Assembly: GCA_947584965.1 (NCBI GenBank)
Contig: CANPWQ010000009.1
Span: 1-50,063 of the forward strand
DNA from: Candidatus Gastranaerophilales bacterium
GTDB taxonomy: Bacteria > Cyanobacteriota > Vampirovibrionia > Gastranaerophilales > Gastranaerophilaceae
DNA length: 50,063 nucleotides
Direction: 5' to 3'
The notes beneath the pieces are model-generated. The model made no database searches. It saw nothing but the letters and a program-made list of their open reading frames with translations, and had not been told where the DNA came from. This document shows positions 1 through 50,063 of this stretch, piece by piece. A program made the position numbers and the translations under genes. The first letter of the stretch is position 1. Every line of letters starts with the position of its first letter.

Positions 1-1706
1 TAGCTTCCGTCATAAAGTTCAACTTTAACGTCTATCATCGGATAACCTGCTAAGATACCGCCCTCAAGAGCTTCTTCCATACCTTTTCTTGCAGGTTCAA
101 TGTATTCTTTCGGTATAGCACCGCCGACGATTTTGTTTTCAAATACAAAGCCCTCATTTTCACCTGCGGGTGCAATTCTGATTTTAACGTGTCCGTATTG
201 ACCTTTACCACCTGACTGACGAATGAATTTAGAATCTTGATCAGCTGTTCCTAAGATTGTTTCACGGTATGCAACCTGCGGTTTACCAACATTAGCGTCA
301 ACTTTAAATTCTCTTAACAAACGGTCAACAATAATATCTAAGTGAAGTTCGCCCATACCTGAAATAATGGTTTGACCTGTTTCAGTATCGGATTTAACTC
401 TGAATGACGGGTCTTCTTCTGCAAGTTTTTGAAGCGCGATACCCATTTTATCCTGGTCTGCTTTTGTTTTAGGTTCAATAGCAACCGAGATAACAGGATC
501 GGGGAATTCCATTTTTTCTAAGATAATCGGTGCATTTTCGTCACAAAGAGTATCACCTGTTGTTGTATCTTTTAAACCGACTGCGGCGCAGATATCGCCT
601 GCATAAACTTCGGTTATTTCGTTTCTCTGGTCTGCGTACATTTGTACTAAACGAGATATACGTTCTTTGTTTCCGTTTGTTGCATTTAATACGTAAGAAC
701 CTGCGGTTAATTTACCTGAATATACTCTTAAAAATGTAAGACGACCGACATAAGGGTCTGTCATAATCTTAAATGCTAATGCTGAGAACGGTTCAGCTTC
801 TGATGAATGTCTTGCAACTTTTGTTCCGTCCTCAAGTTCACCTTCAATAGCTTTTACATCAACAGGTGATGGCATATAATCCATAACGGCGTCAAGAAGT
901 AATTGAACACCTTTATTTTTAAATGCCGTACCGCAAGTAACGGGAACAATTTTGTTTTCGCAAACAGCTTTTCTTAAGACTTTTTTAAGTTCTTCAACAG
1001 TCGGTTCTTCGCCTTCCATGAACTTCATCATTAAATCGTCATCAAATTCGGAAATAGCTTCAACTAATGCTGCATGGTATTCTTGAGCTTTATCCAGCAT
1101 ATCGGCAGGAATTGGTTCTTCTTTAATATCCGTACCTAAATCATTAGTATAGATTTCAGCTTTCATGTTCATAAGGTCGATTAAACCTGTGAATTTATCT
1201 TCTGCACCGATAGGAAGTTGAATGGGTACTGCGTTTGCGTTTAATCTGTTTTTAATTTGGTCAACAACACGGTAGAAGTTAGCACCTGTTCTGTCCATTT
1301 TGTTAACGAATACCATTCTCGGTACTTCATATCTGTTAGCTTGTCTCCAAACTGTTTCTGATTGTGATTGAACACCGCCTACTGCGCAGAATACAGCAAC
1401 AACACCGTCTAATACACGGAGTGAACGTTCAACTTCAATAGTGAAGTCAACGTGTCCGGGGGTGTCAATGATGTTAAACTGGTGATTTTTCCACATTGCA
1501 GTAACTGCTGCGGATTGAATTGTAATTCCTCTTTCTCTTTCTTGATCCATAAAGTCGGTTACGGCAGCACCATCGTGTACTTCACCGATTTTATGTGTTT
1601 TACCTGTGTAGAATAAGATACGTTCCGTGGTAGTTGTTTTACCTGCGTCGATGTGGGCAGCAATACCGAAGTTTCTTACTCTCTCTAACGGGACTTGTCT
1701 TGCCAT
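1..1706 (-). CDS. fusA: Elongation factor G, partial (C-terminus beyond window)
   Basis: Translational GTPase that moves tRNAs and mRNA through the ribosome and helps recycle ribosomes. I translated it by hand because the frame runs off the left edge; about 568 of the usual ~690 residues are present. The start ATG at 1706-1704 gives [15 protein letters not shown], then the P-loop [14 protein letters not shown], switch [14 protein letters not shown] and the guanine-specificity motif NKMD. Near the edge, [11 protein letters not shown] is the conserved domain IV motif, and the visible end ([13 protein letters not shown]) is also canonical, so this looks like a housekeeping EF-G and not a resistance paralogue. 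A purine-rich AAAGGAAAAAG lies before the ATG. The upstream neighbour is divergent, so the usual rpsL-rpsG-fusA order is broken here. Confidence 0.96.
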
Positions 1707-1909
1707 TTTTCTTTTTCCTTTATTATCTCTACTGTTTAAAATTCTTCTTAGCTTTCGCTAATTATTATCTTTACATAAAAATAAAATTTTTTAAAGATAA
1801 CACTCAATTTTAATATATTTGTGAAGAAAAATTAAAATTTTTTAAAAAACTCTAAAGTTTTTTTAAATTCTGCCGATTAATAACGCATAGGTTAAAAAGG
1901 AGAGTTTTT

Positions 1910-2122
1910 ATGTTCGTTTTAGGGAATTTAAAAAAGTACAAAGGCTTTATCGGTACAACAAAAGAATCAATTGATGCAATACAAAGATTTATCGAAAAAA
2001 ATAATAATGAAGTAAATGCGGTTGTTGAAGAAGAACCTGCTGCTTCCGTTAACAGAATTTTAAAAAGCGTTGAGTGCGAAGAAACAAATTCCGAAATTCA
2101 AAAAATTATCGATAAACTGTAG
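1910..2122 (+). CDS. Small acidic protein of unknown function (70 aa)
   Basis: I do not recognise this protein. It is 70 residues, acidic and probably soluble and helical, with a central glutamate cluster (EEEP) and a C-terminal helix-like stretch. There is no signal peptide, membrane segment or metal motif. A good ribosome binding site, AAGGAGAG (1898-1904), sits about 6 bases before the ATG, which argues for real translation. It is divergent from fusA across a roughly 200-base AT-rich gap and precedes asnS by 58 bases, so it may share a transcript with asnS. Function cannot be inferred. Confidence 0.6.
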   Translation: MFVLGNLKKYKGFIGTTKESIDAIQRFIEKNNNEVNAVVEEEPAASVNRILKSVECEETNSEIQKIIDKL

Positions 2123-2180
2123 TTATCCGAAAAAAATTGTGTTATTATTAACCCGCTAGGTATTTTTTAGAGGGGTTAAT

Positions 2181-3464
2181 ATGAAAAAAATTTGGATTTG
2201 TGATATTAAGGACTATGAAGGTAAAGAAATAACACTTCAAGGCTGGCTTTATAATAAGCGTTCAAGCGGAAAACTTCATTTTTTACAGCTTCGTGACGGA
2301 ACGGCTGAAATACAAGCTGTTGTTTTTAAAGGGAATGTGTCTGATGAAGTTTTTGATTTAGCAGATAAAATTCCGCAGGAAAGTTCTGTTGAAATAACGG
2401 GAACAGTTAAGAAGCATGAACGCTCTAAAATAGGATATGAACTTGATGCGACTGATGTAAAAGTTATGTCTGTTGCAAATGACTACCCTATAACTCCTAA
2501 AGAGCATGGAACTCATTTTTTAATGGAACACCGCCACTTATGGCTGCGTTCTTTAAAACAAAAAGCAATTTTAAATATTCGGCACAGAATTATAAAATCC
2601 GTGCGTGACTTTTTTGATTCACACGGGTTTACCCTTGTAGATGCCCCTATATTTACCCCTAATGCCTGTGAGGGAACTACAAACCTTTTTGAAACGGATT
2701 ATTTTGATACAAAGGCATATTTAACTCAATCTGGGCAGTTATATATGGAAGCTGCCGCAATGGCAGTAGGTAAAGCATATTGCTTCGGTCCTACTTTTAG
2801 AGCTGAAAAATCAAAAACTCGCCGTCACTTGACGGAATTTTGGATGGTAGAACCTGAAATTGCTTTTGCTGATATTTATGATGATATGGATATAGCTGAA
2901 GAGTTTGTTGAATACATTGTTCAGCAGGTTGTTGAACACAATAGAGCAGATTTAGAAACTCTTGAACGTGATATTTCCAAGCTCGAAAATATTAAACGTC
3001 CGTTCCCCAGAATTTCTTATGATGAAGCAATAGAAATATTACATAAGAAAGGAAATGAAACTCCTTGGGGTGAAGATTTCGGCGGTGACGAGGAAACATT
3101 AATCTCGGAAGAATTTGACAAACCCGTTATGATTCACCACTACCCGATGGCTGTTAAGGCGTTTTATATGAAACAAGACGGAAATAAAGCTGCCTGTGTT
3201 GATGTTATTGCGCCTGAGGGCTACGGAGAAATGATTGGCGGAGGTCAAAGAGAAGAAGACCTTGATAAATTGTTAGCTAAAATTAAAGAACAGGGACTCC
3301 CCGAAGAAGTATTTGACTGGTATTTGGATTTAAGAAAATACGGTTCCGTTCCGCATGCAGGTTTCGGACTTGGCATAGAAAGAACTGTTGCATGGATTTG
3401 CGGTTTGCCTCATGTCCGTGAAACTATACCGTTTCCGAGATTAATGGATAGAATCAGACCTTAA
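2181..3464 (+). CDS. asnS: Asparaginyl-tRNA synthetase
   Basis: Class IIb aminoacyl-tRNA synthetase that charges tRNA-Asn with asparagine in the cytoplasm. The 427-residue length fits the bacterial family (about 430-465). An N-terminal OB-fold anticodon-binding domain (about residues 1-105, with [20 protein letters not shown]) is followed by the catalytic domain. Motif 2 is visible as [20 protein letters not shown] and motif 3 as [15 protein letters not shown], ending in the AsnS-typical VRETIPFPR. An archaeal-type AspRS is the nearest alternative, but the C-terminal motif favours AsnS. Its presence suggests direct charging of tRNA-Asn. The RBS is modest (AGAGGGG). A GC-rich inverted repeat follows the gene. 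Confidence 0.95.
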
Positions 3465-3491
3465 TTATCTTTTAAAGTATTTGATAAAAAT

Positions 3492-3535
3492 ATCACTGCG
3501 GGAGTGAGGAGGTTTATTTTTCTTCCCGCAGTGAT
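3492..3535. terminator. 12-bp perfect hairpin downstream of asnS, without a U-tract
   Basis: The arms 3492-3503 (ATCACTGCGGGA) and 3524-3535 (TCCCGCAGTGAT) are perfectly complementary with a 20-base loop. It lies 28 bases after the asnS stop, where a transcription terminator is expected, but no T-run follows on either strand. It could be a Rho-assisted 3' end or an RNA stability element. The rest of the 237-base gap to ruvC (3536-3701) holds only AT-rich sequence in which I see no gene. Confidence 0.45.
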
Positions 3536-3689
3536 TTGCTTTCCTTGTATTCCGTACATTGTTTGGGTTACTTTGTTTATTATCATATTTTCGCCTTGTA
3601 AATTTAATAAACTTATGAAGGTTCAAAAGTGCTTAATGCGATAATAAAATTAACAAATCTTAAAAATTAGTTTTTATATTTATTTAATT

Positions 3690-3695
3690 TATAAT
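3690..3695 (+). promoter_or_regulatory. -10 hexamer immediately upstream of ruvC
   Basis: A consensus TATAAT ends six bases before the ruvC ATG, so the expected transcription start coincides with the A of the start codon. No Shine-Dalgarno sequence is present, so translation from a leaderless mRNA is plausible. The -35 region (TTAGTT at 17-base spacing) is poor, which lowers confidence. Confidence 0.4.
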
Positions 3696-3701
3696 TAAAT
3701 T

Positions 3702-4190
3702 ATGAGAATTTTAGGTATAGACCCCGGACTCGCGATTGTGGGATATTCAATTGTTGATTCGGATAGTGATAGTAATACTCTTATAACATCGGGTTCAATA
3801 CAAACAGATAAAAATAAAACAGATTCCGCAAGGCTTTTTGAAATAGAAAATGACCTTAAATTTATTATAAATAAATATAATCCTGATTCTGCAAGTATTG
3901 AAAAACTGTTTTTCTTTAAAAATCAAAAAACGGTTATTCCCGTAGCAGAGGCTCGAGGGGTTATACTCTCAGTTCTTGAATCAAAAAATATTCCGATTGC
4001 GGAGTTTACCCCGATAGAGGTAAAACAAATAATAACAGGTTACGGCAGAGCTTCTAAAGAAGAAGTTGCTAAAATTGTTGAAAAATCAATAGTTTATAAA
4101 AATCTGCCTAAACTTGATGATACGTTAGACTCAATTGCAATAGCTTTGTGCTATGCAAGAAATAATATAATGACCGGAGGTGTAAAATGA
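3702..4190 (+). CDS. ruvC: Holliday junction endonuclease RuvC
   Basis: Endonuclease that resolves Holliday junctions with RuvAB during recombination and repair. At 162 residues it has the usual size. It starts with the diagnostic MRILGIDPGLAIVGYSIVD, supplying catalytic Asp7. Glu67 (SIEKLFF) and the Asp pair in LDDTLDSIAIALCYA (Asp140, Asp143) complete the metal-binding set. There is no Shine-Dalgarno sequence before the ATG; a TATAAT ends six bases upstream. It overlaps the next membrane-protein gene by four bases (ATGA) and is probably cotranscribed with it and mtnA. ruvA and ruvB are not nearby. Confidence 0.94.
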   Translation: MRILGIDPGLAIVGYSIVDSDSDSNTLITSGSIQTDKNKTDSARLFEIENDLKFIINKYNPDSASIEKLFFFKNQKTVIPVAEARGVILSVLESKNIPIAEFTPIEVKQIITGYGRASKEEVAKIVEKSIVYKNLPKLDDTLDSIAIALCYARNNIMTGGVK

Positions 4191-4630
4191 TTGATAAATT
4201 ACTTCTTAAAACGGTAGTTATTTTTTCATTTGTAACCGGCGCAATATTAGGAATTATTCCTTTAATTCCCGCTTTTATATGGCTTGCATTCTTATTGTTA
4301 ATGTTATTTACTGCACCTTTTATATTGATTTATTTGAAACGCTTGGATTTTATAAAAGAATATAATATGGAGCAAACTTTAATTATAGGCGGAGTTTCGG
4401 GATTTTCTGCCTGCATTGGTTTTGCTGTTATTTATTTACCTATTGCATTTATTTTGCAATTAATATTTAAAATACAATCGTTTATTTGGATAAAAGTATT
4501 ATTTACAAATATCGGATTTTTAATTCCCATGGTTATTTTAACCGCATTAACATGTGCATTAATAAATGCTTTTAGTGCATTTTTAACGTCGTATTTTTTA
4601 TTTTTCAATCAAGGTAAAGGAAACAAATAA
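4187..4630 (+). CDS. Polytopic inner-membrane protein of unknown function (147 aa)
   Basis: I do not recognise a named family. The 147 residues hold about four predicted transmembrane helices (roughly 9-26, 30-52, 66-92 and 105-140) separated by short charged loops such as YLKRLDFIKEYNME. The start overlaps the ruvC stop (ATGA), and the stop overlaps the mtnA ATG (TAATG), so it is translationally coupled within a ruvC-orf-mtnA operon. No catalytic motif is visible. A small transport or membrane-organising role is possible but unsupported. Confidence 0.7.
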   Translation: MIDKLLLKTVVIFSFVTGAILGIIPLIPAFIWLAFLLLMLFTAPFILIYLKRLDFIKEYNMEQTLIIGGVSGFSACIGFAVIYLPIAFILQLIFKIQSFIWIKVLFTNIGFLIPMVILTALTCALINAFSAFLTSYFLFFNQGKGNK

Positions 4631-5688
4631 TGTCATTTAATTCAAAAATAAAAACAATAGAATGGGTAGACAATAAATCAAGAATGATAGATCAGAGAAT
4701 ACTGCCAAAAGAATTTAAACTTGTTGATATTGATACTATAGAGAGAATGTATACTGCTATAAAAGATATGATAGTAAGAGGAGCGCCGGCAATAGGAATA
4801 GCAGGGGCGCATGGCATAACGCTCGGGGCAATTGAACTTTCCAAAACCGAAACAAATAAGGAAAGTTTTTTAAAAAAACTGGAGCAAAAAGCACAATATT
4901 TAAAGTCTTCGCGTCCTACCGCCGTTAATTTAATGTGGGCGGTTGATAAACAAATTAAACTGGCAAATGAAACTCAAGGTAATATTGAAGATATAGTAAA
5001 TGCGCTTATTCAAAACGGAATAAAACTTGAAAATGAAGATATAGAAATAAATAAAAAAATGGGAGATTACGGCGCTGAGGTCGTTCCAAAAGGTGCGGTA
5101 ATTCTTACTCATTGTAATGCGGGAGCGCTTGCAACTGTCGGTTACGGTACGGCTCTTGGTGTTATAAGAAGTGCTTTTGCTAAAGACCCGACTATAAAAG
5201 TCTTTGCGGATGAAACACGTCCGCGCCAGCAAGGGGCAAGGCTTACAACTTGGGAGCTTGCTCAGGACGGCATTCCTATTACTCTTATTACGGATGGTAT
5301 GTGCTCTTATTTTATGTCAAAAGGTATGATAAATATGGTTGTAGTCGGTGCTGACAGAATTGCGGCAAACGGTGATACCGCCAATAAAATCGGAACATAT
5401 ACGGTTGCAATCAGTGCTAAATATCATAATGTGCCGTTTTATATAGCAGCACCGTTATCTACTATTGATATATCAATAAAGTCGGGTAAAGAAATTCCCA
5501 TTGAAGAAAGAAATCATGAGGAAGTTACTCATATAAACGGTGATTGGATTTGTGCTAAGGAAGTAAATATTATTAATCCGGGGTTTGATGTTACTCCTAA
5601 TGAGCTTATAACAGGTATAATAACAGAAAAAGGCATTTTAAGACCGCCTTATACCGACTCAATAAAAAATGCTTTTATAAAAGATTAA
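4630..5688 (+). CDS. mtnA: S-methyl-5-thioribose-1-phosphate isomerase
   Basis: Converts 5-methylthioribose-1-phosphate to methylthioribulose-1-phosphate in methionine salvage. The 352 residues match the family length. Visible motifs are RGAPAIGIAGAHG (about 50-62), NLMWAVD, THCNAGALATVGYGTALG with Cys162, FADETRPRQQGARLTTWEL, and VVGADRIAANGDTANKIGT with Asp242. Cys162 and Asp242 correspond to the catalytic Cys160/Asp240 pair of the Bacillus subtilis enzyme. The alternative, an eIF-2B-like paralogue, is unlikely because both catalytic residues are kept. No other salvage gene is adjacent, so the rest of the pathway must lie elsewhere or be incomplete. The start overlaps the preceding stop by one base. 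Confidence 0.93.
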   Translation: MSFNSKIKTIEWVDNKSRMIDQRILPKEFKLVDIDTIERMYTAIKDMIVRGAPAIGIAGAHGITLGAIELSKTETNKESFLKKLEQKAQYLKSSRPTAVNLMWAVDKQIKLANETQGNIEDIVNALIQNGIKLENEDIEINKKMGDYGAEVVPKGAVILTHCNAGALATVGYGTALGVIRSAFAKDPTIKVFADETRPRQQGARLTTWELAQDGIPITLITDGMCSYFMSKGMINMVVVGADRIAANGDTANKIGTYTVAISAKYHNVPFYIAAPLSTIDISIKSGKEIPIEERNHEEVTHINGDWICAKEVNIINPGFDVTPNELITGIITEKGILRPPYTDSIKNAFIKD

Positions 5689-5700
5689 ACACTTTGATAT

Positions 5701-5729
5701 TTGAAAATCAAATTTAAAAATGATATAAT
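5701..5729 (+). promoter_or_regulatory. Promoter of the first Skp/OmpH-like gene
   Basis: TTGAAA (5701-5706), a 17-base spacer and TATAAT (5724-5729), with an extended -10 TGA immediately before the hexamer. A strong AAAGGAGA ribosome site follows, then the ATG at 5753. This is a near-consensus housekeeping sigma promoter. Confidence 0.8.
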
Positions 5730-5752
5730 CAGCTTAAAAAAAGGAGACAGAC

Positions 5753-6220
5753 ATGAAAAATAATTTTAAAACACTTGCAATAGCGTTAATAGCATTCGGT
5801 ATCGGTTTAACCGCAGGAAATTATGCCATTTCTGATGTACCGACCAACTTTAAAGTTGCTGTTGTAGATGTATCAAAAGTAGTTGCTTCATCAGCTCAAG
5901 TTAAAGCATTAAAAAATGAACAAAGAGCTAAATCACAAGAGCTTGCTAAGTTTATTGAAACTGCAAAAGCTAACTTGGATAAAGAAAAAGATGCAGCTAA
6001 GAAAAAAGCATTGGAAGCTAAATATAATAAAGAATTTAATGCTAAAAGAGAAGCTATTGCTAAAAATTATGAAACAAAATTACTTGCTATTGATAAAAGT
6101 ATATCTACATTAATAGATACCAATGCAAAGAGCAACGGTTATAATCTTGTTCTTGCAAAAGGTGCTGTTTTATCAGGCGGTACGGATATTACCGATCAAA
6201 TTGCAAAAGTAGTTAAATAG
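5753..6220 (+). CDS. OmpH/Skp-family periplasmic chaperone (copy 1)
   Basis: Skp-like proteins hold unfolded outer-membrane proteins in the periplasm. The 155-residue protein begins with a signal peptide (MKNNFKTLAIALIAFGIGLTAG), then FKVAVVDVSKVVASSAQVKAL, the typical start of the OmpH core. Next comes a long lysine- and alanine-rich coiled coil (about residues 50-115) and a C-terminal return segment ending NLVLAKGAVLSGGTDITDQI, also typical of the family. It has its own promoter and an intrinsic terminator, so it is probably a single-gene transcript. A second paralogue lies at 8967-9419. Its presence supports an outer membrane. Confidence 0.85.
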   Translation: MKNNFKTLAIALIAFGIGLTAGNYAISDVPTNFKVAVVDVSKVVASSAQVKALKNEQRAKSQELAKFIETAKANLDKEKDAAKKKALEAKYNKEFNAKREAIAKNYETKLLAIDKSISTLIDTNAKSNGYNLVLAKGAVLSGGTDITDQIAKVVK

Positions 6221-6243
6221 TTTTATTTAATAAATAAAAAATG

Positions 6244-6280
6244 AATCATTGATAATATTATCAATGATTTATTTTTTTTA
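6244..6280 (+). terminator. Intrinsic terminator after the first Skp-like gene
   Basis: A perfect palindromic stem (AATCATTGAT ... ATCAATGATT, 6244-6269) with a short AATATT centre is followed by a run of nine T at 6272-6279. It lies 24 bases after the stop codon. Confidence 0.85.
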
Positions 6281-6301
6281 TAAAATTATCCAGAGGACAG
6301 C

Positions 6302-7852
6302 ATGAATAATATTAAAAATTCCAAATTATTATTATTAACTATATTTATAATTTCAATAGCAATAGTAATATTTTTTAAATATTTATCTCAAAACAGTTGT
6401 TTTTGGGGTGATGATTTTCTTTACCCCAGATATAGGATGTATGAGGGATATTTTGACAGTTTTAAATATACATTCGGGCATGGCAGCGGATATTTAGGTT
6501 TGTTCTTATGTAAGTTTTTTTCTTTCGGGTTGCCTGCTATATTACATATTCATCCTAATGATTTTCTATGTAACGGGGCAAGTATAATCCGCGGAGTATT
6601 GACTTGTTTGGTTTTATTGTCCATAACAAAATTGGCTGTTGATAAAAATAAATCAAAGTTATTATTTTTGTTGATATATTTATTTACTGCTTCTTACTTC
6701 TTTTTGAACGGGTTAAAAAGTAACGTAATATTAATTAATTATAATTATTACAGATATTTCTTTTCATTATTATTTTACTCTGTATTTTGGTTGTATATTT
6801 ATAAAAACATAATATCTGATGAGAAATTTGTTATTAATAAAAAAGAAATAATAACTCTGTTATTAATGGGATTTTGCGGATATGTACTGGGAACATCAAT
6901 AGAAATAAATTTTTTCATATCATTAATGTTAGCAGGATTAATAATAATATATAATTTATTTTTTCGCAGATGTAAATATAAATTAAATACATGTTTTTAT
7001 CTGCCCGTAGGAGTTTTATGTTGTGCAATAAGTTTATTTACTGAATCCTTTGGTTTTAAAGAAGTTGCTTCTGACAGAGGATTGTCTGATATAAATGTTA
7101 CTTATGATATTTTAAAAGAGTTTTCACAAGTTTATTATAGGATATGTTTTAAAGAAGAAGTAATATATTGGATTATATTTATATGTATTGCCGTGTCTGC
7201 TTTTATAATTGCAAAAAAAAATAACAAAATAAAACTCGTAATTTTTCCGATGTTAATGCAATTATCAATATTAACAGTAATGTATTCATTGATATTATGC
7301 GGAAGAACTTATGATTTAAACGGAAGAATGATATTATTCTTGTATCACAGCAATATAATATTTTTATATAAAATGTTGATATTAATACCTTTATATATGT
7401 TATTTGATTATGTAATCTCTAGCGCTCAAATAAAAAAAATAGAAATAATAATATTGTTTTTATTATTGGTAGGAAGTGTGATAAATATTTTAGAGTGTAA
7501 AAAATTAAGTATGGAATTTAAAAGCAGATTAAGTGAGCATAAAAAACATCAGTATATGTATGAAAAAATAATGAGATTTTATAATTTAAAAGGTGAAAAA
7601 GCTAAGGTACCGCAAGAATTTTTAAAAGAATTTGATGAATTAAATCGTTCTGAAACACATAAATCAACGCAAATAAATTCAATGAATTTAATATATAAAG
7701 ATAACTTAGCATACATATACGGATATGAAATAGTTCCTGACGGTTTAGAATTATTTTATATAGACGGCGGAACATTTAGCGAAGAAGAATTAAGCGATAT
7801 AAAATTCTCGCTGTTATATGACAATGATTATGTGCTTAATAAAAAGAATTAA
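6302..7852 (+). CDS. Polytopic membrane protein, possibly DUF6056/GT-C-like
   Basis: A 516-residue integral membrane protein with roughly ten hydrophobic helices. The N-terminal helix is followed by a short periplasmic-type loop containing WGDDFLYPRYR. An acidic DD motif in the first loop is the hallmark of GT-C lipid-sugar transferases and of DUF6056 proteins, so a role in glycan assembly is possible but unproven. The C-terminal ~120 residues form a soluble charged tail. The gene is noticeably more AT-rich than its neighbours, as often seen in surface-polysaccharide genes. An AGAGGA site precedes the ATG. It converges on aroF with a shared TTAA stop. Confidence 0.6.
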   Translation: MNNIKNSKLLLLTIFIISIAIVIFFKYLSQNSCFWGDDFLYPRYRMYEGYFDSFKYTFGHGSGYLGLFLCKFFSFGLPAILHIHPNDFLCNGASIIRGVLTCLVLLSITKLAVDKNKSKLLFLLIYLFTASYFFLNGLKSNVILINYNYYRYFFSLLFYSVFWLYIYKNIISDEKFVINKKEIITLLLMGFCGYVLGTSIEINFFISLMLAGLIIIYNLFFRRCKYKLNTCFYLPVGVLCCAISLFTESFGFKEVASDRGLSDINVTYDILKEFSQVYYRICFKEEVIYWIIFICIAVSAFIIAKKNNKIKLVIFPMLMQLSILTVMYSLILCGRTYDLNGRMILFLYHSNIIFLYKMLILIPLYMLFDYVISSAQIKKIEIIILFLLLVGSVINILECKKLSMEFKSRLSEHKKHQYMYEKIMRFYNLKGEKAKVPQEFLKEFDELNRSETHKSTQINSMNLIYKDNLAYIYGYEIVPDGLELFYIDGGTFSEEELSDIKFSLLYDNDYVLNKKN

Positions 7853-8859
7853 AAATGTTTATTAATAACATTAGCAAGTGCTTTAAGTTCCGTAAAAAGC
7901 TGATTAAATTGTTCGGGGTAAAGTGATTGAGCCCCGTCGCATAGTGCAGTTTCAGGTGAATTATGAACTTCAATAATAAGCCCGTCCGCTCCTGCTGCCA
8001 CGGCAGCTTTGGACATAGGTGCAACCTTATCTCTTAATCCGGTAGAATGACTGGGGTCAACTATTATAGGAAGATGTGAAATTTTTTGAACAACGGGAAT
8101 GGCGGATAAATCAAGAGTATTTCTTGTCATGTGTTCAAAAGTTCTAATTCCGCGCTCGCAAAGAATAACCTGCCTGTTTCCGCCAGACATAATGTATTCG
8201 GCTGACATTAACAGTTCTTCAATGGTAGCACTTAATCCTCTTTTTAGAAGTATAGGTTTTCTGATTTCGCCGAGATTTTTAAGCAGATTAAAATTCTGCA
8301 TGTTTCTTGCGCCTACTTGAATAATATCAACATACTTTAAAAACAGCGGAATTTGATTAATTTCCATAACTTCAGAGGTAACAGCCATATTATATTTATC
8401 GGCAGCTTTTCTTAATATTTTTAAGCCCTCTTCACCAAGTCCTTGAAATGAATAAGGCGAAGTTCTCGGTTTAAAAGCACCACCTCTAAGTATTTTAACC
8501 CCGTAAGAAGCAAGTTTTTGAGCGCAAGCGTCAACCTGTTCAAAAGATTCAACACTGCATGGTCCTGCAATCATGCCGATATTTCCGCCGCCAAATTTAA
8601 CTCCGTTAACCTCCACGATTGTATCATCGGGTTTAAAAACTCTGCTGACCAATTTATAAGGAGATGAAATTCTGATAACTTCTTTAACTCCGTTTAAAAG
8701 CTCAATATCACGTTTATCAATAATTTTGCTTCCGACAGCTCCGATAACGGTATGCTCTTCACCTTTTGAAACGTGAGCGTCAAACCCTTTTTGCTTAATG
8801 AATTTAATAACATTTGAAATATTATCTTCCGAGCATCCGCTCTGCATTACAATTAACAT
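7849..8859 (-). CDS. aroF: 3-deoxy-7-phosphoheptulonate synthase (DAHP synthase, type I-beta)
   Basis: First enzyme of the shikimate pathway, condensing phosphoenolpyruvate and erythrose-4-phosphate. The 336 residues consist of an N-terminal ferredoxin-like regulatory domain (about 1-70, MLIVMQSGCSEDNISNVIKF) and the TIM-barrel catalytic domain. Motifs are IAGPCSVES, KILRGGAFKPRTSPYSFQG, LLKRGLSATIEELLMSAEYI and IVDPSHSTGLRDKV. The N-terminal domain is the type found in Thermotoga, where it mediates tyrosine feedback inhibition; that regulation is an inference here. The gene stands alone, divergent from the second Skp-like gene and convergent with the membrane protein, sharing the four bases TTAA. 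The RBS AGAGGGA is good. Confidence 0.94.
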   Translation of the reverse strand: MLIVMQSGCSEDNISNVIKFIKQKGFDAHVSKGEEHTVIGAVGSKIIDKRDIELLNGVKEVIRISSPYKLVSRVFKPDDTIVEVNGVKFGGGNIGMIAGPCSVESFEQVDACAQKLASYGVKILRGGAFKPRTSPYSFQGLGEEGLKILRKAADKYNMAVTSEVMEINQIPLFLKYVDIIQVGARNMQNFNLLKNLGEIRKPILLKRGLSATIEELLMSAEYIMSGGNRQVILCERGIRTFEHMTRNTLDLSAIPVVQKISHLPIIVDPSHSTGLRDKVAPMSKAAVAAGADGLIIEVHNSPETALCDGAQSLYPEQFNQLFTELKALANVINKHF

Positions 8860-8906
8860 ATACTTCCCTCTCTTTTTAAATTATATAACAGATATGTAAA
8901 TTTTGT

Positions 8907-8935
8907 TTGAAATACTCCGAAATTTAGTTTATATT
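8907..8935 (+). promoter_or_regulatory. Promoter of the second Skp/OmpH-like gene
   Basis: TTGAAA (8907-8912), a 17-base spacer, then TATATT (8930-8935), 31 bases before the ATG. A strong AGGAGGGA ribosome site precedes the start codon. Confidence 0.75.
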
Positions 8936-8966
8936 ATTTTTAAGGGAATAAAAACAGGAGGGAATA

Positions 8967-9419
8967 ATGTCCAGAATTAAGTTTATATTAACAGCTTTAT
9001 TAGTAATGGTTGCAGCAAATTTAAGCGCAAATGCAATGACAATCGGTTATGCTGATTTTCAAAAAGTTTTATCCGAATACTCTTATGCGCGCAGTGCATA
9101 TAAAGATTTAGATAATAAAATGCTGGAATTACAGCAGTATGCAATAGATAAAGATAAGCAGTATAAGGCAATAGAGTCGCCTTTGCAAAAGAAAACTTTT
9201 GAAGAACAAATCCAAAAAGAATTTAAAGTTAAAGAAGACAGAATTTACGATTTAAAATCTCAAAAAGAAAAAATAATAAGAGATAACGTACTTGCGGCTT
9301 CAAAAGCGGTAGCAGCTTCAAAAAAACTTGACATAATACTTGACTACGGAGTTGTTTATGCAGGCGGAGTCGATGTTACAAACGATATTATTCAATACTT
9401 AAATACACAAAAGAAATAA
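8967..9419 (+). CDS. OmpH/Skp-family periplasmic chaperone (copy 2)
   Basis: A 150-residue exported protein. The signal peptide ends near ANLSANA, and the mature part starts MTIGYADFQKVLSEYSYARSAYKDL, matching the OmpH core start. A charged coiled coil (about 50-115) is followed by KKLDIILDYGVVYAGGVDVTNDII, which parallels the end of copy 1. The two proteins share architecture but little sequence, so they are old paralogues and not a recent duplication. It has its own promoter and terminator. Probable role: binding unfolded outer-membrane or periplasmic proteins. Confidence 0.83.
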   Translation: MSRIKFILTALLVMVAANLSANAMTIGYADFQKVLSEYSYARSAYKDLDNKMLELQQYAIDKDKQYKAIESPLQKKTFEEQIQKEFKVKEDRIYDLKSQKEKIIRDNVLAASKAVAASKKLDIILDYGVVYAGGVDVTNDIIQYLNTQKK

Positions 9420-9438
9420 CAGACAAAAATTAAAAAAT

Positions 9439-9487
9439 AAGAGAAGCCGAACAAAACTTAATAGATGTGTGGCTTCTCTTGTTTTTT
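9439..9487 (+). terminator. Intrinsic terminator after the second Skp-like gene
   Basis: Stem AAGAGAAGCC (9439-9448) pairs with GGCTTCTCTT (9471-9480), followed by GTTTTTT. The 3' arm lies just before the pdp ribosome site, so pdp must use a promoter inside the loop region, or depend on readthrough. Confidence 0.85.
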
Positions 9488-9498
9488 CGGAGGAAAAA

Positions 9499-10803
9499 AT
9501 GAAAATAATTGACATAATTGAAAAGAAAAAACAAGGGCAAGCGCTTAATGAGGAGGAAATAAAATATTTTATAGACGGCGTAACAAAGGGAACAATTGAA
9601 GACTATCAAATAAGCGCTCTGCTTATGGCAATTTATTTTCGCGGAATGAATACGGATGAAACCGTATACTTAACAAAGTATATGGCATATTCAGGGGAAG
9701 TATTGAATTTAGAAGATATCTCAAATGATATAACGGATAAACACTCAACAGGCGGTGTGGGAGATAAAATAACCTTAATGTTTCTGCCGATAATCGCTTC
9801 AGCAGGGCTTTATGCGGCTAAATTATCGGGCAGAGGATTAGGTCATACCGGCGGTACAATAGATAAATTAGAGTCAATTCCGGGATTTAGAACGGATTTA
9901 AGTATAGATGAATTTAAAACAAAAGTAAAAGAGTATAAAACGGCAATAGCTGCGCAGACGATGTCATTAGCGCCTGCTGACGGAAAGCTCTATGCATTAA
10001 GGGATGTAACCTCCACTGTGGATATAATTCCTTTAATAGCGTCATCGGTCGTATCAAAAAAAATAGCGTCGGGGGCAAATCATATAATACTGGATGTAAA
10101 ATACGGTTCGGGCGCATTTATAAAGACTCCCGAAGATGCTGAAAAATTGTCAAAAATAATGGTGGAAACAGGTAAGCGCCTCGGCAGAAATATAAGCGCG
10201 GTAATCAGCAGTATGCAAGAGCCTTTAGGCAGGGCAATAGGTAATTCCGTTGAAATTCAAGAAGTAATTGAATTTTTAAAAGGCAATATGGAAAGCGATT
10301 TAAAAGAAGTAACATATATGCTTTGCTCGCAGGCGTTTGAAAAATCGGGCAAAATATTAAACAAAGAAGAAGCGTATAAATATATTGATGAACTTATACA
10401 AAGCGGAAAAGCGCTTGAAAAATTTAAGGAAATAATTAAATCGCAAGGCGGAGATGAAAGAATTGTAAATGATTATTCTCTGCTTCCTCAATCAAAAATA
10501 AAATATGAAGTTAAGACTGATAAAGCAGGTTTCGTATCAAATATTGACGCATTAAAAGTTGCAAAAGCGTGTAAAAATTTAGGCGCAGGCAGAGAGAAAA
10601 AGACTGATACAATAGATTATTCGGCAGGAATTTATTTAACTAAAAAAACGCAGGATGAAGTGCTTTCGGGTGATACAATAGCTGTTTTATATACTAATAA
10701 AGAAACAGCATTAAATGAGGCGGAAGAACTTGTTAAATCTGCTTTTGAAATAACAAATACAAAACCGCAGGCAAAGTCGCTCATTTATAAAGTAATAAAT
10801 TAA
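9499..10803 (+). CDS. pdp: Pyrimidine-nucleoside phosphorylase
   Basis: Phosphorolyses uridine, thymidine or deoxyuridine to base and (deoxy)ribose-1-phosphate for salvage and carbon use. I start it at the ATG at 9499, giving 434 residues (the B. subtilis enzyme has 433), because a GGAGG site lies 5-9 bases upstream. The frame is open back to a GTG at 9469, but that lies inside the preceding terminator stem. Motifs: DKHSTGGVGDK (phosphate binding), KLSGRGLGHTGGTIDKLESIPG, SRxx-type loop AQTMSLAPADGKLYALRDVT, and LDVKYGSGAF. The absence of an N-terminal or anthranilate-transferase-like deviation makes trpD unlikely. The stop converges with the next gene over TTAA. Confidence 0.93.
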   Translation: MKIIDIIEKKKQGQALNEEEIKYFIDGVTKGTIEDYQISALLMAIYFRGMNTDETVYLTKYMAYSGEVLNLEDISNDITDKHSTGGVGDKITLMFLPIIASAGLYAAKLSGRGLGHTGGTIDKLESIPGFRTDLSIDEFKTKVKEYKTAIAAQTMSLAPADGKLYALRDVTSTVDIIPLIASSVVSKKIASGANHIILDVKYGSGAFIKTPEDAEKLSKIMVETGKRLGRNISAVISSMQEPLGRAIGNSVEIQEVIEFLKGNMESDLKEVTYMLCSQAFEKSGKILNKEEAYKYIDELIQSGKALEKFKEIIKSQGGDERIVNDYSLLPQSKIKYEVKTDKAGFVSNIDALKVAKACKNLGAGREKKTDTIDYSAGIYLTKKTQDEVLSGDTIAVLYTNKETALNEAEELVKSAFEITNTKPQAKSLIYKVIN

Positions 10804-11210
10804 ACTTTTGATGTATTCACTTTTATTATATCTTCAAGTAATAAAGCGCAGTCACCAACCATTTTAGTGCAGTGCTGACGGCGCTGCGGAGAATGAAAAT
10901 CACTAAACCCCGCGCTTAAGACTTTACAGCAGGTAACTTTGTATTTTTCAGTAAATTTATCATAAAACTGTTTAGCTAAAGCTCTGGCTTGTTTGCCGTC
11001 GCGCTTATCATTTCTGCCGAACATTGCACCAATAACCATTTGAGAGCCTGCAACCGCACCGCAAAGACATCTTGCGCCCATTCCGCCCGAAAATGAAGTT
11101 GCAATCGCAAGTGCGTCATAAGAGATATAACCTTTATCGGCAGCCGCTTGAACAATTGCTTCCGAACACGAATACCCTTCCATAAAATACTTAAGTGCTA
11201 AATCTTTCAT
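10800..11210 (-). CDS. C_GCAxxG_C_C family redox-like protein
   Basis: A 136-residue soluble protein of the family named after its cysteine pattern C_GCAxxG_C_C (TIGR01909). The pattern is visible: an N-terminal GYSCSEAI, then GARCLCGAVAGSQM, then KVTCCKVL and a late HCTKMVGDCA. Five or more conserved cysteines suggest metal or Fe-S binding or a thiol redox role; the family's biochemical function is not firmly known. A strong GGAGG site precedes the ATG. It is convergent with pdp and divergent from the glycosidase gene, so it is probably monocistronic. Confidence 0.82.
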   Translation of the reverse strand: MKDLALKYFMEGYSCSEAIVQAAADKGYISYDALAIATSFSGGMGARCLCGAVAGSQMVIGAMFGRNDKRDGKQARALAKQFYDKFTEKYKVTCCKVLSAGFSDFHSPQRRQHCTKMVGDCALLLEDIIKVNTSKV

Positions 11211-11272
11211 AAAACCTCCAATAAAAATATTATACTACAAAAAAATTTTTCTTTAATTTTTCCCGTAACCAC

Positions 11273-11301
11273 TTGAAAAAACATGAAAAATATGTTACAA
11301 T
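11273..11301 (+). promoter_or_regulatory. Promoter of the phosphodiester glycosidase gene
   Basis: TTGAAA (11273-11278), exactly 17 bases, then TACAAT (11296-11301), with an extended -10 TGT at 11293-11295. The start codon follows 22 bases later behind an AGGAAAAAG ribosome site. Each hexamer has five of six consensus matches. Confidence 0.8.
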
Positions 11302-11323
11302 TGTAGTATAAGGAAAAAGAAAA

Positions 11324-12568
11324 ATGTATGCACTGTCGGAACGAAGAATAGAAAACTCCGGGAAAACGGTCTTCAGGCTAGGGATAATGATATTGGCAAT
11401 AGCGGTTTTCTCGGGGCAGAATATGTCCATAAGTGCATATCAAACAGGAACTGTTTTAAAAGGATATATACAAGAGAATACTATGAGAAAAGAGCAAAAT
11501 GATGCTCTTTTTTTATTGGAAGAAAAATGGAATAAAGAATTAAAAGCAAAGTACGGTAAAGTTCCCGTAAAAAAACTGGAAACAGGTGTTGTATATGTCA
11601 GCATGTCAAAATATATAAATTCAAGACGAATAAAATTAAACGTATCCGAAATAAACAGAAACCTAAATCCGCAAATAGAGATAATTCCGCAATTATCATC
11701 AAATAAAATACATTCAAGGTCAAAAATAAAGAATATAGCATTGGGTTCAAAATCTTTAATAGCGGTAAACGGAACATATTTTAAGCAAGATACGGGAACA
11801 CCGTTAGGTACGTTAATGATAAATAAAGAGATAATAACAGGTCCGATATATGACAGAGCAGTATTTGCGATAAGTGAAAACGGATATTCAACGGCACGCG
11901 CGGGATTTTACGGCAGTGTAAAATCAAAAGGCGAAGAAAAGATAAAAATTGACGGTATTAATCAGCCAAGAATGAGCCGAGGGCAGGTAATAATATACAC
12001 AAACCGCTGGGGTGCAATGTCCCCTGTTACAAGTAAAGGTGTTAAACAGTTAATAATAAAAGATAATAAGATAACGGCTATATCAAATAAATCATCAGTT
12101 ATACCTTATAACGGTTATGTAATAACACTTCCGAGCGAAAAATTAAACGGTATAAAATCGGGAGAAAAGATAGAAGTTAATTACCGTTTAACCCGATTAT
12201 CGGGAGATGTTAATCATATAATAAGCGGCGGACCGTATTTAATGAAAGCGGGAAAAATATATATAGATACTGCTCCCGAAAAGTTAACCGCAATAACGGG
12301 AAGAAACCCAAGAACCGCGGTAGGTTATACAAAAAATAACGTAATGATAATTGTTACGGTTGAGGGCAGAAAAGAGGGTTCAAGCGGAGTAACCTTAACC
12401 GAACTTGCAAAGATAATGTCCGATTTAGGCTGTTATGAAGCAATAAACCTTGACGGCGGAAGTTCCACGGTTATGTATGCGGGTGGAAGCGTGATGAGCG
12501 GAAGCAATATAAAAACTTCCGCAATGATAAGCAACGCATTAACCGTAAGAATTAATAAAAATAGTTAG
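11324..12568 (+). CDS. Secreted phosphodiester glycosidase (NAGPA/DUF2233) family protein
   Basis: The C-terminal half (about 110-410) is a NAGPA domain, named for the enzyme that uncovers mannose-6-phosphate in animals. Bacterial members include exopolysaccharide-associated and peptidoglycan-modifying proteins. Visible landmarks are LIAVNGTYFKQDTGTPLGTLMINKE, the HIISGGPYLMKAGK segment, GRNPRTAVGYTKNN and the signature INLDGGSSTVMYAGG near residue 375. An N-terminal hydrophobic segment (about 18-38, LGIMILAIAVFSGQNMSI) is a signal peptide or anchor. It has its own extended -10 promoter. It converges with the following gene, overlapping by 17 bases. The likely substrate is a phosphodiester-linked surface sugar; this is inference. 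Confidence 0.85.
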   Translation: MYALSERRIENSGKTVFRLGIMILAIAVFSGQNMSISAYQTGTVLKGYIQENTMRKEQNDALFLLEEKWNKELKAKYGKVPVKKLETGVVYVSMSKYINSRRIKLNVSEINRNLNPQIEIIPQLSSNKIHSRSKIKNIALGSKSLIAVNGTYFKQDTGTPLGTLMINKEIITGPIYDRAVFAISENGYSTARAGFYGSVKSKGEEKIKIDGINQPRMSRGQVIIYTNRWGAMSPVTSKGVKQLIIKDNKITAISNKSSVIPYNGYVITLPSEKLNGIKSGEKIEVNYRLTRLSGDVNHIISGGPYLMKAGKIYIDTAPEKLTAITGRNPRTAVGYTKNNVMIIVTVEGRKEGSSGVTLTELAKIMSDLGCYEAINLDGGSSTVMYAGGSVMSGSNIKTSAMISNALTVRINKNS

Positions 12569-13037
12569 CTTCCTTAAATCGTCTGTATTCGGATAATTTG
12601 GCGTAGAAATCAGGCCACCAAACTCTAATGAGACCGTCAATAATTCCAACGTCATCGTAATAAGGAGTTTCGCCTTGAGGATTAATATATCTTGAATTAA
12701 AGGTAGATTGCATCATAGGAGTCATAGCAGTACCTCTTAAGGCTATACGAGTACTTTCGAGTTTTAAAGTGTTAATACGCTGAGTCGGAGAGCCTTTTTG
12801 AATAACGTGAAACAAGTCCATTTCAAGTCTTTCAAGTCTGTCAATCGTGTTTTCATTAGGAAAGGCGTTGGAGTAAATGCGCTTTTCAATATTATCAAGT
12901 GCTTTAAATTGCTGCGGAGTAAGATTAACCAATCTCGGATTATCGGCAGTATTTTCAATATCAAGAGCAAAAGCACTTAACGGCATAAAAATAATAATAA
13001 ACATCCACAGACATAATTTTTTTGGCAAATAGCCCAT
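12552..13037 (-). CDS. Secreted protein with one RLxRLE-type motif (161 aa)
   Basis: Unknown function. The N-terminus is a signal peptide (KLCLWMFIIIFMPLSAFA). The body contains IEKRIYSNAFPNENTIDRLERLEMDLF, which resembles a repeat (Y-x4-P-x6-RLxRLE-x2-LF) that I associate with secreted proteins of Cyanobacteria and Melainabacteria; this association is from memory. After it come an alanine-poor helical region and a C-terminal tryptophan/tyrosine-rich tail (LIRVWWPDFYAKL). The gene lies downstream of the POTRA protein on the same strand, behind a leader hairpin whose 3' arm includes part of the GGGAAG ribosome site. It overlaps the glycosidase gene by 17 bases. Confidence 0.65.
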   Translation of the reverse strand: MGYLPKKLCLWMFIIIFMPLSAFALDIENTADNPRLVNLTPQQFKALDNIEKRIYSNAFPNENTIDRLERLEMDLFHVIQKGSPTQRINTLKLESTRIALRGTAMTPMMQSTFNSRYINPQGETPYYDDVGIIDGLIRVWWPDFYAKLSEYRRFKEANYFY

Positions 13038-13046
13038 AACACACTT

Positions 13047-13091
13047 CCCGTAAACTAAATAAAACCAAGATATTATTATCCAGTTTACGGG
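13047..13091 (-). promoter_or_regulatory. Leader hairpin overlapping a ribosome binding site
   Basis: Arms CCCGTAAACT (13047-13056) and AGTTTACGGG (13082-13091) form a perfect 10-bp stem with a 25-base loop. On the minus strand the 3' arm runs into GGGAAG, the only candidate Shine-Dalgarno sequence of the gene starting at 13037. It could mask the site or act as a terminator/processing site for the upstream POTRA gene. Confidence 0.4.
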
Positions 13092-13163
13092 ATTTTCGGT
13101 TTAGTTAAATTAGAAAAAAGTGTTAAACTGCTGTCTGATTTTTTATGGGATAAAAATAATAAA

Positions 13164-13616
13164 TTATTCTATAACTATTGAATTTCTTGAACCTTCTTCA
13201 ACCTCAATAACAATTTCACCTGATTTATTAGTTGAAACCACAAAAGCAACGGCACTGATAAACCCTTGTTTTTGATAATATTTCATAACTTCTTTTCTTA
13301 TATCGGCAATATTTTGTTCATTCATAGGTTGAGATATTTTGTATTCAACAAGGTTAGCAAGCTGTTCCGAGGATATATTTTTATTGTTAACAAATTTAAT
13401 TGAACTGATATTAACAGCGGGAGAGTACTCTTTTTCTTCTGTTTCATTAGATTTTTTAATAATAGCGTTTCTATCTTGTGCTCTAGACTTAACTTCATGA
13501 ATTCTCAAATCCTGCATGTAGCTTTTATTAATAGCCCCGGGGTCCATTCCGCCCAAAGCGGCAAAAGCATAATTAGCTGATGTAAAAATTAACAAAAATA
13601 AAATCAAATTTTTCAT
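13164..13616 (-). CDS. Small exported POTRA-domain protein
   Basis: I start it at the ATG at 13616 (150 residues). The frame opens four codons earlier at a GTG, but the AGGTGG between the two fits a ribosome site for the ATG. The signal peptide is MKNLILFLLIFTSANYAFA. The C-terminal half (about 70-150) reads as a POTRA fold of the ShlB/BamA type: VNISSIKFVNNKNISSEQLA, then a helix, then YYQKQGFISAVAFV and a final strand EIVIEVEEGS. In two-partner secretion such a domain precedes a 16-strand barrel; here the protein ends right after it. It may be a free-standing periplasmic adaptor or the remnant of a larger porin. Confidence 0.72.
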   Translation of the reverse strand: MKNLILFLLIFTSANYAFAALGGMDPGAINKSYMQDLRIHEVKSRAQDRNAIIKKSNETEEKEYSPAVNISSIKFVNNKNISSEQLANLVEYKISQPMNEQNIADIRKEVMKYYQKQGFISAVAFVVSTNKSGEIVIEVEEGSRNSIVIE

Positions 13617-13696
13617 AAACCACCTCACATCTTCTTTTTATTATTATAACACATGATAAAATATTAACATTCGGTACTCCAAATGACTTATTTTAA

Positions 13697-13723
13697 TTGA
13701 AAGAAATATATTTGTGATATAAT
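13697..13723 (+). promoter_or_regulatory. Extended -10 promoter of tig-clpP-clpX
   Basis: TATAAT at 13718-13723 preceded by TGA gives an extended -10 element. A TTGAAA at 13697-13702 lies only 15 bases upstream, a short spacing that the extended element may compensate for. The tig start follows at 13782. Confidence 0.6.
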
Positions 13724-13781
13724 CTAACAGTAAAGATGTAAAAAAGGGCATGTGTAGAATAATTAGAAAAGGTGACATACA

Positions 13782-15083
13782 ATGACTGTAACAGTAGAAA
13801 AATTAGAGAACAATCAAGTAAAGTTAAACATTGAAATAGAACCGTCGGTAACGAACTGGGAATATGACAAAGCATGTAAAAGACTTGCTCAAAGGGTAAA
13901 TGTACCGGGCTTTAGGCAGGGAAAAGCACCCAAAAATATATTGGAAAAATATGTAGGAATAGCAGCACTTCAAAAGGAAGTTTTAGACAGCCTGCTTCCG
14001 ACTATATTTCAAAATACAATAAATGAGAATAATTTTGAATTGATAACTGCGCCAAATGTAGAGTCTTATGAATTTGCAGATGATAATTCATTAAAAGTAA
14101 CAGCAATGTTTGAATTAAGACCTGAAGTTAATTTAGGTGAATATAAAGGCATAGAAGCAGATGTTGAAGAATTTAAAAATCCCGATGATGTAGTGGAAAA
14201 AGAATTAAAAATTCTGCAGGAAAGATTTGCTTCTTTAAAAGACATAACGGACAGAAAAACAACAAATACTGATTTGGTAATGATAGACTTTGACGGTTAT
14301 GTAGACGGAGAAGAAATAAAAGGCGGAAGCGCAAAAAATTATATGCTTGATTTAGGGCATTCAAACTTTATCCCCGGATTTGCCGAACAGCTTGTTGATA
14401 AAAGTTTAAATGAAGAATTTAAAATAAACGTAAAATTCCCCGATGAATATCACGACGAAAAATTAAAAGGGAAAGACGCTGAGTTTAATATAAAAATCAA
14501 CGGAATAAAAGAAAAGGAATTGCCCGAAATAAATGACGATATGGCAAAACGAGTTAACCCGTCACTTTTAACTTTAGACGCATTAAAGGAAGATATACAA
14601 AAGTATGCCGATAATAATGCAAAAGCGGAAAATGAAAAAAGAGCCGCCAATAAAATATATGAGATTTTGCTTGAAAAAACAAATATAGATATCCAAGAAA
14701 CAATGATAAATCGTGAAATACAGGCATTAATGGGTGAATTTAAACAAAGAGTTAATATGCAGGGCGGAAATTTTGATGAAATGCTTGAAAAAGAAGGACA
14801 TCAAAAGATATATGACCAATTAAAAGAAGAAGCCGTAAAAAGAATAAAAACATCGCTGATAGTAGGTAAAATTGCACAGGAAGAAAAAGTAAGCGTAACG
14901 CAGGAAGATATACAAAATAAAATTGCGCAAATGGCTCAAATATACAGAACAACAACAGAAAATATTGTTTCGGAAATACAAAAAAATATGAACATATTAC
15001 AATCATTAAATCAGCAGGTAATAAGCGAAAAGGTAACGAAAATTCTGCTTGACAATGCTAAAATAAATTATACTAATAAATAG
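13782..15083 (+). CDS. tig: Trigger factor
   Basis: Ribosome-bound chaperone and peptidyl-prolyl isomerase that meets nascent chains at the exit tunnel. The 433 residues match the family. The N-terminal ribosome-binding domain shows the signature GFRQGKAPKNILEKYVG (about 43-60). The FKBP-like isomerase domain (about 150-235) includes MIDFDGYVDGEEIKGG and FIPGFAEQLVDKS. The C-terminal helical arms follow to the end. An AAAAGGTGA site precedes the ATG. The gene heads a tig-clpP-clpX operon, an arrangement conserved in many bacteria. Confidence 0.95.
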   Translation: MTVTVEKLENNQVKLNIEIEPSVTNWEYDKACKRLAQRVNVPGFRQGKAPKNILEKYVGIAALQKEVLDSLLPTIFQNTINENNFELITAPNVESYEFADDNSLKVTAMFELRPEVNLGEYKGIEADVEEFKNPDDVVEKELKILQERFASLKDITDRKTTNTDLVMIDFDGYVDGEEIKGGSAKNYMLDLGHSNFIPGFAEQLVDKSLNEEFKINVKFPDEYHDEKLKGKDAEFNIKINGIKEKELPEINDDMAKRVNPSLLTLDALKEDIQKYADNNAKAENEKRAANKIYEILLEKTNIDIQETMINREIQALMGEFKQRVNMQGGNFDEMLEKEGHQKIYDQLKEEAVKRIKTSLIVGKIAQEEKVSVTQEDIQNKIAQMAQIYRTTTENIVSEIQKNMNILQSLNQQVISEKVTKILLDNAKINYTNK

Positions 15084-15100
15084 GTTAGAAAGGGAAAAAT

Positions 15101-15709
15101 ATGAGTTTTGTACCCGTAGTAATAGAACAATCATCAAGAGGTGAAAGGTCATTTGACATATTTTCAAGATTATTAAGAGAAAGAATAATCTTTTTAGGCA
15201 CGCCGATTGATGATATGGTAGCAAATTTAATCGTTGCGCAATTGTTGTTATTGGACAGCGAAAATCCGGAAAAAGATATCATGTTATATATTAATTCCCC
15301 CGGAGGAAGCGTAACGGCAGGGTTTGCAATATATGATACAATGCAGCATATAAGAGCGGATGTATCAACAATTTGTTTAGGTCAGGCAGCTTCAATGGGA
15401 GCATTTTTACTCTCATCGGGAACAAAAGGAAAAAGAATGGCACTGCCTCATTCAAGGGTATTAATCCACCAGCCTTTAGGCGGCGCACAAGGACAGGCAA
15501 CAGATATAGAAATCCAAGCTGCGGAAATAATAAGAATAAAGAAATCTTTAAATGAAATCCTTGCAAGTAATACAGGGCAATCAATTAAAAAGATTGAAAA
15601 AGATACTGACCGTGATTATATAATGACTCCGGAAGAAGCATTAGAATACGGTATGATAGATAAAGTAGTAACAGCAAACACAACACCGAAACCAAGTGCG
15701 GAGATATAA
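15101..15709 (+). CDS. clpP: ATP-dependent Clp protease proteolytic subunit
   Basis: Self-compartmentalising serine protease that degrades proteins delivered by ClpX. At 202 residues it is of normal size. The catalytic triad is intact: Ser98 in [14 protein letters not shown], His123 in [11 protein letters not shown] and Asp172 in DTDRDYIM. The N-terminus ([25 protein letters not shown]) matches the axial-loop region of housekeeping ClpP. It is 17 bases after tig, with an AAAGGGA site, and 3 bases before clpX. Confidence 0.97.
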
Positions 15710-15712
15710 TAA

Positions 15713-17053
15713 ATGGCAGCAATGGATGACAGTCAATTAAAATGTTCATTTTGCGGAAAGACGCAAGAGCAGGTAAAAAAACTTATTGCGGGACCCGATG
15801 TATACATTTGCGATGAGTGCGTTGAGTTATGTAATGAAATACTTGACGAGGAGTTTTTGGAAAATAAGGAAAAACCTGAAATAACAGAAACTAAAGAAGC
15901 GGACATAACAAAGGTTCCAAAGCCCCATGAAATAAAAGCATACTTGGATGAGTATATAATAGGGCAGGACGACGCAAAAAAGGTATTATCCGTTGCTGTT
16001 TATAATCATTATAAACGAATTGCGCATAATGAAACTGCGGATGAAAAACAGGTTGAAATCCAAAAAAGCAATATATTATTGGTAGGTCCGACCGGAAGCG
16101 GAAAGACGCTTTTAGCGCAAACTTTAGCAAAAATGCTGGATGTTCCTTTCGCAATAGCAGACGCAACAACATTAACGGAAGCAGGTTATGTTGGTGATGA
16201 TGTTGAAAACATATTATTAAGACTGTATCAAAATGCTGATTTTGACGCAAAAAAAGCGGAACGAGGCATTATATATATAGATGAAATTGATAAAATTTCA
16301 AGAAAGTCCGAAAATACAAGTATAACAAGAGATGTATCGGGCGAGGGTGTACAGCAGGCTCTGTTAAAAATGATAGAGGGAACTGTGGCAAATGTACCAC
16401 CGCAAGGCGGAAGAAAACATCCTCATCAGGAATTTATACAAATAAATACGGCAAATATACTGTTCATAGTGGGCGGAGCATTTGTCGGACTTGATAAAAT
16501 AGTAGAACGACGTGCAGGAAACGGAACTTCCATAGGTTTTGGAGCTGAGGCGCCGAAAACGCAGGCCGAAAAAGAAATGGAAGAAGCTAAAATGTTAAAG
16601 AAACTCCAGCCTGAGGATTTGTTAAAATTCGGATTAATTCCCGAATTTATAGGCAGAGTTCCTGTTTATGCCGTTTTAGACCCGCTTGAAGAATCTACTT
16701 TAAAAAATATATTAACTCAGCCGAAGAATGCGCTGTTAAAGCAGTATCAATGCTTGTTGAATATGGACGGAGTAGAATTAAAATTTGAACCCGAAGCTGT
16801 TGATTTAATTGCGCAGGAAGCAATAAAGCGCAAGACGGGCGCAAGGGCATTAAGGTCAATAGTGGAAGAAATTATGATGGATATAATGTATGCTCTGCCG
16901 TCGCAGGAAAATGTAAAAGAATTTGTTGTAACTGCTGAAATGGTTAAAAAGAAAGAGGAGGGAACGGCTGAGCTGATAAAACTTCCTCAAAAAGAAAATC
17001 ACCAAGAGTTAAGTTTATGCCCGAAAATAAAAAAAGATGAAGAAATTGCATAA
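15713..17053 (+). CDS. clpX: ATP-dependent Clp protease ATP-binding subunit ClpX
   Basis: AAA+ unfoldase that selects substrates and feeds them to ClpP. It has 446 residues. The N-terminal zinc-binding domain has Cys11, Cys14, Cys33 and Cys36 (CSFCGK ... [10 protein letters not shown]). Walker A is GPTGSGKT (125-132), Walker B is [10 protein letters not shown], and the ClpX-typical [14 protein letters not shown] and FIGRVPV (the ClpP-contact/pore region) are present. The C-terminal small domain ends with a variable charged tail. An intrinsic terminator follows. What comes next is a decayed copy of the lepA 5' end, showing that clpX and lepA were once adjacent. Confidence 0.97.
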
Positions 17054-17054
17054 A

Positions 17055-17085
17055 AAAAAGACCTCAATTATTGAGGTCTTTTTTA
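17055..17085 (+). terminator. Intrinsic terminator of the tig-clpP-clpX operon
   Basis: AAAAGACCTCAA pairs with TTGAGGTCTTTTTT around a TTA loop, ending in a T-run. It starts within a few bases of the clpX stop. The A-run on the other arm would also let it work on the opposite strand. Confidence 0.88.
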
Positions 17086-17197
17086 TTGGCAAATATGTAT
17101 TTTGTAATAAATTAAAAATATGAAGCATACAGATAATGTAAAATTTTTTTGTATTATAGAACATATAGACCACGGCAAATCAACGCTTACGGACAGA
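17085..17197 (+). repeat. Direct repeat, left copy: decayed lepA 5' end
   Basis: This segment aligns with 19679-19792, which covers the lepA upstream region and its first 26 codons. By hand count there are about 13 substitutions and one indel over roughly 112 positions. Both copies share the start ATTGGCAAA, the AATAAA-rich leader and the P-loop coding sequence. The pair brackets the polysaccharide cassette. Confidence 0.9.
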
Positions 17198-17200
17198 TAA
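17120..17200 (+). pseudogene. Truncated lepA remnant (26 codons)
   Basis: Reading from the ATG at 17120 gives MKHTDNVKFFCII, then [13 protein letters not shown] and a TAA stop at 17198-17200. The intact lepA starts [13 protein letters not shown], then [13 protein letters not shown], and continues. The remnant therefore keeps the GTPase P-loop but stops exactly where similarity to lepA ends. It lacks a Shine-Dalgarno sequence, as does lepA. It marks the left junction of the inserted cassette; whether the 26-residue peptide is made is unknown. Confidence 0.88.
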
Positions 17201-17260
17201 TATCATATTTTTTTATAATTTTGTGTTAAAATAAAATAGTCAAAATGTTGTCATGACGGT

Positions 17261-17269
17261 GGGGGGGGG
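17261..17269 (+). repeat. Homopolymeric G9 tract in the cassette leader
   Basis: Nine consecutive G, preceded by CGGT, in an AT-rich intergenic stretch. Such tracts in surface-glycan loci of other bacteria change length by slipped-strand mispairing. It ends 9 bases before the ATG of a 33-codon ORF that overlaps the rfbC start, so it occupies the Shine-Dalgarno position. The 17201-17376 stretch otherwise holds only AT-rich sequence and that small ORF. Confidence 0.85.
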
Positions 17270-17278
17270 TATTAGAAG

Positions 17279-17380
17279 ATGAAAAGTCTTATATTGCAAT
17301 GTTTTTATGATAATGAATATATGAAAACATTGACGTGGCTTAAAAAATCTCTAAAAGTGTTTTTTGGAGATTTGGTATGA
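17279..17380 (+). CDS. Possible 33-residue leader peptide or gene remnant before rfbC
   Basis: An ATG at 17279 opens a 33-codon frame (starts MKSLILQCFYDNEY, ends KVFFGDLV) whose TGA overlaps the rfbC start as GTATGA. The overlap is the arrangement used for translational coupling, and the G9 tract lies at ribosome-site distance upstream. I do not recognise the peptide. It could instead be the remnant of a glycosyltransferase gene eroded when the cassette was assembled, or a chance ORF. Confidence 0.35.
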   Translation: MKSLILQCFYDNEYMKTLTWLKKSLKVFFGDLV

Positions 17381-17907
17381 TAATTACAAAACAAAAAATT
17401 GAGGGGGTTTATTTATTAAAGCCCGAAAAAGTTATTGATAACAGAGGCTTTTTTGCGCGTCAGTTCTGCAAAAAAGAGCTTGAAAATTTTGGATTGGATT
17501 TTGATATAAAACAATGTAATATTTCCTCAAATTATAAAAAGGGAGTATTAAGGGGAATGCATTATCAAAAAGAACCTTATCCCGAAATAAAGATTGTAAG
17601 CTGTTTTAGGGGAGCTGTTTATGATGTAGTTTTAGATTTAAGGAAAAACAGCCCCACATATTTAAAATGGGATGCTTTGGAACTGACGGAGGAAAATGCT
17701 TATTCCGTTTATATTCCTTCAGGCGTTGCCCATGGGTTTCAAACTATTGCCGATAATACATTTTTATTTTATCAATTAGGTGAATTTTTTATGAAAGATT
17801 ATTATTCGGGAGTCCGATGGAATGACCCTAAATTTAATATAATTTGGCCCGAGTGTAAAAACCGGATAATAAACGAAAGAGATAAGAATTATGAACTATG
17901 GAAATAA
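17377..17907 (+). CDS. rfbC: dTDP-4-dehydrorhamnose 3,5-epimerase family protein
   Basis: Cupin-fold epimerase of nucleotide-activated 4-keto sugars, used to make deoxysugars for surface polysaccharide. It has 176 residues, the usual size. The catalytic base His62 sits in LRGMHYQKEPYPE, the second conserved His119 in YIPSGVAHGFQ, and the catalytic Tyr132 in FLFYQLG; C-terminal WNDPKFNIIWPE is also typical. No rfbA, rfbB or rfbD genes accompany it, so the substrate may not be dTDP-rhamnose precursor; a single 3- or 5-epimerase is possible. A GGAG site precedes the ATG. It overlaps the next gene by 17 bases. Confidence 0.86.
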   Translation: MIITKQKIEGVYLLKPEKVIDNRGFFARQFCKKELENFGLDFDIKQCNISSNYKKGVLRGMHYQKEPYPEIKIVSCFRGAVYDVVLDLRKNSPTYLKWDALELTEENAYSVYIPSGVAHGFQTIADNTFLFYQLGEFFMKDYYSGVRWNDPKFNIIWPECKNRIINERDKNYELWK

Positions 17908-18781
17908 AAAAGTTATTCTTACCGGCGCAACGGGATTAATCGGAAAAGAAACAATTAAACCTCTTTTGGATTATGGTTTTGAAGTTTTTGCAATAGCAAG
18001 AAATTATTCACCATTATTAAATAAAGTTAATTTTTTACAAGGCAATCTTTTTGATAAAGATTTTGTTCAAAATTCTTTTGAAAAAATAAAACCATCATAT
18101 CTTCTTAATCTTGCGTGGTGTACGACGGGAGATTATTTAAGTTCCGAAAATAATTATGATTATCTTCAAGCAGGAATAAATCTTTTAAAATGTTTCAAAG
18201 AAAACGGCGGGAAACGAGCAATATATGCAGGGACTTGTTTTGAATATAAATTTAAAGATACTCCATTATCTGAAGATGATGAGCTTGATTGTGAAAAAAA
18301 CGATTATACATTCTGTAAAAATAAACTTAGAGAAATAGCGCAGTATTATTGCGCAAAAAATGAAATCAGCTTTGGCTGGGGAAGAATTTTCTACGTTTTT
18401 GGAAAAGATGAAGATAAATCAAGGCTTTTCGGCATGGTACAAAATAATCTTTTAAACAATATATCCATAAATGTGAAAACAGGGCAATTATTAAGGGATT
18501 ATATGTATTCTAAAGATATCGGAGCCGCATTTATAGAATTTTTAAAATCTGATGTTGAAGGATGCGTCAATATATGCAGCGGAGAAACTATCAACATAGA
18601 AGATTTTGTCCTTAAAGCCGCCAAATTAAAAGGCAGTGAAAATTTAATAAATATTGAATATCAAAAATCATCTCAGCCAAAAATAATAGCGGGCTCTGAT
18701 AAAAAATTAAAAGAAAATGTTAAATATTCACTAAAATATGGGATAGATTCGGCGCTGGAGGATATTTTAAATGGAAAATAA
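17891..18781 (+). CDS. NAD-dependent sugar-nucleotide epimerase/dehydratase/reductase
   Basis: Extended short-chain dehydrogenase of 296 residues acting on sugar nucleotides. The Rossmann motif is GATGLIG (12-18), the catalytic Thr lies in AGTCFEY (about 115), and the YxxxK pair is Tyr139/Lys143 (DYTFCK). Lengths near 300 are typical of 4-reductases such as RfbD-like enzymes or CDP-sugar reductases. Together with the adjacent RfbC-like epimerase it probably finishes a deoxysugar nucleotide for the DUF4422 transferase. It overlaps rfbC by 17 bases and the next gene by 11. Confidence 0.82.
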   Translation: MNYGNKKVILTGATGLIGKETIKPLLDYGFEVFAIARNYSPLLNKVNFLQGNLFDKDFVQNSFEKIKPSYLLNLAWCTTGDYLSSENNYDYLQAGINLLKCFKENGGKRAIYAGTCFEYKFKDTPLSEDDELDCEKNDYTFCKNKLREIAQYYCAKNEISFGWGRIFYVFGKDEDKSRLFGMVQNNLLNNISINVKTGQLLRDYMYSKDIGAAFIEFLKSDVEGCVNICSGETINIEDFVLKAAKLKGSENLINIEYQKSSQPKIIAGSDKKLKENVKYSLKYGIDSALEDILNGK

Positions 18782-19676
18782 AAAACAAATTGCTATTTTT
18801 GTTTGTTATCATAAAGAGTCTGAAATTTTTGCAAATGAAATTTATAAACCCATACAAACAGGATGTACTTTAAATGAAGAAATGGAAGGTTTATTGCATG
18901 ATAATACCGGCGATAATATTTCAATAAAAAATCGAAATTATGGCGAATTAACAGCCGTGTATTGGGTTTGGAAAAATTATCTAAAAGAAAACCCGAATAC
19001 GGATTATATTGGTTTTTGCCACTATCGCAGATTTTTTGATTTTGCTGATAAAAAAGAGAATTTTTTCTGCTTTAAACTTGAAGATTATAATGTTTTTAAA
19101 GATAAAATTTGGCCGAATAATACACCTGATAAAATTGAAAAATATATTAAAAATTATGATGTAATTGTTCCTGCAGCTACAACTTTTGATAATAAATCAG
19201 TTATAGGTCAATTCCTTGAAGCACATCCTCAAGAAATACATATAGTTATGGATAAATTTATAGAAATTGTAAAAAAAGATTATCCCGATTATGCAAAAGT
19301 TATGGATGATTTTCTTAAAAATAATAAAATGTATATATGTCTTAATTATGTTATGAAAAAAGAATTATTTGAAGAATGGTGTAAATGGCTGTTTGACATT
19401 CTATTTAAAATAGAATCCGAAACGGATTACAGCCAATATATCGATTATAATGCGATAAGGGCTCCTGCATTTGTTGCGGAAAGATTTTTTAATGTTTGGC
19501 TGAAATATCAAACAGAAAATAAACATTTAAAAGTTAAAGAAACACCAAATTATTTTTTGGATTATTTAAATACCAAAACATATCCTTTTTTGATTGGTAA
19601 ATTGACAATAAATAAATACAAAACAATCATAAACTTGTTTGGTATAAAAATAACAATAGCAAATACAAAAAAGTAA
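18771..19676 (+). CDS. DUF4422 glycosyltransferase
   Basis: A 301-residue cytoplasmic glycosyltransferase-like protein of DUF4422, a family found in capsule and exopolysaccharide clusters. Landmarks are the N-terminal KQIAIFVCYHKESEIF, then GELTAVYWVWKNYLKEN and DYIGFCHYRRFF, and the late VAERFFNVWL. A GGAGG ribosome site 8-12 bases upstream overlaps the previous coding region. It is the last gene of the cassette and ends three bases before the right-hand copy of the lepA-derived repeat. No transposase or integrase accompanies the cassette. Confidence 0.84.
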   Translation: MENKKQIAIFVCYHKESEIFANEIYKPIQTGCTLNEEMEGLLHDNTGDNISIKNRNYGELTAVYWVWKNYLKENPNTDYIGFCHYRRFFDFADKKENFFCFKLEDYNVFKDKIWPNNTPDKIEKYIKNYDVIVPAATTFDNKSVIGQFLEAHPQEIHIVMDKFIEIVKKDYPDYAKVMDDFLKNNKMYICLNYVMKKELFEEWCKWLFDILFKIESETDYSQYIDYNAIRAPAFVAERFFNVWLKYQTENKHLKVKETPNYFLDYLNTKTYPFLIGKLTINKYKTIINLFGIKITIANTKK

Positions 19677-19678
19677 AT

Positions 19679-19792
19679 ATTGGCAAACTATGTATTCTGT
19701 AATAAACTAAAAATATGAAATATATAGATAATGTAAGAAATTTTTGTATTATAGCGCATATAGACCACGGCAAATCAACGCTTGCCGATAGA
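19679..19792 (+). repeat. Direct repeat, right copy: functional lepA 5' end
   Basis: Partner of 17085-17197. It spans the lepA upstream region and codons 1-26. Similarity begins at ATTGGCAAA, two bases after the DUF4422 stop codon, and ends inside the lepA P-loop region. The cassette between the two copies is about 2.5 kb. Confidence 0.9.
19680..19708 (+). promoter_or_regulatory. Candidate lepA promoter giving a leaderless transcript
   Basis: TTGGCA (19680-19685), 17 bases, TAAACT (19703-19708), then six bases to the lepA ATG. The -10 match is only four of six. There is no Shine-Dalgarno sequence. The same spacing to the ATG is kept in the decayed left copy (TAAATT, 17108-17113). Confidence 0.4.
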
Positions 19793-21517
19793 CTCCTTGA
19801 GAAAACAGGCACGATAGCGGAGCGTGATATGCAGGACCAACTGCTTGATTCTATGGATATAGAGCGTGAACGCGGTATTACAATAAAGCTCAACGCGGCA
19901 AGAATGAACTATAAAGCAAAAAACGGCAAGGAGTATGAATTAAATTTAATAGATACCCCGGGGCACGTTGATTTTTCTTACGAAGTATCAAGATCATTAG
20001 CAGCGTGCGAGGGCGCATTATTAATCGTAGACGCGACGCAAGGTGTAGAAGCGCAGACTCTTTCCAATGTTTATCTGGCAGTAGAGCAAAATCTTGAAAT
20101 TATCCCCGTAATAAATAAAATAGACCTTCCCTCGGCGGATGTTGAGCGAGTAAGAGAGGAAATAGAAGAAGTTTTAGGGATAGACGCTTCAATGGCAATT
20201 CCTGTCAGTGCAAAAGAGGGAACGGGAATAGAAGAAGTTTTGGAAGCAATAGTGGATTTTGTGCCTCCGCCTGTTGATACGTCGGATAAACCCTTAAGGG
20301 CGCTTGTCTTTGATAGTGCTTATGACCAATATTTAGGCACTTTGTGCTTTTTTAAAGTCGTTGACGGAAATATAAAACTGGGTGATAAAATTAAATTTAT
20401 GGCGTCGGGTAAAGAGTATGAAATAACCGAGCTTGGCTATTTAAACCCTAACAGAGTTCCCGTAAAAGAGTTGAAAACAGGCGATGTAGGTTATATGGGC
20501 TGCTCTATAAAAGAAATAACAAGGTTTGTGGGCGATACAATTACCCACGTTGAAAATGGAGCAATTGAACCGCTTGCAGGATATAAAGAAGCTCTGCCTA
20601 TGGTATTTTCGGGGCTTTATCCCGTTGATAACGACCAGTATCAAGATTTAAAAGAAGCGCTTGAAAAATTAAAATTAAATGACTCAAGTATAACTTTTGA
20701 ACCCGAAACATCATCCGCTTTAGGATTTGGCTTCAGGTGCGGTTTTTTAGGTATGCTTCACATGGAAATAGCGCAGGAGCGTTTAGAGCGTGAGTATAAT
20801 TTAACGCTTGTAACAACGGCGCCGAGCGTAATATACAGAGTTCATAAAACAAACGGCGAAGTAATCGAAATTGATAACCCCGCAAATCTTCCCGACGCAC
20901 AATATAGAGAATATATAGAAGAACCTTACGTAAAGGTAACAATAATAACGCCGAATGAATATGTCGGATTATTAATGGAACTGGCGCAATCAAAGCGCGG
21001 TATTTTCCATAACATGACATATTTGGATAAAATAAGAGTATCACTTCATTATGAAATCCCGTTAAGTGAAATAATTACGGACTTTTACGACCAATTAAAA
21101 TCCCGTTCTAAAGGTTATGCAAGCATGGATTATGAATTCAGCGATTATAAGCGTTCGGATTTAGTAAAGCTGGATATACTTCTTGCGGGTGAAGTAGTTG
21201 ACGCTTTAAGTGCTATTGTACATAAAGATAATGCTTTTTATGTGGGACAGAAACTGACAAGCAAGTTAAAAGACATAATACCGCGTCAATTGTTTGAAGT
21301 AGCAATACAAGCTGCAATAGGCGGCAGAATAATAGCAAGAACCAACATAAAAGCATTAAGAAAAAGCGTACTGGATAAATGTTACGGAGGGGATATAACC
21401 CGTAAAAGAAAACTGCTTGAAAAACAAAAACGCGGTAAAAAGCGCATGAAAGCAGTAGGCAGGGTAGAAGTACCACAGGAGGCATTTATGGCGGTATTAA
21501 GTTTAAATGATGATTAG
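19715..21517 (+). CDS. lepA: Elongation factor 4 (LepA), ribosomal back-translocase GTPase
   Basis: Translational GTPase related to EF-G that acts on stalled or mistranslocated ribosomes and in 30S maturation. The 600 residues match the family. Motifs: [14 protein letters not shown] (P-loop), [33 protein letters not shown], and the LepA-specific C-terminal region including [21 protein letters not shown] and [18 protein letters not shown]. There is no ribosome binding site; a -10-like hexamer ends six bases before the ATG. Its first 26 codons plus leader are duplicated at 17085. The TAG stop lies against the glgC ribosome site. Confidence 0.97.
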
Positions 21518-21527
21518 GAGGTAAAAT

Positions 21528-22763
21528 TTGGCTCTTGATACGGCACTTGTAATGATTTTAGCAGGAGGAGAGGGTAAAAGGCTTTATCCTTTGACCCGCG
21601 ACAGAGCAAAACCTGCCGTTCCGTTCGGCGGCAGATACAGAATTATTGATTTTGTTATAAATAATTTTATAAATTCGGGGTTTTACAAAATAAAAATTCT
21701 GACTCAATACAAATCAGACTCTTTAAACCAGCATATAGCAAGAAGCTGGCCCGTATCTCCGATTTTAGGTCAATATATAGATTTAGTACCCGCACAGATG
21801 AGGACGGACGGAAGTTGGTATCAGGGAACGGCGGATGCGGTTTATCAAAATTTAACTCATATTAATGATGAAAACCCAAAGCATGTATGCGTTTTTGGTG
21901 GCGACCATATTTACAGAATGGATGTATCTCAAATGATGAGATATCACAAAAAACAAAATGCACAGTTAACAATATCCGCTATACCTATTCCGATATCAGA
22001 GGCGAGTGAGTTCGGGATTATAGAAGTAGATGATGATTGGCGCTTAACAGGGTTTCAGGAAAAACCCAAAACTCCGCCAAAACCTATGCCCCAAAGACCC
22101 GATATGTGCTTAGCTTCTATGGGAAATTATATTTTTGAAACGGTTGACCTTGTTGAAGAGGTAACTCAAGACGCAAATAATCCTAATTCAAGTCATGATT
22201 TTGGCAAAAATATTATCCCGAAAATGTTAAATGACGGTAAAAGGATTTATGTATACGATTTTTCGCAAAATGAATTTACCGGCATGACAGATTCAGAGCG
22301 CGGATACTGGCGCGATGTAGGAAGCATAGACAGCTATTGGCAGGCGAATATGGATTTACTCGAGTATGAAACGGAATTAAATTTATACTCAACCGATTGG
22401 CCTTTAAGAACATATAATTACAATTTCCCTCCCGCAAAATTTATCTGGGAAGAGGGAGATAGAGTAGGTATGGCAACAAATTCGCTTGTATCTGAGGGCT
22501 GCATTATATCAGGCGGAAGCATATCAAGATGTATATTATCGCCAAAAGTAAGAATAAACAGTTATTCCAACGTAACTGATTCTATATTAATGGAAAATGT
22601 AAATGTGGGCAGATATTCCGAAATCAGAAAAGCAATTATTGATAAAAATGTAGATATCCCACCATATACAAAAATCGGTATAAATCCTGAAGAAGACAGA
22701 GCAAGAGGATTTTTAATATCAAACGGCGGAGTAACGGTAGTACCGAAAGGAGCAAAATTATGA
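21528..22763 (+). CDS. glgC: Glucose-1-phosphate adenylyltransferase
   Basis: Makes ADP-glucose for glycogen synthesis. The start is a TTG at 21528 behind a strong AGGAGG (21516-21521); the encoded ALDTALVMILAGGEGKRLYPLT is the expected N-terminus. The 411 residues have the nucleotidyltransferase domain (GGEGKRL, RAKPAVPFGGRYRIIDF, YQGTADAVYQNL, VFGGDHIYRMD, GFQEKPKTP) followed by a left-handed beta-helix domain (about 300-400) that usually binds allosteric effectors. Other glycogen genes are not here. It directly follows lepA and overlaps the thioredoxin gene by four bases, so it may be cotranscribed with both. Confidence 0.94.
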   Translation: MALDTALVMILAGGEGKRLYPLTRDRAKPAVPFGGRYRIIDFVINNFINSGFYKIKILTQYKSDSLNQHIARSWPVSPILGQYIDLVPAQMRTDGSWYQGTADAVYQNLTHINDENPKHVCVFGGDHIYRMDVSQMMRYHKKQNAQLTISAIPIPISEASEFGIIEVDDDWRLTGFQEKPKTPPKPMPQRPDMCLASMGNYIFETVDLVEEVTQDANNPNSSHDFGKNIIPKMLNDGKRIYVYDFSQNEFTGMTDSERGYWRDVGSIDSYWQANMDLLEYETELNLYSTDWPLRTYNYNFPPAKFIWEEGDRVGMATNSLVSEGCIISGGSISRCILSPKVRINSYSNVTDSILMENVNVGRYSEIRKAIIDKNVDIPPYTKIGINPEEDRARGFLISNGGVTVVPKGAKL

Positions 22764-23239
22764 AAAAGAAATTTTTTATAGGTTTATTTATACTTGCGAT
22801 TGCAGGGTTAGGGGTATATGCACATCTTGCTTTAAATCATAAAACTTCAGAATGCACAAAACAAAGTAACTTACAGGCTCCGATAGAAATCCCTGCAACG
22901 GGAATAAAGCAGGTAAGCGGAGATTTACAAATAAAAAAACCTGCTGCAATAATGTTTTACGTTGACTGGTGTACATATTGCAAAAGATTTATGCCGATAT
23001 TTGGCGAAGCAGCAGCAAAATATAATAAAAAATTTGATTTTCTTGTTGTAAATTGTGAACATCCCGAAAATGAACAACTTGTAAAGGAGCATAATATAGC
23101 AGGGTTTCCGTCAATATTTATAAATGATAAAGATTTGGATTTTGAATATCAGGTAAGTTATGCTTCAACAGTGGATGTGCAAAGTTTCGGAAAAGAACTT
23201 GAAAAGCATTTAAAATTAAGGTCAAAATTAAAAAAATAA
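22760..23239 (+). CDS. Membrane-anchored thioredoxin-like protein
   Basis: A 159-residue protein with an N-terminal hydrophobic segment (about 4-24) that is a signal anchor or signal peptide, and a thioredoxin fold (about 50-155). The active site is WCTYC (Cys71, Cys74), followed by FMPIF, and the cis-proline is in AGFPSIFIN. An extracytoplasmic dithiol-disulfide exchange role (disulfide repair, or cytochrome/cofactor thiol reduction) is likely. The ATG overlaps the glgC stop (ATGA). No DsbD-like partner is adjacent. Confidence 0.83.
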   Translation: MKKKFFIGLFILAIAGLGVYAHLALNHKTSECTKQSNLQAPIEIPATGIKQVSGDLQIKKPAAIMFYVDWCTYCKRFMPIFGEAAAKYNKKFDFLVVNCEHPENEQLVKEHNIAGFPSIFINDKDLDFEYQVSYASTVDVQSFGKELEKHLKLRSKLKK

Positions 23240-23251
23240 ATATTAATTTTG

Positions 23252-23280
23252 TTGACAAATAAGATTTAGGCAGGTACAAT
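23252..23280 (+). promoter_or_regulatory. Promoter of the marR-efflux operon
   Basis: A consensus TTGACA (23252-23257), 17 bases, then TACAAT (23275-23280). It directly abuts an inverted repeat that starts within the -10 element. It is the closest-to-consensus promoter in the window. Confidence 0.88.
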
Positions 23281-23298
23281 AGTCCATATTCGGACTAT
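23279..23298. promoter_or_regulatory. Operator-like inverted repeat, probable MarR binding site
   Basis: ATAGTCC (23279-23285), six bases, GGACTAT (23292-23298): perfect 7-bp half sites. It covers the end of the -10 hexamer and the transcription start, so a bound protein would block initiation. The adjacent marR gene and the 20-bp size suggest autorepression. Confidence 0.7.
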
Positions 23299-23324
23299 AA
23301 ATTTTAATACCGAAACGGGGATTT

Positions 23325-23759
23325 ATGAATAAGCTGAAACTGAAAGAATTATCGGAAAAATTATTTAAATTCCATGTTGAAATATCGGGAGTTTATAATG
23401 AGTATGCAAAATCCTGCGGGCTTACTTATGCCTGCTTAAAAGTTTTGGCAATAATATTGGAAACCGAGAATTGTACACAAAAAACAATAACCCAATATAC
23501 CTATTTACCCAAACAAACGGTAAATGCAATAATAAAGAGTTTAATTAAGCAAAATATAATTGAACCGTTAATTGAATCTGATAAAGATAAAAGAAATAAA
23601 GTTATAAACTTTACCAAAGAGGGTAAAAAATTTGCTAATAACGTGGTAGAAAAAGCAAAAGAAATTGAATACAGAGCACTTGACAGCTTAGGTGAAGAAA
23701 AAACCGAGGCTTTTATTGCCGCTTTAAGTACATTTAAAGATAATTTAAAGATAATATAA
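23325..23759 (+). CDS. MarR-family transcriptional regulator
   Basis: A 144-residue winged-helix repressor. The N-terminal helix mediates dimerisation; the DNA-binding helix-turn-helix is around ENCTQKTITQYTYLPKQTVNAIIKSLIKQNIIE (about 47-79), followed by the wing (SDKDKRNKVINFTKEGKKFA). It heads an operon with an RND adaptor, pump and outer-membrane channel. Loss of repression by a small ligand would induce the pump; the ligand is unknown. The promoter carries a matching palindrome. Confidence 0.88.
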   Translation: MNKLKLKELSEKLFKFHVEISGVYNEYAKSCGLTYACLKVLAIILETENCTQKTITQYTYLPKQTVNAIIKSLIKQNIIEPLIESDKDKRNKVINFTKEGKKFANNVVEKAKEIEYRALDSLGEEKTEAFIAALSTFKDNLKII

Positions 23760-23770
23760 GAGGAAATAAA

Positions 23771-24946
23771 ATGAGATATTTGAAAAACAAAAAACTGCAA
23801 TGGATAATATTTTTAATAGTATTGATAATAGTTCCGATATTGTATCATCAAGTAATGGGGACAATAGCGGGAATAATGCAGCAAAAAGCAATGAGCGCGC
23901 CTAAAGCTGTTCAAACAATGAAACCTGTTGTTCAGGAAATATATTCCGAGTCCGAATCCGCAGGCAGAATAGAAGCAAAATATTCCGTTGATGTAATTGC
24001 GAGAATAAACGGCTGGCTTCAAAAAAGGTTTTTTGATGAGGGCGCTAAAATAGCAAAAGGGCAAACACTGTTTTTAATAGAACCCGATCAGTATCAAATA
24101 GCAGTTAATAATGCGGCAGCTAATGTAAGACAAAGTCAAGCGTCATATACAAACGCTGAAAAAGAGCTTACAAGAGCTAAAGAGCTTGTAAAACAAGATT
24201 ATGTAAGTAAATCCTACTATGATGAGGCTTTAGCAACCCGCGACAGAACAAGAGCAGCACTTGACGCGGCAAAAGCTCAATTGGCTGACGCAAGATTAAA
24301 TTTAAGCTATACAAAAATAACATCTCCAATTGACGGTAAAATAGGTAAAATTATAATAACAGAGGGGAACTTGGTTAATACTCAATCGGGACCTTTGGCA
24401 AGAATAGTCAGTATTAAACCGATTTATGTTTATTTTAATTTAAAAAGCAGTGAGTTTTTAAAATTCAGAAAAATTGATTCTTCTGCTGATTTCAGTAATA
24501 TGAATGTAACAATTCAGCTTGCGGACGGCAGTACATACTCAGAAAACGGAAAAATTGAGTTCGTTGATAATGAAGTTAATGAAACAACAGGTACAATAAG
24601 TTTAAGGGCAACATTTGAAAATGCGGATGAACTTTTAGTCCCCGGTGACTTTGTAAAAGTAATAGTAAAATCCGCAAAGCCAAGAACCGTTACGCTTGTT
24701 CCGCAGTCGGCAGCTTTAAATGATGCTCAAGGCTATTATGTTTGGGGTATAGATAGTGAAAGTAAAGCAGTCAGAAAAGATATAAAAGTAAGTGAAGAAA
24801 TAAATAAAAATTGGGTGGTAGATGAAGGCTTAACTCCTGATGATATTATTGTTGCAAAAGGAATACAAAGTATCAGAATGCCGGGGCAAAAAGTTAATGC
24901 AACACCTTTAGAAGATGAAACACAAGCACAAACAGAGGCAAAATAG
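23771..24946 (+). CDS. RND efflux periplasmic adaptor subunit (AcrA/MexA type)
   Basis: Links the inner-membrane pump to the outer-membrane channel. The 391 residues start with an uncleaved-looking transmembrane anchor (about 11-28) with no lipobox cysteine. The lipoyl halves appear as SAGRIEAKYSVDVIARINGWLQKRFFDEGAKIAKGQ and the later LSYTKITSPIDGKIGK, flanking a coiled-coil hairpin (about 115-175, rich in A, K and E). The beta-barrel and membrane-proximal domains follow. It is 11 bases after marR and 12 before the pump gene. Confidence 0.92.
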   Translation: MRYLKNKKLQWIIFLIVLIIVPILYHQVMGTIAGIMQQKAMSAPKAVQTMKPVVQEIYSESESAGRIEAKYSVDVIARINGWLQKRFFDEGAKIAKGQTLFLIEPDQYQIAVNNAAANVRQSQASYTNAEKELTRAKELVKQDYVSKSYYDEALATRDRTRAALDAAKAQLADARLNLSYTKITSPIDGKIGKIIITEGNLVNTQSGPLARIVSIKPIYVYFNLKSSEFLKFRKIDSSADFSNMNVTIQLADGSTYSENGKIEFVDNEVNETTGTISLRATFENADELLVPGDFVKVIVKSAKPRTVTLVPQSAALNDAQGYYVWGIDSESKAVRKDIKVSEEINKNWVVDEGLTPDDIIVAKGIQSIRMPGQKVNATPLEDETQAQTEAK

Positions 24947-24958
24947 CAGGAAAAGAAA

Positions 24959-27900
24959 ATGGAAGATAATAAAAAGAAAAATAATTTATATTTCTTTATA
25001 ACCAAGCCGAGATTTGCAATGGTTATATCAATATTTATAACTTTGGTAGGTATAGTATCAATGTTCGGACTTCAATTGGAAAAGTATCCGAATATTACTC
25101 CGCCGCAGGTTGTTGTATCGGCGTCATACCCGGGGGCAAGTGCTGCGGTTATTGAATCTTCCGTTGCTTCTATATTGGAATCTCAAATTAACGGTGTTGA
25201 AAATATGATATATATGTCCTCAACCTGTTATGATGAAACTTATCAATTAAATATATATTTTAAAGTAGGAACAAATAAAGATATAAACCTTGTAAACGTA
25301 CAAAACAGAATATCACAGGTAGAGGCGCTTCTGCCTGAAGATGTTAAGCGTTTGGGGGTAACGGCTACAAACCGTGTGGCTGGTGCAGGCGCCTGCATTT
25401 TGGATTTGGTGTCTAATGACGGTTCTTGGAGCCAGCTGGATTTAACAAATTACGGCAATATTTATATTAAAGATGAAATAAAACGTCTGGACGGTGTCGG
25501 TGATGTAAACGTATTCGGTTCGGGCGATTACAGTATGAGAATATGGCTTGATCCTCAAAAAATGGCGAACTTAAATGTATCGGTCAGCGAAATTCAAGCC
25601 GCGGTTCAGACTCAAAACGTACAGGTTTCTTCGGGCGCATTGGGTGCTTTGCCTAGTAAATCCAACCAAACATTAAGAATGACCTTAATGACTAAAGGAC
25701 GTTTAATAGAACCCGAAGAATTTGAAAATATTATAATCCGTTCAAATACTGACGGTTCAAGTATAAGAATTAAAGACGTTGCAAGGGTTGAATTAGGTGC
25801 TTACAGTTACGATAAGTTAGGTTTAATCGGCGGTAAACCCGTTGCGGTTATTCAGGTTGTACCTCTCCCCGGTGCTAATACGATAAGTATTGTAAACCTT
25901 GTTAATAAAAAAGTAGCGGAAATTAATAAGACACTGCCCGAGTCGTTAGAGATTAAAATGATGCACGATGACTCAAAATTCATTCGTGAATCTATGAAAG
26001 AAGTTGTATTTACGATTTTAATGACATCGTTAATCGTTATTTTGGTTATATTCGTATTCTTAGGTGATTGGAGAGCAACCTTAGTACCTTGTGTAACAAT
26101 CCCCGTATCGTTGATAGGTACTTTTGCAGCCTTGCCTGTGTTTGGAATGTCAATAAACCTGTTGACATTGTTTGCCATGGTACTGGCGGTCGCGGTTGTT
26201 GTCGATGACGCTATTGTTGTTATAGAAAACGTAAAAAGGCACTTAGAGGACGGTAAAACTCCTATTGAAGCTACACAGCTTACAATGCAGGAGGTTGGCG
26301 GTGCTTTGGTTGCTATGGCAATGGTACTTATGGCGGTATTCGTTCCCGTTTCATTTATTTCGGGATTGTCGGGGTTAATGTACAGACAGTTTGCTGTTTG
26401 TATTGCAGTATCAATTGCACTATCCGCAATATGCGCGTTAACTCTTTCGCCCGCTATGTGTTCTATAATCTTAAGACCTGAAGATCCGAACAGAAAACCA
26501 TCAAATGCTTTTACGGCTTTTATTAAAAAAGTATTCACCGCTTTTGATGAAAGATTTGATAAAGCTACACACTGGTATTTGGATGTTGTTAAAAAGTTTG
26601 TATATAACAGAAAATTAACAATATGTTTGTATGTTGGTTTTCTGGCTTTAATGGGATTATTATTTAAAATTATTCCGACGGGATTTATCCCCGATGAGGA
26701 CCAAGCGGTAGTTATGGCTCAAATAGTATTGCCCCCGGGGTCTGCGTTAAATAAAACACAAGATGTATTATTAAAATTAACCGAAGAAGTTAAACAAATA
26801 GACGGAGTTGTTCCCGAAAGAATTATTACATTCGCGGGCTTAGGACCTACGAACCAAGCATTCTGCATAGTTCCTTTAAAAGAATGGAATGAAAGAAAGG
26901 TATACCCTTGGGATTGGGTAATAAGAAAAATTCAAGGAAAACCTACCGATTTGTCGCATAACGGTATATTAAAAGAATTAAGAGCGCGTGCAGCAAAGAT
27001 AAATGAAGCGTCAATAGCTGCGTTCTCGCCTCCTGCAATATCAGGTATGAGTATGTTAGGCGGTTTTGAGTTCCAAATGCTGTCAAAAGGTGAACACTCT
27101 TTGCAGGATATTGAAAAATTTGCAAATCAATTAACGTACGCAGCTAACCAAGATAAGGGTTTAAGCAGCGTGTATACAACCTATCAGGCAAATGTTCCGC
27201 AATACAGATTAAATATTGATTATGAAAAAGTATTAGCGCAAAATGTTAATATACAAGAACTGTATTCAACATTAGCTTCAACTTTAGGTTCATATTATAT
27301 AAACGACTTTAATAAGTTAGGACGTGTATTTAAGGTACAAATGCAAGCGGAAGACGATTTCAGAAATAAAGCAACAGATATTGAAAAAATATATGTTAAA
27401 AATATGAAAGGTCAAATGGTACCCTTAATGACAATGGTAAGCATTGAGCAAACAGTTGGCGCGGCTTCAATTACAAGGTTTAACCAATATAGAAGCGTTC
27501 AGTTCTCAGGTCAAGGTGCTGCGGGCAAGAGCTCGGGTGAAGCAATGAAGTCGATGGAACAGGTTGCAACAAAGACTCTGCCCAAAGATGTAGGTTATGA
27601 CTGGTCGGGTACTTCATTGCAAGAGCGTGAATCATCAGGACAAACAGGCGTAGTTATCGCATTGGCATTGACTTTCGTATACTTATTCTTAGTTGCACTT
27701 TATGAAAGCTGGTCAATACCTGTTGCGGTATTATTAATCGCTCCTGTTGCGGCTTTAGGCGCTTTAATATTCCAAATGATGATAGGTCAATCGTTTGACT
27801 TGTATTCTCAAGTTGGTATGATAGCCCTGATAGGTATTGCAGCAAAACAATCCATATTAATTGTTGAATTTGCTAAGGATTTACATGAAAATAAAGGCTT

Positions 27901-28168
27901 GAGTATAGAAGAAGCGGCAATAGAAGCTGCAAGAATAAGATTTAGAGCTATTATGATGACGGCTTTAGCGTTTGTATTCGGTGTATTACCTATGGTATTT
28001 GCAACAGGTGCAGGCGCACAAAGCAGAGTATCAGTCGGTTCAACAGTATTCGGAGGTATGACTGCTGCAGCTACAATCGGTACTATTTTAACTCCTGTTT
28101 TCTATGTACTTGTTCAATCATTAGTTGAAAATATGGCAAAAAGGAAAAAACAACAGGCAAATAATTAA
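24959..28168 (+). CDS. RND multidrug efflux permease (AcrB/HAE1 type)
   Basis: Proton-driven inner-membrane transporter of 1069 residues, the expected size. The proton-relay aspartates are present as the pair Asp416-Asp417 in [15 protein letters not shown], and the conserved lysine lies in [17 protein letters not shown]. The N-terminus ([19 protein letters not shown]) is typical of the first helix. The HAE1 family handles hydrophobic, amphiphilic compounds such as bile salts, dyes and antibiotics; bile would suit a gut habitat, but substrate cannot be read from sequence. It is encoded between its adaptor and a TolC-like channel. Confidence 0.95.
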
Positions 28169-28187
28169 ATAAGAATAGAGTGGAAAA

Positions 28188-29918
28188 ATGAATAAAAAAT
28201 TATTTATATTGATGTTTTTATTGTTAAGTGTTCCTGCAATTGCGCAGGAGGTAGAAGTCAGCGATCAGTTAATGTATGAAGAAATTATACAAGAGCTTCC
28301 GCCAAGACTTCCCGAAACTGCAGCGCAGACTCAAACGGTTAAAGCAAAAACACCTTTTAAACAAAAGGTAAAAAATATATTTAATAAACGTAAATCGCCT
28401 AAAACTCCTAAAATAGAAAGCGCAAAGGATGTAAAGGCAGTAGATCCCGAAAAAGAAGAAATAAAAACAATAAAATCAGTTGAAAAAGAGCAAAAGAAAA
28501 AGGCTAAAGAATTAAAAAAAGAACAGAAAAAAGCTGAAAAAGAAGCTAAGAAAACATTAAAAACGGCTCAAAAAAATACACCTGCAACTGTTGAAACAAA
28601 AGAACAATCCAATGAAATTGCTGCGGTTGATAAAGGTGAAACGCAAACGGTTTTAACCGATACTGCATATCATGGCAGTGTTAATACAACAAGAATAATG
28701 GAAGTGGATGAATGCGTTAAAATTGCACTTGAAAAACACCCTGCAATTCAATCTGCAATGAGTAATGCAGAAATTTATAAAAGCAGAATTGCGCAGGCAT
28801 GGGCTAATTATTTTCCGACGTTTTCTGCAGGAGTTAGCTATTCAAGAAACGATATGCAAATGTCAAATTTTGCATTTCCCATTCAGCAGTATGATATGTT
28901 TTATACTCCTACTCTTTCGGGCAATATGCTGTTATTTGATTTCGGAAAAACAAAAGCGCAGGCGGATTTAGCAAAAAGAACTTATGAATCCGCTAAGTTT
29001 AGTTTGGAAAACAGTATTAATACCGTTGTATTTACAGTAAAACAAGCATATTATAATTTACTGTTCGCTCAGCAGCAGGTAAAAGTATATGAAGACACCG
29101 TAAAAGATTATACTCTGCATTTAGAGCAGGCAAAAGCATATTATAATATCGGCACAAAGGCAAAAATAGATGTTCTTACCGCGGAACACAATTTAGGACG
29201 TGCAAAATTAAGCCTTTTGCAGGCTCAAAACACTTTAAAAATTGCTTATGTCCAATTGAGTAACGCAATGGGTACGCCTGATTATTCCGATTACGATGTA
29301 ACCGATAACTTAAAAACAACGGTTTATGATATAAACGTGGAAAATGCAGTCAATACTGCGTTTGATACAAGCCCCGAACTGTTAGCCGCGAAAAAGAAAG
29401 CCGACGCTTCAGAACTTTTGGTTAGAGCTTCAAAACGTGCGTTTACCCCTAACTTATCGGGTTTCGCTTCATATTCAAGAGGCGGAAAGCAAATGGATAC
29501 AGACTATGGCTATCAAATCGGAGCGCAGTTAAATTATCAAACCGTTAATTTATTGCAATTAAAAAAACAGGTTGATGAAGCAAAAGCTACTTATAAAAAA
29601 GATTTAGCCGATTACGAAAATACCAAACAAAATATATATTTCGAGGTAAAACAGGCTTATTTAAACTTAACAACCGCACAAGAGAGTATCGGGGTTGCCA
29701 AATTATCAATGGACCAAGCAAAAGAACAGTATGATCAGGCTTCAGGCAGATACAAAGTAGGTTTGGGCGATGCAATCGAATTAAAAGACGCCGAAACTAC
29801 ATACAGAAACTCACAGCTTGATTATTACAATACTCTTTTAAATTATCATGTATCGGCGGCAAATCTTGAAAAGATAATGGGAGTTCCCCTAAAATCAACC
29901 GATACCGATGTTTTATAA
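28188..29918 (+). CDS. TolC-family outer-membrane efflux channel with a lysine-rich N-terminal extension
   Basis: A signal peptide (MNKKLFILMFLLLSVPAIAQ) is followed by an unusual ~150-residue spacer. Residues about 52-130 are very rich in lysine, with KKAKELKKEQKKAEKEAKK at its core, before the outer-membrane efflux protein domain begins near 170 (MEVDECVKIALEKHPAIQSA). Two OEP repeats follow; the second ends at residue 576. Plain TolC proteins lack such a spacer; it may cross or bind peptidoglycan or acidic polymers, an inference. It is the last gene of the efflux operon and is followed by a terminator. Confidence 0.88.
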   Translation: MNKKLFILMFLLLSVPAIAQEVEVSDQLMYEEIIQELPPRLPETAAQTQTVKAKTPFKQKVKNIFNKRKSPKTPKIESAKDVKAVDPEKEEIKTIKSVEKEQKKKAKELKKEQKKAEKEAKKTLKTAQKNTPATVETKEQSNEIAAVDKGETQTVLTDTAYHGSVNTTRIMEVDECVKIALEKHPAIQSAMSNAEIYKSRIAQAWANYFPTFSAGVSYSRNDMQMSNFAFPIQQYDMFYTPTLSGNMLLFDFGKTKAQADLAKRTYESAKFSLENSINTVVFTVKQAYYNLLFAQQQVKVYEDTVKDYTLHLEQAKAYYNIGTKAKIDVLTAEHNLGRAKLSLLQAQNTLKIAYVQLSNAMGTPDYSDYDVTDNLKTTVYDINVENAVNTAFDTSPELLAAKKKADASELLVRASKRAFTPNLSGFASYSRGGKQMDTDYGYQIGAQLNYQTVNLLQLKKQVDEAKATYKKDLADYENTKQNIYFEVKQAYLNLTTAQESIGVAKLSMDQAKEQYDQASGRYKVGLGDAIELKDAETTYRNSQLDYYNTLLNYHVSAANLEKIMGVPLKSTDTDVL

Positions 29919-29924
29919 TTAAAG

Positions 29925-29948
29925 AACCTGCTTTGAGCAGGTTTTTTA
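29925..29948 (+). terminator. Intrinsic terminator of the efflux operon
   Basis: AACCTGCT (29925-29932) pairs with AGCAGGTT (29936-29943) around a TTG loop, followed by TTTT. It sits between the tolC-like stop and the convergent larE stop. Confidence 0.85.
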
Positions 29949-29951
29949 ATA

Positions 29952-30749
29952 TTATTTTCTGTTTAAATTTTTATCCATACTGCCGCTTTGTAAACCTTCA
30001 AGGTCAAGCGTAATATAGTTAAACCCGATTTTTTTAAATTTTTCAATAATATGGCAAGAGAGTTTTAATAATTTATCAAAATCCTCTTTTGGCACTTCTA
30101 TTCTTGCAATATCCGCGTGCATACGCACCCTTAGAGCTGAAAATCCGTATTCTTTTAATATATTTTCACCTTGTTTTACCGTTTCAATTTTTTTAGCTTC
30201 TAACCTTGTATTATAAGGGAAACGTGTTGCAATACAAGGAACAGCGGGTTTATTATAAAATTCAAGTTCCTGTTCTTTTGCAAAATCTCGTATTTCTTCT
30301 TTTGTAATATTGAATTTTGCAAACGGTGAAATAATATCAAGCTCTTTAAGTGCTTTTAATCCCGGGCGGTATGTAGTAAGGTCATTTGCATTTGTTCCGT
30401 CAATAATATATTTTATATTGTTTTTTGCGCAAAAATCTTTTAATTCGCTAAAAAGAGCATATTTGCAGTGATAACATCTGTCAGGCGGATTATTTATTAT
30501 ATTCTCGTTATCAAGCGGATTAACCTCTAAAATTGTGTGTTTTACCGAATATTTTTCAGTAAATTTAATTGTATTATTTATTTCATCATCTGTTAAAAAT
30601 AAGGTTTTAAATGTAACGGCGGTTATATTTAAGTCTTTGCATAAGTATAAAAGCAAAGAAGAGTCGACTCCGCCCGAAAATGCAAGACAGATACCATGTT
30701 TTGACATATTAATTAATTCATTTTTTAATTGTTTGAATTTGTTATTCAT
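29952..30749 (-). CDS. larE: LarE, ATP-dependent sacrificial sulfur transferase
   Basis: Converts the carboxylates of the pyridinium precursor to thiocarboxylates while making the nickel-pincer nucleotide (NPN) cofactor. The 265 residues carry a PP-loop SGGVDS (25-30) for AMP activation. Cys172 in VPCIATRFPY matches the single sacrificial cysteine of the Lactobacillus plantarum enzyme; no second or third cysteine follows, arguing against the 4Fe-4S-type LarE. Cys92 and Cys95 (DRCYHC) form another conserved pair. It is the last gene of larB-larC-larE and lies 11 bases after larC. Confidence 0.9.
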   Translation of the reverse strand: MNNKFKQLKNELINMSKHGICLAFSGGVDSSLLLYLCKDLNITAVTFKTLFLTDDEINNTIKFTEKYSVKHTILEVNPLDNENIINNPPDRCYHCKYALFSELKDFCAKNNIKYIIDGTNANDLTTYRPGLKALKELDIISPFAKFNITKEEIRDFAKEQELEFYNKPAVPCIATRFPYNTRLEAKKIETVKQGENILKEYGFSALRVRMHADIARIEVPKEDFDKLLKLSCHIIEKFKKIGFNYITLDLEGLQSGSMDKNLNRK

Positions 30750-30760
30750 TAAAAAACCTT

Positions 30761-31498
30761 TTAATCAAAAAGAAAAACACGTAAAATCGGATTTTTATAA
30801 TTTCGCTTGCCTGCTCCCGAGCCTGTTTTAATAATAATCATTTCTTGGGGTAATTTTTCACCGCCGTAAAGTGCGGCAGCAATAGCTATACCTGTCGGAG
30901 TTACCATTTCACCATCGGTATCCGTTAACTTTAGCGGAATTTTATATTCCTGTGCAATGGCGCATACTGCGGGAACGGGAACATTTAAAGTCCCGTGCTG
31001 ACATTCTACCGTGCCATGACCTTCCATTAACGTTGAAAAATATACTTTTTGCGGGTTTAAATCATCAAAAAGCACTGCAAAACTAATTATATCAGCAATA
31101 GAATCAATTGCTCCGACCTCATGAAAATGGACTTCTGTAATATCTTTGCCATGCACTTTTGCTTCTGCTTGTGCAACAATTTTAAATATTTTCTTTGCCA
31201 AATTTTTTGCATTATCCGTCATATCTGCTTTATCAATTATTTTGTTAATATCATCAAGATTTCTGTGTTCATGGTGGTGATGATGTCCCAAATGCTCATG
31301 ATGAGGCAGAATTACATTAAAATCCGTTGCTTGGATTGTGTTAATACTTACTTTCTTTATTTCATAAGAAAACTCATTATCAAGTTTTAATGAACTTAAT
31401 GCCTTGTCAAGTTTTGTTTTGTCTGCGCCTAAATCTAACAAAGCACCTACTGACATATCACCTGAAATTCCCGAATTACATTCAAAATATATATTCAT
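30761..31498 (-). CDS. larC: LarC N-terminal (LarC1) part: nickel-insertion protein for NPN
   Basis: LarC inserts nickel into the dithio-precursor to finish the NPN cofactor. The protein is 245 residues, with CNSGISGDMSVGALLDLGAD at the start and a histidine cluster HHEHLGHHHHHEHRN (66-79) that fits nickel binding. Family members of full length are about 400 residues. Here the frame stops right after NPILRVFLFD, where the LarC2 domain would begin, and larE starts 11 bases later. In L. plantarum larC1 and larC2 are joined by programmed frameshifting; here no room exists for LarC2. Its start overlaps the larB stop (TAATG). Confidence 0.85.
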   Translation of the reverse strand: MNIYFECNSGISGDMSVGALLDLGADKTKLDKALSSLKLDNEFSYEIKKVSINTIQATDFNVILPHHEHLGHHHHHEHRNLDDINKIIDKADMTDNAKNLAKKIFKIVAQAEAKVHGKDITEVHFHEVGAIDSIADIISFAVLFDDLNPQKVYFSTLMEGHGTVECQHGTLNVPVPAVCAIAQEYKIPLKLTDTDGEMVTPTGIAIAAALYGGEKLPQEMIIIKTGSGAGKRNYKNPILRVFLFD

Positions 31499-32181
31499 TA
31501 CTTTTTACCTGCTATTTGTCTGTTTATTTGATTTGCGCTGTATCCTGCGTTAAATCCGTTGTCGATATTAACAACGCTAATACCCTCAGCGCAAGAATTG
31601 AGCATTGTTAAAAGCGCCGATAATCCTTTAAATGAAGCTCCGTAACCAATAGAAGTCGGTACCGCAATGACGTGAGAAGTTGCCATGCCTGCAATAATTG
31701 AAGCTAAAGCCCCCTCCATGCCCGCAACTGCTATTATTACATTTGCTTTGTTTATGTCATCTATTTTATCAAACAGTCTGTGAATGCCCGAAACGCCTAT
31801 ATCATAATACCTTTTAACATTGCTTCCGAAAAATTCGGCAGTTAATGCAGCTTCTTCCGCAACGGGTATGTCACCTGTTCCGCCCGTGCAAACGGCAACT
31901 TCGCCGATTTTTTCCGTTTCCTGCAGTGTTAAAGTTAAAATTCGTCCTTTTTCGCTGTATTTAATGTCGGGTAATTTTTCTTTTAAATAATTATACTGTT
32001 CAATATTTGCACGGGTTCCAAGTACATTTGTTTTATTATCTTTAAATGTTTGAAAAATTTTTAAAAGCTGTTCGTTGGTTTTGCACTCGCAAAATACTGC
32101 TTCAGAATACCCGCGCCTTTTAGTGCGTTCCATATCAAGTTTTGCAAAATCAAGCTCAATATATTTTTTATTATTCTCCAT
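31498..32181 (-). CDS. larB: LarB, NaAD carboxylase/hydrolase of nickel-pincer cofactor synthesis
   Basis: Starts NPN synthesis by carboxylating nicotinic acid adenine dinucleotide and cleaving it. The 227 residues have an N-terminal extension (about 1-90, GYSEAVFCECKTNEQL) and a PurE-like domain: VAVCTGGTGDIPVAEEAALTAEFFG, AGMEGALASIIAGMATSHVIAVPTSIGYGASFKG. Cys197 (LNSCAEG) lies where the L. plantarum catalytic Cys221 is found. PurE itself is excluded by the extension and larC/larE context. A GAGG site precedes the ATG. larA, the lactate racemase that uses NPN, is not in the window. Confidence 0.9.
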   Translation of the reverse strand: MENNKKYIELDFAKLDMERTKRRGYSEAVFCECKTNEQLLKIFQTFKDNKTNVLGTRANIEQYNYLKEKLPDIKYSEKGRILTLTLQETEKIGEVAVCTGGTGDIPVAEEAALTAEFFGSNVKRYYDIGVSGIHRLFDKIDDINKANVIIAVAGMEGALASIIAGMATSHVIAVPTSIGYGASFKGLSALLTMLNSCAEGISVVNIDNGFNAGYSANQINRQIAGKK

Positions 32182-32214
32182 AAAATTATTTTACCTCATA
32201 ATAACAGAAATCAG

Positions 32215-33246
32215 TCAAGATTTATTATTATCACGTTCAAACTGTTTTTTTGTTGCAATCCTGTTTAATAGCGCAACAGCAGCTCCTATTGCCATTGTGT
32301 TTATTAAGAATGTTAATCCGTAAGAGAAATTTTTGCTTTTCAAATACTGTTTTTGCAATTTGCTCGGGAGTTTTAATATATCATCATAAGATTTTATTAT
32401 TCCGTTTTCAATGATTTTAGTATTAAATAACTTATCAAAGCCTTTATAGATTGGTTTTTCAATTAATTTTTCTCCAAAGAACAGTAAAGGTACGGTAACA
32501 GAAAATCTTCTTGCGTTTTCTTTTCTTTCATATTTATCTCTTGAAGCATAAAAATAACTTGCAATACTGACGGGATAAATAAAAGCTCCATAGTGAGCAA
32601 GTTTTAAATCATTGGTTTTAGTAAAATCAAAATGTTTAATAACGGCAGTTATTGCAGGTTCTAATTTTTTATATACATTGTCATTTTTAGCTGCCGTTAA
32701 AATGCCTGCTGTTAAAGCAAGTCCGCCCATTGCATTTAACATTAATTTCTTTATTAAAGATTTGGCTTTATTTTTTCCGTCTTTTTCCTGTTCTTTTTTA
32801 TCTTTTAGTCCTACGACCTCCGTAAATTCTTCTTTTCCGCTTTGGCTTGAAGTCAGAAAATTTCTGACAGGTGCTATTGCAAAAACTAACGGCAATATAA
32901 CACTAAAAACGGAAGCTATTTTGCCAAATTTAGCTAATTTAATATTTTTTAATTGTTCATTTGAAACGGATTGTATTTCCTCAATCGGCATAGATATTAA
33001 TCTTGAACCTGTTTTATATTTATTTTTAAAAAATTCATTTGTTATTTTAGCTGCCCCGGGTGCTGAAAAATAAAAAAGTGCCGATTCTGCCATTTCCGCA
33101 AATGTTATTTCTTTTGCTTCTTCCCTGCTTCTTGAAATTGCAAGTTTCGGAATAAGACAGCCTCCCGTGTCCCTTACAAACATTCCGGCTGATGAACTTG
33201 TCTCCATTCCTCTTAGTATTTTTGTTCCGAGTGTTATTCCGTTCAT
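32215..33246 (-). CDS. Uncharacterised membrane protein with conserved N-terminal motif (343 aa)
   Basis: Not recognised as a named family. It starts with a soluble segment containing TGGCLIPKLAISRSREEAKE (27-46), which looks like a conserved core. Hydrophobic helices are near 110-128, 170-186, 225-240 and 310-330, with a charged linker (KKEQEKDGKNKAK, about 149-161). No transport or catalytic signature is visible. It sits 33 bases upstream of larB on the same strand and may be cotranscribed with it. Its own promoter would give a leader of only a few bases. I suspect a lineage-specific Gastranaerophilales family, from memory and unproven. Confidence 0.6.
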   Translation of the reverse strand: MNGITLGTKILRGMETSSSAGMFVRDTGGCLIPKLAISRSREEAKEITFAEMAESALFYFSAPGAAKITNEFFKNKYKTGSRLISMPIEEIQSVSNEQLKNIKLAKFGKIASVFSVILPLVFAIAPVRNFLTSSQSGKEEFTEVVGLKDKKEQEKDGKNKAKSLIKKLMLNAMGGLALTAGILTAAKNDNVYKKLEPAITAVIKHFDFTKTNDLKLAHYGAFIYPVSIASYFYASRDKYERKENARRFSVTVPLLFFGEKLIEKPIYKGFDKLFNTKIIENGIIKSYDDILKLPSKLQKQYLKSKNFSYGLTFLINTMAIGAAVALLNRIATKKQFERDNNKS

Positions 33247-33255
33247 ATAATTTAT

Positions 33256-33284
33256 ATTAAATGATGATAGTAATTATCAGTCAA
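33256..33284 (-). promoter_or_regulatory. Promoter of the 343-residue membrane protein gene
   Basis: On the minus strand TTGACT (33284-33279), 17 bases, TTTAAT (33261-33256). Nine bases separate the -10 from the ATG at 33246 and no Shine-Dalgarno sequence is present, so the transcript would be leaderless or nearly so. Confidence 0.5.
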
Positions 33285-33351
33285 TATATGGATTATAATT
33301 TACTCTTAATATAAAATTTGATAAAATAAAAATATTAAGGAGCCGCTAATT

Positions 33352-34644
33352 ATGAAAAGTACCTATTATAAAACAGTTAATAAAGGTAATAGTTTAAAAT
33401 CATTTCTAATAGCTATATTGTTGTTTTTTCTTCTTCCTATAATAATTCCCATAATTTATATTGTACTTACATTATTTGGTTCTATCTCAGGCATGTTGCT
33501 GGATGATATAATTCCTAATGAACTAAAAGGTCCTCTATGCATCGGTATTATAATTATACTTACATTAATTGCATATATACTTTGGTTTATATTTGGACGT
33601 GATAAACATGTTACGCCGATTGTTAGTTTTGAACCGCCTAAGGATACAAACAGCGCTGAATTAGAACTAAATTGTTACGGCTGTGCTTCCGAAAGAGGTG
33701 TTAAATCATTAATTTACTATTTGGCAAGTAAAGACTATTTAAGAATTGAAAAATTGAATAATAATTATGTATTAAGAAAATTAAAACCTTATGACGGAAA
33801 CGATGAAGCGGAAAGAGTGTTCTTTGATGGTATTTTTGGTGATGATGTTGAACTCGTAAATTTAAATAGATTACTTTCTTCAAATTCCTTTTATTTTTTG
33901 TGTGTAAATGTACAAACATTACTTAATAACTTGAACAGGGATAATTTTAAAAATAACGGAGCAATAGTTTCTAAAGTTATTATTGTATTAGTATGTGCTT
34001 TGGGAATTGGTTTATCTTTATTATATACACTGGCTGATTATTCTTTTAAATTGATATTTTCACCAAATTCTTGGCTGTTTTTATTTACGTTTATTGCAAT
34101 ATGGGCAGCAGTGTATTTTTGCTGTAACTATGGACAAATGCAAGGTTCTGTACAGGTAAGCGGTGCAAGTAAACATACAGTTGAAAATATAAAGAAACAT
34201 AGAAAAATATATACGTTACTGTTTATGCTTTTTTGGTGTGCAGGCTTTGGCGGAATTCCTTTATTTATTATATTTCAAAGTGAAACAATCAAATTTAATC
34301 ATCCTACGGAAACAATTTTTGGATTAGTTTGTTTAATAATAAGTTTTATATGTATAGTTAACATGCCTCGGTTAAGCAGAAAAGGACGAGAGCTTAAAGG
34401 TTTGGCTATCGGCTTTAAAAGATTTTTAGAGGTAACAGAAAAAAGAAGATTTGATGAGTTAATCGGAGAAAATCCGAATTACGCCAGAGAGGTTTATCCG
34501 TATGCTTTTGCTTTAGGAATAACAGACTCATATATTACCGATCTTGATATTCTTGCTGCAAGTCAATCTTATTCAGGTGATTATTTGGATGCTGAAAGTA
34601 TAAAACAAATTAATAATATATTGAAAAAAAATGGAGTAAATTAA
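33352..34644 (+). CDS. DUF2207-like membrane protein
   Basis: A 430-residue integral membrane protein. A first pair of transmembrane helices (about 17-42 and 58-84) is followed by a cytoplasmic winged-helix-like region (VSFEPPKDTNSAELELNCYG and VKSLIYYLASKDYLRIEK). A second helix pair follows (about 205-270), then further hydrophobic segments near 285 and 325, and a C-terminal tail. The order matches the C-terminal part of DUF2207 proteins, but the extracytoplasmic N-terminal DUF2207 domain is missing. It overlaps lemA by one base; DUF2207 and LemA genes are commonly paired. An AAGGAG site precedes the ATG. Confidence 0.72.
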   Translation: MKSTYYKTVNKGNSLKSFLIAILLFFLLPIIIPIIYIVLTLFGSISGMLLDDIIPNELKGPLCIGIIIILTLIAYILWFIFGRDKHVTPIVSFEPPKDTNSAELELNCYGCASERGVKSLIYYLASKDYLRIEKLNNNYVLRKLKPYDGNDEAERVFFDGIFGDDVELVNLNRLLSSNSFYFLCVNVQTLLNNLNRDNFKNNGAIVSKVIIVLVCALGIGLSLLYTLADYSFKLIFSPNSWLFLFTFIAIWAAVYFCCNYGQMQGSVQVSGASKHTVENIKKHRKIYTLLFMLFWCAGFGGIPLFIIFQSETIKFNHPTETIFGLVCLIISFICIVNMPRLSRKGRELKGLAIGFKRFLEVTEKRRFDELIGENPNYAREVYPYAFALGITDSYITDLDILAASQSYSGDYLDAESIKQINNILKKNGVN

Positions 34645-35192
34645 TGACTAATATTATAATTGCAGTTGGAATAGTTGTGATTGGTTTATTAATATTTGCA
34701 TACAATAAGGCAATAGTGCTTAGAAACTATGTGAGAGAAGCCTTTTCAACAATGGATGTATATTTAAAAAAACGCTGGGATTTAATTCCTAATTTAATTG
34801 AAATAGTAAAAAGTTACGCAGCTCATGAAAAAGATGTTTTTGAGCAGGTTACGAAGCTCAGAAGTGCCAATTACAGTAAGTTAAAGACTTCACAAAAAAT
34901 TGACGTAAATGAAAAACTTACCTCAGGAGTAGCAAAAATACTTGCGGTCGCCGAAAATTATCCCGAAATAAAAGCAAATCAAAATTATGCGCTCTTGATG
35001 ACTCAATTAGCTGACGTTGAAGAAGATATTGCAAATTCCAGAAAGTATTATAACGGCACGGTTAGGGAATTAAATACATATACGGAAACATTCCCGTCTA
35101 ATATTATTTGTGCTTTATTCGGTGTTAAACGTGCAAAATTATTTGAAATTAATGAAAGTGAAAGAAATAGTATAAAAGTTAATTTCAATTAG
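34644..35192 (+). CDS. LemA family protein
   Basis: A 182-residue protein with one N-terminal membrane helix (about 2-20, out-in) and a four-helix LemA domain. Landmarks are FAYNKAIVLRNYVREAFSTMDVYLKKRWDLIPNLIEIVK and EKDVFEQVTKLR, then LMTQLADVEEDIANSRKYYN and FPSNIICALFG. LemA's function is poorly defined; it is linked to membrane-protein partners such as DUF2207 proteins. A GGAG site lies within the upstream gene. It overlaps tatC by eight bases in convergent orientation. Confidence 0.9.
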   Translation: MTNIIIAVGIVVIGLLIFAYNKAIVLRNYVREAFSTMDVYLKKRWDLIPNLIEIVKSYAAHEKDVFEQVTKLRSANYSKLKTSQKIDVNEKLTSGVAKILAVAENYPEIKANQNYALLMTQLADVEEDIANSRKYYNGTVRELNTYTETFPSNIICALFGVKRAKLFEINESERNSIKVNFN

Positions 35193-35895
35193 AAAATTTA
35201 GCAAATAATAATCCGCTTTCAAATAAAAGGTAAGAGGGAATTGCCAGCATTAACTGGCTCACTATGTCAGGCGGTGTCAATATTCCCGCAAGTACTAATA
35301 ATGCAACCACCACATAAGGTCTTTTTTCAGCAATGGACGAGTATGTTACAATATCTGATTTTATCAGATAAAACGTGATAACGGGAAGCTGAAACATTAA
35401 CCCGAATGCCAAAGAAAGCCATAACCCAAGGTTTATAACTTCTGATATTCTGAATACCGCTTGGATATTCTCTGCTTGAAAGCTCAAACCGAAATTTATT
35501 ATTAAAGGCAGTATCATAAATATGCAAAATACAACTCCAGCCGTAAATAAAAAACTTGAAATTAATACTAATGATTTAATAAACTTTTTTTCACCCTCAT
35601 AAAGTGCGGGCAGGATAAAATTCCAAAGTTGTTTTGCGATATAAGGGAAACAAACTATTACAGACAGTAAAACCGCCATTTTTATTTGAATTATAAATAC
35701 TTCGGCAGGTGAAAAAAAGTTTAACGTGACTTTATTTCCGCCTAAAAGAATTTTTATAAAATAATTTAACACCTTTGGTGCGAAATAAAACATAAAAGGC
35801 AATACTATTGCAACCGAATATAAGCATTTAAGAATAGTTTTTCTCAATGCTTCAAGATGAGAAATCAAACTTTCATCTTTTTCTTCATCGCTCAT
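35185..35895 (-). CDS. tatC: Sec-independent protein translocase TatC
   Basis: Receptor core of the twin-arginine translocase, which exports folded proteins. The 236 residues have six expected transmembrane helices. Typical features are the N-terminal ESLISHLEALRKTILK, with the conserved glutamate before helix 1, FYFAPKVLNYFIKILLG, FFSPAEVFIIQIKMAVL, and ALLVLAGILTPPDIVSQLMLAIPSYLLFE. It is the last gene of an AKR-polyferredoxin-tatA-tatC operon, two bases after tatA. Its likely clients include the upstream aldo/keto reductase. Confidence 0.95.
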   Translation of the reverse strand: MSDEEKDESLISHLEALRKTILKCLYSVAIVLPFMFYFAPKVLNYFIKILLGGNKVTLNFFSPAEVFIIQIKMAVLLSVIVCFPYIAKQLWNFILPALYEGEKKFIKSLVLISSFLFTAGVVFCIFMILPLIINFGLSFQAENIQAVFRISEVINLGLWLSLAFGLMFQLPVITFYLIKSDIVTYSSIAEKRPYVVVALLVLAGILTPPDIVSQLMLAIPSYLLFESGLLFAKFSN

Positions 35896-35897
35896 TA

Positions 35898-36113
35898 TTA
35901 TATTTCATCGCTCTTAAATTCTGTCGGAGGTTCTTGTGAGTCTTCTATGGCAGTTTTAATTTCATCTGTTTCTTTTTTTATGACATCTTTCGCCTTTTTA
36001 AATTCATAAGACGCTCTGCCAAGAGCCCTTGCAAGTTCGGGTATTCTTTTTCCGCCGAATAAGAGCAATATAACAACAATTATTAAAGTAATTTCGGTTA
36101 TTCCAAGCGACAT
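35898..36113 (-). CDS. tatA: Sec-independent protein translocase TatA/TatE-type pore subunit
   Basis: A 71-residue subunit with the TatA hallmark: a short N-terminal helix ([27 protein letters not shown]) followed by an amphipathic helix and acidic tail ([19 protein letters not shown]). The [14 protein letters not shown] motif is diagnostic. No separate TatB is visible here, so the system may use a bifunctional TatA as in Gram-positive minimal Tat. The AAGGAG site is strong. It lies 22 bases after the polyferredoxin gene. Confidence 0.93.
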
Positions 36114-36135
36114 ATTTTTCTCCTTTTAAAAAAGA

Positions 36136-37410
36136 TTATACTCTTTGCTGCTCATTTATTGCAAATATTTCTATTGCGCCTGAAGTGCAAACACTTTTAC
36201 ATTTTCCGCAGCCTATGCATTTTGAAGCATCTATTTTTGCAGGTTCATTTGCTTCCTTTGTTATTGCATTTACGGGACATACATTTATACACATTCCGTT
36301 TTTATTGCATTTTTCAGGGTTGATTACAGCCATTGCTATTCTTGTTCTTTGTTTTTCCTCAATCGTAATTTTCTTTATTGCACCCGACGGACATACTTTT
36401 GAGCATTCAATGCAGTCATATTTACAGTGTTTTTCTCCTTTTGTATAGTTAATATGTACTGCACCAAAGTCTTTATTTGCTTTTGTTAAGATTTTATTCG
36501 GGCATGCGTTTATGCAAAGATTGCAATTTAAGCATTTATTAAACATCCTTTGAGCGTTATCGGCTCCCGGGGGCAGAATAATATTTTTTATCTTTTCTGC
36601 GGCGGTTTTGCCTATCTCGATACCTGCTTTTATTGCACCAGCCAAAACAATAAGCGCTGCGCCGAATGTAATTAACTCACGCCTTTTTGGGCTGAACTCC
36701 GTATTCTTTATCGGTTTAATTCCGTATTTAATAGCGTTTTTCGGGCATTGATTAAGACATTTAAAACACTTAACGCAAGTTTCGTTATCGACTTTTGCGT
36801 TATCAACTTCAATGCAGCCTGCGGGGCAGTTTCTTTCGCACATACCGCAGGATAAACACTCATCCTCATTTATGTAAATTTTCAAAAGTGAGATTTTTGA
36901 TAACAATCCCAATAAACATCCGACGGGACAAATGTTCGTGCAAAAGTATCTGTTTTTGAACAGGGTTAATACTATTATTGCGATGAGCGCGATTATTCCT
37001 ATTACTGATAAAGTAAATGCGGAACCAAAATATGTATAAGGTTCTAAATATCTGATTAATAATGCGCTTCCGCCTATCATAGCCCCTATGGTTATTGCTG
37101 CTATAAAATATTTAACAGGCAGATTTTTTCTCGGTTCTTCGTTTCCCTCACCTCTAAAGAGAGCTGTAATTTCTTGGATTAAACCCAAAGGGCAGAGCAT
37201 TGAACAGTAAAATCTGCCGAATAATAACGTTAATAAAAGCATGACTACAAGAGTAACAGCACTAATAACCGAAAAATCAATTATTACTCTTTGAATTAGA
37301 GGTGCCATTTGAATATTAAATAATGGCAGGGGATAAAAAACCCCGACAACCGCAAGTATTGCCATTATAAATATTAAAATTGCAATTCCCAAACGTATTT
37401 TATATAACAT
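36136..37410 (-). CDS. Membrane polyferredoxin with internal twin-arginine motif (NapH-NapG-like)
   Basis: A 424-residue electron-transfer protein. The first half has about four membrane helices with NapH/NosR-type CxxxCP loops (FYCSMLCPLG, Cys69/73; YFCTNICPVG, Cys157/161), then two 4Fe-4S motifs (Cys185-195, Cys212-222). At 241-263, PKRRELITFGAALIVLAG looks like a Tat signal followed by a helix. After it come four more cluster motifs beginning at Cys293, Cys329, Cys368 and Cys398. The third of these (CNKNGMCINVCP) has Asn371 where the second cysteine should be. This resembles NapH fused to NapG. It overlaps the upstream reductase stop by one base (TAATG). Confidence 0.85.
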   Translation of the reverse strand: MLYKIRLGIAILIFIMAILAVVGVFYPLPLFNIQMAPLIQRVIIDFSVISAVTLVVMLLLTLLFGRFYCSMLCPLGLIQEITALFRGEGNEEPRKNLPVKYFIAAITIGAMIGGSALLIRYLEPYTYFGSAFTLSVIGIIALIAIIVLTLFKNRYFCTNICPVGCLLGLLSKISLLKIYINEDECLSCGMCERNCPAGCIEVDNAKVDNETCVKCFKCLNQCPKNAIKYGIKPIKNTEFSPKRRELITFGAALIVLAGAIKAGIEIGKTAAEKIKNIILPPGADNAQRMFNKCLNCNLCINACPNKILTKANKDFGAVHINYTKGEKHCKYDCIECSKVCPSGAIKKITIEEKQRTRIAMAVINPEKCNKNGMCINVCPVNAITKEANEPAKIDASKCIGCGKCKSVCTSGAIEIFAINEQQRV

Positions 37411-38642
37411 TATGCACTCGCCTTTGCTTTTTCGTATTCTTTTTGAACCTGTGCCAATAAATCAGGTATGGGAAGATTTTGCGGACAGTTTTTATTGCAT
37501 AATCCGCATTTAATGCAATTATTGGCTTTTTCGCTTTCGCTAAGTGTTTCATAATATACTTTTAGGTGAAACGCACTATTTGTGACTTTGTATTGATTGT
37601 ATAAAGAAAAAATTGCCGGAATGTTAATTCCTTTTGGGCAGACTTCCGTACAGTATTTGCAGGCAGTACAATTAATTTCACCTTGTGATTGAATAATTTT
37701 AGCCATTTCATCAGCAACTTTTATTTCTTCTTCGCTCATAGGAGTAAAGTTTTCAAAGACAGCTATATTTTCTTTCATTTGTTTTAAATTGCTCATGCCT
37801 GACAGAACAGTTACTACATTATTTTGGCTTGCAGCCCACCTTAAGCCGAACTCGGCAGGTGTTGCATTTGGGTAGTTTCCTTTTAATTTTGCCATGGCTT
37901 TTTCGCTTAAATTAACCAGGCCGCCTCCTCTTAAAGGTTCCATTACCGTGACGGGGATACCCTCAGCTTGAACTATATTATATTGTTCGTGAGCTTTTAC
38001 AACATCCCAATCCAAATAATTAACCTGCAGCTGCGCAAAATCCCAATTATAATCTTTTACTACCTCTTTTAAAATTTCAGGAGTACCGTGGAAAGAAAAT
38101 CCAAAATATTTAATTAAACCTTCTTCTTTTAATTTATTGAGTTCTTCGACCATTTTAACATTTCTGTATTGCTCAAAAGTATTGACATTTATATTGTGGC
38201 ACATATAGAAATCAAAATAATCAACTTGGCATTTCTTTCTTTGCTCGTCGAAAATTTTTCTGACATCGCTTTGTGAATTCATTTTATAAATAGGACTTTT
38301 ATCGGCAAGGATGAAAGAATTTCTGTCATACCTTTTTAATACTTTGCCGATAGCGGTTTCGGAATTCCCGTCAACGTACATATAAGCTGTATCAAAATAA
38401 TTAGCACCGTGAGCGAATGCGTATTCCGTCATCTTTTCAAGCTCAACCATATCGATTTTATTGCCATTCATAGGAAGACGCATAAGCCCAAAGCCTAAAA
38501 GCGGCACGGTTATATCTTTATATTTTCTTTTTATAACTTGTCCTTGCGCTTTTATTGTTTTATTTTTTCCGCAGCCTGTTGTCATTAAAGCAGTACCGCC
38601 AAGAGCAAGAACAGAACTTTTTATAAATTCACGACGTTTCAT
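37410..38642 (-). CDS. Tat-signal aldo/keto reductase with C-terminal 2x[4Fe-4S] domain
   Basis: A 410-residue protein beginning MKRREFIKSSVLALGGTALM, a twin-arginine signal (Arg3-Arg4); a TTGC at 21-24 could be a weak lipobox. The TIM-barrel aldo/keto reductase domain (about 40-310) has the tetrad Asp84, Tyr89 (YFDTAYMYVDGNSE), Lys115 and His149. The C-terminus carries two ferredoxin-type clusters: CTACKYCTEVCP (Cys325-335) and CIKCGLCNKNCP (Cys376-386). Most such clustered reductases are cytoplasmic; an exported one would have no NAD(P)H, so electrons may come from the polyferredoxin encoded next. An AAGGAG site precedes the ATG. It heads the operon. Confidence 0.88.
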   Translation of the reverse strand: MKRREFIKSSVLALGGTALMTTGCGKNKTIKAQGQVIKRKYKDITVPLLGFGLMRLPMNGNKIDMVELEKMTEYAFAHGANYFDTAYMYVDGNSETAIGKVLKRYDRNSFILADKSPIYKMNSQSDVRKIFDEQRKKCQVDYFDFYMCHNINVNTFEQYRNVKMVEELNKLKEEGLIKYFGFSFHGTPEILKEVVKDYNWDFAQLQVNYLDWDVVKAHEQYNIVQAEGIPVTVMEPLRGGGLVNLSEKAMAKLKGNYPNATPAEFGLRWAASQNNVVTVLSGMSNLKQMKENIAVFENFTPMSEEEIKVADEMAKIIQSQGEINCTACKYCTEVCPKGINIPAIFSLYNQYKVTNSAFHLKVYYETLSESEKANNCIKCGLCNKNCPQNLPIPDLLAQVQKEYEKAKASA

Positions 38643-38703
38643 AATATCTCCTTAATTATTTACAATAATATTTTAATCATTGATAGCTGCTCTAAGTCAA
38701 TAA

Positions 38704-39636
38704 TTAAACATGTTCAGCGCGCTTGTCGGATTTTATAACGTGAATATTCCTTGTTTCTGACAGCATTTGCCTTGCGGCAGCGAGCTTTTCCTTATTTTCT
38801 TTACTGATACTGCCCGATGCAATCAGCCTGTCAACAAAGTTATTGTTAAGTTTAACAGCTTTATGCAATGCGCCTATTTCTTCTAAAACATCTTTTATTT
38901 CAACAAAATCATAAGCATAACTTTGTTTTGATTGATATACAAGAGTTTCACCGTTAGGTGAGTGAATGCTCTCACCACCTTTTTCAAAGTAGAGTCTGAA
39001 AATTGATTTTAAATCCTGCATTTCAGACTGCATTATCTGTACAGCCTGCTGTATTCTTAAATATCTTTCAAAAAGATAATCAATATTATCAAGCTGCTGG
39101 ATTTGCCATGCGTATTTTTTTTCGTACAATTTTTTTAACTCGGGATATGCTTTAGCAAGTCCTTCGGTATCTGCCATGGCTCTGTGGCGGGTTGAAAATT
39201 CTACGTTAAATTTATTCATTAAACTCTCTAAACCGCAAGATTCAAGCTCGGGGTAAATTTCTTTAAACATCATTTGTGAGTCTATTCTGGTATTGGTAAT
39301 AGGCTTGCCTGTCTGCCTTAAACTTGCTTCATTTATGAAAGAATAATCAAAAATAGCATTATGAGCTACTATCGGATAATCACCTATAAAATCTAAAATC
39401 ATAGGCATAACTTGCGCTTCTGTCGGGGCGTCTTTTACATCGTCTTCGGTTATTCCATGGACAGCTATACTTGATTTTCTGATATGCTGCTCGGGGTTAA
39501 TAAGTGTTTCAAATCTGTCTTTCATTTTGCCGTTTTCAAGCCTTATTGCGGCAAACTCTACCATTTTTTCTTTTGTATAATCTAAACCCGTTGTCTCTAC
39601 ATCTAAAACTATTTCAATACACTTTTTTCTTGGCAC
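38704..39636 (-). CDS. DEDDh 3'-5' exonuclease domain protein (DnaQ/PolC-epsilon-like)
   Basis: A 310-residue protein with an N-terminal DnaQ-type exonuclease (about 6-175): Exo I Asp12-Glu14 (VLDVETTG), Exo II Asp97 (HNAIFDYSF), Exo III His151 and Asp156 (HRAMADTEG). The remaining ~130 residues are helical and charged, with an uncharacterised C-terminal part ending EHV. It may proofread DNA synthesis or act in repair or RNA turnover. The start is a GTG at 39636, with GAGG closely upstream and no nearby ATG in frame. The gene is divergent from the ferredoxin-oxidoreductase operon. Confidence 0.86.
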   Translation of the reverse strand: MPRKKCIEIVLDVETTGLDYTKEKMVEFAAIRLENGKMKDRFETLINPEQHIRKSSIAVHGITEDDVKDAPTEAQVMPMILDFIGDYPIVAHNAIFDYSFINEASLRQTGKPITNTRIDSQMMFKEIYPELESCGLESLMNKFNVEFSTRHRAMADTEGLAKAYPELKKLYEKKYAWQIQQLDNIDYLFERYLRIQQAVQIMQSEMQDLKSIFRLYFEKGGESIHSPNGETLVYQSKQSYAYDFVEIKDVLEEIGALHKAVKLNNNFVDRLIASGSISKENKEKLAAARQMLSETRNIHVIKSDKRAEHV

Positions 39637-39708
39637 TGCCTCAAATCTCCCTATAATTTTATATTAGCATAAAGATTTAGAACGGGCAAAAATAACATAT
39701 TGACTTAG

Positions 39709-39733
39709 TTAATAAATATACTTGTTTTATTAA
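39709..39733. promoter_or_regulatory. AT-rich inverted repeat upstream of the 2-oxoacid oxidoreductase operon
   Basis: TTAATAAA (39709-39716) and TTTATTAA (39726-39733) are perfect inverted halves nine bases apart. They lie between a TTGACT (39700-39705) and the operon start at 39783. It could be an operator, but such AT-only palindromes are common by chance in this composition. Confidence 0.25.
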
Positions 39734-39782
39734 TATATCGGTAGTAACATATAAAAAGAATATAAAAAAACAGGTTTATTCC

Positions 39783-39989
39783 ATGGGAAGAATAGTTTTA
39801 AACAGAGATAGATGTAAAGCGTGTTATTTATGTGTAGACGCTTGTCCTAAAAAGGTGTTGGGGGCAGATAATCAGGTAAATGCCTTAGGATATTATCCAG
39901 TTAAAGTAAATAACGTAGAGGAATGTATAGGCTGCGCTATGTGCGCAAGAGTTTGTCCCGACATTGCAATTGAAAAGGTATACAGATGA
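39783..39989 (+). CDS. 2x[4Fe-4S] ferredoxin subunit of 2-oxoacid:ferredoxin oxidoreductase
   Basis: A 68-residue dicluster ferredoxin. Two motifs are visible: CKACYLCVDACPKKV and CIGCAMCARVCPDIA, each with the complete CxxCxxCxxxCP set. It is the delta-type subunit that passes electrons from the TPP enzyme to free ferredoxin. The stop overlaps the alpha-subunit ATG (ATGA), so the four subunits are translated together. The Shine-Dalgarno sequence is weak (ACAGG). Confidence 0.9.
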   Translation: MGRIVLNRDRCKACYLCVDACPKKVLGADNQVNALGYYPVKVNNVEECIGCAMCARVCPDIAIEKVYR

Positions 39990-41086
39990 AAAGAGAGAAA
40001 CAGCTTTTAAAAGGAAATTATGCTATTGCTCAGGCCGCTATTGAAGCGGGCTGTCAAAGCTATTTCGGATATCCTATTACACCTCAAAGTGAAATAGGGG
40101 AATATTTAAGTACCAAAATGCCTGAGCTTGGCAGGGCTTATGTTGCTGCGGAAAGTGAAGTTGCTGCAATAAATATGGTGCTTGGTGCGGGTTCTACGGG
40201 TGTTAAGGCAATGACATCATCTTCCTCTTGTGCAGTAGCACTTATGCAAGAGGGATTATCATTTATAGCAGGTGATGAAATACCGTGTGTGCTGGTTAGT
40301 GTTATGCGCGGCGGGCCGGGGTTAGGATATATTTACCCATCGCAAGGCGATTATTACCAAGCAACAAAAGGCGGCGGTAACGGCGATTATAAGATTGTTA
40401 CTTATGCTCCCGCAAGCGTGCAGGAATGTGTTGACCTTACTTATAAATGTTTTTATGTTTCTCAAAAATACAGAACTCCTGTATGTCTTTTAGCTGACGG
40501 AATGATAGGTCAAACTATGGAGCCTGCGGTTATTGGTGAGTATCCTTATGAAGAAATTGATCAATCTGATTGGGCTTTGGATGGGGCTAAGGATAGGGAA
40601 CCGAGATTTATTGCTTCTATTGAACGTGAGCAGGAATCATTGCGAAAAAGAGTTGTTAAGATTTTTGAAAAATATAATAAAATTTTGGAAAATGAAAATA
40701 TTTTTGAAAAATATGAAACAGAGGGTGCAAAACTTGTTATTACCGCATTCGGAAGTATCGCAAGAATTGCAAAAGCTGCTGTTAAATTAGCCAGAAAAAA
40801 CGGACTTAAGGTAGGATTATTCAGACCTGTTATGTTAAATCCGTTCCCCGAAAAACTGGTAGCGGAAATTGCTCAAAAAGTAGACGGTATTTTGGATATT
40901 GAACTTAACTGCGGGCAAATGCTTCAAGATATTAAAGCAAGTATCGCAAATTGTGCTTCAACAATACCAGTAAAATTCTACGGCAGACCTGCCGGGGTTA
41001 TGATGACTGTTGAAGAAATCTATAAACAAATAGAAAATGTATACAAAGAAATAGTAGAGAAAAAATATGGAACAGCTTGTATATAA
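39986..41086 (+). CDS. vorB: 2-oxoacid:ferredoxin oxidoreductase alpha subunit (VorB type)
   Basis: Part of a complex that oxidatively decarboxylates a 2-oxoacid to acyl-CoA, CO2 and reduced ferredoxin. The 366 residues show GYPITPQSEIGEYLS, TSSSSCAVALMQEGLSFIAGDE and RGGPGLGYIYPSQGDYYQATKGGG. The last segment matches VorB (branched-chain 3-methyl-2-oxobutanoate) enzymes better than 2-oxoglutarate KorA. Specificity cannot be settled from sequence alone; KGOR remains possible. It overlaps the ferredoxin gene (ATGA) and the beta subunit by 20 bases. Confidence 0.9.
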   Translation: MKREKQLLKGNYAIAQAAIEAGCQSYFGYPITPQSEIGEYLSTKMPELGRAYVAAESEVAAINMVLGAGSTGVKAMTSSSSCAVALMQEGLSFIAGDEIPCVLVSVMRGGPGLGYIYPSQGDYYQATKGGGNGDYKIVTYAPASVQECVDLTYKCFYVSQKYRTPVCLLADGMIGQTMEPAVIGEYPYEEIDQSDWALDGAKDREPRFIASIEREQESLRKRVVKIFEKYNKILENENIFEKYETEGAKLVITAFGSIARIAKAAVKLARKNGLKVGLFRPVMLNPFPEKLVAEIAQKVDGILDIELNCGQMLQDIKASIANCASTIPVKFYGRPAGVMMTVEEIYKQIENVYKEIVEKKYGTACI

Positions 41087-41822
41087 AAAACCCGATTCAA
41101 TTAAAGATGATTTTAAAATATCATTTTGTCCGGGGTGTGACCATGGAACAGCGGTAAAACTTGTGGCAGAAGTGCTTGATGAGCTTGGAGTCAGAGAAAA
41201 AACCATAGGGATTGCCTCTGTCGGGTGCAGTGTATTTTCTTATGACTTTTTTAATTTGGATATAGTTGAAGCACCGCACGGACGTTCAATGGCAGTCGCA
41301 ACGGGGGTTAAACGCTCAAAACCCGATAAAATTGTATTTACATATCAAGGTGACGGTGATTTAGCTTCTATCGGTTTGGCTGAAACAATACATGCCATGA
41401 CAAGGGGCGAAAAAGTTACTGCCATTTGTATAAATAATACTACATACGGAATGACGGGAGGACAGGCAGGACCTACCACTTTAATCGGGCAGGTTACAAC
41501 CACAACAACAAGCGGAAGAAAAGCAGAGTTGTCCGGGTATCCCTTAAAAATATCGGAAATTCTAAAAGAAGTTGACGGAACTGCTTATGTTGCAAGAGTT
41601 ACATTGGACAGCCCCGCTGCTATTATGAATGCTAAAAAATGTATTAAAAAGGCATTTGAAGCTCAAATAAAAGGATTAGGAACGGGATTTATAGAAATAC
41701 TTTCAACATGCCCGACAAACTGGAAAATGACTCCGCAAGAAGCTCATGCAAGGGTTCGCGGTGAGATGTCGGAGGTATTTAAACCCGGAGTATATAAAGA
41801 TAAAGTCAGTGAGGCGCTATAA
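41067..41822 (+). CDS. 2-oxoacid:ferredoxin oxidoreductase beta subunit (TPP-binding)
   Basis: A 251-residue thiamin-diphosphate-binding subunit. CPGCDHGTAVKLV is the N-terminal Fe-S/TPP region, FTYQGDGDLASIGLAETIHA holds the GDG TPP motif, and NNTTYGMTGGQAGPTTLIGQ is the conserved magnesium/diphosphate loop (N-x-T-Y-G-M-T-G-G-Q). STCPTNWKMTP near the end is also typical. It overlaps both neighbouring subunits. Confidence 0.93.
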   Translation: MEQLVYKKPDSIKDDFKISFCPGCDHGTAVKLVAEVLDELGVREKTIGIASVGCSVFSYDFFNLDIVEAPHGRSMAVATGVKRSKPDKIVFTYQGDGDLASIGLAETIHAMTRGEKVTAICINNTTYGMTGGQAGPTTLIGQVTTTTTSGRKAELSGYPLKISEILKEVDGTAYVARVTLDSPAAIMNAKKCIKKAFEAQIKGLGTGFIEILSTCPTNWKMTPQEAHARVRGEMSEVFKPGVYKDKVSEAL

Positions 41823-42358
41823 TGGATTCAAACGTATTAATAGCAGGATTTGGCGGTCAGGGAGTATTATTTATCGGTCAATTATTGGCGGAAGCTGCCA
41901 TGAACCACGGTTTAAATTGTACATGGACACCTGCATACGGTGCCGAAATGAGAGGCGGAACGGTTAATTGTACCGTTTGTGTTTCTGATGATGAAGTTGC
42001 GTGTGCTTATGTTGAAACTCCGCAAAATGTTATTGCACTGAACGGACCGTCTTTTGAAAGATTTGAAAAGAAAATTAAATCGGGCGGAGTAATGATTGTG
42101 AATTCCTCACTTGTAAAATCAGCTCCAAGCAGAAATGATATAACATATAAATTTGTTCCGATGACGGATATAGCACATAATTCGGGACATGAAAAAATGG
42201 CAAATATAGTTTCATTGGGTGCTTTTTTAAAAGTTTTTCCTTTCATATCCAAGGAAAACATAATAAATGCGATGAAGAAAAAGCTGACAGGCAAAAAGGC
42301 TTCAATGCTTGACGGGAATATAAAAGCGCTTGATGAGGGATATGCCGCTGTTAATTAA
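41822..42358 (+). CDS. 2-oxoacid:ferredoxin oxidoreductase gamma subunit
   Basis: A 178-residue subunit with the family pattern: VLIAGFGGQGVLFIGQLLAEAAM, WTPAYGAEMRGGTVNCTVCVSDDEV, and the C-terminal region FISKENIINAMKKK. It completes the delta-alpha-beta-gamma set. The start overlaps the beta-subunit stop by one base. The stop overlaps the convergent methionine-gamma-lyase-family gene by eight bases (TTAATTAA). Confidence 0.93.
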   Translation: MDSNVLIAGFGGQGVLFIGQLLAEAAMNHGLNCTWTPAYGAEMRGGTVNCTVCVSDDEVACAYVETPQNVIALNGPSFERFEKKIKSGGVMIVNSSLVKSAPSRNDITYKFVPMTDIAHNSGHEKMANIVSLGAFLKVFPFISKENIINAMKKKLTGKKASMLDGNIKALDEGYAAVN

Positions 42359-43577
42359 CTAACTTTTCAACAATACCTTTTAAAGCAATTTTTACGTGAG
42401 CATAATTTAACCCGCCCTGCATGTAAGCTGCATAAGGTTCTCTAACAGGGCCGTCGGCGGATAGCTCTATTGTAGAGCCCTCTATAAATGAACCTCCTGC
42501 CATAATTAATTTATTATCATATCCCGGAACTTCATCGGGTACGGGTGTTAAGTAAGACTCAACAGGCGAGAAACTTTGAAGTGTTTTACAGAACTCAATC
42601 AAAGGTTCAGGCGCGCCAAATTTTATTGTTTGAATAATATCCGTTCTAGGCTCACTCGGTTTTGGAGTTGAGATAAAACCTATATCTTCAAATACTTGCG
42701 AGGCAAGTATTGCCCCTTTTACTGCTTCGGATACAATTGAGGGTGCCATAAAAAGTCCTTGAAATATTAATCTTAACTGGTTTAGCATAGCTCCGCCCTC
42801 TGCACCGATTCCCGGGGCAGTTAACCTATATGCCGCTTGATTAACATATTCTTCTTTTCCCGCTATATATCCGCCTGCTTCTACAATTCCGCCTCCGGGG
42901 TTTTTTATAAGCGAACCTGCAATTAAATCCGCACCAACCTCTAAAGGCTCTAATTTTTCGGTAAATTCACCGTAGCAGTTATCTACAAAACAAATACAAT
43001 CCGGATTTTTGCTTTTTACTATCTCTATCATTTTTTTGATTGTACCTATATTCAATGATTTTCTAAGTGAATACCCTCTTGAGCGCTGTATTAAAACCAT
43101 TTTTGTTGATTTATCGACTTTGCTTTTAATCCCCTCAAAATCAACATCCATATTATTAATTAAATCAACTTCATCATATAAAACGCCGTGTCCGATTAAA
43201 GAAGCTCTTTTATCTCCTCGTTTTCCTATTACTTCTTCCATAGTGTCATAAGGCGCACCTGCAAGCGATATTAATTTTTCGCCATAGCGCAGATTTCCGA
43301 ATAAACAGCAGGCTAAAGTGTGCGTTCCCGAAACAAAATGATTTCTTACGACAGCTTTTTCCGCTTTAAACACCTGTGCAAATACTTTATCTAAAGCCTC
43401 ACGTCCCATATCATCATGCCCGTATCCCGACACGCTTGCAAAATGTTCAAGTCCTATTTTATTGTCAATAAAGGCTTTTAGTACTTTTTCCTGATTATAT
43501 TCTTTTATTTCATCAACCTTATCAAAGTATTGTTTAACTTTAAATTCGGCATTTTGTACTATTTCATTTTTATTCAT
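42351..43577 (-). CDS. Methionine gamma-lyase family protein (YnbB/aluminium-resistance type)
   Basis: PLP-dependent Cys/Met-metabolism enzyme. The 408 residues include VVRNHFVSGTHTLACCLFGNLRYGEKLISLAGAPYDT and the PLP lysine Lys225 in IAGSLIKNPGGG. This is the branch once called aluminium-resistance protein and now named methionine gamma-lyase family (YnbB), distinct from classical MetB/MGL. It could release methanethiol, ammonia and a 2-oxoacid; the adjacent 2-oxoacid oxidoreductase could then use the oxoacid (inference). No Shine-Dalgarno sequence: a TTGAAT-17-TTTTAT promoter ends six bases before the ATG. Confidence 0.88.
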   Translation of the reverse strand: MNKNEIVQNAEFKVKQYFDKVDEIKEYNQEKVLKAFIDNKIGLEHFASVSGYGHDDMGREALDKVFAQVFKAEKAVVRNHFVSGTHTLACCLFGNLRYGEKLISLAGAPYDTMEEVIGKRGDKRASLIGHGVLYDEVDLINNMDVDFEGIKSKVDKSTKMVLIQRSRGYSLRKSLNIGTIKKMIEIVKSKNPDCICFVDNCYGEFTEKLEPLEVGADLIAGSLIKNPGGGIVEAGGYIAGKEEYVNQAAYRLTAPGIGAEGGAMLNQLRLIFQGLFMAPSIVSEAVKGAILASQVFEDIGFISTPKPSEPRTDIIQTIKFGAPEPLIEFCKTLQSFSPVESYLTPVPDEVPGYDNKLIMAGGSFIEGSTIELSADGPVREPYAAYMQGGLNYAHVKIALKGIVEKLVN

Positions 43578-43583
43578 ATTTTT

Positions 43584-43612
43584 ATAAAATCATAAAAAGG
43601 GAGTATATTCAA
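43584..43612 (-). promoter_or_regulatory. Candidate leaderless promoter of the methionine-gamma-lyase-family gene
   Basis: On the minus strand TTGAAT (43612-43607), 17 bases, TTTTAT (43589-43584), then six bases to the ATG at 43577. The -10 matches four of six. There is no ribosome binding site. Confidence 0.42.
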
Positions 43613-43698
43613 CAGATTAATTTTGAATACCCGTCTATACTATGTACTTTTTTTAGTATATTTGAAGTAAAATATTACAGGACTTACAGGATTATATA

Positions 43699-45036
43699 AT
43701 GACAGAACTAAAAGACAAAGATGAACAATATAGTGTATTTTTAAAATACAAAGAACAGGATGAATCAAAAAAAAGTAAATTTATAATTACATTAAGATTA
43801 GTTTTATTAATTTTTGTTGTGGTAATTTTTACTTATTTTGTGATGTTTTTAATAGATAATTACGAAAATATGGCTTCTATATTTGAAAATCTTATAAATA
43901 AAAATACTAATGCTGAAAGATTAAGTAATAAATCGGATTTAACGCCGTCAAAATTCAATTTTAAAATGCTGAGCAGATATCAAAATATACTGTTATTGGG
44001 AGTTGATTCAAACGGACCTGATACACTTCCGTTTTCGGGAGTCCGTTCGGATACAATGATTATATTAAGTGTGGATACCCATGGAAATAGTGTAAATGCT
44101 ATATCAATTCCGCGTGACAGTAAGGTATATTTAGCAGATGAACATGGTGTCCAAAAGATTAATGCTGCTTATGCTCTTGGCGGAATTGATTTAACACGTA
44201 AAACAATAGAAGAAACACTGGGTATAAAAATTCATAATTATATAATAGTAAATGCTGAGGGGATAAGAAAACTTATAGATGCAATAGGCGGAGTGCCTAT
44301 ACATATTGATCAAAATATGCATTACAGAGATTATACAGCTAAATTAAACATAAACTTTGATAAAGGTTATCATGTTTTAAACGGTGAAGAAGCAGAGGAA
44401 TATTTAAGATTTAGAAAAGATATGCTGGGTGATATAGGCAGAGTTCACCGCCAGCAAAAATTTGTAAAAGCGTTAATAGAGCGGATAAAATCTCCCGAGG
44501 CATTGAGGAAAATTCCTGACGCTTTAAAAATAGCAAGTTTATACACAAGAACTGATTTGAATTTATATCAAATGTCGCAATATGCCGCATTGGCAAGAGA
44601 TATAGATATGAATAAGGTAGAATTTGTTATGCTTCCCGGTGGGCCGAATAAAAAAGGAATTATAAGTTATTGGATACTTGACCCCGAAAAAACTCAAAAA
44701 GTTATTAACAGATTGATTTACAGAAAAAAAACAGAATTGAGTGAAAATGAAGTTTCTGTCGGTATTATGTATGATAAAACAAAAGAAGTTCAGGCTTTAA
44801 ATATCAGAGAAGAATTAAAAACTCTCGGATTTGAAGTTAATTGCATGGGCAGATCTACTCAAATACAAGAAGAACAAATAATCGGTTATAACACTCAAGT
44901 GCCTAACGATATGGTAAGGTATATGCAAAGAAAAGTGCCTTTAATTTCGCATTTAAAATATGTTCATAATCCCGTTAGAAATTATTGCAATACAAGTGAT
45001 TTAGTTATAACTTTAAAAGATGATAATTTAATTTGA
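43699..45036 (+). CDS. LytR-CpsA-Psr (LCP) family cell-wall glycopolymer ligase
   Basis: LCP enzymes attach secondary polymers to peptidoglycan. The 445 residues have a cytoplasmic tail, one membrane helix (about 29-50) and the LCP domain (about 90-260): NILLLGVDSNGP, VRSDTMIILSVDTHGNSVNAISIPRDSKVY, and YLRFRKDMLGDIGRVHRQQKFVKAL, with the conserved D and R residues. A C-terminal LytR_C domain (about 330-430, VSVGIMYDKTKEVQALNI) follows. AGGA lies seven bases before the ATG. mazG follows seven bases later. LCP proteins in diderms occur in Cyanobacteria and Melainabacteria as well as Gram-positives. Confidence 0.92.
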   Translation: MTELKDKDEQYSVFLKYKEQDESKKSKFIITLRLVLLIFVVVIFTYFVMFLIDNYENMASIFENLINKNTNAERLSNKSDLTPSKFNFKMLSRYQNILLLGVDSNGPDTLPFSGVRSDTMIILSVDTHGNSVNAISIPRDSKVYLADEHGVQKINAAYALGGIDLTRKTIEETLGIKIHNYIIVNAEGIRKLIDAIGGVPIHIDQNMHYRDYTAKLNINFDKGYHVLNGEEAEEYLRFRKDMLGDIGRVHRQQKFVKALIERIKSPEALRKIPDALKIASLYTRTDLNLYQMSQYAALARDIDMNKVEFVMLPGGPNKKGIISYWILDPEKTQKVINRLIYRKKTELSENEVSVGIMYDKTKEVQALNIREELKTLGFEVNCMGRSTQIQEEQIIGYNTQVPNDMVRYMQRKVPLISHLKYVHNPVRNYCNTSDLVITLKDDNLI

Positions 45037-45043
45037 GCGGAAA

Positions 45044-45808
45044 ATGAAGTATCCGAATTTAGAAAAACTTATTGAAATAATAGAAATATTGCGAAGCGAA
45101 AACGGTTGCAAGTGGGACAGAGAGCAGACACATACAACTTTAAGGCGTAATATGCTTGAAGAAGCATACGAGGCTGTTGACGCTATTGATGATAAGGACG
45201 CAAATCATTTAAGGGAAGAATTAGGTGATGTGCTTTTGCAGGTTGTTTTGCACTCTCAAATAGCAAAAGAGGCAAATGAGTTTAATCTTGAAGATGTTGC
45301 AAAAGGAATATCGGATAAACTTATCCACCGCCACCCGCATGTGTTCGGGAATGTAAAAGTTAATTCTACCGATGAAATTCTTGACAACTGGGAAAAACTT
45401 AAAAAAGAGGAAAAACCTCACCGTACTTCAATTATGGACGGAATTTCAAAATCTCAATCCGCATTAATGAGTGCTCAAAAAATAAGTAAAAAAGCAGTTA
45501 AAGTTGGTTTTGAATGGCCTAATGAAACTTCTTTATATGATTGTGTTATTTCTGAAATTAAAGAGTTTCAAGATGCAAAAACAGTTGAAGATAAAGAAGA
45601 TGAACTTGGAGATATTTTGTTTGCGGTTGTAAATTTGGCAAGGTGGAATAAAATTGACGCAGAGCAAGCACTTTTAAGGGCTAATAAAAAATTTATTGCA
45701 AGATTTAGAGCAATGGAAGCTGCCGCAAATAAAGAACTTGAACATTTAACCCTTGATGAATGGGACAAACTTTGGAAACAGGCTAAAGTTTTAACTAAAA
45801 AAATTTAG
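45044..45808 (+). CDS. mazG: Nucleoside triphosphate pyrophosphohydrolase MazG
   Basis: Hydrolyses NTPs/dNTPs to monophosphate and pyrophosphate to clean the nucleotide pool. The 254 residues contain two MazG folds. The first has WDREQTHTTLRRNMLEEAYEA and the EExxE-type ELGDVLLQVVLHSQIA; the second has VISEIKEFQDA and EDELGDILFAVVNLARW. HRHPHVFG between them is a family signature. The SGC(K/P)WDREQTH start is standard. It follows the LCP gene by seven bases and ends convergent with the malic enzyme gene. Confidence 0.95.
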   Translation: MKYPNLEKLIEIIEILRSENGCKWDREQTHTTLRRNMLEEAYEAVDAIDDKDANHLREELGDVLLQVVLHSQIAKEANEFNLEDVAKGISDKLIHRHPHVFGNVKVNSTDEILDNWEKLKKEEKPHRTSIMDGISKSQSALMSAQKISKKAVKVGFEWPNETSLYDCVISEIKEFQDAKTVEDKEDELGDILFAVVNLARWNKIDAEQALLRANKKFIARFRAMEAAANKELEHLTLDEWDKLWKQAKVLTKKI

Positions 45809-45823
45809 TTTGATTTTTTCTTG

Positions 45824-47323
45824 CTATATAACATTTTTAGAAATAATTTGAGGAACTCTCATATCTAAAGCGTCAGGTAATATATAATCTTGGTTAAGCT
45901 CCGTATCACTCACCATTGAAGCTAATGCCAACGCACAGTTAAGTTTTATTTTTGTTGTTATTTTTTTTATATTGTTATTTAAAACACCTTTAAATAATCC
46001 CGGGAAAACAAGTGAATTATTTATTTGATTAGGGAAGTCACTTCTGCCCGAAGCGCAAATATAAGCTCCGTATTTTTTTGCTAAATCGGGCATAATTTCA
46101 GGGGTCGGGTTAGCCAGAGCAAATACTATCGGTTTTTGCGCCATTGATTTAATCATTTCTTCATCCAAAAGGTTTGGCGCGCTTAAACCTATAAATACAT
46201 CGGCATTTTTTATCCCCTCTTTTAAACTGCCCTTAAATCCCGAGATGTTTGTATATTGGGAAATTTCATCATGAGCAAAGTTATTTTGAGCTCTACCTTT
46301 ATATATTGCGCCATCTATATCAAACATAATAATATTTTTAGCGCCGAGCGCAAGAATTAATTTACAAACGGCAATAGCGGCAGCACCTGCCCCCGAAAAT
46401 ACAATTTTTACATCTTCAATTTTTTTACCTGTTAAATGCAGAGCATTTAATAATCCTGCCAATACAACAATGGCTGTTCCGTGCTGGTCATCGTGGAATA
46501 TCGGAATATCAGCCTTTTCAATTAATGTGTTTTCGATTTTAAAACACTCCGGGGCTTTTATATCTTCTAAATTGACGCCTGAAAAGGAATTTTGTATAAG
46601 AAGTATTATTTCAATGACTTCATCAGGATTTTGAGTTTTAAGACATAACGGCATAGCACTAACCGTGCCTAACTCTTGAAATAACACTGCTTTACCCTCC
46701 ATAACGGGTAAACCTGCAAGTCCGCCGATATTGCCTAACCCTAAAACAGCACTTCCGTCTGATATTATTCCGACGGGTTTTAATGTTTTTTCTTCCGAAA
46801 GCTCGGTTTCAATAACTCCGCCTGCCATTTTCCTTAATTGCAATGATTTTTCACTTGTGTTTCCCGTCAATTTATCAAAGCTGAACATAAATAAATTTTT
46901 TGATACACACAGAAAAAACTCTTTTAAAGTATTGCAATTTCCTTTTAATACGGGAATATTTACGTTAAAATCAATATTTTTAACATTTTCTTCAATTAAA
47001 CTTAAATCTATTGCGCCAAAAGATGGCTCTATATTATCAACTACAAGTTTTATTTTTTCTTCACTGCACGTTGAAAGTTCAAACGGGTATGCGTCAATCC
47101 CAAGTGATGATTTTAAAAATATTGCGCGCTCAAGTGATTTTTCATAATCAAAAGATAAAACAGCAACGGAATTTTCACGGTTCGTATAATCGTAAGAGGC
47201 TTCAGGGTTATCTTTTATTTCAAGACAAGAAGCTGCAACCCCAGGGGTATAAACAATTGCAAGTGCATTTTTGTCGTTAACCTCTACTTTTGAAACAATT
47301 TTTATTCCGTTATATTTTGGCAT
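45824..47323 (-). CDS. NAD(P)-dependent malic enzyme with internal duplication
   Basis: Decarboxylates malate to pyruvate. It is 499 residues, about 100 more than usual small bacterial malic enzymes. The start is canonical to YDYTNRENSVAVLS (about 56), and the catalytic Tyr25 is in VYTPGVAA. Then about 130 extra residues precede GIISDGSAVLGLGNIGG. The insert resembles the later VMEGKAVLFQE-to-HDDQHGT section, so the segment seems duplicated. The main copy keeps Lys211, the Glu/Asp pair in NLEDI and FHDDQHGT; a Rossmann motif FSGAGAAA follows. Its ATG overlaps the plsY stop (TAATG). It could feed pyruvate to fermentation. Confidence 0.88.
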   Translation of the reverse strand: MPKYNGIKIVSKVEVNDKNALAIVYTPGVAASCLEIKDNPEASYDYTNRENSVAVLSFDYEKSLERAIFLKSSLGIDAYPFELSTCSEEKIKLVVDNIEPSFGAIDLSLIEENVKNIDFNVNIPVLKGNCNTLKEFFLCVSKNLFMFSFDKLTGNTSEKSLQLRKMAGGVIETELSEEKTLKPVGIISDGSAVLGLGNIGGLAGLPVMEGKAVLFQELGTVSAMPLCLKTQNPDEVIEIILLIQNSFSGVNLEDIKAPECFKIENTLIEKADIPIFHDDQHGTAIVVLAGLLNALHLTGKKIEDVKIVFSGAGAAAIAVCKLILALGAKNIIMFDIDGAIYKGRAQNNFAHDEISQYTNISGFKGSLKEGIKNADVFIGLSAPNLLDEEMIKSMAQKPIVFALANPTPEIMPDLAKKYGAYICASGRSDFPNQINNSLVFPGLFKGVLNNNIKKITTKIKLNCALALASMVSDTELNQDYILPDALDMRVPQIISKNVI

Positions 47324-47934
47324 TATTTTCTTACTTTGCTTTCACTTTTGTTTAATAATCTTTTAATGTTTTCCCTGTGCATAATAATGACGTAAATTGC
47401 ACCTAAGGAAGCAAAGCAAATATAATAAACATTTTGGTCAAACATATTCATAAGTATAGGTGCAAGTGAAATTGCAATAACAGAGCCTAAAGACACATAT
47501 TTTGAGGTATATGTAATTATTCCCCAAATAGCAGCAATGATTAGTCCGACAGGCCAGCATAATGCCAGCATTGTTCCAACTCCCGTTGCTACTGATTTCC
47601 CGCCTGTGAATTTTAAAAATACCGATTTACTGTGACCTATTATTACTGCCGTTGCCGCTAAAACGGGTGTCATTCCCATAAAATCCCAAAAATCAAACCA
47701 TCTTAGTGCAATAAGGACGGGTATTGCGCCTTTTAATGCGTCCAAAAACATTACGGCAAAAAACCATTTTGTGCCCATTATTCGTTTTACATTTGTTGCT
47801 CCTGTTGAGCCTGAACCTGTTTTACGAATGTCTATCCCTTTAAATTTTTTTACTATTAAATATCCTGTTGGGATTGAACCTATAAGATATGAAATTATTA
47901 TTACAAATAGTGATTTTAATATAACATATATCAT
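47323..47934 (-). CDS. plsY: Glycerol-3-phosphate acyltransferase PlsY
   Basis: Membrane acyltransferase that transfers acyl groups from acyl-phosphate to glycerol-3-phosphate, first step of phospholipid synthesis. The 203 residues show the typical SYLIGSIPTGYLIVKKFKGIDIRKTGSGSTGATNV, then GHSKSVFLKFTGGKSVATGVG and a C-terminal RENIKRLLN. About five membrane helices are expected. It overlaps der by four bases (ATGA) and malic enzyme by one. PlsX is not nearby. Confidence 0.95.
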   Translation of the reverse strand: MIYVILKSLFVIIISYLIGSIPTGYLIVKKFKGIDIRKTGSGSTGATNVKRIMGTKWFFAVMFLDALKGAIPVLIALRWFDFWDFMGMTPVLAATAVIIGHSKSVFLKFTGGKSVATGVGTMLALCWPVGLIIAAIWGIITYTSKYVSLGSVIAISLAPILMNMFDQNVYYICFASLGAIYVIIMHRENIKRLLNKSESKVRK

Positions 47935-49259
47935 TTCTTTTCTCCTTTTTCTCTTGCAGAGATTTTTATCGGACTTCCTTTAAAGCCAAATGCTTCACGC
48001 AATTTATTTTCTAAATATTTTATATAGTTATCTTTCAGTAAATCTTCGTTATTGATAAATAAGACAAAATGAGGCGGTGCGGTTTGAACCTGTGTCGCAT
48101 AAAATAATCTTAACCGTTTTCCTCTTATACTTACGGGCGGATTCATTGATATTGCGTCCATTATTACTTTGTTTAAGATACTTGTGGATACTCTTTTTGT
48201 GGTCTGTTCATATACTTCTTTTGTTAATTTGTATATGTTTACAAGCCTTTGCTTTGTTTTTGCACTGATGAATATTTTAGGAACATAGTTTAAAAACGGC
48301 ATTTCCTGTTCTATTTCTTTTTCAAATTTATTTATTGTTGATGATTGTTTATCTTCAATTAAATCCCATTTATTTATTGCAAGTATTATTCCTTTTCCTG
48401 CTTCAACGATAGTGCCTGCAATCTTTTTATCCTGATCGGAAATCCCTTCTGTTGCGTCAATTACCAATACCGCAATGTCGCAGTTTCTTATGGCTCTAAT
48501 TGAGCGGTCAACCGCAAACTTCTCAACGCCCCAATCTACTTTAGATTTTTTCCTTATTCCTGCCGTATCAACCAATATAAATTCTTCACCCTCGTATTTT
48601 ACTTTAGAGTCTATTGCATCGCGAGTGGTGCCTGATATATTTGATACAATTACTCTTTCTTTGTTTAAAAGAGCGTTCACTATTGATGATTTGCCGACAT
48701 TAGGTTTTCCTACAATTGCAATACGTACGTTTTCGGATTTCTCTTCTTCTTCTAAATATGTAAAATCTTTTGTAACGGCGTCTAACAGGTCGCCTACACC
48801 GCCCGAGCCGTGAAGTGCCGATATTGCATAAGGTTCACCTATTGCTAAAGCATAAAAATCATTTACATTAAGAAATTTATCGGGGTCATCAAGTTTATTT
48901 ACCGCAAGAAAAACCTCTTTCCCGCTTTTTCTTAATACATTGGCAATATCATAATCAATAGGGTTTATTCCCTCTCTGCCGTCAACTAAGAATATTATTT
49001 TCTCCGCTTCTTCGCATGCTATTTTTGCCTGTGTATAGATGTTAAGCATAATTTCATCTTCATCACCGGGGATTATTCCGCCCGTATCTATAACAGTAAA
49101 TTCTTTATCCATCCATTCAACATCAAAATAAATTCTGTCGCGGGTAACACCTGCCCTATCATCTACAATAGAGCGTCTTGAACCTAATAATCTGTTAACG
49201 AACGTAGATTTTCCTACATTCGGTCTGCCTACTATTGCTACTATCGGTCTGTTCGCCAC
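47931..49259 (-). CDS. der: GTPase Der (EngA), ribosome assembly factor
   Basis: Essential two-domain GTPase for 50S assembly. The 442 residues have tandem G domains, with P-loops GRPNVGKSTF and GKPNVGKSSI, both with DTAGI/DTGGI and NKxD motifs (AVNKLDDP, AINKWDLI), and a C-terminal KH-like domain. The start is a GTG at 49259: an in-frame TAA immediately precedes it, so no upstream start is possible. ANRPIVAIVGRP is the expected N-terminus. The Shine-Dalgarno sequence is weak. It follows the spermidine-synthase-like gene by about 50 bases. Confidence 0.96.
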   Translation of the reverse strand: MANRPIVAIVGRPNVGKSTFVNRLLGSRRSIVDDRAGVTRDRIYFDVEWMDKEFTVIDTGGIIPGDEDEIMLNIYTQAKIACEEAEKIIFLVDGREGINPIDYDIANVLRKSGKEVFLAVNKLDDPDKFLNVNDFYALAIGEPYAISALHGSGGVGDLLDAVTKDFTYLEEEEKSENVRIAIVGKPNVGKSSIVNALLNKERVIVSNISGTTRDAIDSKVKYEGEEFILVDTAGIRKKSKVDWGVEKFAVDRSIRAIRNCDIAVLVIDATEGISDQDKKIAGTIVEAGKGIILAINKWDLIEDKQSSTINKFEKEIEQEMPFLNYVPKIFISAKTKQRLVNIYKLTKEVYEQTTKRVSTSILNKVIMDAISMNPPVSIRGKRLRLFYATQVQTAPPHFVLFINNEDLLKDNYIKYLENKLREAFGFKGSPIKISAREKGEKK

Positions 49260-49310
49260 TTAATTAATCCCGTTAACTGCTTTAGATTTATTTTATTACA
49301 AATATTTCGT

Positions 49311-50063
49311 TTATTCAATTTCAGTGTAATCTTTTAAATAATTTTCCATATAAATTTGTAATTTTTGAAATTTATTTATTTCACTATCGACAATATATTT
49401 TTTATCCGAAGAAAAAATAATTACGTTTGTTATATCAATAACGCGCTTATCAAGGTTAAAAAAGGATTTGTAATAAACTTTATCGGAGTAATTTCCTTTA
49501 AATACAAGATTATTAACAAAATACGATTTGTATTTAGGAAAATATTTTTTAAAAAATAAATTTTTCGGATTTTGAAAATCGGGGCTTGCACACATATTTG
49601 AAACGAATATTCCGCCCTTTTTTAAACATTTTTTTACTGCCGAAAAATATTCATCCGATAAAAACCGTAAATCAATTCCGTCATTATTTGCGACATCCGT
49701 TATTATTAAATCGTACTTCTTTTTGCAATTGCGCAGATAAGTTATGCCGTCTTGAAGAATGAAGTTAAATTTATCCGATTGTTTGAAATCAAAATATTTT
49801 TCCGCAATATTAACAATATTTTCTTCTAAATCAACGCAGTCAATTTCTTTTAAACTATCAAAAAGGAACTCAATATCATTAATCAATTTACCCGAGCCCA
49901 TACCGATTACAAGAATTTTCTCCGCTTTCGGGTTTAAAAGGTATGAAATCAAAAAGTAATTAATATAAGGCAGATTACCTTTGTAAAACTGTGTATTAAC
50001 AGTTCCTGCCTGATAAGTGTCTTTATAATGTAAAAATCGCCCGATTTCGTTTTCAATAACCTT
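49311..50063 (-). CDS. Spermidine synthase-like SAM-binding protein, partial (5' end beyond window)
   Basis: The frame is open through the right edge. Reading from 50063 gives KVIENEIGRFLHYKDTYQAG and TQFYKGNLPYINYFLISYLL, so the protein extends upstream of any internal start. AEKILVIGMGSGKLINDIEFL is a SAM/dcSAM-binding Rossmann motif, followed by ECVDLEEN-like IDCVDLEENIVNIAEKYFD and DLIITDVANNDGID. This pattern matches polyamine (spermidine) synthase-fold proteins, which often occur fused to membrane transporter domains upstream. Whether it makes spermidine cannot be told. It lies upstream of der and may share its transcript. Confidence 0.78.
   Translation of the reverse strand, partial: KVIENEIGRFLHYKDTYQAGTVNTQFYKGNLPYINYFLISYLLNPKAEKILVIGMGSGKLINDIEFLFDSLKEIDCVDLEENIVNIAEKYFDFKQSDKFNFILQDGITYLRNCKKKYDLIITDVANNDGIDLRFLSDEYFSAVKKCLKKGGIFVSNMCASPDFQNPKNLFFKKYFPKYKSYFVNNLVFKGNYSDKVYYKSFFNLDKRVIDITNVIIFSSDKKYIVDSEINKFQKLQIYMENYLKDYTEIE

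Follow-up and report, generated by a model that had tools for sequence, protein, structure and literature searches.

We describe a gene cluster in gut bacteria of the order Candidatus Gastranaerophilales that is probably, to judge by its sequences and gene context, an operon whose products are a redox enzyme working outside the cytoplasm, a dedicated electron feed and a dedicated exporter. The window analysed comprises 50,063 nucleotides of a genome that is 94.6% complete. Four minus-strand genes at 35185-38642 encode an aldo/keto reductase (AKR), a polyferredoxin (PFD), TatA and TatC (Table 1), and their coordinates, strand and domain matches agree with the sequence-only reading of this DNA. 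They are tightly packed, with a 1-base overlap of AKR and PFD, 22 bp between PFD and TatA and 2 bp between TatA and TatC. While genes and order had been read correctly, the unit is not the self-contained set of four proposed at that stage: conserved with it are larB and larC and, often, cbiM, larE and a flavodoxin gene. Its borders are sharp, genes of the unit occurring in 17-36 of 36 chosen loci and flanking genes in 0-4.

Table 1. Features of the AKR-PFD-Tat-lar region (positions in the window).
Feature	Position	Strand	Evidence
AKR (410 aa), putative Tat lipoprotein; aldo/keto reductase ending in a dicluster ferredoxin part	37410..38642	-	PF00248 8e-45, Fer4 dicluster matches
Predicted Tat lipoprotein signal of AKR (MKRREFIKSS...TTG, then Cys24)	38574..38642	-	R3, R4, F6, C24 invariant in 17/17 aligned
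AKR 4Fe-4S motifs C325-C328-C331-C335 and C376-C379-C382-C386	37482..37670	-	invariant 62/62
PFD, NapH-NapG-like polyferredoxin, 424 aa	36136..37410	-	two Fer4_5 and several Fer4 matches
PFD internal twin arginine R243-R244 and fifth helix, predicted Tat-dependent segment	36595..36684	-	R243 R244 invariant
TatA, 71 aa	35898..36113	-	PF02416 1.8e-16
TatC, 236 aa	35185..35895	-	TIGR00945 over cut-off
LarB, nickel-pincer cofactor biosynthesis	31498..32181	-	NF033503 over cut-off
LarC, 245 aa, lacking the last third	30761..31498	-	TIGR00299 over cut-off
LarE, sulfur transferase of nickel-pincer nucleotide synthesis	29952..30749	-	TIGR00268 over cut-off
tatC-larB intervening stretch: 343-aa unknown (-), DUF2207 protein (+), LemA (+)	32215..35192	.	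outside conserved unit

Membership of the AKR in the aldo/keto reductase superfamily follows from its PF00248 barrel and tetrad, and the top Foldseek matches of the predicted model (pLDDT 91.8) are AKRs. The columns D84, Y89, K115 and H149, which we take to be the Asp-Tyr-Lys-His tetrad of these enzymes, are invariant in 62/62 aligned relatives. Reductases of this superfamily that end in a ferredoxin part form COG1453; the window AKR resembles these in fold, tetrad and two 4Fe-4S motifs (62/62 aligned relatives), and differs in its predicted Tat export and its tie to PFD. The N-terminal sequence MKRREFIKSSVLALGGTALMTTGC can be read as a twin-arginine signal in which Cys24 is lipobox-like. Twin arginines and a Cys near residue 24 recur in 35/35 of the family AKR frames examined that have their N terminus (including 4 that carry a downstream stop), which supports the Tat export proposed for the AKR; three Bacteroidota AKRs also possess RR and a lipobox Cys. 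Selenocysteine at the in-frame TGA of some AKRs was considered and rejected, as stops of all three kinds are found at differing places, and we read these stops as decay or assembly errors.

The suggestion of an extracytoplasmic, NAD(P)H-independent AKR was borne out in part. The Tat signal favours the location; however, the catalytic tetrad and the nucleotide-loop residues (loop L280-S-G-M...N292) are identical in exported AKRs and their cytosolic sisters, so the sequence gives no hint of a lost nucleotide site and the exported AKR might after all use NAD(P). The position expected for the Asn of the S-N pair holds F or H in nearly all aligned AKRs. Solved AKRs nearest by sequence or fold include NADP(H) complexes, and in none of the best 60 of 204 solved relatives does the best stretch reach the Fe-S part. 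A search of the alignment columns for a signature of the nickel-pincer nucleotide (NPN) in lar-linked AKRs found none: E291 is the sole pocket column among 14 listed columns marking these AKRs, with one row deviating in nearly all of them, and the other pocket columns are common to lar-linked and cytosolic AKRs.

PFD has NapH as its best NCBIfam match, below the cut-off of that profile, and is the sole protein of the window genome with Fer4_5 matches. The predicted model (pLDDT 80.5) contains long helices at residues 2-22, 48-64, 99-112, 136-152 and 242-272, which we read as five putative membrane helices; Foldseek returned partial ferredoxin matches only (TM 0.14-0.18 for the top 11). R243-R244, invariant in 19/19 sequences of one alignment and 18/18 of another, stands at the start of the helix 242-272, model confidence being low at 236-241. 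In the model PFD has the layout of dual Sec/Tat polyferredoxins, with about five helices and a twin arginine directly before the fifth. PFD itself is predicted to be a Tat substrate and, given the internal twin arginine, would place its last four clusters on the outer side of the membrane. Neither this motif nor the flavodoxin found in many relatives nor the unit's nickel-pincer genes had been noticed in the sequence-only reading.

For one such protein, the NapH-NapG fusion Q1NSB0 of MLMS-1, the need for Tat was shown by reporter fusions, and further dual Sec/Tat polyferredoxins are named for Chloroflexi, Nitrospirae and Euryarchaeota (Tooke et al. 2017, PMC5449189). Like Q1NSB0, PFD has NapH-like helices and clusters, followed by the twin arginine, the fifth helix and a NapG-like, putatively exported ferredoxin part. 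A difference is that PFD is linked to AKR and tatAC genes; no enzyme partner is mentioned where PMC5449189 describes such proteins, and the term 'aldo' is absent from its main text. NapGH, the quinol dehydrogenase of periplasmic nitrate reduction, passes electrons from quinol outward (PMC5449189), and PFD is like it in cluster layout and in its presumed electron feed across the membrane, but is one fused chain with an AKR as partner. The futalosine pathway marker PF02621 had no match in the window genome, and one MenA-like prenyltransferase was detected there, below cut-offs.

Gene order is kept in relatives, so that one foreseen ground for rejecting the proposal falls away, with AKR, PFD and TatC collinear in 57/59 family genomes having all three, an arrangement that is beyond chance. 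AKR is present in 62/72 TatC-positive family genomes as opposed to 1/119 TatC-negative ones (raw counts, kinship ignored). Among 80 named loci of AKR relatives, PFD lies beside 9/10 AKRs with a Tat signal and, one weak match aside, 0/69 without, which supports the earlier idea that PFD feeds electrons to the AKR. The Tat-signal AKR of locus L165 has no PFD in 8 kb upstream (the contig ends just downstream), and genome G196 has AKR, TatA and TatC but no PFD. Genomes G151 and G246 have PFD and TatC without an AKR match. In genome G117, which has no TatC match, the AKR has also lost its signal and PFD its twin-arginine helix. Outside the family, AKR-PFD pairs were found twice in Parabacteroides and once in Bacteroides, and the cluster recurs in a distant proteobacterium MAG (RUG10873) in another order, PFD-TatA-TatC-AKR-flavodoxin-LarB-LarC-LarE. 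A flavodoxin gene lies 12-119 bp upstream of AKR on the same strand in 13/41 loci, 12/13 of its products having a hydrophobic N terminus; none was found beside AKR in the window or in its nearest relatives, L072 and L074.

TatA and TatC of the window are both identified by profile matches, and TatC has one match only in the window genome. The co-occurrence of TatC and AKR fits the proposal that the AKR is supplied by its own exporter, but a flavodoxin-fold protein on contig C45 of the window genome carries a second Tat-type signal. This flavodoxin was the only Tat substrate retrieved with TIGR01409, and since that profile missed the window AKR, the DNA pattern RRxF(hydrophobic)K was used instead. 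It gave 40 sites in the window genome, compared with 63 in a reversed control, and, judged by their start codon and hydrophobic stretch, just two of these, in the AKR and in the C45 flavodoxin, were signal-like (of the 10 sites without a locus 9 were inspected, the tenth being the C45 site). Further Tat substrates may exist, as the pattern covers a single motif variant. The notion that the flavodoxin signal tracks TatC was dropped, the relation being only loose: five copies (≥65% matches) were matched from residue 1 in the TatC-match-free genomes G084, G094, G210, G218 and G258, and the signal part is missing from copies in several TatC genomes (compared by eye).

LarB, LarC and LarE synthesise the NPN, which is itself made from an NAD precursor, and CbiM is a nickel/cobalt transporter for nickel uptake. 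In the window, larB-larC-larE lies 3 kb downstream of tatC, all three over NCBIfam cut-offs. Most sampled main-clade relatives have LarB-LarC, and often CbiM and LarE, in the same gene run; LarB follows tatC by at most 85 bp in 20/26 family loci with LarB and by 0.8-2.0 kb in 6, the distance in the window being 3.0 kb. Within the main clade LarB is found at 26/26 loci with AKR vs 0/2 without (raw counts, kinship ignored), and in a deep Gastranaerophilales clade at 0/7 loci with AKR. CbiM also occurs 9 bp behind a lone second AKR. No lar genes were seen at the Bacteroidota AKR-PFD loci, and a LarB search of PLSDB gave no Bacteroidota among the best 60 of 101 matches, a result of little weight.

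LarA is the known user of the nickel-pincer cofactor. Its Lar_N profile, which detected 2/14 named controls, had no match over cut-off in 191 family genomes and two weak ones below it. The LarC of the window and of every family locus with LarC matches only residues 1-282 of the 428-aa L188 LarC; the family loci examined contain no other match to the C-terminal part at E 1e-3, and the missing third is presumably the CTP-binding part. The unit thus resembles LarA nickel-pincer racemase systems in having larB, larC and larE present and linked, but differs from them in the lack of LarA over cut-off, the shortened LarC and the linkage to export and electron feed. Among five standard lar loci, one has a lactate racemase gene beside larB, three are annotated without one and one record is unannotated; the three indicate that larA need not adjoin larB. 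The NPN pathway without LarA was reported for ~15% of genomes analysed, many cyanobacteria among them, and the protein that uses NPN in such cases is stated to be an open question (PMC11796402).

These observations suggest the following mechanism. The AKR would fold in the cytoplasm, take up its clusters and cofactor there, be exported in folded form by Tat and stay lipid-anchored outside. PFD would draw electrons from a cytoplasmic donor, either reduced ferredoxin or membrane quinol, and pass them from its inner to its outer clusters and on to both AKR clusters, perhaps by way of the flavodoxin; the AKR would then reduce a carbonyl compound entering from the gut. The most likely role of the lar genes would be to supply this module with a bound cofactor. 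Weighing against this picture are the shortened LarC, the deep-clade and Bacteroidota loci with no lar genes nearby, the active site shared with cytosolic sisters, and the PFD-free cases L165 and G196. We tentatively propose, as one possible form of this, that the AKR is a non-LarA NPN enzyme, the NPN being inserted in the cytoplasm to serve as a fixed hydride carrier, exported with the folded protein and recharged outside by PFD electrons. Such a carrier would explain how an AKR works where NAD(P)H is absent. We know of no earlier case of NPN in a net redox reaction, as distinct from a racemase or epimerase.

It is quite possible, if short of an even chance, that the exported AKR instead holds an NAD(P)(H) that binds tightly, is taken up in the cytoplasm, passes through Tat with the folded protein and is recharged outside; the lar genes would then belong with another enzyme and be neighbours only by history. 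The shared tetrad and loop of exported and cytosolic AKRs and the NADP(H) complexes among the nearest solved structures are what such an enzyme would have, and the GFOR of Zymomonas likewise passes through Tat with its NADP in place. Against this, LarB follows AKR, CbiM sits directly behind the lone second AKR and the cluster recurs in another order in a distant MAG; moreover, one-electron clusters without a flavin are poorly suited to recharging nicotinamide.

Nothing in the anatomy fixes the direction of flow, and the AKR could oxidise an outside alcohol or sugar and send electrons inward via PFD. We regard this as unlikely: alcohol oxidation against low-potential clusters would be uphill, the nearest known feed, NapGH, runs from quinol outward (PMC5449189), and the hosts, as fermenters (PMC3787301), would need sinks more than donors. 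Less probable again is a catalytic flavodoxin with the AKR only as electron-transfer or docking protein; the upstream flavodoxins and the Tat-signal protein on C45 speak for it, but the AKR tetrad is invariant and the window, L072 and L074 have no flavodoxin beside AKR. That an ordinary cytoplasmic AKR adjoins Tat genes by chance is scarcely credible, since, although most named relatives are signal-less (69/80), the AKR signal is conserved, paired with PFD and lost together with TatC.

In the literature searched, no paper combines aldo-keto reductase with both 4Fe-4S and twin-arginine, none brings nickel-pincer together with aldo and keto reductase, and looser searches gave no title on this subject among the matches listed. 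Were the AKR indeed an NPN enzyme, the system would be categorically new. The NPN pathway of genomes that lack LarA would then have a user, and the open question of the NPN user (PMC11796402) could be tested with one operon. According to PMC3787301 the hosts are fermenters that lack linked respiratory chains; should the proposed module hold, these supposed fermenters would drive an extracytoplasmic reductase via a dedicated exporter and an Fe-S wire.

The four genes were confirmed on the minus strand by re-checking of their coordinates, and Pfam and NCBIfam bore out their identities as an aldo/keto reductase (AKR) with a dicluster ferredoxin part, a NapH/NapG-like polyferredoxin (PFD), TatA and TatC, the latter being the single TatC match in the 1.73-Mb genome. 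The four-gene system put forward in the sequence-only reading is real and kept in relatives: of 59 genomes with AKR, PFD and TatC, 57 carry the three collinearly on the same strand, and the remaining two have them split over contigs. The operon is best read as encoding an exported Fe-S AKR that is fed by a polyferredoxin; as an exported enzyme supplied in a NapGH-like manner, it would be a new variant. The AKR was modelled from 62 sequences (pLDDT 91.8), and its best structural matches are known AKRs, several as NADP(H) complexes; among the best 60 of 204 solved relatives, no best-matching stretch reached the Fe-S part. The PFD model (pLDDT 80.5) has five long helices, which we read as membrane helices.

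Across the 191 genomes of the family set, TatC exceeded the cut-off in 72, an AKR spanning about 84% or more of the full length (near-full) was found in 63, of which 57 are without a stop, and a near-full PFD in 66. As raw counts that include related genomes, the AKR occurs in 62 of 72 TatC genomes versus 1 of 119 TatC-negative genomes, and the PFD in 64 of 72 versus 2 of 119. Ten TatC genomes have no near-full AKR, and in six of them (G130, G170, G214, G229, G236 and G260) AKR fragments persist. Among the genomes listed, the operon is both present and absent within genera such as g1, g2 and g4, which suggests that its genes may have been lost jointly and repeatedly.

The twin-arginine signal proposed for the AKR is present, together with a Cys near residue 24, in all 35 fetched family frames with an N terminus (four stop further on), and R3, R4, F6 and C24 do not vary across the 17 aligned sequences, three of which are from Bacteroidota. 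No lipobox-like Cys was seen in the N-terminal part examined for the AKR signals of L165 (RUG11954), L167 (a Victivallales MAG) and L188 (the proteobacterium MAG RUG10873). PFD residues R243-R244, invariant in 19 of 19 sequences from two phyla, sit where the fifth helix starts. The same layout, a fused NapH-NapG chain, is described by Tooke et al. (2017; PMC5449189), with an outer part that was Tat-dependent in their reporter tests. Given the AKR signal and a PFD twin arginine placed as in that fusion, two of the four operon products are predicted Tat substrates and the other two form the translocase. One further Tat-type signal was found in the window genome, and both flavodoxin-type proteins at that site have the look of exported proteins, perhaps sharing an outer redox network with the operon (Table).

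Table. Features at the operon, at related loci and elsewhere in the window genome
Locus	Coordinates	Feature	Remark
Window	35185-38642	AKR, PFD, TatA, TatC	Minus strand
Window	30761-31498	LarC	Ends after first two thirds
Window		343-aa unknown, DUF2207 gene, LemA gene	Between tatC and larB
Window	39783-42358	Divergent genes resembling 2-oxoacid:ferredoxin oxidoreductase with own ferredoxin subunit	By eye
L154	737-3145	Similar oxidoreductase genes	Upstream of operon
L032 (G000:C45)	929-2139	Signal-bearing Flavodoxin_4, then Tat-signal FMN_red/flavodoxin-fold protein	Window's own genome
L053 (G117:C8)	9550-10488	TatA start fused in one frame to CbiM	
L060 (G207:C19)	7047-9595	Tandem pair of Tat-signal AKRs ahead of single PFD	
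L065 (G246:C53)	4181-5095	Radical SAM protein, Tat-lipoprotein-like N terminus	Upstream of PFD-TatA-TatC; no AKR match in genome
L067 (G180:C13)	166-2134	Shorter PFD (two outer clusters by eye), then TatA, TatC	Upstream hidden by contig start
L152 (Parabacteroides)	6011-8548	DUF362 protein with Tat-like N terminus, then PFD	
L167 (Victivallales MAG)	3774-10305	PFD with two Tat-signal AKRs (one by eye) and a Tat-signal DUF362 protein	One run

Pairing of AKR and PFD was followed in 80 named AKR loci with flanks of at most 8 kb. As read from N termini, ten carry a real Tat signal on the AKR: six of Gastranaerophilales type (L154-L159, counting L159, whose record is titled just uncultured bacterium), RUG11954, the Victivallales MAG, RUG10873 and a Marinifilaceae MAG. 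A PFD lies near the AKR in nine; at the tenth, RUG11954, the upstream 8 kb contain none, and the contig stops just past the AKR. One additional, decayed Gastranaerophilales copy (L175) also has a PFD. The remaining 69 loci, 19 of which have less than 2.5 kb of sequence on one side, encode AKRs whose checked N termini lack the signal, and have no nearby PFD except for a weak match (24%, opposite strand) in L208. The PFD therefore tracks the exported form, as expected if it replaced the cytoplasmic electron supply. The suggested electron feed is supported by the Tat-signal loci; genome G196, with AKR, TatA and TatC and no PFD match, counts against a PFD-AKR tie. Pairs also occur in Parabacteroides distasonis (two) and Bacteroides finegoldii (one), annotated merely as aldo/keto reductase and 4Fe-4S binding protein. 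The PFD might also serve DUF362 proteins. An export signal on a radical SAM enzyme, as in L065, would be odd.

The Melainabacteria sampled by Di Rienzi et al. (2013; PMC3787301) are reported to lack a linked electron transport chain, quinones and Rnf, and vitamin K production by some is deemed possible; Soo et al. (2014; PMC4040986) advise caution in drawing general conclusions from limited sampling. PF02621 had no match in the window genome, where one MenA-like prenyltransferase fell below all cut-offs. Our guess for the PFD donor is ferredoxin first and quinol second. The putative oxidoreductase encoded beside the window's operon is a possible source of reduced ferredoxin.

The operon often belongs to a larger unit with genes for nickel-pincer nucleotide (NPN) synthesis (larB, larC, larE) and the nickel/cobalt transporter CbiM. 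ORFs 100 aa or longer were taken from four loci, and their homologues were counted in 36 TatC-bearing family loci, a non-random set of 20 best AKR matches and mostly exceptions and divergent copies picked on purpose. AKR, PFD and TatC homologues occur in 32-36 of these, frequent through locus selection. Outside that selection, flavodoxin was found in 17 loci, LarB and LarC each in 25-26, CbiM in 19-20 and LarE in 20-21 (including opposite-strand copies, e.g. L072), and all other ORFs in just 0-4. The same-strand order LarB-LarC-CbiM-LarE is seen in 17 of the 36, twelve of them with the nine-gene run flavodoxin-AKR-PFD-TatA-TatC-LarB-LarC-CbiM-LarE; Pfam and NCBIfam bore out the LarB, LarC, LarE, CbiM and Flavodoxin_4 assignments on example loci. 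LarB, where present (26 loci), is spaced from TatC by 85 bp or less in 20 cases and by 0.8-2.0 kb in six. In the window larB-larC-larE lie 3.0 kb past tatC, and neither cbiM nor flavodoxin was found at the operon locus. The decayed operon of G117 has an AKR minus its signal and C-terminal part and a PFD minus the twin-arginine helix, with no TatC, LarB or LarC within the 15 kb fetched; its TatA-CbiM fusion apparently arose via a deletion that took out these three genes.

RUG10873 has the order PFD-TatA-TatC-AKR-flavodoxin-LarB-LarC-LarE, plus a membrane protein with no Pfam match that is metal-transporter-like by eye; identity to the window is 46% for the PFD and 39% for the AKR. Since its TatC groups inside the main family clade, and its PFD and LarB next to that clade (midpoint-rooted trees, no support values shown), transfer of the cluster is possible, and RUG10873 may be no independent case.

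Of the 28 main-clade loci, all 26 that have an AKR also have LarB, and neither of the two without an AKR does; these two, L064 (7.1 kb of room) and L065 (just 1.0 kb), keep PFD, TatA and TatC. Another locus (L063) lacks the PFD and keeps AKR and LarB-LarC, and a second AKR of G244, apart from the operon, has CbiM 9 bp behind it (L062). Of the genomes analysed in PMC11796402, about 15%, many cyanobacterial, are described as having larB, larE and larC without larA, which implies NPN users other than LarA.

Several observations speak against a nickel reading. No lar gene lies within about 5 kb in the eight deep-clade loci (seven with an AKR), or in the stretches fetched around the Bacteroidota pairs. 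Cytosolic AKRs, lar-linked ones and the other exported ones are alike in the tetrad and in nearly all inspected pocket columns, N292 among them, a residue that lies at the adenine in other AKRs; columns 184 and 288 deviate in deep-clade exported AKRs, not in lar-linked ones. Family LarC, including that of the window, is shortened, and its C-terminal part, presumably the CTP-binding one, was not found nearby in the loci examined. LarC is described as CTP-dependent (PMC11796402). Given the deep-clade and Bacteroidota loci with no lar gene nearby, the nearly unchanged pocket and the shortened LarC, we regard linkage of the lar genes to the AKR-PFD-Tat module as likely, and the idea that the exported AKR itself might hold NPN as tentative. 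What is unexpected about the operon is that it is tied to nickel-pincer genes although LarA, the known NPN user, exceeded the cut-off in none of the 191 family genomes (two weak matches fell below it).
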